DNA from: a virus
Virus record (IMG/VR): IMGVR_UViG_3300006754_000044
Span: 1-40,717 of that record
Strand: one strand, 5' to 3'
Length of the DNA: 40,717 nucleotides
In this document: positions 1-40,717 of the stretch, piece by piece
Layout: each line of letters starts with the position of its first letter
Numbering within the stretch: the first letter of the stretch is position 1
Notes under the pieces: model-generated
Databases searched by the model: none
Told to the model about the DNA's origin: nothing
What the model saw: only the letters and a program-made list of their open reading frames with translations
Position numbers and translations under genes: made by a program

Positions 1-155
1 CAATCTTTGATGAAGAAGATTCGGCCCTTATCCTTCAGCCGGTTTAAGAATTTCTCGCCAGATTGAGTGACGAGGTTAATTGGGTCGCCTGAATAGGCGT
101 CTAGAGTAGTCGATACGAGGGTATCGATATCGTAGCTGTAGCTAGGTGTAGCCAT
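1..155 (-). CDS. Probable major capsid protein, N-terminal fragment
   Basis: A reading frame starts at the ATG at 155-153 and stays open to the left edge, so only the first 51 residues are present. A good ribosome binding site (AGGAG) lies just upstream of the start. The visible part begins MATPSYSYDIDTLVSTTLDA and is followed by a soluble, mixed alpha/beta sequence with no signal peptide. The identification rests on position: it directly follows an acidic scaffold-like gene and the portal, which is where short-tailed phages place the capsid gene. The fragment carries no diagnostic motif. It could instead be another virion protein. Confidence 0.55.
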   Translation of the reverse strand, partial: MATPSYSYDIDTLVSTTLDAYSGDPINLVTQSGEKFLNRLKDKGRIFFIKD

Positions 156-167
156 TATTTAACTCTC

Positions 168-866
168 CTAAGAGTTATCCCCCATAAGCTCGCGCATCTT
201 GCTGCGAGCGATGCGACTCGGATCATTCGCTGACTCTGCAGTCGGGGCCTCACCGCCTAACTGGATCTCATCCGGAACTTCGGGAACATCGAAGGCAGTC
301 ATGCCCTCCTTTATCTGACTTACGCCAGATGATGGTCCTTGGGCATCCGGGAGGAGAGCGCCAGAGGCATGAATGAGACTCCTGATTCCAGCTTCACTCA
401 AGAGGGTCGTCCCATCGATTCGGCCAGCCTCTTTCTCGGCAGAGTAATACTCGATTACCTGCTGATGCTGAGTGCCGCCCTCGTCGATATTCAGATCCGT
501 GAAGATATTCTTGAGGCGTGAAGTTGCCTCATACTTCATTCGCATTTCTGCGTCCCGAGCTTCGAACATCCGACTCACCTCGTCGCGTGATAGTCCGCCT
601 TTGGAGGTAGGTTTAGATGATGCCGCATCTTTTGCGGCCTTGTTATCCCACGTTGACTTGGCATCATTGACGGACCGGGAAACGTAGGAGCGAACAGCTT
701 CCCGCAAAGCGGGATCCTGAATGTCCTCGAGGCGATTAAAGTTCACCTCTTCCTTTCCTGTGGCCGCAGTCGCCGCTTCAGCGTCAAGATCTAGGTTTAC
801 CTCCGTAGAGGGCGCAGTATCCTGGGTGGCTTCGGGTGTCTCTGTAGTTTCTTGTTCTTCAGTCAT
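168..866 (-). CDS. Putative capsid scaffolding protein
   Basis: A 232-residue, highly charged, low-cysteine protein with an acidic, Thr/Glu/Ala-rich first 40 residues and a largely helical middle. That composition is typical of phage scaffolds, which guide prohead assembly and are then released. The C-terminal stretch (about residues 215-232, ending RSKMRELMGDNS) is short, basic and helical, as in scaffold capsid-binding tails. The start at 866 is supported by an AGGAG site 7 to 8 bases upstream. The gene lies between the portal/zinc-ribbon pair and the capsid start, the standard position. No catalytic motif is visible, so it is probably not a maturation protease. Confidence 0.7.
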   Translation of the reverse strand: MTEEQETTETPEATQDTAPSTEVNLDLDAEAATAATGKEEVNFNRLEDIQDPALREAVRSYVSRSVNDAKSTWDNKAAKDAASSKPTSKGGLSRDEVSRMFEARDAEMRMKYEATSRLKNIFTDLNIDEGGTQHQQVIEYYSAEKEAGRIDGTTLLSEAGIRSLIHASGALLPDAQGPSSGVSQIKEGMTAFDVPEVPDEIQLGGEAPTAESANDPSRIARSKMRELMGDNS

Positions 867-888
867 TTTCTTCTCCTGGGGACATCGT

Positions 889-1308
889 TCAAGTTTTCCG
901 GAAATCGGTCTTGACTCTGCCTTGCCCAGACTTGCTCTTTGTCGCCTTATCGACGACGCCCTGATGAGCTCGCTTGCCTGGGGAATTTAGGATAGCAGCC
1001 TTCCGCGCCTCGAACTTCTTCTCGTCGCGTACTTCGCCTGTATCCATGGAGATGCCTGCTTTATCGTAGACTTCCCTCATTTGCTTTTCTGATGTGACAT
1101 GTCTGTCTGGATCCCTTGGGTGCAGATGGAAAACCTCCTTGCCATCTGACCACCCCGGAGGGACCTTCCCTGATACGCTCTTAGCGCTGATGACTTGCGT
1201 CATGGTCGATCCGCATGCGCAGACAATCTCTCTTGGGACGGAAGACATGGTGAAGAAGAACTCAGAGGATCCTTCACACTCCTTGCAGGCGAAATCATAA
1301 TTAGGCAT
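889..1308 (-). CDS. FmdB-type zinc-ribbon phage protein
   Basis: A 139-residue protein. Its N-terminus MPNYDFACKEC plus a second CAC pair near residues 30-32 forms a four-cysteine zinc ribbon of the FmdB/CxxC-CxxC-SSSS family. The rest is charged and probably disordered, ending in a Lys/Arg-rich tail suited to nucleic acid or protein contact. The start codon overlaps the portal stop (TAATG), which indicates translational coupling. Small FmdB-like ribbons are often found next to phage portal and head genes, but their role is not established. It might assist assembly or regulate late expression. Confidence 0.7.
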   Translation of the reverse strand: MPNYDFACKECEGSSEFFFTMSSVPREIVCACGSTMTQVISAKSVSGKVPPGWSDGKEVFHLHPRDPDRHVTSEKQMREVYDKAGISMDTGEVRDEKKFEARKAAILNSPGKRAHQGVVDKATKSKSGQGRVKTDFRKT

Positions 1309-3308
1309 TAGACTCCCCCCCGTGGTCCTAGTAGCGGAACTTGGCCTCCGCGAAGCGCGGGAGCTGCAATTCCTTCGTCAGCCATGGCTCCCATTCCTGG
1401 GCCAGCGGCCTGTGTTCCTGCAGCTAGCTTGGCTTGCTGCTCCATAGCTGCCTTCTGTGTCTCCATCTGATGCCCCTGCAGTGCGGCGCCAATCCCGACA
1501 CCCGCCTCAGCAGGCATGAACCCATTCTCTGTCCCCTGGAGTATTAGATTCTGATAGTAAGAAACGTAGAGTTCGTGATCGTCACCAGGGCTGACTGGAA
1601 TAGGATCTCCTGTGAGAAGGTACCTAATGATTCTGTCCTCGGGGCCCTGCTCGACAGCTGGGGCTTCGAGAAGTAGGTCGATATCCGTAATGCCCATCGC
1701 CTTGCCAGTCCGACGAAGAATCTCGCGGATGACCTTGGGAATGGAGCCTCGGAAGTTAGCGACCGTCTGAGTGGCCTGCTGGAGGAAAGTGAGGAGTGAC
1801 TCAATCTCTCCCTTACGGCTGATATGCTCCAGGTCTACTGGGTCCACTCGGAATGAATAGCTGCAGACGCGTGGGTCTGGGATATCGATGACTCGAGTAA
1901 GACCTGAGGCGAGAGGGATCTCAGCCTTCTTGCCATAGAGCTTGCGCTGCCACTTATGATGGACCCTAGCAATCTCTCCCCAGGCGTCGGAGATAACTTC
2001 GAGCCTATCCTTATTCCGCCTAGACGCATTCTGCGTGATGGCGGCTGCCTCGGTCGCACTCTTCTCAGGATTGAGGGGTGTCCCTCTCTCCATAGCGGAG
2101 ACTCCCGTGACGTCATCGAAAAGGGCGATATAAGTATTAAGGGCCGAGAGGTATTGGTCGAGAGTCGCATTCATCTCGACAGGGCGAAGAGTCGCATTGA
2201 CCCCCCGCTGCGCATCGTCAACGTCCACGCCTACGAAGAGACGAGAGCCGCGAGGCGATTCTACGATTTGCCTGATGACCTCCTGACGGATGGCCTGCTT
2301 ATCGTAGAGGTTAATGTTATTGATTGTCTGAATCTCTCTGTCAATCTGACCGAGGACTCCGATGATCATTCGCATGAGGGGAATCCAAGAGAGGCACTCA
2401 GCTGGGGCGACGTCCTCGTTAGGCGGCGCATCCAAGAATGAGCGGATGACTAGAGGGCAGATAGGGAGAGTCTCGGTCCCGACATAATTGCCGAGAGCCA
2501 TTCTCTTCCGTCTACTGCGAGTCTTCTTGCTAGCTACATCGACGAAGATACTCATAGGGCAGGGGCCTTCGGCTCCGCCATAGAGGAATCCTGGATGGTA
2601 GACCTCGGTCACCGCGACGTGGTCCCAATCATTGGGGTCGGCGTCCTTGAGGGCCTGAGACTTCTGCCAGGATTTAGGGAGAGTCCCGAAATCTCTCTCG
2701 TAGTGGTGATAGTGGAAGCGTCGATGGAAGGGCTCATAGCCGCACTGAGTTGGCTCGAGAGCCTCGAACTCTGCTCGGTCAACTAGCTCCTTTTCGTCTG
2801 GCTTGGGGATAAACTTGAGGCCAAAGTAGGGAGAGACCATCCCAAGGAAGGCCGCCCGTCGCATCGCCTTCTCTAGGCCGCCGTGATCTGTGACCCACTC
2901 TGTCAGCTCATTCTGGTGCTCGGCTGCGTAGGTCGCACCTGGAGTTCTGGACTTGACCTCCAGAGTCGGACTGCCTGGGACGAGTGCCGTAATGATAGTC
3001 CTGAGACGAGAGAGAAATAAGTTGGCCGTAGTCTCAGGCGGATGCCATTCCGAGACTCTAGTCGGATGGGGGACGTCGTTAATCGAGATCCCTCCCTCAG
3101 GGATTTCGTCAATCCAGCGATTCCTATTCTCAATGTCTCGGCAAGCGTAGAGATCCGAGATCTCCTTGCTGGTAGCAGAGTAGACCGCGTCTAGCTTTCC
3201 AAAGGAATCCTGGACCAGGGAAGCGAGCTCGTTTACGGCCTCTTCCTTAATTTGGTAGATCTTCTCAGAAGCTGGCTGAGATCTGGGGCCACCGCTGTAG
3301 CTGGCCAT
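1308..3308 (-). CDS. Portal protein (head-to-tail connector)
   Basis: A 666-residue protein of the size of short-tailed phage portals, which form the dodecameric DNA gate at one capsid vertex and dock the terminase and neck. The sequence has the usual central pattern: an adaptor-binding region with W and P residues, then a segment around residues 410-450 containing GTPLNPEKSATEAAAITQNA and a long helix, which resembles the conserved 'A-T-E-x-x-x-I-x-Q-x-A' stem helix of portals. The C-terminal 60 residues are Gly/Ala/Gln/Met-rich. The gene sits two genes downstream of the large terminase. Its ATG overlaps the upstream stop codon (TAATG) and there is no separate Shine-Dalgarno, so coupled translation is likely. 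Confidence 0.88.
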   Translation of the reverse strand: MASYSGGPRSQPASEKIYQIKEEAVNELASLVQDSFGKLDAVYSATSKEISDLYACRDIENRNRWIDEIPEGGISINDVPHPTRVSEWHPPETTANLFLSRLRTIITALVPGSPTLEVKSRTPGATYAAEHQNELTEWVTDHGGLEKAMRRAAFLGMVSPYFGLKFIPKPDEKELVDRAEFEALEPTQCGYEPFHRRFHYHHYERDFGTLPKSWQKSQALKDADPNDWDHVAVTEVYHPGFLYGGAEGPCPMSIFVDVASKKTRSRRKRMALGNYVGTETLPICPLVIRSFLDAPPNEDVAPAECLSWIPLMRMIIGVLGQIDREIQTINNINLYDKQAIRQEVIRQIVESPRGSRLFVGVDVDDAQRGVNATLRPVEMNATLDQYLSALNTYIALFDDVTGVSAMERGTPLNPEKSATEAAAITQNASRRNKDRLEVISDAWGEIARVHHKWQRKLYGKKAEIPLASGLTRVIDIPDPRVCSYSFRVDPVDLEHISRKGEIESLLTFLQQATQTVANFRGSIPKVIREILRRTGKAMGITDIDLLLEAPAVEQGPEDRIIRYLLTGDPIPVSPGDDHELYVSYYQNLILQGTENGFMPAEAGVGIGAALQGHQMETQKAAMEQQAKLAAGTQAAGPGMGAMADEGIAAPALRGGQVPLLGPRGGV

Positions 3309-3721
3309 TATTTGAATCCATACAGGACTACTACATTGGAGCTGGAGCTAGTGTCTGTGACTCGCATCATATGAGGAATGGCCACTCCATGAAGGATGCC
3401 TGCTTTGGTTGCGGAAGGTTCCATTGCAACTCCTGTGGCATCAAGCTTCCTGGTAGCAGTGTAATCGTCGTTGGGGACGTCGAACTGGACGGCACCTGCG
3501 GCTACGACCACGATGCGTCTATATCGATAGGTCTTAAAGTAGATAGATGATTCCCCAGAGCCAAGTGTGAACTTCAGGACATCGTATGTGTTATTGGACC
3601 CGTCGACATAATTGCTCTCTGTGCCATCGGCTTCTGCCCCGGCGTCCTCGGGGTCAAGAGTTCTCTGGCCGAAGACATCGTCGGAATCGAGTTGGGTGAC
3701 TGGTACAGCTGGAATTGGCAT
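3308..3721 (-). CDS. Small beta-rich structural protein (hypothetical)
   Basis: A 137-residue acidic protein with short alternating hydrophobic strands (for example RRIVVVAAGAVQFDVP at about residues 68-83), a Ser/Thr-rich turn region and a C-terminus ending VVVLYGFK. It has no signal peptide, transmembrane helix or cysteine pairs. Its place between the beta-repeat protein and the portal in the late operon suggests a virion component, such as a head-decoration or minor head protein. I do not recognise the family. The ATG at 3721 is preceded by an AGGAGATAACA stretch on the coding strand, a good ribosome binding site. Confidence 0.6.
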   Translation of the reverse strand: MPIPAVPVTQLDSDDVFGQRTLDPEDAGAEADGTESNYVDGSNNTYDVLKFTLGSGESSIYFKTYRYRRIVVVAAGAVQFDVPNDDYTATRKLDATGVAMEPSATKAGILHGVAIPHMMRVTDTSSSSNVVVLYGFK

Positions 3722-3730
3722 TGTTATCTC

Positions 3731-5608
3731 CTAGGCGCCTTTGTTATGATCAATGAATGGTCTAGCCTCTCCTCGTGAGCCTCTTTTGTGCATCTCGACA
3801 ATAAGATGCCATGTATAGGTGTAGTTATCGTCTACACCCGATAGAGAGACCCTCATACTTTTAGGTGGATCCACTACGTAGCCCGAGAAATTGGAGTAGG
3901 TGGGAGAAGTAGGGCTACCGTTGTGAGAATCTACGTATCCAGTAGTAATTCCGTATGGGGCTAGCGAATTAGCTGTGTCGTAGTCGCCGGTATAGAGTAT
4001 GTCGTCGTCATAAGAGTTGGCTATGTATCCAGAGACGGAGCGCGACTCGAGCTGGTGATCGCCCCCGTCATAGAGATCCGTCATCTTAGGATAACTCGAA
4101 GTTACCTTTAGGTCTGACTTGCCTAAAGCATAGGTGCTTAGTCCTGTCACCCCCTCCTCTTCCACCCAATGTGGGTAACCTCTTACCTCTCCGTATGTAT
4201 TCGTCTTGAAGGCTGAGTGTCCTACGGACCTCATATTGACGTTGCCTCCGTTCCACCCGACTCTAATATTAGCCTGAACGGACGTAAGGGTGAGAGTTCC
4301 CGAACCCTGAGAAGAGAGACTAATGTGGGTGTGGGTAGCGCTGTTGTTGCTGGAATATCCAGAAGTTGTGCAGTGCTCTTTCGATGCGCAGAATTTGATC
4401 GTATCCTTATCTACTGGATCGATATAGTAGTTCGTAGAGGCAGCTAGGCCCGTAGGAATTGCTCCGCCTCCTGAGACGGATACCTGAACCCTGGAGCCTA
4501 CGGTGAATTTGTGGTCCGCTACTGTTAGCGTATTATTGGTTGTGCTGACGATAGCGCCTAAAGTAACAGCAGGAGCGTAGGGCGTATCCTCTAACCCTCC
4601 GTGTACGCCTCCATACCCGTTAGCTGGCCAAAGAGTGCCACTCTTGAAGTAGCTCATGTGAAACGCCGGGGCGGCGCAGAAAGAGTTCCCGCCATAGTTA
4701 TTGCGTCCCTTATTGGCTACTACGCTCATCGTCCAGTCTGAGCCGCTGCCCTCGTCAGCAATATCGAGGATAACTTCGCTGTCGACGTCTGCTTGAGTTG
4801 CGGAAAGAGAGCCCCTGCTATTGGTGAGTCGGTTGTAGTAATACTCGGTCCCTGCGGTAATTCCGTCGGGTAAACCTGTTCCGGCTAGTGTTACGACTGC
4901 TCCCGTCGTAAAGCCGTCTCTATTCTGCCCCTCTCGGTTGCTGAGTCCCACAGACGATTCAGCTGTGTAGGTGTTACCGAAATCGCCTCCATATCCCGGT
5001 ACGTGAGTGAAGACGTTAGCATACCCTGTGCTTCTATCGGGGTCTACGACGAAAACAGCTTTGCCATCCGCAGAATCATAAATCTTAATGGGAACATCCT
5101 GGCAGAAATTATTGATGAACTCATTAATGGTGCATCGCTTGAGGATGAGCATATGGTCGTGGTTCCCATTCTTTGTGCCAATTGCAGAAGAGTTAGCTGT
5201 AGGCTGGACTATCTTCGTTACTCTTACTGGCACAAACATATCCTCGTCGGAGTGAGAGTAGCTAGTATGGCCGCCTGGACCATAGGCGCGGTCATGCTCA
5301 ATTCCGGGTCCTCCCAGTCGGTAATAGGCATCGGTGGAGCCTATCTCGTTGTCGGGATCTGTGACGAATGCAGAGAAATATCGATTGTATGACGAGTAGC
5401 CATAGAACCGGACATAGTCATATCCCGCAGTATCGATGATCGCGGTCCCTCCGTATCCCCCCCAGCCTAAGTAAGTATAGCGCTGGATCTTGCAGGTATC
5501 ATCGTTAGCGTAGATCTTAGTTGGATACTGTCTACGATTGGTTCTAACGTCCTTGCTATGTACTTCGTACCGATCGTAGTGAGATTGAGGGTAGTGTCTT
5601 GAGCTCAT
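3731..5608 (-). CDS. Beta-repeat virion protein, possible fibre or decoration protein
   Basis: A 625-residue protein very rich in Tyr, Gly, Ser and Asn. Two copies of a module common in phage fibre and surface proteins are visible. The first has G-x-V-V-T-L-A-G-T-G-L-P-D-G-I-T-A-G-T-x-Y-Y-Y (about residues 235-300). The second has VQVSVSGGGAIPTGLAASTNYY followed by GSGTLTL (about residues 375-450). The general form is 'V-x-L-x-x-x-G-x-L-P-x-G-L-A-A-G-T-x-Y-Y', ending in G-S-G-x-x-x-L. The first 130 residues are Tyr-rich and polar. The gene starts three bases after the terminase stop and is co-directional with portal. Placement between terminase and portal is unusual for a receptor-binding protein, so a head-surface role is equally possible. 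Confidence 0.6.
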   Translation of the reverse strand: MSSRHYPQSHYDRYEVHSKDVRTNRRQYPTKIYANDDTCKIQRYTYLGWGGYGGTAIIDTAGYDYVRFYGYSSYNRYFSAFVTDPDNEIGSTDAYYRLGGPGIEHDRAYGPGGHTSYSHSDEDMFVPVRVTKIVQPTANSSAIGTKNGNHDHMLILKRCTINEFINNFCQDVPIKIYDSADGKAVFVVDPDRSTGYANVFTHVPGYGGDFGNTYTAESSVGLSNREGQNRDGFTTGAVVTLAGTGLPDGITAGTEYYYNRLTNSRGSLSATQADVDSEVILDIADEGSGSDWTMSVVANKGRNNYGGNSFCAAPAFHMSYFKSGTLWPANGYGGVHGGLEDTPYAPAVTLGAIVSTTNNTLTVADHKFTVGSRVQVSVSGGGAIPTGLAASTNYYIDPVDKDTIKFCASKEHCTTSGYSSNNSATHTHISLSSQGSGTLTLTSVQANIRVGWNGGNVNMRSVGHSAFKTNTYGEVRGYPHWVEEEGVTGLSTYALGKSDLKVTSSYPKMTDLYDGGDHQLESRSVSGYIANSYDDDILYTGDYDTANSLAPYGITTGYVDSHNGSPTSPTYSNFSGYVVDPPKSMRVSLSGVDDNYTYTWHLIVEMHKRGSRGEARPFIDHNKGA

Positions 5609-5611
5609 TAA

Positions 5612-7159
5612 TTATTTCCAGATTGTGGTCCCGTAGTCTGTAATGGGAGCGGGGGCCTCTAGTCCGGGCAGGGATCCCCTCCGCTCGAGCATTGTCGACA
5701 ATAATGCGAATGCTGCAAGTAAATCGTCCGAATCTGACAGGGGAAATTCGTGAAGTCGCCTAAAAAGAAGTTCTTTTCCCTCAAATTCTCCCGGAAATCT
5801 GATCAGTCCCTTCCTCATCGCCGTCACTAGACCCATTAGCCTATTGCTGAGAGCGGTGGAGGAGATGGACTGAGATCTAATCCTAACCCCACGCATCCGC
5901 CCGCGTTCCTCAAGCCATGGGGCCAATGTCTCCTGCGCTGCCTTCTTCTCTATCCAGAGCGACGCCATAGTTGGCCGACGCTGAGCGAGATCCTCGATGA
6001 AGCAGACAGCTTCGTCAGTCCCACCGTGCACCTCCCAGGCGCCGGTAGGTACGAAGATGTTTCTATCTGGCTCGAATCCCACTAGGCCTAGCTCCTTGGC
6101 CGGAATTGGCGCGACCATGAGGAGGCCATTCACGCTCTGCTTGCCAGACCTGTCGCCCTCGAGTCGATGGACTGGGTCGAAGAGGAGAATCTCCCTTAGC
6201 CTGTCGTCGCCGGGGAGCTTCATGTCTCTGTCGCTCGCCTCGGAAGTCAGGTAGGTGTCGAATAGGGCCTCCTCCGAGGGGATTGGGTCGCAGAGATATT
6301 GGGCGGCAAAGAAGACCTTCGACACGTCTCGCTGAATCCCTACTATCTCCTCTGCTGACAAGAAGGTAGGGCAGAGAGGCCACCTTCCGTCGGGACCTGG
6401 TCCTTCCCCGTCATCATCCCCTGTGTTCGGATTTGTTCCGTCCCAGACTCCGTGGCTCATCCCTGCCCAACCGTCGTGATGCCTGAGGTAGTCGAGGATA
6501 TCCCCGAAGGCCCAAGGCGTCCCGATGACCGTTATCGGGCTATCAGGATAGCGCATCAGGGGGACCGCTTGTTGGACAAATTCAATAACTTTTTGTCTCT
6601 GCCCATAAGTCCTGGAATTCTGCTCGTTACAGAGGTCGTCGAAGTGGGCGTCTGTGGGGTGGTTTCCCGCTAGGTTACTGGTCACTGCGCCAGCGAAGAT
6701 GGAGGGCTCACGGCCACCGGAAGCAGTCCGGCCCATGACGTTGAGTTTGGCCGTGGGGCCCTGGCTTCTCTTGTCGCTGGCGTCGAGGGCCAAATGCGGG
6801 AAGACCTCACTGACTGGGACATAGAGACCAGGCTTGATTTCGAGGGACCCGTTCAGTCTGTCTCGGATCTCCCCGATTAGCTTCTTGGCTAGGTCCAGCG
6901 TGGCCGAGGCGACGAGGACTCGGCGGTCGGGATCTCGGAGAAGCTTCCATATAGGTAGTATTACAGATAGGAGGGTACTCTTCGCATGGCCCCGAGGGAC
7001 CTGACAGAAAGTCCAAGGCTGAGTCTGCGCATGCGCTATGATTTTTTGGTGCAGATCTCCGAAGACCTTTCGGCCAGATGCATCCCCCTTGTACCCGAGG
7101 GCCTCCCCAAGTGCTATCGGGTCGTCAAAAAGTCTCTTTATCGGTTGGGGTATCGTCAT
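5612..7159 (-). CDS. terL: Terminase large subunit (TerL), ATPase-nuclease
   Basis: The packaging motor pumps DNA through the portal using ATP and cuts it with an RNase H-like nuclease. The ATPase domain shows a Walker A variant R-G-H-A-K-S-T at residues 56-62, followed by the strand VLVASATLDLA (about 81-91). A Walker B-like H-F-D-D-L lies at about 172-176. The nuclease domain begins near residue 320 with the first metal ligand in LLFDPVHRLEGD. A C-terminal pair in SDSDDLLAAFA (about 480) supplies the last acidic residues. The length of 515 is usual for the family. The gene opens the head module just before the portal block. The chosen ATG at 7159 has no obvious Shine-Dalgarno. Confidence 0.93.
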   Translation of the reverse strand: MTIPQPIKRLFDDPIALGEALGYKGDASGRKVFGDLHQKIIAHAQTQPWTFCQVPRGHAKSTLLSVILPIWKLLRDPDRRVLVASATLDLAKKLIGEIRDRLNGSLEIKPGLYVPVSEVFPHLALDASDKRSQGPTAKLNVMGRTASGGREPSIFAGAVTSNLAGNHPTDAHFDDLCNEQNSRTYGQRQKVIEFVQQAVPLMRYPDSPITVIGTPWAFGDILDYLRHHDGWAGMSHGVWDGTNPNTGDDDGEGPGPDGRWPLCPTFLSAEEIVGIQRDVSKVFFAAQYLCDPIPSEEALFDTYLTSEASDRDMKLPGDDRLREILLFDPVHRLEGDRSGKQSVNGLLMVAPIPAKELGLVGFEPDRNIFVPTGAWEVHGGTDEAVCFIEDLAQRRPTMASLWIEKKAAQETLAPWLEERGRMRGVRIRSQSISSTALSNRLMGLVTAMRKGLIRFPGEFEGKELLFRRLHEFPLSDSDDLLAAFALLSTMLERRGSLPGLEAPAPITDYGTTIWK

Positions 7160-7229
7160 TGGAGTCGCAGCGCCCTAAAGCATACCCTAGCAGGAACAAA
7201 ATTAGAATAGATAGTGTCTCCATATATCC

Positions 7230-7562
7230 TCACTCGTCGATTATCGCCCGATATACCCGACTGAAGGCCACCCCCCATTCGGGGCCGTGGTCCTCCTGAG
7301 TCGAGAACCAGCTAAGGCAGTGGGCGTATTCATGCATTAGCGTATCCTCTGCCTGGGCTGATTCCATGCCCGTGCAGATCCCTATTATAAAGGACCGTCC
7401 CCGCTTTGGGGTCTCCCTGAAGTCGGAATATCCATGTTCTTCTTCTAATTTCCTGATGACAAGGCGAACCGAGAAGGGCAAAGGAAGCTTTACCTCCAGG
7501 ATATTGAGCATTTTGAGGAGCCGATCCCTGTATTCGGCCTTGCTGGGTGGGGCATTCTCCAT
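7230..7562 (-). CDS. SprT-like zinc metallopeptidase
   Basis: A 110-residue protein with the zincin signature HEYAH at residues 77-81 and a probable third ligand His92 in D-H-G-P-E-W-G, the H-G-x-x-[FW] pattern of SprT/WLM-type peptidases. The preceding helix pair and the short strand RSFIIGICTG (about 56-65) fit this fold. It is the first gene of the minus-strand late block, 70 bases upstream of terL. Known SprT relatives act on DNA-bound proteins. In phages small versions occur next to terminase, but their substrates are mostly unknown. No signal peptide is present, so it acts in the cytoplasm or in the particle. It is too small and lacks the motifs for an M15 endolysin. Confidence 0.75.
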   Translation of the reverse strand: MENAPPSKAEYRDRLLKMLNILEVKLPLPFSVRLVIRKLEEEHGYSDFRETPKRGRSFIIGICTGMESAQAEDTLMHEYAHCLSWFSTQEDHGPEWGVAFSRVYRAIIDE

Positions 7563-7600
7563 ATGAGGCTCACTATATCAGTTTAGGAGTCCCGGTTCCT

Positions 7601-7639
7601 GGGGGGAGGGGGACCCATTTCCCCCATACCCCACCCCCC
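7601..7639. repeat. G-tract / C-tract inverted repeat
   Basis: GGGGGGAGGGG (7601-7611) is matched by CCCCACCCCCC (7629-7639), a foldback with one A/A mismatch, and a further CCCCC at 7621-7625 could pair instead. It lies 39 bases upstream of the first late gene (start 7562) and would be in its leader. The strand asymmetry could also allow a G-rich four-strand structure. Its function is unknown; it could be an operator, a transcription block or an origin element. Confidence 0.6.
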
Positions 7640-8256
7640 ATCAGTCGATAGCGTGCCTCGCGGCAGACGGCGAGGCTCAAGTAGCAGCGGTTGGGAAAGT
7701 GGCTCCCCCTCAACCTGCAGGGAACATCGAACTCCAGTCGCTATCTCATCTGCAGCATTCCCTTCTCTCCCCTACCCAACCCTTGACGCGACGGTCGCGC
7801 AATCGCCTCCTCGTCCGCGCATAGGGAGGGTGGGGAAGGCCCACGCCCTCCGACCTGGCGGTCGTATTTCGCGGTCCCTGCCCCTGTCTATCTCATTGCT
7901 AACTAATACACACACACAACAGGGATTCATTATGCCCTGACCTCTCGCGCTGCGAGACCTGCGAACGACAAAGTGCCAGATAAGGTTTGAGCGGTGGAGG
8001 AGCTACGAGAAGCCGACGCCCACATTCGTCCTGGCGGCCGAATCGCGTTCTACGAGTCTCACCTCCGCGGCCCTCGGCGAGAGTCGCGGCTTCTTCGTGC
8101 CTAGGGCTATCCAGAGGATGAGTCATACCCACCGCACAAACCAACTGGCACTAAGTCGCCGACTCCGTCGGTTTCGTTCCTCATTCGCAGGCTTTGGGTC
8201 ACGGCGGGAGAATCCCTGTTGGTATCGATATTTCATTGATGCCGTTGATTAGCACT

Positions 8257-8264
8257 AGGAGGTG
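8257..8264 (+). promoter_or_regulatory. Strong ribosome binding site AGGAGGTG
   Basis: A near-perfect Shine-Dalgarno sits 6 bases before the ATG at 8271 and fixes that start over the in-frame GTG at 8262, which lies inside it. It marks the first gene of the plus-strand block as well translated. Confidence 0.85.
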
Positions 8265-8270
8265 TTGATT

Positions 8271-8843
8271 ATGAAAGATAAAACAAATGAAACAGTGGTC
8301 GTGAATAAGAGGACCATTTCGGTCATGGAACAGGACAAACATGTCTACATTGGTCGTCCGTCACGGTGGGGCAACCCGTTCTCGATTGGTCGGGACGGGA
8401 ACAGGGCAGAAGTTATCGAGAAATACAGGGTCTGGTTTTTCGAGCAGGATGAGAGATTCTTCAGGGATTTGGAAAAGTTGAGAGGCAAGTCTCTCGTTTG
8501 TTTCTGCGCCCCCCTGAGTTGTCACGGGGATGTGATTAAAGAGTTTCTCGACAATCGCGACGAGAAGGAGGTGTCGACCTGCGACTCCTGCGGCGAAGTC
8601 CTTCCGGTAGAGGAGTTCGATGACTGGTACCGTTGCCCTGACTGCTCACACTTCAACGAGCCACCGTCCTGGCAGGAGGAGGAAGTGTCACCCTGCGACT
8701 CATGCGACGAGCCTCACCAGCCAGCTGCCTGCCACTTCTGCGACGCTTCGGACCTCACGACGGCGGGCTGCGAACTCTGCGGCAAGCTCTTCCCGTATGA
8801 GGACTTAAACGACTACTCCCGTTGCCCTGCCTGCTCAAACTAA
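8271..8843 (+). CDS. DUF4326 protein with tandem zinc ribbons
   Basis: A 190-residue protein in two parts. Residues about 20-95 match the DUF4326 pattern: VYIGRPSRWGNPF near the start and LRGKSLVCFCAPLSCHGDVI at the end. DUF4326 is common in phages and its function is unknown. The second half is cysteine-rich. A ribbon CDSC...RCPDC is followed by a middle CDSC...CHFC cluster and then a near copy of the first ribbon, CELC...RCPAC, with the same spacing and with shared G-x-x-x-P-x-E-[DE] and DWYRCPDC/DYSRCPAC segments, so it arose by internal duplication. These ribbons should bind zinc and contact nucleic acid or protein. It is the first gene of the early block, which hints at an early role against the host. 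That role is inference. Confidence 0.75.
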   Translation: MKDKTNETVVVNKRTISVMEQDKHVYIGRPSRWGNPFSIGRDGNRAEVIEKYRVWFFEQDERFFRDLEKLRGKSLVCFCAPLSCHGDVIKEFLDNRDEKEVSTCDSCGEVLPVEEFDDWYRCPDCSHFNEPPSWQEEEVSPCDSCDEPHQPAACHFCDASDLTTAGCELCGKLFPYEDLNDYSRCPACSN

Positions 8844-8851
8844 ACCTTACT

Positions 8852-8875
8852 GCCCCCGGCAGCGGTGTCGGGGGC
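8852..8875 (+). repeat. Intergenic GC-rich hairpin
   Basis: GCCCCCG and CGGGGGC form a 7-bp perfect stem with a 10-base loop just after the DUF4326 gene. No T-run follows, so it is not a standard terminator. It may protect or partially terminate the transcript before the next gene. Confidence 0.6.
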
Positions 8876-8901
8876 AACCTCAACCTTTAGGAGAAATTAC
8901 A

Positions 8902-9390
8902 ATGTCAGAACAGAAACGACTTACTTGGGTCTTCATCCTCTTCAACACGGAGAAGCGAATCCGCGGCTTGGACTTCAGCCCGCAAGAAGCATTCGACCAG
9001 CTAATCGCCATCAAAGAGGGCGAGGATGTGTTTGAATGCGACTGCCACCTCTTCACCAGGTGTAACTGTGGCTCAGACATTCAAATGTATGAGGACTACG
9101 CACGAACAGAAACGAGACGCCGCATCCATCGCCAAGAGATAGTCATGCCTACCTACTCTAGCCTGAGGACAGCACCTCGGGTAATCGACGAGGGACGCCA
9201 TCATGCCGTCGGCTGCGCGAGTCGCGACCCACTAGAACAGCATAGGACACGCTGCCCTAATCGTCACGAATACCACACGCCTGAGTTTGAGACAGCTTTC
9301 ATTGAGCACACTCTTGGACACCTTCCAGAACATCTTAACTCCGCCCAAACAAGTGGGGGCGGAATCCTTCTCTCTTCTCTCATTCACTAA
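8902..9390 (+). CDS. Hypothetical early protein
   Basis: A 162-residue soluble protein with no family I recognise. The N-terminal strand LTWVFILFNTEKRIRGLDFS and the following helix look like a small alpha/beta domain. A C-D-C-x5-C-N-C cluster at about residues 47-55 may bind metal. The middle is Arg/His-rich. The ATG at 8902 has a good AGGAG site. The leader AGAAATTACAATGTC (8892-8906) is repeated exactly at the next gene start (9397-9411). It lies in the early block between the DUF4326 gene and an SSB-like gene. Confidence 0.65.
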   Translation: MSEQKRLTWVFILFNTEKRIRGLDFSPQEAFDQLIAIKEGEDVFECDCHLFTRCNCGSDIQMYEDYARTETRRRIHRQEIVMPTYSSLRTAPRVIDEGRHHAVGCASRDPLEQHRTRCPNRHEYHTPEFETAFIEHTLGHLPEHLNSAQTSGGGILLSSLIH

Positions 9391-9406
9391 TCCATTAGAA
9401 ATTACA

Positions 9407-9952
9407 ATGTCTAAATCAAAATCAATTCTCGAGCGCATCAAAGAGGCTGTCGCATTTGACTTGCCCGAAGATGGCTCACACTCCTGTACTCTCCACTCCA
9501 TCGAACGCTCTAGAGCCGCGACAGGCACTTGGGCAATTGAGGTTCACTGGAAGGTCGAATCCGGAACTTCTCAGGGATGCTTCATCTTCGACAAGTTTTG
9601 GGTAAACGACAAATGCCTCGGTCGCTGGACAACATTCTTGAAGTTCCTTTCCGGCGGACTCGACGAAGATGCTTACGAAAAGATTCTCAATGAGAGCCTT
9701 TCAGAGAATTTATTCCCTACAGGAATCTCTTCTCATCGCACTGATGAGCCTTCTGCCAAGCCGGGTAGTCTCTCCAACTTCTACTTCGCCTTCGTCGGTA
9801 TGCCTGCGACTATCACAGGCAAAAGGGAAAGCTACACCTTCGAGAATGGCGGCACCACCGAAAACTTCAATGTAGCCTTTGCTGGCTGGAAACTAGACGA
9901 CAAGGAGGTCGCTAAATGGCAAACCCCAGCCGAAGAAACTGTAGACGCGTAG
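9407..9952 (+). CDS. DUF669-like / SSB-like early protein
   Basis: A 181-residue protein with an alternating strand pattern typical of phage DUF669-type proteins, which are found in replication and recombination modules and are thought to bind single-stranded DNA: a strand SHSCTLHSIERSRAATGTW, then IEVHWKVESG, then G-C-F-I-F-D-K-F-W-V, then a helix GRWTTFLKFLSGG. The C-terminal third, with F-x-G-M-P-A-T-I-T-G-K, looks like a further OB-type strand pair. The ATG at 9407 was chosen over upstream in-frame starts because the translated homologous-looking part begins there and the 15-base leader shared with the previous gene ends at this ATG. Family assignment is tentative. Confidence 0.6.
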   Translation: MSKSKSILERIKEAVAFDLPEDGSHSCTLHSIERSRAATGTWAIEVHWKVESGTSQGCFIFDKFWVNDKCLGRWTTFLKFLSGGLDEDAYEKILNESLSENLFPTGISSHRTDEPSAKPGSLSNFYFAFVGMPATITGKRESYTFENGGTTENFNVAFAGWKLDDKEVAKWQTPAEETVDA

Positions 9953-10002
9953 AGAAATTCCTCTGGATATCTCTCTTCTTACTGGCAGTGGCATACTGCT
10001 AA
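9916..10002 (+). CDS. Small membrane peptide, 28 residues
   Basis: A short frame inside the 3' end of the previous gene, shifted in phase. It has a perfect AGGAGG site (9903-9908) seven bases before its ATG. The peptide starts MANPSRRNCRRVEKF, strongly basic, and continues with a hydrophobic helix LWISLFLLAVAYC, the layout of a single-pass membrane protein with its basic end in the cytoplasm. It stops eight bases before a strong terminator. The ribosome site could be fortuitous because it also encodes Lys-Glu-Val of the upper gene. The combined site, charge pattern and hydrophobic segment make a real gene plausible. Confidence 0.45.
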   Translation: MANPSRRNCRRVEKFLWISLFLLAVAYC

Positions 10003-10009
10003 CCCTCAT

Positions 10010-10046
10010 GGTGAGGCATTCCTTCGGGAGTGTCTCACCCTTTTTT
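10010..10046 (+). terminator. Rho-independent terminator with UUCG loop
   Basis: GGTGAGGCATTCC (10010-10022), loop TTCG, and GGAGTGTCTCACC (10027-10039) form a fully paired 13-bp stem with two G-T wobbles. It is followed by C and six T residues (10041-10046). This ends the first early transcript and separates it from the ubiquitin-like cassette, which therefore probably has its own promoter. Confidence 0.92.
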
Positions 10047-10276
10047 ATGTCTACACCTCGGGACAATCTGCTAACGCAGACCCTACCCCAGAGATTCATC
10101 CGCTTCGCTGGAATCTCTGCCGCCTGCGGCGGGGGAGGGGGCAGGGACTAACAGTTACCTATGAAGCAGTGCCGATAGAGAAGATTACACAGACTAAGAA
10201 GGCCGTCGTGCGGGGCGACGACGGGCAATTGAGACTCGATAAGAAAGCACGACCAAGTAGTAGTGACGACATCTCC

Positions 10277-10292
10277 GAATCCTTTGGGATTC
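10277..10292 (+). repeat. Small hairpin GAATCC-TTTG-GGATTC
   Basis: A perfect 6-bp stem with a four-base loop in the leader of the ubiquitin-like cassette. No T-run follows. Possible regulatory or 5'-untranslated structure. Confidence 0.5.
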
Positions 10293-10362
10293 TCAGCTAG
10301 CTCTAAGACACTTCCGATGGCAACCCCTTCACTTATCCCTCTTGCGTCCCACTCAACCGCCT

Positions 10363-10415
10363 CTTTTCGGAATCCCGGTCACATAGCATCGCGCTCTACC
10401 ACCCATTCCGAAAAG
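10363..10415. repeat. 11-bp inverted repeat upstream of the cassette
   Basis: CTTTTCGGAAT (10363-10373) and ATTCCGAAAAG (10405-10415) are exact reverse complements separated by 31 bases. The inner arm ends 34 bases before the ATG of the ubiquitin-like gene. This could be a paired operator for a repressor or an RNA stem in the leader. The absence of a Shine-Dalgarno at the following gene makes translational control by this structure an attractive but unproven idea. Confidence 0.65.
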
Positions 10416-10449
10416 GGGAACCTACCACCCACCCTTAAAACCGTAAATC

Positions 10450-10695
10450 ATGAACAACGACCAGTCTTCAGTGACCATTGTGTCACCAACTCAAGGGCAA
10501 GCCGTCCAGCATTTCGACCCGAACAACCCGCCAACGCTAAATCAAATTACTAGCATGCTCGGGGGTTCCTATAACCGATCGGACGCTTCCTTCTTCGCGA
10601 ACACTCCTAATGGACCAGCTCCCATCCAACCGGGTGAGACAGTCCAACCAGGACAAACGATTACCGTATCGCACGGTTTCAAAGGTGGCTGCTAA
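10450..10695 (+). CDS. Ubiquitin-like protein with Gly-Gly-Cys C-terminus
   Basis: An 81-residue protein with the size and predicted order of a beta-grasp (ubiquitin-like) fold: strand SVTIVSP, strand around AVQHF, helix TLNQITSMLGG, and a last strand QTITVSHGFKGGC. The segment G-E-T-V-Q-P-G-Q-T-I-T-V matches the 'L-x-x-G-D-x-V-x-V' loop-strand seen before the tail of ThiS/MoaD and ubiquitin-like proteins. Gly79-Gly80 is the expected conjugation site. One extra residue, Cys81, would have to be clipped, a job for the JAB peptidase encoded two genes later. E2-like and E1-like genes follow directly. A pure sulfur-carrier role is possible but would not need an E2. The ATG has no recognisable Shine-Dalgarno. 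Confidence 0.75.
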   Translation: MNNDQSSVTIVSPTQGQAVQHFDPNNPPTLNQITSMLGGSYNRSDASFFANTPNGPAPIQPGETVQPGQTITVSHGFKGGC

Positions 10696-10720
10696 GTCGC
10701 CTGACCCCGCTGAATAAGCA

Positions 10721-10737
10721 AGGCTCGGGGAGAGCCT
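10721..10737 (+). repeat. Hairpin after the ubiquitin-like gene
   Basis: AGGCTC (10721-10726), loop GGGGA, GAGCCT (10732-10737): a perfect 6-bp stem 25 bases after the ubiquitin-like stop codon. No T-run follows. It may set the 3' end or the relative level of the small substrate gene against the enzymes downstream. Confidence 0.5.
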
Positions 10738-10822
10738 AGATAGCTAGTAGCCTCAGAAATGGGGCACCCCTTTATTGGGAACTCACTTCCATTGCTAGCT
10801 TAATAATCTCCCCACCCACACC

Positions 10823-12418
10823 ATGCGACCACGACAACAGCCACCGATGAGCCAGACACCAGTCCACATTAAACCTGAGACTATCAGGAAAGGACTGACC
10901 TTCATTCCCAAGTCTGTCCTAGACACCATACGAAACGATGGACCTGACTGCCTAAGCGCTGAAGACTACAATCAATTCCGCGACCAACTACCCTATTGCC
11001 TAGGTAGTGGCTCCGTAACTACCGTAGCCAAAGTATCTCCGACAAGAGAATGGGATGAATACTTCCCCTTTATAGATGGACTAGAAGGCGACGACCATAT
11101 CTACCAGGAACTAAGACACCCCAATAACACCATCAAGTCTAACATAAATAGAGTAGACCTAAGGACAAACGGGGCTGATATTAGACCTATCGTCGTCCTC
11201 AATGAAGAGGAAAAAGAGGAGACCTATCTCCACTACAAACTCTGGTGGCCCAGAGATAACTACATAGATAGCTTCAGCTCCCTACGAATGCTGGAAAAAC
11301 TCCGCCCTCTGATGACCACCAGGCATTATGGAAAATTCAAAAAGGCAATCAACGACACAAAGGGACACTTATGCGGGCGCTTAAGAATCAGAACATGGGG
11401 AAGAGCTGATGTCTTCTTCACCGAAGGAAGAGGTGTCCCTCTCTGCTTTGGGCATCCTAACACCAACTCAGTAGGTCAGATATGCTACGGAGGAAACCCA
11501 ACACCTAGTAAAGAGCTAGAGATATACCAAACCCTGGACATACTAGAAAAGAGAGTCAACTTCCTATCCCCAATGACAGGACCCTCAGTATGGGGAGGGA
11601 CAGAAATCTGCAGGATTGATATCGCACCACATGGCTCAAGACTAGCCCCAGTATCCTTCAACCCCGACACGGGAGGCTGGCTATGGGACCTACTACTTCT
11701 ATTCGTAACCAACACAGACATACTCCAAGCAGCTTACTCCTACTCTCAAAGACGAAGAGAAGTAGAAAGCTCCTCTCGAGTATCCCATCGAGTTCTCACT
11801 CTCAACCGCCACTTCCCTAGCCCAATCAACAAGATGGGAGAGGAATACGAAGAATTTATCAACTCCCCCCCTGATGGATATAACGATAGACGAACAAAGC
11901 TACTAGAGTCCTGGCTCCACCAGAACCTAACAGCAACCCGTCCAATCAGCATCCCCTTACTATCCTCAGCAGCAAGACAAATATCGAACCCCGATACAAA
12001 CCCCGCCATAAAGCTCCTGAAACTCCTGATGACCGGAATCACCAACCCAATTCAGCCACCCTACATGTCCATGCCTCACCAACCGCATCTAGCCACACTT
12101 GGAGCTAGGCAAAATTGGATCCCAAATAACCTGGTATGGAAGATAGCCCGATCTCTAGACGGCCTACCACAGGGACACATAGAGACAGAGATACGGGACA
12201 ACGAGACCTACAGTTACTGGTCATCTCTCCTAATCCCAAAGGGAATATCCCTAAGAGATACATGGAAACATTCCCACTCACACCCTTCAGACGATTCCAT
12301 CAAAGAACGACTCCAATCCCTAGCAAATTCCTATGGCTACGACTACACAAACAACTGCAACTTCAAACTCCACGACATCTTCAGCTGCCATCGCGCCCTT
12401 ACGAACGACGGGACCTGA
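10823..12418 (+). CDS. E2-like ubiquitin-conjugating protein
   Basis: A 531-residue protein containing an exact E2 active-site signature at residues 211-221: HPNTNSVGQIC. It has His-Pro-Asn, then Gly218, Ile220 and catalytic-type Cys221, with the same His-to-Cys spacing as in canonical E2 enzymes (HPNxxxxGxIC). It is preceded by strands fitting the E2 sheet (GRLRIRTWGRADVFFTE, VPLCFG) and followed by a helix (KELEIYQTLDILEKRVNFL). E2s take the activated ubiquitin-like protein from the E1 as a thioester and pass it to a target. The protein is far longer than a minimal E2, with extra regions of about 180 residues before and 300 after that I do not recognise and that may bind targets. Its start has no Shine-Dalgarno; Met9 (10847) is an alternative start. 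Confidence 0.8.
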   Translation: MRPRQQPPMSQTPVHIKPETIRKGLTFIPKSVLDTIRNDGPDCLSAEDYNQFRDQLPYCLGSGSVTTVAKVSPTREWDEYFPFIDGLEGDDHIYQELRHPNNTIKSNINRVDLRTNGADIRPIVVLNEEEKEETYLHYKLWWPRDNYIDSFSSLRMLEKLRPLMTTRHYGKFKKAINDTKGHLCGRLRIRTWGRADVFFTEGRGVPLCFGHPNTNSVGQICYGGNPTPSKELEIYQTLDILEKRVNFLSPMTGPSVWGGTEICRIDIAPHGSRLAPVSFNPDTGGWLWDLLLLFVTNTDILQAAYSYSQRRREVESSSRVSHRVLTLNRHFPSPINKMGEEYEEFINSPPDGYNDRRTKLLESWLHQNLTATRPISIPLLSSAARQISNPDTNPAIKLLKLLMTGITNPIQPPYMSMPHQPHLATLGARQNWIPNNLVWKIARSLDGLPQGHIETEIRDNETYSYWSSLLIPKGISLRDTWKHSHSHPSDDSIKERLQSLANSYGYDYTNNCNFKLHDIFSCHRALTNDGT

Positions 12419-13169
12419 ATCACTCGCCGTAATCGTCCCGACTAGCATCCTCACCGAAATTGACGCTGTCACCAAAGCTGCCCAAAGCAAAGGATTGGGC
12501 GAATGCTCATGGCTAGGAGCCGGACACTTCGACGAAGAGATGGGAGAAGCCGTCATCTCCAGAATCTTCTGGCCAAAGCAGACGAATACAGGGTCTAGCA
12601 CTGACATGGACGAGCTATCCGTAGCAGAAGTTACAGGAGAGCTGGACCACGCTACCGACGAGAAGATTATCTGGTGGGGTCACTCCCACGGAAGTATGTC
12701 TACCTTCTACTCAGGGACAGATTGGGATACATGGGAAATCTTCACCGACGAAGGAATCCCCTTCTTCTTCGGAAGCTGCCATAACGCCAAAGCTGACAGC
12801 CCCTACCAAGTAGTCCACTTCCGCAACTTCGACTTCCCCGATGTCGACATCCTCGAATCCGACGCCGAAGAGCCAGGCGAAAAGGTAGCCGAAGCCCTCA
12901 AGCAAATGGCTAAGCCCAAGATCACCTACGCCGCCAAAAAGACGACGACCGCCACATCCTATGGCACAAGCTACGGCTATGGCTACACAACGGAGACAGA
13001 CAAGTGGGACTTAGAGCAAGACATCGCAAGCTATGTAGGCGAAGGAACTACCCGCTCAGATAAGGAAACGCGAGTGAGGGAAATCATCGACATGGCCAAG
13101 ATAGAGCGAGCTGCCATCGCTAACGACATTTACCAGACCACCCTTGGAGATTACACAGATGGCTACTAA
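12333..13169 (+). CDS. JAB/JAMM metallopeptidase (deubiquitinase-like)
   Basis: A 278-residue protein with the complete JAMM zinc site: catalytic Glu57 in GLGECSWLGAG, then H-S-H at 117-119, seven residues, Ser127, two residues, Asp130 (GHSHGSMSTFYSGTDWDTW). Such enzymes trim ubiquitin-like precursors after the Gly-Gly or remove conjugates. The likely substrate is the Gly-Gly-Cys protein encoded at 10450. The first 30 residues are Thr/Ser/Ala-rich. The C-terminal 100 residues contain a Tyr/Gly/Thr-rich linker and a charged helix of unknown role. The start lies 86 bases inside the E2 gene in another frame, and no in-frame start exists before residue 55, which would remove part of the domain. 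It overlaps the E1 gene by 11 bases. Confidence 0.9.
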   Translation: MATTTQTTATSNSTTSSAAIAPLRTTGPESLAVIVPTSILTEIDAVTKAAQSKGLGECSWLGAGHFDEEMGEAVISRIFWPKQTNTGSSTDMDELSVAEVTGELDHATDEKIIWWGHSHGSMSTFYSGTDWDTWEIFTDEGIPFFFGSCHNAKADSPYQVVHFRNFDFPDVDILESDAEEPGEKVAEALKQMAKPKITYAAKKTTTATSYGTSYGYGYTTETDKWDLEQDIASYVGEGTTRSDKETRVREIIDMAKIERAAIANDIYQTTLGDYTDGY

Positions 13170-13893
13170 TAGAGACCGACCCGATTGGGACTTCATCAAG
13201 AACATCAGACCCGACCTAAAATACCTCATCATAGGAGGAGGCTCCCTCGGAAGCGCCTTAGCTGGCTGCCTGAAGAGAGCATTCGGGAAGGATGCCGACA
13301 TCGCAATCATAGACAACGACACCTGGACGCAGAGAAATCGCTTCAATAACATCTGGCCCAAATCAAGCGGGATGAAAGCTAGCAGCGAGCAGCTCCAAAG
13401 GAGAGTCGAAGACTTCCAAGGTGAGAGCATGAAACCCTTCATCGACTGCGATGTCCTAATTACAGCGACCGATAACATCGAAAGCAGACGACTAGCCATG
13501 AACATGATTAACCCCAGAATCTGCTGCCTCGACATGAGAGCAGGAGAGCATGGAGGAGAAATCGCAATCGGCACCACCCAATTCACATCCGAGCTACTGC
13601 CCGACATAGCAGAGGAAATGACCTGCGGCTCAAAGGGCTCAATGGGACATACGATGACCATAGCAGGACTAGGATTCAGCCGACTGCTCTACGAGCTAAG
13701 CGAATGGGCGACAGCTGACGAATACATCCCGAGAAACCTGGCCTTCCAACTAGGATTCTTCGGGGAAAATCCAACCCTAATCACTCACCCTAGTAGTGAA
13801 ATTCGGTATTTCAAACCTACCGAAAGTGAGACGGCACAACCAGTTGTGACTGAATGCACATTTTTCGACTCCGCTGGAGTAACAGAAGAGTGA
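13159..13893 (+). CDS. E1-like (ThiF family) activating enzyme
   Basis: A 244-residue Rossmann-type protein of the ThiF/MoeB/E1 family, which adenylates the C-terminal glycine of a ubiquitin-like protein and then forms a thioester. Visible are the nucleotide loop G-G-G-S-L-G at 26-31, the acidic end of strand two I-I-D-N-D-T-W (50-56), an Asn-rich segment R-N-R-F-N-N where the family normally has N-x-x-R-Q, Lys73, and T-A-T-D-N at 102-106 with the conserved Asp105. Cys156 in TCGSKGSMGH sits near the usual thiol position. The zinc-binding CxxC pairs of many ThiF proteins are absent. ATG 13159 is preferred over TTG 13144 because GGAG lies nine bases upstream. It overlaps the JAB stop. Confidence 0.85.
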   Translation: MATNRDRPDWDFIKNIRPDLKYLIIGGGSLGSALAGCLKRAFGKDADIAIIDNDTWTQRNRFNNIWPKSSGMKASSEQLQRRVEDFQGESMKPFIDCDVLITATDNIESRRLAMNMINPRICCLDMRAGEHGGEIAIGTTQFTSELLPDIAEEMTCGSKGSMGHTMTIAGLGFSRLLYELSEWATADEYIPRNLAFQLGFFGENPTLITHPSSEIRYFKPTESETAQPVVTECTFFDSAGVTEE

Positions 13894-13928
13894 CCCTAAT
13901 GGAAATCTGAGAGAAGACGAAATCTGCG

Positions 13929-13985
13929 ATTCGGGTATAAGTCCTTACCTTTTAATAACTTACCCTAGACTAAAATACCGAATCT
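13929..13985. repeat. Inverted repeat downstream of the cassette
   Basis: GATTCGGGTAT (13929-13939) pairs with ATACCGAATC (13976-13985), with one unpaired G, across an A/T-rich 36-base spacer. It lies between the E1 gene and a tiny membrane gene. No T-run follows. It could be an operator, a transcript-end structure or the leader of the next gene. Confidence 0.5.
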
Positions 13986-13990
13986 TACAA

Positions 13991-14089
13991 ATGGGAAAAA
14001 GCCACAGTGACCTACAAGAAATTAAAAAAATGCTCGCCTATTTTTGGGCTGGCTTAGTAGCTGTACTAGTTGGAATCTTCAAAGATTAG
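13991..14089 (+). CDS. Small membrane protein, 32 residues
   Basis: A peptide with a polar, charged first half (MGKSHSDLQEIKKM) and a hydrophobic helix LAYFWAGLVAVLVGIF ending in Lys-Asp. This is the layout of short phage membrane proteins of the XhlA kind. No strong ribosome site is visible. It starts six bases after the arm of an inverted repeat. Function unknown; the single membrane helix suggests early host membrane remodelling or an exclusion-type role, but that is speculative. Confidence 0.45.
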   Translation: MGKSHSDLQEIKKMLAYFWAGLVAVLVGIFKD

Positions 14090-14124
14090 ACCTAGGGGCA
14101 TGTCTTAAAACTGCCCCGCTACCA

Positions 14125-14361
14125 ATGAATGACCTCCTTCAAATGCTCCTAATGCTCCAGACATGGGCTAATGCCTATGACAGACTACCCTCCACATCCA
14201 TGGGGGGATTCCACACAGCCCTCAGAGAAGCCTGCGAACAAGCTAATCTGCTAGAACTAACCAACTTCCTAGAAACCAGAGAAACCCATGCCCACAAAGC
14301 CAAGAAAGAAACTCCGAAAAACCTGTTTGACCCCGACCTGCTCCCGACAGCCAAGGACTAG
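14125..14361 (+). CDS. Small hypothetical helical protein
   Basis: A 78-residue protein starting MNDLLQMLLMLQ, mostly helical with hydrophobic N-terminus and a Lys/Glu-rich C-terminal half. The ATG at 14125 is preferred to an upstream TTG because the extension is low in coding quality and overlaps the previous tiny gene. It overlaps the next gene by 74 bases, so one of the two may be wrongly delimited. I recognise no family. Confidence 0.45.
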   Translation: MNDLLQMLLMLQTWANAYDRLPSTSMGGFHTALREACEQANLLELTNFLETRETHAHKAKKETPKNLFDPDLLPTAKD

Positions 14362-14545
14362 AGGGCTCTGCCCATCGCACTATGTCACAGCCTGGAACCT
14401 CATCAAGAACAAAGTGACTACCTGGAACGAGCTAATCGAACTAAAGCTAGCTCTACCTACAGGGAAGCGCCCAATGAGGAGCACCAACCCCTTCATCACA
14501 GCCGTCAGAGAGCGCCGACTAAAGAAGCGCAGAAATAATGGCTAA
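14288..14545 (+). CDS. Small zinc-finger protein
   Basis: An 85-residue basic protein with a compact finger near the N-terminus: C-L-T-P-T-C-x8-G-L-C-P-S-H-Y (residues 13-32), a Cys-x4-Cys-x8-Cys-x2-His arrangement with the 'R-G-L-C-x-x-H-Y' ending common in short phage zinc proteins. The C-terminus is Arg/Lys-rich and would bind nucleic acid. It overlaps the genes on both sides. Likely a DNA- or RNA-binding accessory protein of the early region. Confidence 0.65.
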   Translation: MPTKPRKKLRKTCLTPTCSRQPRTRGLCPSHYVTAWNLIKNKVTTWNELIELKLALPTGKRPMRSTNPFITAVRERRLKKRRNNG

Positions 14546-14672
14546 TCTCAATAAGGGAGGAGTAAGCTGGTACCACTTCTCCCTAATCATCGCTAGCCTA
14601 GGCATCGTAATAATCCTCTGCCCACTCCTAGGCATAGCCATCACACTAACTCTACTCCGCCTCTTCCATTAA
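14538..14672 (+). CDS. Small membrane protein, 44 residues
   Basis: The frame overlaps the end of the zinc-finger gene by eight bases and stops two bases before the next start. The peptide starts MANLNKGGVSWYHF and continues as one long hydrophobic region (SLIIASLGIVIILCPLLGIA, then ITLTLLRLF), enough for one or two membrane passes. The tight packing between neighbours and the hydrophobicity argue that it is real. Function unknown. Confidence 0.6.
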   Translation: MANLNKGGVSWYHFSLIIASLGIVIILCPLLGIAITLTLLRLFH

Positions 14673-14674
14673 AA

Positions 14675-14956
14675 ATGCCAAAGAAAGACAAAGTAACCTA
14701 TGAAGCAGACCTCGCCACCAAGGAAATCAAGAAAATCCTAGTCAACGAAATGGCTGATCCCGAATGCTGGCCAAGATGGGCCGTCCTAATCAAGGAAGTA
14801 GGAGAAATACGGAAAATCAAAGGGACCAATTCAAAGAAAGAAGCACAAGAACATTTCCAAGCCATGGCTAACCTACTAAAATCGTCGGGCTGCACTGTTT
14901 ACCTCGCCGACTGTAGCCGCCCCAGAAAACCTCTAATCAAACTAAAGCAGCCATGA
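14675..14956 (+). CDS. Hypothetical early protein
   Basis: A 93-residue basic, lysine-rich helical protein with two cysteines near the end (SSGCTVYLADC). No family recognised. It overlaps the primase start by four bases (ATGA), so it belongs to the replication transcript and may be translationally coupled to the primase. Confidence 0.6.
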   Translation: MPKKDKVTYEADLATKEIKKILVNEMADPECWPRWAVLIKEVGEIRKIKGTNSKKEAQEHFQAMANLLKSSGCTVYLADCSRPRKPLIKLKQP

Positions 14957-16551
14957 GCAAATTCATCCCAGATCTAGCCTTCGCCGAATACCTAGCGGAG
15001 AGAGGCTACTGGATATTTCCCTGCTACAATAGACAGAAGGGAGCCCGTCAAGTATTGGGCAGACCATGGTCATGGCACCTAGAAAACAGTAACCCTGAGA
15101 CACTAGCTACAACGCTGACCACTACCCCAGCGACCGGCTCATGTCTCTGCCCAAACCCAACAGATGAAATCTCCCTTCTAATCCTTGATTTTGATTTAGA
15201 CCCTAATGAGAACTACACCTATGAAGTATTATGGGAGCGCATCTCAGCTGGGCTACCTATACCAGAAGGAATGGGAGTCTCGCAATCAATCTCAGGAGGC
15301 TTCCATCTATGGTTCAAGCTACCTGAAGGAACCAAGTTACCAGACAAATTCGACCTAGGCTCAGGACTATCGGGAGAGATCAGAGCCAGTAATAGACCTA
15401 AGACCTTCATCATGCTCCCTGGGTCAATCGCACTTAATAAGGAGAGCAAAGTCAAGCGCTACACGATAGCCCTAGACATTAACATTGATAGCCTACCTGA
15501 GCCTCCCTCATCCCTACTAGCTAGACTATCCTCAAGACCAAGTCAATCAACCCAAGAGGAAGTGAACTCTGAGGGAATCCCCACGGAAATAGCTCACCTC
15601 CTAGCTGTCCTAGAAGTCACTCAACTAGAAGAAGGAGAGAGGAACCTACAGATATCACGCATCGGGCAGATTATGGGAAGAATCGTCCCATCATCAAAGC
15701 TAAGCCTCAGTATCCTCGATGCCACATGGTCAATCCTAGGCCCCAAACTAGGGAAGGGATTTGATCAGAAGGAGTTCCTCAAAGCCATCAACTCAGGGTT
15801 CAGGACAGGAAGGACTAACGCTAACAAATTCAATAAAAGAGAGAAGAACCCTACCGCTACAGATGTCGAAGTAGAATCCGAGACAGTATTCGGGGGGAGA
15901 CTCTGGATGAAGAAGCTCATAGACTCCACAGCAAAGACAGTAGGATTCATTATTGGAGTAGGGGGATCTGAAAAGAGACCCGACGAAGCTGAAATTAGTA
16001 TTCAACTAGACACCTTCAACATCGAAGAGATACTGCCCTACCTAGCTCAAGCAGCCAAGGTAAACCCTGATGTAGTAGTGACTTCCCCACTCTTCGTCCA
16101 GCCAGGATGGAAGAGAGTCCTTGAATTTATCCTAAAAAGAAGGTCGACAATAGAACCACTGGGACTACCACCAGAAGACATCTTCCTAGAAAAGCTGAAT
16201 TCCTGGGCCAGAAGCTCCGCCTCTGATCTACGCCTAATCGAGAGATGGTCAGAGAAGAGGACCTTCGACACCTCAATGCCCTTCTTCGTCCACCCGCCAG
16301 ACGGCGACGATGTGGCCTTTGTATTACCAGAAAGGGCATATGAAAGATTACTTAGACAGCTAGGAGATATAGCTCAAGCAAGAAAATTAGCTAAAAAGTT
16401 TCTCCTAAAGAAAAACCTAATAGGCAGAGCATCGGGATGGACAATAGGACTAGACCAACTCGACGACGGGACCAGAAATAACCTACGACTCGCATACGAG
16501 AAACGAATTCAATCACGAATAGATGGAAACAGAACGCCTTCAGCTTCTTGA
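14953..16551 (+). CDS. PrimPol-type primase/polymerase
   Basis: A 532-residue protein. Its first 200 residues show the archaeo-eukaryotic primase (bifunctional primase/polymerase) pattern: acidic metal pair D-F-D at 79-81 in LLILDFDLDP, the S-G-G-x-H motif at 114-118 (ISGGFHLWFKLP), and G-E-I-R-A-S-N-R-P-K-T-F-I-M-L-P-G-S, the third motif with the 'vapPS' type end. Such enzymes make primers for replication. The C-terminal 300 residues have no helicase signature and are unrecognised, but the separate helicase gene follows with a 29-base overlap. The start overlaps the upstream stop by four bases. The region is rich in CTA leucine codons. Confidence 0.82.
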   Translation: MSKFIPDLAFAEYLAERGYWIFPCYNRQKGARQVLGRPWSWHLENSNPETLATTLTTTPATGSCLCPNPTDEISLLILDFDLDPNENYTYEVLWERISAGLPIPEGMGVSQSISGGFHLWFKLPEGTKLPDKFDLGSGLSGEIRASNRPKTFIMLPGSIALNKESKVKRYTIALDINIDSLPEPPSSLLARLSSRPSQSTQEEVNSEGIPTEIAHLLAVLEVTQLEEGERNLQISRIGQIMGRIVPSSKLSLSILDATWSILGPKLGKGFDQKEFLKAINSGFRTGRTNANKFNKREKNPTATDVEVESETVFGGRLWMKKLIDSTAKTVGFIIGVGGSEKRPDEAEISIQLDTFNIEEILPYLAQAAKVNPDVVVTSPLFVQPGWKRVLEFILKRRSTIEPLGLPPEDIFLEKLNSWARSSASDLRLIERWSEKRTFDTSMPFFVHPPDGDDVAFVLPERAYERLLRQLGDIAQARKLAKKFLLKKNLIGRASGWTIGLDQLDDGTRNNLRLAYEKRIQSRIDGNRTPSAS

Positions 16552-17692
16552 CGAAGCCCCAGGTCAATACAAGAACCTGACAGCAATAGACGGGCCGCCA
16601 GGAACAGGGAAAACTACGGCAATCCTAGCTACCGCAAGAGAATCAAAAGGAAGCGTAGCCGTCATCACCTACACAAACGCAGCAGCAGATGTAGTAAAGG
16701 ATAGATTAGATGGGCTATCAATAGCTGCAGGGACAATCTACAAGTTAAGCTGGAACCCAATCAAGACATTCACTAACACTAAGCAAGGACGAGGGCCGAA
16801 GAGCTCAGGCCCTTGGCTAAAGAGAAAGATTAAAGACTCTTGGGACACTGCCCTAACTCAATATAGAGAGACAGCCCCTAGTCTTATGCCTCCCTCACAG
16901 ACAATGGAGGCTGCCCGAATGCTACACGCATGGGAAGCAGGCGAAATCCCTATAGACCTAAGTTCACTCCCTACCAAGGGAGCGATTAAGTATCCCCTGG
17001 CCCTAGCTAAATGGCTAGAGATGGGAGCGCCAGCTCAAGAGGAAGATCTATTCGACCTAATCCTAATCGATGAAGCTCAAGATATGTCTTCTCTAGAGTT
17101 ACGCGCAACACTAGCACTACTAGCCAAAGGAGGTCAGGCAATAGCCTACATGGACCCAGGCCAAGCTATCTTCAGCTACGCGAAGGGCATAGAAGATAAC
17201 TCCCTAGCCCCAGCATGGGCCAAAGCAGGCAAAAGATATCGAATGGTTGGAGGATTCCGAGTGGGAAATCCGGTGGCCTCCCTAGCCTCCAAAGTCCTGA
17301 AGCCCTTCTTCGATAGACCTGCTGAATCCTTCGCCTCAGGAGAGACTGAGGTCAACACATGGGAGCCAGACAAAGGAGCCCCAAATAAGGGGCTAGTCCT
17401 AGGCTACTCAAGAGCTCATGTCGCAAACTGGCTAGAGAATTGGGACCTAGAAAACAGAGGCGTAGTTCCCGGGCAAGGAAACCCCGACAAAGAACTGGTC
17501 CTCAGCACCATCCACTCAGCAAAAGGAGCTGAAGCAGATGATGTCTACCTCCTACCCTGGTCAAAGGCAGCACTCTACAGGCTGGAATCCTTTGACCCAA
17601 GAGAACTACGAACTTCGTATGTCGCTCTCACCCGACCAAAGAACACACTCAACTTACCTTGGAACATCCAAAGCCGAATAGAATACTTCTAA
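16523..17692 (+). CDS. UvrD/Rep-like SF1 DNA helicase
   Basis: A compact 389-residue helicase with all main SF1A motifs in order: I G-P-P-G-T-G-K-T-T (24-32), Ia ITYTNAAAD, II LILIDEAQDM, III Y-M-D-P-G-Q-A-I, IV VGGFRVGNP, V LSTIHSAKGAEADDVYLLPW and VI TSYVALTRPKNTL. It should unwind DNA with 3'-5' polarity, using ATP, at the phage fork or in recombination. It is shorter than UvrD, lacking large 1B/2B insertions, and comparable in size to phage Dda-type helicases. It overlaps the primase end and its stop codon overlaps the next start (TAATG). Confidence 0.92.
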   Translation: METERLQLLDEAPGQYKNLTAIDGPPGTGKTTAILATARESKGSVAVITYTNAAADVVKDRLDGLSIAAGTIYKLSWNPIKTFTNTKQGRGPKSSGPWLKRKIKDSWDTALTQYRETAPSLMPPSQTMEAARMLHAWEAGEIPIDLSSLPTKGAIKYPLALAKWLEMGAPAQEEDLFDLILIDEAQDMSSLELRATLALLAKGGQAIAYMDPGQAIFSYAKGIEDNSLAPAWAKAGKRYRMVGGFRVGNPVASLASKVLKPFFDRPAESFASGETEVNTWEPDKGAPNKGLVLGYSRAHVANWLENWDLENRGVVPGQGNPDKELVLSTIHSAKGAEADDVYLLPWSKAALYRLESFDPRELRTSYVALTRPKNTLNLPWNIQSRIEYF

Positions 17693-17937
17693 TGAACTGC
17701 CCAGTATGTGACACCCCGCTAAGAGCTCAATCAGTAGAAAGAGGCTGCCCTGAATGTGGAGCCAACTCATCTACAATCATGGTTGAAGCACTGACCCAAT
17801 TAAGGTCGCTGCGCGTGAGGTGCGCAGCGCTTCTTAAGGCCAGTCAACAGATGGCAGGAAAACTAGATGTCTACGATGCAATTAATGAAGCAGAGCAAGC
17901 CGCTTACGATCAATGGATAGAAGATGAAAATAGCTGA
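17692..17937 (+). CDS. Small zinc-ribbon protein
   Basis: An 81-residue protein beginning MNCPVCDTPL, with a second C-P-E-C pair about 15 residues on, forming a four-cysteine zinc ribbon, followed by a helical acidic half. The start at 17692 overlaps the helicase stop (TAATG) and places the cysteines at the N-terminus; the open frame extends slightly upstream but without a better start. It is followed by the polymerase gene with a 14-base overlap, so it may be a polymerase or helicase accessory factor. This is inference. Confidence 0.7.
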   Translation: MNCPVCDTPLRAQSVERGCPECGANSSTIMVEALTQLRSLRVRCAALLKASQQMAGKLDVYDAINEAEQAAYDQWIEDENS

Positions 17938-19630
17938 ACACCATACCGCACCCTACCTTAAGCTAACAGACCACGAACTAAGCTCAGCCCTAGATTACTG
18001 GAAAGACTACGCCTGGATCCTAGATACAGAGACCTCTGGATTAGGGGTAATAGGACCAGACAGTCCAGACAGGGCCTACTATGTAGGCATGGTTCCTGAC
18101 GCAGAAGCTGTCCCGATAGTCATGAACAGGGACCAATTTGACCGAATCGTCAGGCCAAAGCTATCTGAACTAGCCCTTATCGTGGGGCACAACCTTAGAT
18201 TTGACCTTCATGCCCTTGATATTACTGATGCCGATATCCAGATGCACGACACCTCTGTCTGGAGCTACTTCCACTCGACAACATCAAGGAAAAGCCTGGA
18301 CTTCCTAGCCGCAGCTAGAGGATGGAAAAAGATAGCTACTCCAGACGAGCTAAAGAATGGGGGAATCCTGAGAATGGAAGAGAAAGTCCTCTACCACTAC
18401 CTCGCTGATGACTGCATCATAACTCAAAGGCTATTCAAGGAGCAAATGAAAAGAAAGGAAGTGGACCAGCTCACCTTAGACTTCGACCTAGAGAGGACTA
18501 TAGCTAAGATGGAGAATAGAGGGGTCCACCTTAATATTAAGAAGCTACTCAAGGTAAGAGAAAGAGCTACCGAAGAATCCGACATACTAGAATACTCCCT
18601 TAGGTCCATGGGATACCGGGGGATGCTGACCTCACCTAAGCAGCTTGGAGCTTGGCTAGAGGAGAATGGAAGAAAGCTACCTAGGACGCCCAAAGGAAGT
18701 ATATCGACAAGCAAAGAAGTCCTCACCTTCCTAGCCGACAACGGGGACACCTTCGCAGGGAAACTCCTCGAATGGAGGAAGATGATAAAGCTAATCCAGG
18801 CCTTCTTGAGGCCCCTGCCTGACATGGCTAGAGATGGCGTCATCTATGCTAATGTGAACTCAACGAGGACATCGACAGGACGATTCTCCTACAGCTCCCC
18901 TAACCTACAGCAGATACCCAAAGGAAGGAACTCTACCTTAGGGAAACAGATTAGGGAATGCCTGACACACGAAGGAGGAGTATCTGTAGCCGACTATTCC
19001 CAGGTAGAATTAAGAGTAGCCGCAGCCCTATCCGAAGAAGCTGTCCTATTAGATGCCTTTGCTAGTGGAGGAGATCCTCACGCAGAGACAGCTGCAGCAG
19101 TCTTCAAGAAGAAGGCCGAAGAAGTGACCGACATTGAGAGGCACGCAGCTAAGACGGTGAACTTTGGAATCCTCTTCGGAGCAGGACCTAAGAGACTAGC
19201 GACAGAACTAAAGATTCCTCTGACAGAAGCTCGAGGTATCTTCGACAACTATAAAAGAGGGCTACCGAGCCTAGCTAAATGGTGCGACACACACTGGGCC
19301 TTCTTCGAGAAGAGTCAGGTATCTAATACCATTAGCGGAAGAACCAGAGTATTCGCTGGCTATGAGGACACTCGGCCTGGGCTATCTGTCCTAGTCCAAG
19401 GGACTGCTGCTGAACTAATGAGGCACGCTCTAATAGGAGCGGAAGAAGCTGGCCTTGAGCCTATCCTTTCAATCCATGACGAGATCGTCTGCAAAGGAGC
19501 GGGCAAACACAAAGAGCTTTCAGAAATCATGCAACTTTCAGCAGAAAAAGCTTTCCCTAAGATACTAGATACTGTATGCTTTCCTGCAGATGGAGCCTCA
19601 GGTCCCTCCTGGGGAGAACTAGATGAGTGA
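17924..19630 (+). CDS. polA: Family A DNA polymerase with 3'-5' exonuclease
   Basis: A 568-residue replicative polymerase. The proofreading domain is intact: Exo I D34-T-E36, Exo II H-N-L-R-F-D, and Exo III Y-L-A-D-D of the DEDDy type. The polymerase domain has motif A S-V-A-D-Y-S-Q-V-E-L-R, motif B R-H-A-A-K-T-V-N-F-G-I-L-F-G and motif C S-I-H-D-E-I-V. In E. coli Pol I numbering, position 762 is Phe as in many virulent phages. Position 766, normally Tyr, is Phe here. No 5'-3' nuclease domain is present, as usual for phage enzymes. The gene overlaps both neighbours slightly and is the core of the replication module. Confidence 0.95.
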   Translation: MKIAEHHTAPYLKLTDHELSSALDYWKDYAWILDTETSGLGVIGPDSPDRAYYVGMVPDAEAVPIVMNRDQFDRIVRPKLSELALIVGHNLRFDLHALDITDADIQMHDTSVWSYFHSTTSRKSLDFLAAARGWKKIATPDELKNGGILRMEEKVLYHYLADDCIITQRLFKEQMKRKEVDQLTLDFDLERTIAKMENRGVHLNIKKLLKVRERATEESDILEYSLRSMGYRGMLTSPKQLGAWLEENGRKLPRTPKGSISTSKEVLTFLADNGDTFAGKLLEWRKMIKLIQAFLRPLPDMARDGVIYANVNSTRTSTGRFSYSSPNLQQIPKGRNSTLGKQIRECLTHEGGVSVADYSQVELRVAAALSEEAVLLDAFASGGDPHAETAAAVFKKKAEEVTDIERHAAKTVNFGILFGAGPKRLATELKIPLTEARGIFDNYKRGLPSLAKWCDTHWAFFEKSQVSNTISGRTRVFAGYEDTRPGLSVLVQGTAAELMRHALIGAEEAGLEPILSIHDEIVCKGAGKHKELSEIMQLSAEKAFPKILDTVCFPADGASGPSWGELDE

Positions 19631-19853
19631 CATCCCGATACCCGAAAAAATACGCATACGGATTAACCAGCTTCTCGACGACATGGGAGAAGCTAACCCG
19701 AGAGAAAGAGTGTTCATGGCTCAAGCAGTCAAGGAACTCTACCTCTCACTTAACCTCGAAGGTAACTCGTCCTCAACCAACTGGTTGGCAGAGTTAATGA
19801 ATGAGGAAGAAACCGGTCCGAAAGGACCCCAACTACTAACTGATAATGACTGA
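19623..19853 (+). CDS. Small hypothetical protein
   Basis: A 76-residue acidic helical protein starting MSDIPIPEKIRIRINQ. Its ATG overlaps the polymerase end and has a GGGAG site within the polymerase gene's last codons. Its stop overlaps the next gene. No family recognised. Position suggests a replication accessory protein. Confidence 0.6.
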   Translation: MSDIPIPEKIRIRINQLLDDMGEANPRERVFMAQAVKELYLSLNLEGNSSSTNWLAELMNEEETGPKGPQLLTDND

Positions 19854-20259
19854 ATTCGATCCATCTGCAATCTTGCAGTACCGACCCACCGAGGAAGAGG
19901 CTTCTGGCCGCTCTCCTCTCCCACCAGAAGGAAATTACCCTAACTGCGAACTGGTCGACCTCCAGGTCTTCCCTCCTTCCGACCGCTACCCAAAGCCCGG
20001 AGTCCTCGCTGTTCTGAAAGCAACCTTTACCTGCCCTGATTACGACGGAGAGTTAGTGAAACGCATTAACTTCAAAAAGCCTCTCTCTCGTAGATCGACA
20101 CTTTGGAAGCTAATGAACGCTGTCTGGGGAGATACCATGAATGACCACACCCCCGAAGAACTTTCGGGAATCAAGGTGAACATCTTCATTACCCACGAAT
20201 GGACTGATGGAGCTGACTCTGTCAAGTACGCAGACTACAAATTCACTAATGTTGGATAA
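19846..20259 (+). CDS. Single-strand-binding-like protein
   Basis: A 137-residue protein with a layout common to phage SSB-like and DUF669-type proteins: LPPEGNYPNCELVDLQV, a strand GVLAVLKATFTCPDYDG, then INFKKPLSRRSTLWKLMNAVWG (the 'K-S-x-L-x-K-L' helix), and a closing LSGIKVNIFITHEW sheet. It sits directly between the polymerase and the Cas4-like nuclease, as expected for a DNA-binding partner. The assignment is from pattern and context only. Confidence 0.6.
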   Translation: MTEFDPSAILQYRPTEEEASGRSPLPPEGNYPNCELVDLQVFPPSDRYPKPGVLAVLKATFTCPDYDGELVKRINFKKPLSRRSTLWKLMNAVWGDTMNDHTPEELSGIKVNIFITHEWTDGADSVKYADYKFTNVG

Positions 20260-20266
20260 ACCAATA

Positions 20267-20286
20267 GGGGGGACTTCGGTCCCCCC
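20267..20286 (+). repeat. UUCG-capped GC hairpin
   Basis: GGGGGGAC, loop TTCG, GTCCCCCC: a perfect 8-bp stem directly between the SSB-like stop and the nuclease ATG (20294). No T-run follows. It may stabilise the 3' end of the upstream message or set the start of the next gene; the latter has no Shine-Dalgarno. Confidence 0.7.
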
Positions 20287-20293
20287 ACCCACC

Positions 20294-21205
20294 ATGCAAG
20301 ACTACACACCTAAAAATCCCTTACCTAAACCAGGTCGACCCTACCCAGATTGGAGTCGATTCCTTATAGCAGCCTGGGAGCACGGCATCCAGAATATGGA
20401 CCCGAACATCCTGAAGGTAGCTTCCAGTCGAATCTCCGATCAGCTCTTTCGGTCACTCTGCGAAGAGCAAGACATGACCCCTAAGATTCGCCCGAGTTTT
20501 GGACTAACCTGCCCAGCTCAAGCCTACTTTGTGAGGACAGGTGCTAACCGAACTCCGATGCCCCCCACTATCAAAGCTACCTTTGTGATGGGGCACTTCG
20601 CGCACGAACTCTGCTACGCTACCCTCCTAAGTGCTCTCCCTAAGGAGATTAATCTAGACGAGGAGCTCGAGGTAGATACAGGATTCCCTGATGACTGCAA
20701 TCAAAGAGGAACCTGCGACTTCGTAATCAGCAAAGAAGGAGATACCACTCATGAATGGGTAGACGAATCCGCGCCTAAATACATTCTAGGCGACTTCAAA
20801 ACTCAAACAGGATTCTCCTTCAGGTCGCACAAGAAATCAGACTTCACCTCTCAAGGAGTAGATGCCTGGGGATATATAGCCCAGCTCGCTGTCTACGCCA
20901 ACTCCCCCTCCATGCAGGAAAAGTACCCTAAAATTGAGGAAAGCGGAGCACTCCTAGTAGGGGTGAACAAAGAGTCCCCTCAGATGGGGATTGCGCCCAG
21001 GCTGATATCCCCTAAGGTATTAGCCGAAGCGAAGAAGCGACTAGACATTGTCCTAGGAACTACGGAATACCCAGGACCATGGCTCATGGACACCTTCGGG
21101 CAAAAGGAGACGGCCTTCTATTGCGGAGCCTCAGGTAGGAAGGGATACTGCGGATTCGTAGAAGAATGTCAGAAGAAGAGAAAGAAAGACACCTACAAAA
21201 TTTGA
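20294..21205 (+). CDS. Cas4/RecB-like PD-(D/E)XK nuclease with Fe-S type cysteines
   Basis: A 303-residue nuclease. The core shows a His-containing helix (MGHFAHELCY), the acidic turn T-G-F-P-D-D-C-N-Q-R-G-T-C-D-F-V-I, the active-site strand Y-I-L-G-D-F-K-T-Q-T-G (Asp...x-Lys) and the Gln motif helix A-Q-L-A-V-Y. One cysteine at 73 (LTCPAQAYF) and three near the C-terminus (277, 286, 292) form the four-cysteine layout of Cas4 and AddB, which hold an iron-sulfur cluster. It would act as an exonuclease in recombination or end processing. ATG 20294 is chosen over 20249 because the latter lies across the hairpin and codes a low-complexity extension. Confidence 0.8.
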   Translation: MQDYTPKNPLPKPGRPYPDWSRFLIAAWEHGIQNMDPNILKVASSRISDQLFRSLCEEQDMTPKIRPSFGLTCPAQAYFVRTGANRTPMPPTIKATFVMGHFAHELCYATLLSALPKEINLDEELEVDTGFPDDCNQRGTCDFVISKEGDTTHEWVDESAPKYILGDFKTQTGFSFRSHKKSDFTSQGVDAWGYIAQLAVYANSPSMQEKYPKIEESGALLVGVNKESPQMGIAPRLISPKVLAEAKKRLDIVLGTTEYPGPWLMDTFGQKETAFYCGASGRKGYCGFVEECQKKRKKDTYKI

Positions 21206-21206
21206 C

Positions 21207-21458
21207 ATGGACAAAGGAGAAGAACTTTTACGCGACTCATTTGCTATGGTCCTAATCCGAGCAGCGGAAGTAGCTACTAATGTGGCTAAGGGCTATGGCG
21301 ATAAACATAAACACCAAGCCGAAGGAGCCTTGACAGTAGCCGAGAACATCCTTCGCTTAAGAGAACAGCTACTTGAAGAGATACATGAAAAAACCAAGAA
21401 ATCAATCGCTGGAGACGATAGAGGACCAAGTCCAACAGATAGTGAAGGAACTAATTGA
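21207..21458 (+). CDS. Small hypothetical helical protein
   Basis: An 83-residue protein starting MDKGEELLRDSFAMVLIRAAEVA, almost wholly helical and charged, with a C-terminal disordered stretch. It starts one base after the nuclease stop and overlaps the HTH gene by 74 bases. No family recognised. Confidence 0.55.
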   Translation: MDKGEELLRDSFAMVLIRAAEVATNVAKGYGDKHKHQAEGALTVAENILRLREQLLEEIHEKTKKSIAGDDRGPSPTDSEGTN

Positions 21459-21615
21459 CGAGGTCCCGTTGCGCCAGCTCTCTGACGAGACTGGAATTAA
21501 CAGCGGGTCACTTTGGCGACTAGCTACAGGGGAACGATTCCCTACATTCAAGACCCTTAATACACTAGCTAACCTACGAGGCTACCACCTCCAGATAACC
21601 CTGATACCCCAATGA
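21385..21615 (+). CDS. XRE-like helix-turn-helix protein
   Basis: A 76-residue protein with an N-terminal helix and a helix-turn-helix V-P-L-R-Q-L-S-D-E-T-G-I-N-S-G-S-L-W-R-L (about residues 27-46), continuing with G-E-R-F-P-T-F-K-T-L as in Cro/cI family DNA-binding domains. It is likely a transcription regulator of the phage; possible sites are the inverted repeats at 10363-10415 or in 7563-8270. ATG 21385 is chosen because the upstream TTG gives only four more residues. Confidence 0.75.
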   Translation: MKKPRNQSLETIEDQVQQIVKELIDEVPLRQLSDETGINSGSLWRLATGERFPTFKTLNTLANLRGYHLQITLIPQ

Positions 21616-21869
21616 TTGCAGACGACCTAACCAAAGACAGAGGTGAGACATACGGCTCACCCTCCGACAACCACCAGAGGACAGCTAAACTATGGACAGC
21701 CTACCTCCTCATTAGACCATCGGGAGAGCTACTGACTCCAGAAGATGTCTGCATGATGAATATTCTGCAGAAGATCTCCCGCGCTCAGCATGGAGCGCGA
21801 GACATTGATACCATCCTAGACATTCAAGGCTACGCCCAAAATATACTGGAGATATGGGATGAAGCTTGA
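21612..21869 (+). CDS. DUF6378 family protein
   Basis: An 85-residue protein with the pattern of DUF6378: RGETYGSPSDNHQRTAKLWTAY at the N-terminus and K-I-S-R-A...D-x-x-x-D-I-Q-G-Y-A at the end. This family is widespread in phage early regions; its function is unknown, though it resembles small nucleotide-metabolism helical bundles. The start overlaps the previous stop by four bases. Confidence 0.75.
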   Translation: MIADDLTKDRGETYGSPSDNHQRTAKLWTAYLLIRPSGELLTPEDVCMMNILQKISRAQHGARDIDTILDIQGYAQNILEIWDEA

Positions 21870-22317
21870 CCTAACTACCAGAAGAAGGCTGAAGGAATTA
21901 GCTGCAGAAGGATTGACCTGCCCAGCCATAGCCAGGAAACTATGCGTGAGCACCACCTCTGTAAGAACTTGGGCTAGGATACTAGACATCGACTTAGTCA
22001 AGAGCATCTCTCTCAGAAATCCTAGGAAGCTAGCTGAGATGATTCGGCTCTACGAAGATGGGACATACATCAATAGCTTGGCATCTACCTTCGGATGCTG
22101 CAGACAGACTATCGTAAAGATTCTCAAAGAGAAGGGGAAATATCAGTCCCCTCCCATCCCAAGAGGTAAGTCCCATGTTTGGTCGCTGGCCATAGCGGCA
22201 GAGAAGGCTTACCTTGCTGGCATACTAACTATCCAGCAACAGCATGATGTGAGAGCCGCCCTTAAGGTTTATCGGAAGAATCTTGCTGGTCTCGGAGATC
22301 CCCCAGGTCCTGCGTAA
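21859..22317 (+). CDS. Two-HTH DNA-binding protein
   Basis: A 152-residue basic protein with two consecutive helix-turn-helix units: LTCPAIARKLCVSTTSVRTW (about 20-38) and a second at about 55-95 (EMIRLYEDGTYINSLASTFG followed by C-C-R-Q-T-I-V-K-I-L). This resembles the DNA-binding part of resolvases or of small terminases. It is the last gene of the plus-strand block and overlaps the DUF6378 end. Its 3' end overlaps the opposite-strand gene by 56 bases. It could be a regulator or a small-terminase-like protein. Confidence 0.65.
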   Translation: MKLDLTTRRRLKELAAEGLTCPAIARKLCVSTTSVRTWARILDIDLVKSISLRNPRKLAEMIRLYEDGTYINSLASTFGCCRQTIVKILKEKGKYQSPPIPRGKSHVWSLAIAAEKAYLAGILTIQQQHDVRAALKVYRKNLAGLGDPPGPA

Positions 22318-22693
22318 GGGTCCTAGCCTGCTCGTGTAGACGCCGGATCTCGATTAGGACTCTCTTCTGCGTCTCACTTTGAATCACTCTATATAGTGCG
22401 TCCGTATAGTCGATTCCAGACTGAGCTACGACATCATAGACCTTCTTCTCTGCGGCCTGAATGAGGGCGAACTCACGGAACCTAGTCCACGCTAGCATGG
22501 TGGCCGTAGTAGATACATCAGGGTCGTCGAGGGCTAAGCCGTACTTTGACGCGTAATGTCTAGCTAATTCGATTTTCTGCGCTCGTGCGACAAGTAGCCC
22601 TTCGACTTCCCCGAAATGCTCTCTGGCTAGCTCTTCGGGGCCTTTCATAACTCCCTGGAATCCGCTCTTCTTCTTCTTGTGGGCAGGCTCCAT
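22262..22693 (-). CDS. Hypothetical helical protein, candidate small terminase subunit
   Basis: A 143-residue protein starting MEPAHKKKKSGFQG: a lysine-rich N-terminus and long charged helices, the last strongly coiled-coil-like (VLIEIRRLHEQARTLTQDL). The start at 22693 overlaps the RuvC stop (TAATG), replacing a longer upstream frame start. The combination of basic N-terminus and coiled-coil C-terminus fits small terminases, and no other TerS is evident. No diagnostic motif supports this, so treat it as a candidate. It is the last gene of the late block. Confidence 0.55.
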   Translation of the reverse strand: MEPAHKKKKSGFQGVMKGPEELAREHFGEVEGLLVARAQKIELARHYASKYGLALDDPDVSTTATMLAWTRFREFALIQAAEKKVYDVVAQSGIDYTDALYRVIQSETQKRVLIEIRRLHEQARTLTQDLGDLRDQQDSSDKP

Positions 22694-23217
22694 TATACAA
22701 CCGTCCCTGCCTTCAAGCCATAACAAGCAACCGCCGCCAGGATAGCGTCATTCTCATGGCTAGTCCTATTCCCCTCCCCTATCCAAGTAGCCACTAACTC
22801 CTTAATCTCCCTCTTCTTGGGATACTTCTTACTCGAGAGAGGGATATCTAGGCACCTCATGGCCACTCGCTTTAGCGAAATTGGATGAAGATGCTTGAAT
22901 GGAATGTTCTTGTCCTTAGCCCAAGCTGTCACTATACCTGTTACATGCCAGATAAGAGCAGTAGTTCGGACGCGTCTCATGATTAGCGTCGGCGACTCAG
23001 CTCCCACGCCCTTGAAAGGACCATAAGTAGCCCAGATTTTGTCCAGCTCAGGATGGAGACGGTCAGCGAAGCGCATCGGAGAAGACGCTGAACCCACAGA
23101 TATGGACTTAGAAAATAGAAGACGCCTAAGAGAGTCCTCACCTTTTCCTTGAGCCACATCCACAACGGCGAGACCGAGGTTAGCATAGCCTGGATCAACT
23201 CCTAGAATCAGAGTCAC
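22693..23217 (-). CDS. RuvC-like Holliday junction resolvase
   Basis: A 174-residue RNase H-fold endonuclease with the RuvC ligands in order: Asp8 in GVDPGYANLG, Glu74 in VGAESP, and the C-terminal H-E-N-D-A at 154-158. It resolves recombination or branched replication intermediates before packaging. It starts with GTG and overlaps the preceding lipoprotein gene by 23 bases. The C-terminal motif and length match phage RuvC proteins. Confidence 0.9.
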   Translation of the reverse strand: MTLILGVDPGYANLGLAVVDVAQGKGEDSLRRLLFSKSISVGSASSPMRFADRLHPELDKIWATYGPFKGVGAESPTLIMRRVRTTALIWHVTGIVTAWAKDKNIPFKHLHPISLKRVAMRCLDIPLSSKKYPKKREIKELVATWIGEGNRTSHENDAILAAVACYGLKAGTVV

Positions 23218-23506
23218 TACCTAGTTTGGCCTCCAACCAGCTTTTCAGAGCAGAAAAGGGGAGAACAAGAAGGTTGAGAATCGTCGTCCAGAGTGTAGTC
23301 AAGGGAGCCCGGACGGCAGGAAAGATGAAGACGAGTAGGACACTTAGCCACGCAAACTTCCAGAGAGATTCTGCTGGAGAGCCGACGAAATCGGGGACAA
23401 CTGTAGGCATATCAGATGTTTCTCCGGACGCTCCAGAGAAGGGATTGAGAATGCTACAGGAGGTCACCACTAATGCTGCTACTGCTAGTAATCGGATTTG
23501 TTTCAT
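23195..23506 (-). CDS. Lipoprotein with membrane helices, candidate spanin
   Basis: A 103-residue protein with a lipoprotein signal: basic MKQIR, hydrophobic LLAVAALVV and lipobox V-T-S-C17. After a short polar stretch there are hydrophobic segments at about 50-66 (FAWLSVLLVFIFPAV) and 71-88 (LWTTILNLLVLPFSAL). A lipid anchor plus a membrane helix is the plan of unimolecular spanins, which fuse the inner and outer membranes in Gram-negative lysis. The periplasmic part is shorter than in known examples. It overlaps the holin-like gene by four bases. Confidence 0.6.
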   Translation of the reverse strand: MKQIRLLAVAALVVTSCSILNPFSGASGETSDMPTVVPDFVGSPAESLWKFAWLSVLLVFIFPAVRAPLTTLWTTILNLLVLPFSALKSWLEAKLGSDSDSRS

Positions 23507-23766
23507 TTGTTTAGCCTCTCATCTATTCGGATGAGGAGATCGTGTACCTTATGGAGGAGCTTATCTTTGTCGTCCTTCTTTGCGAGACGAAGATAGGCGA
23601 ACACCTCCTTCAGAATTAGGACGGCGACGCCTGCTCCCACACTCAACTCGAGTAAGGATGAGGATTCGCCTCCTTGAACGGCGGCTCTCACTAAGGCAGC
23701 TGAGGCAAAAGCCCCTCCTGCCAGTGATCCTCCGTAAAGAGTCTTTACTATTGTATAGTTCATCAC
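23503..23766 (-). CDS. Holin-like membrane protein
   Basis: An 87-residue protein with two hydrophobic segments, about residues 14-31 (SLAGGAFASAALVRAAV) and 40-58 (LSVGAGVAVLILKEVFAYL), and a highly charged C-terminal helix with repeated Lys-Asp (KKDDKDKLLHKVHDLLIRIDE). This is the plan of class II holins, which open the inner membrane at lysis. It lies between the last virion gene and the spanin candidate, overlapping both by four bases. Confidence 0.65.
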   Translation of the reverse strand: MMNYTIVKTLYGGSLAGGAFASAALVRAAVQGGESSSLLELSVGAGVAVLILKEVFAYLRLAKKDDKDKLLHKVHDLLIRIDERLNK

Positions 23767-26700
23767 TGATGTTTCTTTAGTTTAGTTATCTCACGCTGAA
23801 AATGGCTTCGCATATGCTTTAGCTCGACATTAAGCGCATCCGTATTCTCCGGAGTAGGATCTCGCTCAGCCGCTCTCCTGAACGCAAACTCGTTTCTAAG
23901 TTGGAGCCTCCTCAGGTATTCAACTCTCTTTTCCGCTTCCAGCATTTTACCACCAGCCGCCTTGAATGCCCCAAAGAAACCAGCGGAAACAAAATCCTCA
24001 TAGGACTGGTCATCCTCTAAGTTATTTCCCAGCTCCTCGAACCCCGAATATCTCGCCGTGTCCTTTGCTATTCGCTGGATGATAGCTGTCTGCTCGAGCC
24101 CTTCTACTAAGCCGTTCATGATGCCCTTATCTATAGAGGTAGAGACAGGGTTAAGCATGACGTTGAGTTGCAGAAAGCCCGGCGCCTCTATCTTCCTGCC
24201 TGCTGATACAGACCTAATCTCATCGGGAAGTTTGCCTGGGGAATCTAATACAGGAAGCATGTCATAGAACATGCCGATAGCCTGAAGTCCCTCAGTTGCA
24301 GGAATTAAGCGCCCTAAGTTAACGGACAGTTCGTTCCAGTGAGCATGAGGTCGTCCATAGACGAAGTCGGTAGATACCTGGCTATCTCCTACTTCCATAC
24401 CTCTATCTAGCGCCAGCATACTATGAAGTCCCGTAGAGAACCTAGCAGGGTTCTTAGTGAAGTTGTCGTATGTATTAGACATAATCTTAGAGCCAAAAGT
24501 CCAGAAAGAGTTGAGCCTCTTCATCACATTCTGAGATGTCGGAGATAGGTCACCGTAATCAAAGAACGTCCCTAATACGTACTTCTTCATGGAATTCTCT
24601 GGGGAGAAGCCCATAGCTAGTCCTGTATTGTATCCCCAAACGCGGGCGAAAATCTCCGACTGCTGACCAAACTCGCCGAGGACATCCATGAACTTCTCGG
24701 AGCCTCCTTCTCCTTCCATAATCATATCCCGCAGAACTTTTGTCTCTCTCCTGATATCGTCTACCCCCTCTCCTACCATGGTATTGAACCCTCCGCCATG
24801 GAGGAACGTCTCCCAATACTCCTTTTGGGTAAGTTGGATGTCACCCACTTGGATAACGGTGTCGGCAAATACTCTTCTCTCTGCGTTTAACTTAGCTTCC
24901 CGGAAAGGGGCTAAACCTCTCCTACCTAGGAGAGCACCTGATAGAGCTCCTCCCGCCATAAATTCTGGGCTATCTGCCCCCGCCAAAGAGTAGCCTAGTG
25001 CGGCCCCTAATCCTGCTGTCTTAGGCCGGGCACCTATGGAGCCCCCTGTCAGGCCACCTAGGGCGGCCCCCATGATCCCCTGGTCATCTTCTGCTTGCCA
25101 CGCGCCTAAGCCCGCACCTGCAGCCGAACCAAGTAATGTCCTCTTAGCCTGACTCCCTGTGAGGCCACTATGGATGATCCCCATCTGGGTTCCGGGGAGT
25201 AGTTTATCTATTAATTGGGCCTTCTCGTCATACCCAACAGGGTTCTTCCCTATCAAACGTATGGTAGTCATGAGGCCTCGGGAAATGGCAGGTAAGTTAG
25301 CTCCATTAGCGTAAAGCATGGGAGCAGCCCCTAATGTATTGTGGACATGAAAGGCGAATTGAGTCGAAGTCAGCCCCATCTTCATAAGCCTATGGACACT
25401 GTCAAATAGGTGCAGCTCTGTTCCAGCCTGTCTTTCCATCTGCCTGACATTCTCAAGCAAACTAGATACGTGTCTGTTCTCACCAGCAATTACTTGGATA
25501 CGGGCATCAGTAGGATCATGACCAAGTTTCCGTAGCCTTTCCGATTCCGCCTTCCTAGCTCTAAAGTGGCTAACCATATCTTCGCTACTCATGGTTGGCT
25601 CAAGGAAGTGGTGGACACCTGCTTCGCTAGACGCGTTACCTCTGAGGTGTGTTCTTGTGAATGCCTGAGAAGGGGTTGGGCCGATCCCGGCAGACAGCAT
25701 CGTCATATCCTTACCCGTGACAGCCAAAGGGATCTTGACGAGTTTTCCCGTCCTATTATCTCTAATAAGAGCTATCCGACGAGGAAGATCAATGGTATCT
25801 CTGACTACCTTATGTGGATTCGTGGGTATCTTCCATCCAGCTCCTGCCGCAATGTTACCTGCTTCGGTAGCATCCCCTTCAATCAAGGCGCGAGCTTTGG
25901 CGTGACTAAGAAAATTGAGGACTGACTTTTTATCCTTCCCTCTCAGCGCTGGGTCGGCTTTGAATTGGTCGACCAAGTTACTTACCATCTCCTCCACTTT
26001 CTCTTGGCCTGTCGGAGATCCGCTTAGAAAGCTCGGTCTATCGTTCGGGGCTCGCTTCCCTCTGTTAAGGACGTGGCCCACTTCGTGCCACGCTACTATT
26101 TCGTGGAACTTCTTCGCTCCCCCATTTTCTTTGAGGAATTCGTGGAAACCTTTGAGGTCACCTCCTGTAACTCGGGACATACTGACGTCATACAAACCCT
26201 GCACCAGAACTCTTTTGGCCTCCTCGGCCTTCTTCTTAGTGAACTGACCTGTGACGCTGGATAGGTATTCGTTAGCGTAAGTCTCATAGTGTTTCCATAC
26301 CTCCTTCTGGTCTACTCCTGGTTTGAATGCTGCCTTCAGGAACTTGGCATAGATAGGATTAGTCGCAGATCCTGCCTCGATCGCCTTCAGTCTTTTGGGT
26401 ATTCTATCAAACCAGGTCTTGCTGGCCATCGAGTCGATATTAATGTTGACTACACCGTCATTGAAGCTGGAATAGCTGCCCTTCCCTCTCTTAGTAGTGA
26501 TTTTGACTTCCTTGACCCCTACCTCCTCCATAAGACGGGCCCTCATGCGGGCTGTCGTATCACCTATTCCGGGTGCTGGATAACTCGTAGGGGAGGGGTG
26601 TAACCTTGATTTCTGGGCCTTTCTTACTTCATCTGCTAGTCTGCCAAACTCCGCTTTGGTCATGGGATCCCCTAAGCCCACTGTCTCTATAGAAGACATA

Positions 26701-29369
26701 TTCATATCTTCCATCCAGCCCACGAGCTCTCCTGACACGAACTTGCGTTCGCCCTTAGTAGTCACGTTATCGATGATATCCGATATCTCTTGGCCTCGGA
26801 TTAGCTTAGAGGTACTGACTATCCTAGCTACGAACGGGTCGGTCACCTCCGATGCCAGCAACCGAGGATCTTCCTCCCTGATTATATCTAGAATCTTGTC
26901 GACAAACTCCCCTCCCTCATCGTGTCCGCTTAGTCCTTCAATAAGATCATTCGCTTCTGCTCTCGTGATGGTACGGAATTTCGTTGGCCGACGATGTTTG
27001 GCTCTTACCTGGGTAAGAATGTGACCCAAGCCCGGATTCTTCTGTAAATCTCCTTCTAGCCGTCCATACAACTCTGAGGCGCTGCTCGACAGTGTCCCGG
27101 GCATGTAACCGAAGATTGATACATCTCCTACTAACCCTGCTTCCTCGGCTAGTTGCCTATGGGTAACCGATAGGTTAGCGTTGATGTCCATTAATTCGTC
27201 GACTATAGCTCCTGCCCCTGCTCTACGCGCTTCCTCGAATATGGGGGCAACCATCTGATCGTGGAGAATTCCCTGCTGCCTTGCCACAGATTGCACCTCG
27301 CCTTTAATCCTACCCCACAGCGCCGGTCCTCCCTCGAAATTGTCGTGATAGACCTGCTCTCCTGAAGGAGATTTCCAGCCCCTACCTCCACTAGAAGAGA
27401 CAAATGAATCGTCTATGTGCCTCTTAATCTCCTCCAGCGACCCCTTAATACTACCTATAGCTAAGTGGTTATCGGCGAATTCTACTTCTTTAGCTGCGTC
27501 CTGGAACAGCGGCCCAGCAGTGTCCTCCGCCTTACGCGCAAAACCCGCTTCCTCGAATGCTCCGAATACCTGCTTCTTCCATCCAGATTCATGCTCGAAT
27601 AGCAGCGCCCCTCCGGTCAAGCGGTCGAGATACTCTCCCATCTCGGTAACCATTCTATTTGAGTTGCTGATGTCACCACTTAGTAGGAGTTGCTCCATAG
27701 ATATGAAATCCTCCTTACCTCCTGCCACTTGAGCGTAGAATGAGAACCTATCGGATATGTCCTGGGAATCCACCCCAAGAGCATTAGCTAGGGCGTCGTA
27801 TAGAATGCCTACTCTCTTAGCTGTTGCCTGAAGATGCCTAGAATTCGCATGAGATGCGGCCCTGTCTGCTCTGACTACATCATCTACCTCTCTGAGCCCT
27901 GTGGCCCCTCCTGTGATGACCTTATTTACCTTGCGTCTAAAGCTAGCGCCCGCCTCGAGTGCAGACATCTTAGTGATTCCGGCCTTGCTTGGGTCAGTTA
28001 CGGCCTTCTTCCATTCAGGATCAACTGCTGTTCTTTGGGCCACGTAGCCCAGACCCTCGTGAGTTAGTAGGCTATCTCCTGTCGACAAACCTTGAAACTG
28101 TTTAGCCAGCTCAAGGATATCCTCATTAGTTATATGTTTGGCTGCCTGCTCAATGACCTGCTCTCGTGCCTCGCCACTCAGCATCGCTGCTTCCTGAAGC
28201 ATCTTTAGCCCTTTACTTCTAGTTCCTGATACGCCAATAAGGACGTCGAGACTGAGTCCAGGGGTGTCGAGAGCAAGGTCCATATTTGCCTGCTTTCCTT
28301 TGGAGGCTCCTTCAGCAGTTACGCGCTCCCAATAAGCGACCAAGTCGTTAATATCCCCCTTATCCGAAACCTTGGTCGGCGTCATAGCCGCTTTCCCCTC
28401 CATATAACGAATAAAATCGTCTTGAACTGGATTAACTAAATCCGAGTTAAATATCTTGGACGCTACTAGAGATAGGTGCCACCTAGATCCCCCCTTCACG
28501 AAGGACGACATAAAATCAACGGGGGCCCGCACTCCAGATGCGGCTACCTTTAGCCACTCTCCGACAGCAGTAGAACCAGATGCCCCAAAGCTATTCGCAA
28601 CCCAGCTCATACCCTCTAGAGCCTTGGAGGGTACAGTCAGAGGGGCACTCAGCGTCGATCTAAATGGTTTAACCAGTAGGTCGCGCCAGTTGCCCTGTCT
28701 AGGAAGAGGTAAGTACCCTTTATCTGCCTTACTGCGCATCCACTTAGGGTGGAATCTCCTGGGCACTAGGCCTAGAGGGTTGAGAGATGCTGTCATCTCC
28801 CCTTGATTCTCGATTACGTCGTCCAGTAAGTCATCACCTATCCCCTCCCTCTTAGCGAAAGCCGTAAAGTCGTCTGTAGTTTTTCCTAGTTTCGCTACCT
28901 CTCTCCTTCCTAGTTTTACTGCGTTACCTGCCTCGTCCACTACCTCGCCTTTCTTGACTACGCCAGCCAAAAAATCGGTTGAGGCGTTTACCGACTTACC
29001 TTTGAGCGATGCTTTAATGACTGGGGCAGCTTTAGCGGATGCGTTAATAGCTTTAGCTCCGTATAAGCCTCCTCTACCCCAAGCCGTGAGACTACCACTG
29101 AGATACGTTAGAGGGTCGGTCAGAATCTCGCCTAGCAGTTGGTTGGGTCCGCTCCTGCCCCACATTTCCTCTGGTGATACGTCTCGATGACGATCCGACA
29201 GCATGCTAAGACCTGGAATAAGAGACCAGTCAAGGAGACCCTCTTGAGTTAGTAATCCCCTCTCTCCCTGTGCTACCCTCATTGCCCTGTAGAGTACCTG
29301 CTGAGGCAGACCCAAAGTGGCATTCCAGAATCTCTGGAAAGTTCCTAGATCGTTGTATCTTTGTTTCAT
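23763..29369 (-). CDS. Giant internal virion protein, gp16-like, with HExxH motif
   Basis: A 1868-residue protein in the place of T7 gp16, the ejectosome protein that enters the host envelope. It starts with M-K-Q-R-Y at 29369, not further upstream, because the ATG overlaps the previous stop (ATGA) and has an AAGGA site. Two features stand out. A zincin-type H-E-V-G-H is at residues 1095-1099, with a Glu-Lys-Val-Glu-Glu helix about 25 residues later. A glycine-zipper region at about 1400-1490 with many G-A-A-L-G repeats suggests membrane insertion. No lysozyme motif is obvious to me. Long helical regions fill the rest. Confidence 0.8.
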   Translation of the reverse strand: MKQRYNDLGTFQRFWNATLGLPQQVLYRAMRVAQGERGLLTQEGLLDWSLIPGLSMLSDRHRDVSPEEMWGRSGPNQLLGEILTDPLTYLSGSLTAWGRGGLYGAKAINASAKAAPVIKASLKGKSVNASTDFLAGVVKKGEVVDEAGNAVKLGRREVAKLGKTTDDFTAFAKREGIGDDLLDDVIENQGEMTASLNPLGLVPRRFHPKWMRSKADKGYLPLPRQGNWRDLLVKPFRSTLSAPLTVPSKALEGMSWVANSFGASGSTAVGEWLKVAASGVRAPVDFMSSFVKGGSRWHLSLVASKIFNSDLVNPVQDDFIRYMEGKAAMTPTKVSDKGDINDLVAYWERVTAEGASKGKQANMDLALDTPGLSLDVLIGVSGTRSKGLKMLQEAAMLSGEAREQVIEQAAKHITNEDILELAKQFQGLSTGDSLLTHEGLGYVAQRTAVDPEWKKAVTDPSKAGITKMSALEAGASFRRKVNKVITGGATGLREVDDVVRADRAASHANSRHLQATAKRVGILYDALANALGVDSQDISDRFSFYAQVAGGKEDFISMEQLLLSGDISNSNRMVTEMGEYLDRLTGGALLFEHESGWKKQVFGAFEEAGFARKAEDTAGPLFQDAAKEVEFADNHLAIGSIKGSLEEIKRHIDDSFVSSSGGRGWKSPSGEQVYHDNFEGGPALWGRIKGEVQSVARQQGILHDQMVAPIFEEARRAGAGAIVDELMDINANLSVTHRQLAEEAGLVGDVSIFGYMPGTLSSSASELYGRLEGDLQKNPGLGHILTQVRAKHRRPTKFRTITRAEANDLIEGLSGHDEGGEFVDKILDIIREEDPRLLASEVTDPFVARIVSTSKLIRGQEISDIIDNVTTKGERKFVSGELVGWMEDMNMSSIETVGLGDPMTKAEFGRLADEVRKAQKSRLHPSPTSYPAPGIGDTTARMRARLMEEVGVKEVKITTKRGKGSYSSFNDGVVNINIDSMASKTWFDRIPKRLKAIEAGSATNPIYAKFLKAAFKPGVDQKEVWKHYETYANEYLSSVTGQFTKKKAEEAKRVLVQGLYDVSMSRVTGGDLKGFHEFLKENGGAKKFHEIVAWHEVGHVLNRGKRAPNDRPSFLSGSPTGQEKVEEMVSNLVDQFKADPALRGKDKKSVLNFLSHAKARALIEGDATEAGNIAAGAGWKIPTNPHKVVRDTIDLPRRIALIRDNRTGKLVKIPLAVTGKDMTMLSAGIGPTPSQAFTRTHLRGNASSEAGVHHFLEPTMSSEDMVSHFRARKAESERLRKLGHDPTDARIQVIAGENRHVSSLLENVRQMERQAGTELHLFDSVHRLMKMGLTSTQFAFHVHNTLGAAPMLYANGANLPAISRGLMTTIRLIGKNPVGYDEKAQLIDKLLPGTQMGIIHSGLTGSQAKRTLLGSAAGAGLGAWQAEDDQGIMGAALGGLTGGSIGARPKTAGLGAALGYSLAGADSPEFMAGGALSGALLGRRGLAPFREAKLNAERRVFADTVIQVGDIQLTQKEYWETFLHGGGFNTMVGEGVDDIRRETKVLRDMIMEGEGGSEKFMDVLGEFGQQSEIFARVWGYNTGLAMGFSPENSMKKYVLGTFFDYGDLSPTSQNVMKRLNSFWTFGSKIMSNTYDNFTKNPARFSTGLHSMLALDRGMEVGDSQVSTDFVYGRPHAHWNELSVNLGRLIPATEGLQAIGMFYDMLPVLDSPGKLPDEIRSVSAGRKIEAPGFLQLNVMLNPVSTSIDKGIMNGLVEGLEQTAIIQRIAKDTARYSGFEELGNNLEDDQSYEDFVSAGFFGAFKAAGGKMLEAEKRVEYLRRLQLRNEFAFRRAAERDPTPENTDALNVELKHMRSHFQREITKLKKHQ

Positions 29370-32300
29370 TGTTCTATCCTTCGACTTTCGACGGCACCTG
29401 GGGGGAGCCCTCCCCAGCCCAGCAGCCCCCATCTTCTGCCGGGCCGCTTAGGTGCCGTTACTGTGCCGGGCAAGTCCGGGGTCCCCTCTCTATTCAGGCG
29501 GCCCTGGATTGAGTCATCCAGCATATTCTCAGGAATCATGTTATTCCATTCGTCGATTGTCGATCTGTTGGGCATCGGTGTCGTCGAAGCCGCTATCCGG
29601 GCCAAAAACTCCCCTAGTGTCCACTGGTCTCCGAAGCTGTCGCCATAGGTCGAAGGCTGCAGCCTAAACACTCCATTAGACACGAACTCTTTCAGGACGT
29701 TATGCATGTCAGCATCCATTGCTATCCCCATACTATTCCATAATCCTCCATTTGCTAGGAGTTTTAGGCAGTCCTCGTTGGTCGTAGTAGAGTTAGCGAA
29801 CAGCCTGCCTCCCATGGCAAACATGGCGGCTTCATTCTCCTCGTTACGCTCAGCAAATGTTTCCCTCTTCCATTTTCTGAAGTCAGCTAGTGTCACTCTA
29901 GTCTTTACATCATCACGTAAATTATTATATTCCTCGTCGAAGAGTCCTGCGTTGACGGCTGCGTCAGCGATTGTCTCTACTAGGCCTAGGTAGGAGCTTT
30001 TGGAGACCGATCTAGGCATGTCTTCAGATGACTCCCAGACATCCTTACCCCCCATTTCGATGCTGGACGTGAAGAAGGATGCAAGATCTGGGTTACTGGC
30101 TATAGCGGCTATCGCATTTTGGACCTTCATATTCTCTGAATTTGGGTCTAAGCCGAAAGCTTCTGCGATAGCTTCTTTCCACTTTATAGCTGTGGGGTCA
30201 AATCCCTCGGTGCCCCAAAAGCCTGGACTTCTCCTACCCCCTCCACCTGCAGTTCCCGTAATCCACAATGTGGTAACGCCCCTATTGATCCCTCGGATTG
30301 TGGCATCATCTTTCCACGCTATACTCTCGTCTTCGTATATTTCATTCTCTAATATCGTTCTTGTGTCTGAAGCATCTAGAGCCCTATCTCTGCCTAATTG
30401 CAGGGATCTTGCCCCAAATATAGCATGGGATTCTGAGATGTTTTCTCTGTTCCTTTTCCACGAAGTGCCTGCTCCCTGAGAAAGGCTGTTTCTCAGGTCC
30501 TGAGGGGTTAAGGTCGCCTCCATCTTGTTAAGGTTAGGCACATTGCCAAAAGCGAGACTATCCCCGGTGTCTTCATCCTTGAGGGAGAGGGGAGCCATCT
30601 TCTGATCACTTAAGTAACTTTGCGCCGTAGCTTCGCGTTCTCCTAGGCTATTTCTCAAGCTCTCATCTATATACCGTTGGCCCTTTTTTATCATATCGGT
30701 AAACGACTCCAGTTCTAATGGGTTAAGCTCTGCCCTCCGCAGGAGCGTGCTTAATTTCCCTGCCACCTCTAGCATATCATCGGGATCCCTCTCTTCTAGG
30801 GTAGTACCTATGAAGTCCTCCATACTTTGTAGCAATCCTCTATCGTAAGCAGACTTAGCGATACCCCAGTTTGCGGTACCTGCGGCCTCTAATGATACGC
30901 TTGGGGGTACAGGGAACCCGAACATTGCTGCAGCTAAGGAGCCGAATTCTTCGCGTCCTCCCATCTCGCTTTCGCGCTTTTTGCTGTTCTCCTCCAGCGT
31001 CTTCAGCTGGCTTTCCCAGGCGATTGTCTGCTCTCGGCTGACTGCCTTAGTGCCCTCTGTCAAGAGGGAGGGATCCCTTTCACTCTCTGCTTGGAGGACT
31101 GCTGAGGCTGGGCGCCGCCCACTAACCCCCATAGCATCCACCATAGTTTGGTACAACTTAGTACCCTCTCCCCCTGGTAAATTCACGAGGCGATCCAGTA
31201 TCGCGGGAGCCACTTCCTGAGTCGCTGTTATGCTGGACTGGGCTGCATTGATCCTATCAGAGAACACCTCCTTCTCCTCAGGGGTCATGGCCTCTATAAT
31301 ATCCTGTGCTTTACCCATATCGCCACTCGCCAAGGCCCCCTCAGCTGCGATTATGTTCCTTTCTCCCTCCACATTCGCTTTATTGACCATTAGCCGATTG
31401 TTGAGGTGATCGATAGCCTTGGTCCTTGCTTTGTTTCCATTTATCATTCCGGATGTGTCGAAGCTATATATTGCTCCATAAAAGGCATCTAGTTGCTCCT
31501 GAGTCGCGGGATCGGATGATTTCCAAACCCAATTCCCCTTCTTAACGTCAAATTGCTGATTCAGCGACCCATACTGAAATGAGTCACCTATAGATGTCTC
31601 TATCTGGCCCCGCAGCTGCTCGAACTCTGCGCTATCTTTAGCGTTACTTTGTATTAGGGCGTTGGCAGCCCCAGCTATCATTGCCCTTGTCGACGAGTCG
31701 TAGCCCCCGCTTGCTATCTCTTCATATGAGAGATGACTGAGAGAGGTCCTAGATAACTGGTTGATCCCCTCGTCGCCTAACAGGGCTTCTGTGTTCTCCC
31801 AGCCCTGTAAATTGCCCAGGTCAGCCTCGTGGAAGGCCTCTAGATAGCTTCCTGCCCTTTCCTGGAAGGTCTGCTGGGTAGCTTTCCGTGAGAGCTGACT
31901 TAATCTTTCTTTAGGGGAAAGGTCTTCTGATATTCCAAAGGTATCAGCCAACCTCATCATGTCTGCCACAGGGAGGGCTTTCAACTGTTCCCTCATAGCC
32001 TTGTCCCTATCCAGTTCGCCAGCAACCAGGGATAGGTCCTCCTCGGCCTGCGCCAAGAGGGCGGGAGCTATGTCGCCCTCTGCTTGGAGGACTCCTCCCC
32101 ATTTATCTAACACTCTCCGTTGCTCCTGGGTCAGATCCTCCCACTTTTCGAGTCCCTCTTGGACGATGCCCCTCGAGAAACCTTGGGAAGCTTTGTTGGC
32201 TCTTAATATACTGCCCTCAACCCTAGTATTCTTAATGTCAGCCCACGCTTCTTTATATTCAGCGTAAGTGTCGTAGTCTCCTCTAGCCACTCCCTTGAGT

Positions 32301-32617
32301 AAGCCGGGAGACAGGGCATTCTTGTCCTCTTCCCACAAAGTAGTGAGATGAGTTCGGATGCGCCGCCTCTCTTCTACTTCATCGGATCTCTTCCTAGCTA
32401 GCCTAGCTCCTGCTCCAGTATCTCCGGCAGCCCCAGCCAAGAAAGTTAGGAACCAGTCCTTTTCCGATATCTCCTTTTCCTCTGGTTCCTTAATAGCCTC
32501 TTGATATAGAGAGTCTAAGTCTTCCTTAGGTTGGGGAGAAGACACCGGAACCGGATCCTGGGCGATAGATTTCTCGATGTCTTCTTGGAGAAGATTCTTG
32601 TTGGGTTCTGTAGTCAT
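29366..32617 (-). CDS. Large internal virion protein, gp15-like
   Basis: A 1083-residue helix-rich, Glu/Ala-rich protein with no signal peptide or membrane helix. It sits between a gp14-like and a gp16-like gene and matches T7 gp15 in order and size class (larger here). Such proteins form part of the tube that carries DNA across the periplasm. The N-terminus is acidic; the C-terminus contains a Pro/Arg-rich tail ending RRIEQ. Its stop overlaps the next start (ATGA). Confidence 0.65.
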   Translation of the reverse strand: MTTEPNKNLLQEDIEKSIAQDPVPVSSPQPKEDLDSLYQEAIKEPEEKEISEKDWFLTFLAGAAGDTGAGARLARKRSDEVEERRRIRTHLTTLWEEDKNALSPGLLKGVARGDYDTYAEYKEAWADIKNTRVEGSILRANKASQGFSRGIVQEGLEKWEDLTQEQRRVLDKWGGVLQAEGDIAPALLAQAEEDLSLVAGELDRDKAMREQLKALPVADMMRLADTFGISEDLSPKERLSQLSRKATQQTFQERAGSYLEAFHEADLGNLQGWENTEALLGDEGINQLSRTSLSHLSYEEIASGGYDSSTRAMIAGAANALIQSNAKDSAEFEQLRGQIETSIGDSFQYGSLNQQFDVKKGNWVWKSSDPATQEQLDAFYGAIYSFDTSGMINGNKARTKAIDHLNNRLMVNKANVEGERNIIAAEGALASGDMGKAQDIIEAMTPEEKEVFSDRINAAQSSITATQEVAPAILDRLVNLPGGEGTKLYQTMVDAMGVSGRRPASAVLQAESERDPSLLTEGTKAVSREQTIAWESQLKTLEENSKKRESEMGGREEFGSLAAAMFGFPVPPSVSLEAAGTANWGIAKSAYDRGLLQSMEDFIGTTLEERDPDDMLEVAGKLSTLLRRAELNPLELESFTDMIKKGQRYIDESLRNSLGEREATAQSYLSDQKMAPLSLKDEDTGDSLAFGNVPNLNKMEATLTPQDLRNSLSQGAGTSWKRNRENISESHAIFGARSLQLGRDRALDASDTRTILENEIYEDESIAWKDDATIRGINRGVTTLWITGTAGGGGRRSPGFWGTEGFDPTAIKWKEAIAEAFGLDPNSENMKVQNAIAAIASNPDLASFFTSSIEMGGKDVWESSEDMPRSVSKSSYLGLVETIADAAVNAGLFDEEYNNLRDDVKTRVTLADFRKWKRETFAERNEENEAAMFAMGGRLFANSTTTNEDCLKLLANGGLWNSMGIAMDADMHNVLKEFVSNGVFRLQPSTYGDSFGDQWTLGEFLARIAASTTPMPNRSTIDEWNNMIPENMLDDSIQGRLNREGTPDLPGTVTAPKRPGRRWGLLGWGGLPPGAVESRRIEQ

Positions 32618-32622
32618 TTTTC

Positions 32623-33231
32623 TTACGTACCTAAGCCTAGGCCTGAGGCGCCGCCGAAGCCTTTGATTGCTGCTGAGAAAATGTCAGACTGGGACGACTT
32701 CCTAGCCGCATACCTAGATGATGCAGCAGATAGCTTGGCGCTTTCATACTGAACCTGGGCACCTAGTATTCCCATGAGTCCTGGCATTGGGTTTAGTTGA
32801 CCCGAAACACCCTGAAGGTTGGTAAGACCAGCCTTTACTGTCTCGGCTCCCATCTGTCTCATGCCTAGCTGGGCTCGACTGCCTACCTCCTGAGCTCGAA
32901 GATAGTTATCGTAGCCTGCTCCTGGCCTTGCATTTAGTAGTCCCGTCCGCCACATGTCTGCTCGGTTCTGGGCCAAGGAAGACCTGACAGCTCCTGCCTG
33001 GGCATACCCTGCCTGCGTCTGCATGTCGCGCCCCTCCTGAACCAGGCCCAAAGAGGCCTCTAAAGCCTCAGCTATACCCGGCGTATTCATGAGCATCTCT
33101 CGGAGCTGCTCCTCACGCCCAAACGTCTTGTCTATCATACTGGACATGCTTTTCGACTTAAAGCTCGTTCCCTTTTTCGAAGAGCTCCTGCCAAGAATGC
33201 TACCTAAAATCATTGGTCCTAAAAAACCCAT
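32623..33231 (-). CDS. Internal virion protein, gp14-like
   Basis: A 202-residue Ala/Gly/Gln/Met-rich protein. It starts with a hydrophobic G-F-L-G-P-M-I-L-G-S-I-L-G segment and continues as helices with many small residues. The first segment could insert in the membrane, as does T7 gp14, which forms the outer-membrane pore of the ejectosome. Position directly before the gp15-like gene supports this. Similarity is by plan, not by recognised motifs. Confidence 0.65.
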   Translation of the reverse strand: MGFLGPMILGSILGRSSSKKGTSFKSKSMSSMIDKTFGREEQLREMLMNTPGIAEALEASLGLVQEGRDMQTQAGYAQAGAVRSSLAQNRADMWRTGLLNARPGAGYDNYLRAQEVGSRAQLGMRQMGAETVKAGLTNLQGVSGQLNPMPGLMGILGAQVQYESAKLSAASSRYAARKSSQSDIFSAAIKGFGGASGLGLGT

Positions 33232-33232
33232 A

Positions 33233-33541
33233 CTAATACTCCAATACTACGATGATCTCGTCATCTGATGTCTTTGACCTAAGCTTTATTTCTGTCGTAG
33301 CGGCTGTAACCAGCTCAGCTTCCCCTTGAATTCCCGACCTGACCCGCTTAGGTAAACGGCCAAGAGGATGTGGATTGGTGACAGTTACTTCTGCGCCCTC
33401 GGCGGAGCTCCGGTATCTGACTACACGACCCTGGTCTCTCCAGGTAGAGCCGAATCTAGGTAGGCCATTACTATCCAAAGATAGCCCACCGAAAGTTGAT
33501 CCGATTCCCTTAAATCTAGCTACGAATGAGGGAGAGGTCAT
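33233..33541 (-). CDS. Small beta-rich structural protein
   Basis: A 102-residue basic protein with strand-like repeats (VVRYRSSAEGAEVTVTNPHP, AELVTAATTEIKLRSK). No signal peptide or membrane helix. It lies between the giant tail protein and the gp14-like gene, with a four-base ATGA overlap upstream. I do not recognise the family; a tail or head-tail component is likely. Confidence 0.55.
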   Translation of the reverse strand: MTSPSFVARFKGIGSTFGGLSLDSNGLPRFGSTWRDQGRVVRYRSSAEGAEVTVTNPHPLGRLPKRVRSGIQGEAELVTAATTEIKLRSKTSDDEIIVVLEY

Positions 33542-36500
33542 CCGACACTCTCCTGCTCACCTGAGCTATTGACGTCTACATCTAGTAGGCGAACCTTGGT
33601 GCTCTTCGGGGCGAGGGATCGGAGATTAATCCGATGCCACCGACCTCGAGTTGCAAGCCCAACCTTCTGGTTAGGGTTAGCTGCTAGGGCTATCTTATCT
33701 CCGACAGTAGACGCGTCCCTAGGATCGTCAGGCTTACTGGCTGCTGCGTGGAGAATGTCTATCTCCGCACCAGAGGAGGCGCTGATGCCCACTCCTCTGA
33801 TGATAGACTGGACTGCGTCGCCGCCCCCCAGTGAGCCAAAAGAAACACTGCCGGTATCTAGGCCAAATCCTCCCTCAGGAATCCCCAGGTAGACTTCTTC
33901 GCCCGCGGCAGGAGCCGAGTTCGAGAAGGTCCCTGTAAGATTGATGGCGGTAGCCGAATTCCAGTCTGCCGTTCCAGTGGTGATCCCGCCAGATGAGTTA
34001 TATGAGATGACGAGCATCCCTTTGTAGTCCTGGTAGTAGGCGTCGGAGTTTTCGTCATACCCTGGATAGAACGACGTCGCACTTAGGTTACCTCCTGTGA
34101 TGGTCACCTGCGTCGTAGTCGCCGAAGCTACGGTTCCGCCTCCTAAGGCAGTGCTTCCTGGGAAGTTGTCCTCGTAGACAGTAGCCGAACTCTTCGATAC
34201 CTGACCTCCTGTATGGATGAAGTAGGTCTCTCCGTTATAGTCACCTAAGCCGACAATATCTCTATTCTCTACTGACCAAGTCTGAGTTGGGAAGTAGAAC
34301 CGTAGAGCCGAGCCGCTTGAATCGTCGATTACATATAGAGAGGCTAGTGCAGACGATATTGCTAGGCGGGCATTGGCCGCACTCGGGAGCAAATCGCGGA
34401 CTGGAGCTCCGATGTCAGAGGACTTGCCTGACTCATCTACAGCCCAGAGGGTTCCATTATAGGCGAAGGCCACTCCGGAGTAGGTAGCTACAGCCTTGGA
34501 AGAGTGGGCGCCGACACCTCCTCCCATCGTAACAGTAGTAGGAGCAGACGGGTCACCTCGGAGGACGACCGCGAATCCCTTACTAAATATCAGTGCGCTC
34601 TCTCCTAGGGAGATGGCAGCAGTAATTGATCCTGCCTCTGTTGCAGGAAGACGGTAGCGCATTGACTCAGGAAATGACTCCCATCCAAATGGCCCTGGCT
34701 CTGCGAAGAAAATAGAGGAGGGTTCCTCTGCGTCTCCCCACACACCTAAGAATCCCTGCCAGGTAAATATCCCTGATATTCTATTCGGGGTAAACCCTGA
34801 GTCTTGGTCAACGTAGTTACTTAGGGAGGACTGAGGAGCATTATCAGTATATTTCTTGGCTCCAATGGGGATAGCTCCTACGACGAAGAAAGGGCCGCCT
34901 TGAGAGGATGCCTTCGCTTCATTGACTTCCGTAGTGTTATCCTCATCTGCGATGCCGTAAGCCAGTGACCTCATAAATTCGATGGCCACTACTTCTCTAC
35001 TCGGAGATAAGGAGAGAGGAGAAGCCTGGACCACGCTGTGAGATACGTCTGCTAAGGTTAGGCAGAGCTTATCCCAAGTGAACCCCGACGTTGCGTAGGT
35101 CCCTAGGTTAGCGAAGCTCATCGTTGGGACAGTGCCAAATGTGTAGTCCCCGCTAGCCGGAGTGCCCTTGTCGTCGGTAGTGAACTTATAGTAGAAGAGG
35201 AGGTCGGTCCTCTTTTCCACTGGGACATCTCTGTCTAGGTAGAGATTAAAATCACTGGCTGCCCAGTATGTATCTTTCTTCCAGAATCTCGCGTCGTATA
35301 TCTTTGATCCTCTTCTACCGACCTCAGCGGAAGATGAAGCTGGAGCGGAATGTGTCGCGCCCTCAGGATCTAAGCTGTCTGTAATCCTACTACCTAGCCC
35401 CCAGCCAATTATGTTAGTAGAATCGGGAGACCCCGCCCAGAAACCAACCCACTTACCATCCAAATAGGCAGCCTCGGGAATTAGATCTAGATCGTTCTTG
35501 GTATTAGAGGTCGAACCGTCGCCAAAGGAAACACCTGAGTCGTGTGTCTCAAATGACATCTGGAACCAGTGAGGCTCCCAGGGATTGAAGTTTTGCCAAG
35601 GTGAGTCCTCATCCAGGAAGGAGATGTAGTCCTGATTCGTTACTAGGTTCGCAGGGATTCTGAGGTAGGTGAATATTCTCTCCTCCCTGGCGAAGGTGTC
35701 CCTGTAAGCCGCTGTTCCCGTATCCCACCCAGTAGGCTTATACGTAAAGTATAGCGATAAATCTCCTATAGGGGAGTAGCCCATCTCTGTAGCCTCTGAT
35801 CCGAAAGAATCCTGACTGGTACTGCAGCCCCCTAAGGAGGAGATGGGGATATCTCTATCTGTGTGGAAGTAGACCCGATAAGCTCCCGTTGCGGGCCTGG
35901 CGTAGTCCCCTCTATTGCTGTTTACCCATCCGGCCTTATCGTATGCCGTCCTACCAGCATCTACATTGTCAGCTAGGTATCCAGGGGCGTTTCTGGAGCA
36001 CCTGGTGACCCATTCGTTCTTTTCATCCGTGTATGCCTGTAGCTCGTTCTGAGTCCTTCTACCTACCCAATCCTCGTCCATTACATTAGAGTCGAAGTAG
36101 CGGTACTTCAGTAGCTTAACTCTATCGTCAGTCCACTGGGCGTCATCTCGCTCGAGGACTTTCATGCCGTATACTCTCTTATCAGTCTCTAGCGCTCTCC
36201 AAGAGTAATCCTGATCGGACCCTCCTAGGTTGGTGCATGCTACTTTATGGGGCTCTACTTCTCGGGTAGATCCCCCTAATATCATGTAGCGAGCATAAGT
36301 GCGATCGAAACCTGCGCCATACTTCCCTGTGGAAGTCATGGTAGAACTAGACTTAGTCCAGGGCTCATTCCCTGCGAGTTCGGCTTCTCTATCGTATACC
36401 CAGAGATTCATCTTGGTGTCGTCCTCTCGGACAGCAACTATAAGATAATCCTTGTCTGGGGTTAGGTCTATATCGCTAAATTTCTGGACGTCATACTTCT

Positions 36501-39417
36501 TAGGGGATGCCGAGTAAGCCCTGATATCATTATCGGCACTCGAATACCAGTGTCCGTTATAGTCGTTGGTATCCTGGGGGGCGATGAGGGCAGGGTGTAT
36601 GTCGTTACTACTGTCCTGGTAGATAGCCATAATCAGGTCGCTGCTATCTCGATGGGCTGTGTTAGTCGAGTAGTGACCTGTACCTGTCGTTTTAATGCAC
36701 TGCTGAGAGCCAGCCCTTCCTATAGCACCTAGGATAACCAAAGTGTCCTCGGCTGTAGTCTGCTCGGTACTTAGGGCTGGACTACCCATAGAACCGGCGT
36801 ACCAGAAATCTCTGTACCCGAGACCGATGGTCTCATCTTTCCACTGCTGCTGGGATTCCTCTGGGACAAGACTAAGAGAGGGGATTTGTAACCCAATAGC
36901 CATGCCTCCTATATTGTCCGCATGCAGGTACGTCTCGTCCTTAGTTCTGAGCCGTCGATTATTGTAACAGTTCAGTTGAGGTTCCGAAGATGAGTAAGTC
37001 TGATGCTGATATCCTCTGTCCAAGAATAGCTCTCTCATGTCGTTATCCGTAACAGTAGTCGACAGCGAAGAGAGGACCTCAGTCATTAGGTATTTGTCGT
37101 CGTTAGCCTCGAACAGCTCTTGAATAGCTGTGGTTCCATTAGTACTCCTGTAGAAGGGGACGAAGGCCATCGCATTGCCTGATACTCCCTCAGGGAAAGA
37201 TACCCCTTCGCCCGCCAAGGTGTCTGAGGAAGACCCGATTAGGAATTGACTTCCCCCCTCGGTCCCTATTGGAGGGACCAGCGAGGGCGAAAGAACTCGA
37301 GAAGAAGACGCTGTCCCATCCTTGCTGATAAATCTATACGCATGGGAGACAGCCGAATAGCTAGTCTCTCCTACGGAGCCGCCTGAAAGTACCTGGACAC
37401 CTGGCGTAGCTGTAGGCCTAGGTAGCCCGATTGGTCGGTAGGTCCTATCGGTCTCGTCCACTACATACCCTGAATCTCCTGAAGAGATGAATACCTTATC
37501 CCCAGCTCTTACACTGGAGCACTCCTTCGATGGATTCGTCTTAAGCTGACCCGTCAGTTCTGTCCCATCAGGTAACTCCATGCCACCGCTTGTGACTACT
37601 ACCCCAGATGTCAGGGCTAAGGCCTCTCCATCAGGGGTGACTCCTCTCGAGAAGAAAGGAGGAGAGGCATTCTGGCCTCTAATAGACCCATGCTCAGTCC
37701 TTAGTTGGAAGGGGGTCCTCCCATTAGAAGTAATAACTCCTGGTGCCTCTTGGGTAGTAAGGTCAAAGTAGAAGTTAGATTCCTGGGGGCCGCTGCTAAG
37801 GGTCTGGTCGGAACCAAGAGCAGGTTGAGCGAATGGGAAGGCAGCAACTTTTCTGATGCATCCATCGAAATATTGCTCAAGCTCGCCTGATGATGAGCGC
37901 TGGGCGCCTAGATAGAGGCGAGGAGGATCCGTGATATCTATGAGAGGTCGACCTTCACCAAATGCAGAAGAGAAAGCGGTACTACCTGATACTACTACGG
38001 TAGCAGTATCCTTCTTCCATAGCTCGAAGTATATCTTTCTCTCGGCACTATTGCGCGATAGGAGTAGAGTAGATGTCTCCGATATCCCTGCGTAGGATTT
38101 ATCCGTGGCCTCAAGATCTACGGTTATATCTCCTACCGTAGCCACCAACTTCCATGTGTCTTCACTTGTCTCACCATACATTACAGCCTCGATCTTTGGG
38201 CCACCTCCGGATACCTCGGCTATAGTGGCGCTACCTAGAGCTCCGACGCTATTCCTGACTTGGAACATATTAGACTTCAGGTGGTCAGGCTGACTTAGCT
38301 CTATAGCTATGGTCCAATCTTCGCTAGCCTGGATGTAATCCGGAGTGTCGAAGAAGAGGTCTAGGGCCGACGAGGGTTCGGTCTCGGCAAAAGCTGTTAC
38401 GCCATCGAAATACAGGCCCGAAGCCGTGCTAGATCGTGATGCTCGTCGAGGAGCTGGGAAGGCCATCATGCCTTCCGGCGACGCTACCAGAGTAGTTCCT
38501 TCGTATATGACTGGCTCGATGACCTGGGCAGGTGTGTCGAAATACCAGGCAACTCTATTGTAGTCAGCGGTCGTCCACTGTCCCGCTAAGTCGCGGCCTA
38601 CGAGAATCTTCCAGATGTTGTCTTCGCTAGGCTGCCCATCAGTTCTCCACTCCCCTGTCATAAGAGCTTCGACTGTAGGTAGGACGCCCCCGGGCTCTAC
38701 GCCGTAATTAGTACTTCGGTCGTATCTAGGGTCTACTCCTAAGAGAGACTCCTTCCAGATATTAGCCGTCCCTGGGTCAGAGTTGCTGACATCCCAATAG
38801 GGAGCCTGGCCTAAGGCGCCATTGGCTCGCGAAGTCTTGACGATTCCACCCGAATCGTTATTGACGACCTGGTTTAGGTTGACGTCACCTGCTGTAGAAA
38901 GAGTGAAGCCGAATACGAGGAGCTCATCCGGATCATAGCTAGGTAGGTTATAAGATAGGGATACTGAATCCGTCGCCCCTCCTGAAGCTGCGTCCCACGT
39001 TCTGACGTCCAGAAATATCGAGTGAACTCCGTCCACATTCCTGAGGCCTAGGACAATCTCCGCACTATCACTCGAATTAATCTGACCAGCTCGCCACAAT
39101 ATGAAGTCCTTCTTAGTCCCGCCGCTCGGGTAGCTCTCCAGTGCCCCTCCCTTGAATGCCATATATAGGCTGCCAGGAGGATCTGGGAGAGCTGGGGTGT
39201 CGCCGATATGAGTCCCACCTTGGAAGTCTAGATAGCCAGTACTATTGGGCGCCTTAGTGATGCCACAGGATGCAGGGAGAGCGTTACTTACTCTGGCACT
39301 CCCTAAGCGCCGCTCAAGAATCGGCGCAGCTGGGTTCACTTCCCTCTTGGATACTACGGACGAGGACTCCTCATATGAGGATCTGTCCATAGGAAGTTTG
39401 TCTAGCCTCTTTCTCAT
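33538..39417 (-). CDS. Giant tail protein with LamG-like domains, likely tail nozzle
   Basis: A 1959-residue protein in the place of T7 gp12 (tail tube nozzle). Three regions look like concanavalin/LamG-type jelly-roll modules: about residues 55-290 (YLDFQGGTHIGD, then FILWRAGQ), about 335-545 (GLYFDGVTAFAET, then YFDGCIRKVAAFPF), and about 1130-1460 (ending R-F-W-K-K-D-T-Y-W-A and LLFYYKF). The part after about 1530 (RISGIFTWQGFLGVWGD, ALIFSKGFAVVLRGD, G-V-A-F-A-Y-N-G-T-L-W-A-V) resembles the beta-propeller blades of phage tail nozzle proteins. The lectin-like parts may bind surface glycans of the host. Confidence 0.7.
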   Translation of the reverse strand: MRKRLDKLPMDRSSYEESSSVVSKREVNPAAPILERRLGSARVSNALPASCGITKAPNSTGYLDFQGGTHIGDTPALPDPPGSLYMAFKGGALESYPSGGTKKDFILWRAGQINSSDSAEIVLGLRNVDGVHSIFLDVRTWDAASGGATDSVSLSYNLPSYDPDELLVFGFTLSTAGDVNLNQVVNNDSGGIVKTSRANGALGQAPYWDVSNSDPGTANIWKESLLGVDPRYDRSTNYGVEPGGVLPTVEALMTGEWRTDGQPSEDNIWKILVGRDLAGQWTTADYNRVAWYFDTPAQVIEPVIYEGTTLVASPEGMMAFPAPRRASRSSTASGLYFDGVTAFAETEPSSALDLFFDTPDYIQASEDWTIAIELSQPDHLKSNMFQVRNSVGALGSATIAEVSGGGPKIEAVMYGETSEDTWKLVATVGDITVDLEATDKSYAGISETSTLLLSRNSAERKIYFELWKKDTATVVVSGSTAFSSAFGEGRPLIDITDPPRLYLGAQRSSSGELEQYFDGCIRKVAAFPFAQPALGSDQTLSSGPQESNFYFDLTTQEAPGVITSNGRTPFQLRTEHGSIRGQNASPPFFSRGVTPDGEALALTSGVVVTSGGMELPDGTELTGQLKTNPSKECSSVRAGDKVFISSGDSGYVVDETDRTYRPIGLPRPTATPGVQVLSGGSVGETSYSAVSHAYRFISKDGTASSSRVLSPSLVPPIGTEGGSQFLIGSSSDTLAGEGVSFPEGVSGNAMAFVPFYRSTNGTTAIQELFEANDDKYLMTEVLSSLSTTVTDNDMRELFLDRGYQHQTYSSSEPQLNCYNNRRLRTKDETYLHADNIGGMAIGLQIPSLSLVPEESQQQWKDETIGLGYRDFWYAGSMGSPALSTEQTTAEDTLVILGAIGRAGSQQCIKTTGTGHYSTNTAHRDSSDLIMAIYQDSSNDIHPALIAPQDTNDYNGHWYSSADNDIRAYSASPKKYDVQKFSDIDLTPDKDYLIVAVREDDTKMNLWVYDREAELAGNEPWTKSSSTMTSTGKYGAGFDRTYARYMILGGSTREVEPHKVACTNLGGSDQDYSWRALETDKRVYGMKVLERDDAQWTDDRVKLLKYRYFDSNVMDEDWVGRRTQNELQAYTDEKNEWVTRCSRNAPGYLADNVDAGRTAYDKAGWVNSNRGDYARPATGAYRVYFHTDRDIPISSLGGCSTSQDSFGSEATEMGYSPIGDLSLYFTYKPTGWDTGTAAYRDTFAREERIFTYLRIPANLVTNQDYISFLDEDSPWQNFNPWEPHWFQMSFETHDSGVSFGDGSTSNTKNDLDLIPEAAYLDGKWVGFWAGSPDSTNIIGWGLGSRITDSLDPEGATHSAPASSSAEVGRRGSKIYDARFWKKDTYWAASDFNLYLDRDVPVEKRTDLLFYYKFTTDDKGTPASGDYTFGTVPTMSFANLGTYATSGFTWDKLCLTLADVSHSVVQASPLSLSPSREVVAIEFMRSLAYGIADEDNTTEVNEAKASSQGGPFFVVGAIPIGAKKYTDNAPQSSLSNYVDQDSGFTPNRISGIFTWQGFLGVWGDAEEPSSIFFAEPGPFGWESFPESMRYRLPATEAGSITAAISLGESALIFSKGFAVVLRGDPSAPTTVTMGGGVGAHSSKAVATYSGVAFAYNGTLWAVDESGKSSDIGAPVRDLLPSAANARLAISSALASLYVIDDSSGSALRFYFPTQTWSVENRDIVGLGDYNGETYFIHTGGQVSKSSATVYEDNFPGSTALGGGTVASATTTQVTITGGNLSATSFYPGYDENSDAYYQDYKGMLVISYNSSGGITTGTADWNSATAINLTGTFSNSAPAAGEEVYLGIPEGGFGLDTGSVSFGSLGGGDAVQSIIRGVGISASSGAEIDILHAAASKPDDPRDASTVGDKIALAANPNQKVGLATRGRWHRINLRSLAPKSTKVRLLDVDVNSSGEQESVG

Positions 39418-39851
39418 AGTAAGCCTGGGCCTCCCGCAGAAGTGCGCTGAGTAAACTTATCCGAGCTCCTAGCTGTTCTAGAGGAAGTAGCCCTGGTTGA
39501 ATTAGATGCCCTACCTTTGACCCCTGTCTCTGTATCGTCCCTATCGTCCTCATCAGTAGGTAACTCGTACGTGACTATTACCGTTACGCTAGTAGGTCCT
39601 GTAGGAAGGGTTAGACCTAAGCCGGTAGCGGGGACCCTGGTCAGCCAATCAGGAGTGATCGTCTGAGTAGTCGCCGTATTGAGGAGTGCCGCGATAGTAT
39701 CGTCAGATCCGTCTACGACCTCTACCACGCTAGCGGTAGACCCGTGCGTATTGACGACCGTAAACCCAAGAAATACTACATCTATAGTGTCCGCTTCAAG
39801 TGTGGCTCCCGAAGAGGTTAATGTGACCTTCTTAGACTTAGTGATAGCCAT
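39414..39851 (-). CDS. Small beta-rich protein with basic disordered tail
   Basis: A 145-residue protein: beta-strand-rich first 100 residues (KKVTLTSSGATLEADTIDVV, TSVTVIVTYELP) and a Ser/Arg/Thr-rich basic tail. It lies between the adaptor and the giant tail protein, with an ATGA overlap downstream and a GGAG site 10 bases before its start. Family not recognised; possible head-tail or surface component. Confidence 0.55.
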   Translation of the reverse strand: MAITKSKKVTLTSSGATLEADTIDVVFLGFTVVNTHGSTASVVEVVDGSDDTIAALLNTATTQTITPDWLTRVPATGLGLTLPTGPTSVTVIVTYELPTDEDDRDDTETGVKGRASNSTRATSSRTARSSDKFTQRTSAGGPGLL

Positions 39852-39856
39852 GGCCC

Positions 39857-40717
39857 CTATCTCCGGAAAATTTGAGGGGGATTGGCTGTATTACTTAATT
39901 CATCTGCTGTATCTAAGACAGTAGCCTGAGCTACCTGGAGACGAGCAGGATCGTTCTCGCCTGTCCACGCTAGGTAGGCGAAACGCGCTCGCTCCATGAT
40001 GGCGTCGAGTGCGGGCTCGGGGAAGAATGCGGCGTCAGTGTCCTCGTCAAGCTGCGCATAGAAGTCGCTCTGAATAATCAGCGCCTCCGTAGCAGCTGTG
40101 GGGCAAGGATAGAGACCGACATAGCTAGTCTCGCTCCCTCGAGCGTCATACCCCTGGACGAAAGATCTGACAGAAGATAGGTCGCCGCAGGTCTGTAGTG
40201 GGCTGAAGGCGGCTGAATCCGGGTCGTGCATGATGTGACTTCCACTGCTCGGAATTCTAGCTGACTTCGTGTTATCAGGATCTGAGACCCTGAATACTGG
40301 GCCAGTTGAAGGAATGAAAATGGATCGACGGCTGATGGTTACTGTTGTGCCGGTTAGGGCCGAGCCTAATGGCGATCCAAAATTAACTTTTCCATCCGTA
40401 TCCTGGTCTACATAATCTACTAATCTCTTTGAGCCGTCGCCAAAGGTGATGATGTCGCCCGATACTATCTGGGCGCCTGTGAAATCCTGGACCCCAGAGT
40501 TCCGGGTGAAGAAGGGATTTGTTGCTACGACATCGAATGTTCCAGAAGCTGACAAGTCACCGAGAGTTGACCCGATGACTATCCGACGAGATAAGCCGGG
40601 CACTCCGTCAGAGAGTGCCCGACTGATCCCTGCATTAATTGCCTCGTTCAGCGTACTCGACTGCATAGTCGACGCGGAAGTAATTCCGAGCCGATTCAAG
40701 AGCCGGGTCCTAAGAGC
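39857..40717 (-). CDS. Head-tail adaptor-like protein (5' end beyond window)
   Basis: The frame is open to the right edge with no stop, so the true start lies outside; a TTG at 40699 is only a minimal start. About 280 residues are visible. The C-terminal 80 residues (P-E-P-A-L-D-A-I-M-E-R-A-R-F-A-Y-L, then Q-V-A-Q-A-T-V-L-D-T-A-D-E-L) form helices like those of phage neck adaptors of the gp11/TTPA or gp4 kind. It precedes the tail genes and would follow the capsid, where T7-like phages encode the adaptor that joins portal and nozzle. Confidence 0.6.
   Translation of the reverse strand, partial: ALRTRLLNRLGITSASTMQSSTLNEAINAGISRALSDGVPGLSRRIVIGSTLGDLSASGTFDVVATNPFFTRNSGVQDFTGAQIVSGDIITFGDGSKRLVDYVDQDTDGKVNFGSPLGSALTGTTVTISRRSIFIPSTGPVFRVSDPDNTKSARIPSSGSHIMHDPDSAAFSPLQTCGDLSSVRSFVQGYDARGSETSYVGLYPCPTAATEALIIQSDFYAQLDEDTDAAFFPEPALDAIMERARFAYLAWTGENDPARLQVAQATVLDTADELSNTANPPQIFRR

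Follow-up and report, generated by a model that had tools for sequence, protein, structure and literature searches.

The stretch of DNA analysed here, in the following referred to as the window, is the 40,717-nt virus record IMGVR_UViG_3300006754_000044. A terminase match (PHROG, E 8e-48) identifies the record as a phage, which also encodes a family A DNA polymerase, a primase-polymerase and a helicase. The two ends of the window are bridged by 1014 bp in a second assembly, in a contig that spans the end junction and does not extend over the genes described below, and the genome is therefore circular or circularly permuted, with a length of about 41.7 kb. On its plus strand, between positions 10450 and 13893, lie four adjacent genes, predicted to encode a ubiquitin-like modifier (Ubl), an E2-like conjugating enzyme, a JAB/JAMM metallopeptidase and an E1/ThiF-like adenylating enzyme, in this order, with overlaps between the E2, JAB and E1 genes. 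An earlier note on this DNA had described the same four genes and placed them in the replication half of a phage genome. Both observations hold: on the same strand, the cassette is preceded by the gene of a probable single-stranded DNA-binding protein (9407–9952; phrog_378 single strand DNA binding protein, E 0.0015) and followed by a replication module (14953–21205) with family matches to primase-polymerase, UvrD helicase, PolA and a Cas4-like exonuclease. A tRNA scan found none, and Rfam gave no match.

The first gene (10450–10695, plus strand) encodes a protein of 81 residues that ends in FKGGC, the Gly-Gly-Cys terminus seen by the earlier note. In its AF2 model (pLDDT 74), the strands and helix follow the order β-β-α-β-β-β, and the β-grasp fold proposed for this protein is thereby supported. 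The Foldseek and VIA matches of the model are ubiquitin-like folds; they support the fold only, as the VIA-align and Foldseek lists include many β-grasp domains of other function (RBD, TGS). A profile of the Ubl and its relatives matches SAMP2 (E 9e-7) and MoaD, and the diglycine is invariant in 31 Ubl sequences. The protein thus combines the two defining features of ubiquitin-like modifiers, the β-grasp fold and a C-terminal diglycine. Its single lysine, K78, is located next to the diglycine, so that it probably forms single tags rather than Lys-linked chains. The spacer that follows (10696–10822, plus strand) harbors a predicted stem-loop (−42.8 kcal/mol, z −2.3 for the fold of 10693–10822); in relatives, the gap between the Ubl and E2 genes has a median of about 110 nt.

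The E2-like protein (10823–12418, plus strand; 531 residues) features long N- and C-terminal extensions and a putative active-site cysteine, Cys221, in HPNTNSVGQICYGG. The motif HPNTNSVGQIC, already recognized in the earlier note, is the eukaryotic E2 active-site motif with identical spacing, i.e. the HPN...C signature of the E2 (UBC) superfamily at its canonical distance. Cys221 is invariant in 28 divergent relatives (29 sequences); Pro212 and Gly223 are invariant as well. When the family profile was compared with the PDB, all 60 matches among those listed were E2 enzymes, and the HP...C of the family aligned to that of eukaryotic E2s. An AlphaFold model of the E2 core is of low confidence (pLDDT 52), which makes a fold search with it meaningless, and we did not use it. 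The E2 fold that had been predicted around Cys221 is hence supported by the motif and by the profile, whose best E-value is only 0.001, and not by the model.

The third gene (12333–13169, plus strand) starts 86 nt before the end of the E2 gene and encodes a JAB/JAMM protein of 278 residues. Its zinc site is complete (E57, H117-S-H119, S127 and D130), as had been claimed, and corresponds to the E...HxH...S..D site by which JAMM/MPN+ metallopeptidases are defined; all of these residues are invariant in relatives, which were found by a pattern that fixes H, H, S, T and D and leaves E57 and N151 free. The family profile matches Rpn11 (E 8e-13). The earlier note had seen in the cassette the full set for precursor trimming, activation, transfer and removal. 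The sequences support the last three activities, but trimming is not general: 4 of the 31 Ubls already end at the diglycine, and tag removal is therefore more likely to be what the JAB protein does in all cases.

The E1-like gene occupies an open reading frame (13144–13893, plus strand) that opens at TTG 13144 and corresponds to 249 residues; the likelier start, judging by a GGAG upstream, is ATG 13159, which yields a protein of 244 residues (13159–13893). In the numbering of the 249-residue form, it contains the Gly-rich loop, Asp110, Arg115 and Cys161; the nucleotide site is that of ThiF and UBA proteins, with the Gly-rich loop and the catalytic Asp and Arg that define the E1/ThiF superfamily. 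Pfam ThiF matches the protein with an E-value of 4e-4, and the family profile matches UBA6, UBA5 and ThiF (E 2e-19) as well as MoeB, in line with the activator role assigned to it before. Cys161 is invariant in 27 E1s and is a candidate for the catalytic, thioester-forming cysteine; the PDB profile alignment stops before this residue. Profile searches, proposed in the earlier note as a check, thus connect all four families to the expected ones.

The cassette also occurs in many other phages. A general JAMM-motif scan of viral_contigs yielded at least 120 viral contigs; pattern searches of the same collection with the window JAB, E2 and E1, and with a JAMM pattern specific to the window, gave no match. 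Leaving out the loci used as seeds, the JAB gene is accompanied, among the matches listed, by E1 in 71 of 71 loci, by E2 in 36 of 41 and by the Ubl in 27 of 32, and 63 of 66 listed loci show the order Ubl, E2, JAB, E1. Pfam, PHROGs, NCBIfam and PADLOC give weak matches at best to these genes, and because they are nearly invisible to these collections, most of them carry the label hypothetical or thiamine biosynthesis; the E1 of crAss001, for instance, is annotated as a thiamine biosynthesis protein. The isolated phages crAss001, DAC15 and Fpv have clear JAB and E1 genes and probably carry E2 and Ubl genes as well, judging by weak matches of the crAss type (E 0.05–0.2 for E2, 2e-4 to 0.16 for the Ubl). 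The Ubl-like proteins of crAss001, DAC15 and Fpv3 have Ubl-like N-termini followed by long tails, which fits a trimming protease. One Heimdallarchaeal match was rejected as a cassette, with a JAB gene but none of the other three in the ORF list, and no plasmid match was obtained with two relatives as queries. The literature searched contained no description of phage cassettes of this kind, though an earlier mention behind paywalls is possible; the main text of a 2021 crAss survey is silent on ubiquitin, ThiF and JAB (PMC7886860).

Among relatives, the cassette recurrently adjoins replication and recombination genes, especially those of Sak4- or Erf-type annealing proteins. In 48 loci, which are partly related and do not represent independent events, 77 proteins are encoded by the two genes after E1; 20 of them match Sak4-like and 8 Erf-like annealing proteins, two unrelated families. 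A primase-helicase is found farther downstream of the relatives' cassettes, and the crAss001 set is surrounded by genes for a primase, UDG, a resolvase and an exonuclease.

Several known systems resemble the cassette. The earlier note had pointed to Bil operons, in which Ubl, E2, JAB/JAMM and E1 are named in the order A-B-C-D and the JAB protein trims the Ubl (PMC11354881). Gene order and predicted activities are indeed alike, but the likeness does not extend to membership: BilA has two Ubl domains, BilB is an E2 with a CEHH motif, i.e. with a His after the Cys, and BilD comprises an inactive and an active adenylation domain and a Cys domain (PMC11354881), whereas the window encodes a Ubl with one β-grasp domain, an E2 with HPN before and no conserved His after Cys221, and an E1 with a single ThiF-type domain of 244–249 residues, lacking both the inactive adenylation domain and the Cys domain. 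Moreover, unlike the anti-phage Bil operons, it is phage-borne and located beside replication genes. PRTRC, the ParB-related, ThiF-related cassette found on plasmids and integrative elements, is matched weakly by the relatives' E1 (PRTRC_ThiF) and JAB (PRTRC_A), and 3 of 44 proteins upstream of relatives' cassettes match ParB-like families. Yet the curated NCBIfam cut-offs are far from reached: the window JAB scores 12.6 of 101.8 bits, the window E1 is not listed for PRTRC_ThiF, and the best relative E1 scores 53.9 of 144.75 bits. By their defining features, the window cassette is neither Bil nor PRTRC. The uncharacterized 6d operons of Iyer et al. (2006) also unite Ubl, JAB, E1 and E2, but their E2s have a His after the Cys in place of the classical one (PMC1779556), whereas in the window E2 the classical HPN precedes the Cys. 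The TAPI-TAPK pair of Lambda/T1 tail assembly (PMC1779556) is likewise a phage-encoded Ubl-like domain with a JAB protein; it lacks E1 and E2 and belongs to the tail module, while the window has the full set in the replication module. Finally, a Candidatus Obscuribacter locus encodes two E2s, a JAB and an E1 of the window-cassette families (E 1e-10, 4e-7, 1e-30 and 5e-44); it comes from a bacterial genome assembly, where its neighbour is a ClpA/C-like unfoldase, and no Ubl was seen in the stretch examined.

From their sequences, the four proteins very probably form a working conjugation and deconjugation system. By analogy with the respective enzyme families, E1 would adenylate the C-terminal Gly of the Ubl and hand it over as a thioester to E2, which would pass it on to the target with no need for a separate E3, the substrate being selected by the long extensions of E2; JAB would cut the extra Cys off the window Ubl and, more generally, remove the tag again. 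What is tagged might, on gene context, be proteins of phage replication and recombination, such as the ssDNA annealing protein, SSB and helicase, in a SUMO-like form of regulation, a suggestion that we make tentatively, given that gene neighbourhood is evidence of co-expression at most, not of the target. The earlier note had suggested that the set could tag host proteins, protect phage proteins or interfere with a host Bil-type system; the neighbouring genes speak for replication and recombination instead. We are similarly guarded about the reading as a whole, a phage-owned, reversible tagging system that acts on proteins of replication or recombination.

The strongest alternative, in itself unlikely, is counter-defence or host takeover, in which the cassette would tag host proteins, or saturate or undo a Ubl-based host defence (Bil, type II CBASS). 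Interference of this sort would be within reach of a full enzyme set, the gene order is that of Bil, and PADLOC models of E1-E2 defence match the window E1, albeit weakly (E 7e-4). For this purpose, however, a JAB or a decoy alone would suffice, Bil-type E2 or E1 features were not found, and a full set conserved in many phages beside two unrelated kinds of recombination genes is atypical of scattered anti-defence genes. It is improbable that the Ubl is instead a ThiS/MoaD-like sulfur donor for the thiolation of tRNA, DNA or a cofactor, with a JAB as in CysO-type pathways. While the Ubl profile matches MoaD, the E1 profile ThiF and MoeB, and annotators connected the crAss001 E1 with thiamine, an E2 with an invariant active-site cysteine adjoins the Ubl, the paired CxxC characteristic of ThiF/MoeB is found in none of the 27 E1s, and no sulfur-transfer enzyme was recognized among the window proteins scanned. 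Equally doubtful is a role in competition between phages, in which virion proteins of rivals or of superinfecting phages would be tagged in the way that Bil tags tails; the activities are the same set, and phages are generally known to carry defences against other phages, but the cassette sits in the replication module rather than in an accessory locus, and the scans made recognized no lysogeny gene in the window.

Returning to the reading as a phage-owned tagging system, it is conceivable, if somewhat more speculative in this wider form, that many phages from several lineages, the crAss-like phages of the human gut among them, possess their own SUMO-like, reversible Ubl pathway, which has a eukaryote-type E2 active site, regulates phage DNA recombination and replication and is distinct from the bacterial defence systems. 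Likely versions of the cassette occur in phages of culturable hosts, namely crAss001 (Bacteroides intestinalis), DAC15 (B. thetaiotaomicron) and Fpv (Flavobacterium psychrophilum), so that its role is directly testable. Prokaryotic Ubl conjugation is familiar mainly through anti-phage defence and uncharacterized mobile-element operons; complete cassettes that recur in phage replication modules would show this pathway in the service of the virus and give phages a new reason to modify proteins.

Four plus-strand open reading frames at 10450–13893, in the order Ubl (10450–10695), E2 (10823–12418), JAB (12333–13169) and E1 (13159–13893), make up the cassette, as the earlier note had claimed. The E2 and JAB genes share 86 nt and the JAB and E1 genes 11 nt, given an E1 start at ATG 13159, which has an upstream GGAG; the other candidate is TTG 13144, the opening of the frame. 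Family libraries reveal little of this set: Pfam returns ThiF for E1 (E 4e-4) and Prok-JAB (E 0.08), zero matches for Ubl and none relevant for E2, and PHROGs matches none of the four proteins, so that the cassette claim would not stand on library searches alone.

We gathered relatives by scanning for the JAMM motif with a degenerate DNA pattern, which yielded at least 120 viral contigs. Most of the matched JAB genes are adjoined by the same set, namely a short Ubl-like gene ending in GG plus 0–4 residues, an E2-like gene of 300–800 aa, often with HP...C.G, and, next to JAB, a ThiF-like gene of roughly 210–290 aa. When profiles built from one part of the loci were applied to the remaining, non-seed loci, E1 adjoined JAB in all 71 with enough flank, E2 was present in 36 of 41 and Ubl in 27 of 32; the cassette is thus found in other phages as well. 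The order Ubl, E2, JAB, E1 is kept in 63 of the 66 loci with all four genes, with a median Ubl–E2 gap of about 110 nt and E2–JAB and JAB–E1 pairs that typically abut or overlap. A few contigs (L030, L121 and L119) show E2-E1-JAB instead of E2-JAB-E1.

The beta-grasp fold expected for the Ubl is borne out: AlphaFold models the window protein as beta-beta-alpha-beta-beta-beta (pLDDT 74), with structural matches to ubiquitin-like folds, and the Ubl profile matches SAMP2 (9e-7) and MoaD (1e-4) in the PDB. GG is kept in 31/31 Ubl sequences, followed by K, C, R, Q, I or others, while four of the 31 have no tail; K78 is the sole Lys of the window Ubl. In JAB, E57, H117, H119, S127, D130 and N151 are invariant (n=30), the H, H, S, T and D being fixed by the JAMM search pattern, and the profile finds Rpn11 at 8e-13. 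The E1s (n=27) share G31, G33, G36, D57, D59, N65, D110, R115, D130, R132 and C161, and their profile matches UBA6 and UBA5 at about 2e-19 and ThiF at 2e-17; two CxxC motifs occur in 0/27.

For E2, the proposed fold around Cys221 is supported at the profile level, although a model of the core failed. Among 137 PDB sequences matched at E up to 10 (best E 0.0011), the best 60 are all E2 enzymes, and in the alignment HP...G.IC falls on the active site. The window's HPNTNSVGQIC has the same spacing as HPNINSQGAIC of 2ayv, and Pro212, Cys221 and Gly223 are invariant across 29 E2 cores.

Judging by its terminase, primase-polymerase, UvrD helicase and family A DNA polymerase, the virus record behind the window (40,717 bases) is clearly that of a phage. 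A second assembly, G001, is 99.6–100% identical across the stretches compared and contains 1014 bp, absent from the window, that link base 40717 to base 1. Because G001 bridges both window ends, the genome, at about 41.7 kb, is either circular or circularly permuted. The 1014 bp (496–1509 of L137, a stretch of G001) lie within a minus-strand open frame of ~383 residues that, by eye only, is major capsid protein-like. The cassette sequence comes from one assembly, since G001 does not cover it. Elsewhere, minus-strand proteins of 1889 and 1959 aa (23763–29432 and 33538–39417) have no Pfam match, and a DUF4326 protein upstream of the cassette (8262–8843) carries zinc-ribbon-like C-terminal Cys pairs. 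The Ubl–E2 spacer (10696–10822) harbors a predicted stem-loop stabler than most shuffles (z -2.3), which might keep Ubl output above E2 output.

The cassette lies between an SSB-like gene upstream and prim-pol, helicase and polymerase genes downstream, and that of crAss001 between an upstream primase and downstream UDG, resolvase and exonuclease. Across 48 loci, the two genes after E1 (77 proteins) include 20 Sak4-like and 8 Erf-like proteins, annealing proteins of unrelated families; the count is raised by related loci, and the chance level of about 3% of two-gene windows is a rough estimate without computed control that assumes one annealing gene per ~60 genes. ParB-like proteins account for 3 of 44 upstream of the cassette. 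To read the target of the tag from such neighborhoods would be a guess.

Isolated phages carry E1 and JAB, too, with probable E2 and Ubl. With a relative's E1, tblastn retrieved 84 phage records, mainly of crAss-like Bacteroides and Flavobacterium psychrophilum phages, and with the crAss001 JAB 74. Against the profiles, crAss001 gp76 (E1) scores 3e-63 and gp77 (JAB) 2e-47, both being seeds of the underlying alignments; the non-seed DAC15 and Fpv3 reach 9e-51 and 9e-49 for E1, and 5e-20 and 1e-19 for JAB. Matches are weak for gp78 in the E2 position (E 0.06; C.G kept) and gp79 in the Ubl position (E 0.008), and the DAC15 Ubl scores 2e-4. In all three phages, KSGG or KSGA comes after the Ubl-like domain and leads into a long tail that would have to be cleaved. 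Genes at these crAss-like and Fpv loci (L133 1283–5690, L134 1595–5606, L135 971–5148) are labelled thiamine biosynthesis protein or hypothetical; they are E1 and JAB, plus probable E2 and Ubl, and the labels should be corrected. In a Candidatus Obscuribacter assembly (L124 93–6281), two E2s, a JAB and an E1, all belonging to the phage families, precede what looks by eye like a 757-aa ClpA/C-like unfoldase, a hint of Ubl-linked proteolysis; the locus may sit in a prophage or be chromosomal.

Known systems differ from the cassette. In Bil operons, the Ubl has two domains, the E2 carries a CEHH motif and the E1 is large and likewise two-domain (PMC11354881), none of which the window shows; the cassette proteins do not reach the PRTRC score cut-offs; and the E2s of 6d operons lack the classical His (PMC1779556), which is present in the window E2. 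For these reasons we assign the cassette to none of the Bil, PRTRC and 6d systems, though it probably works like them.
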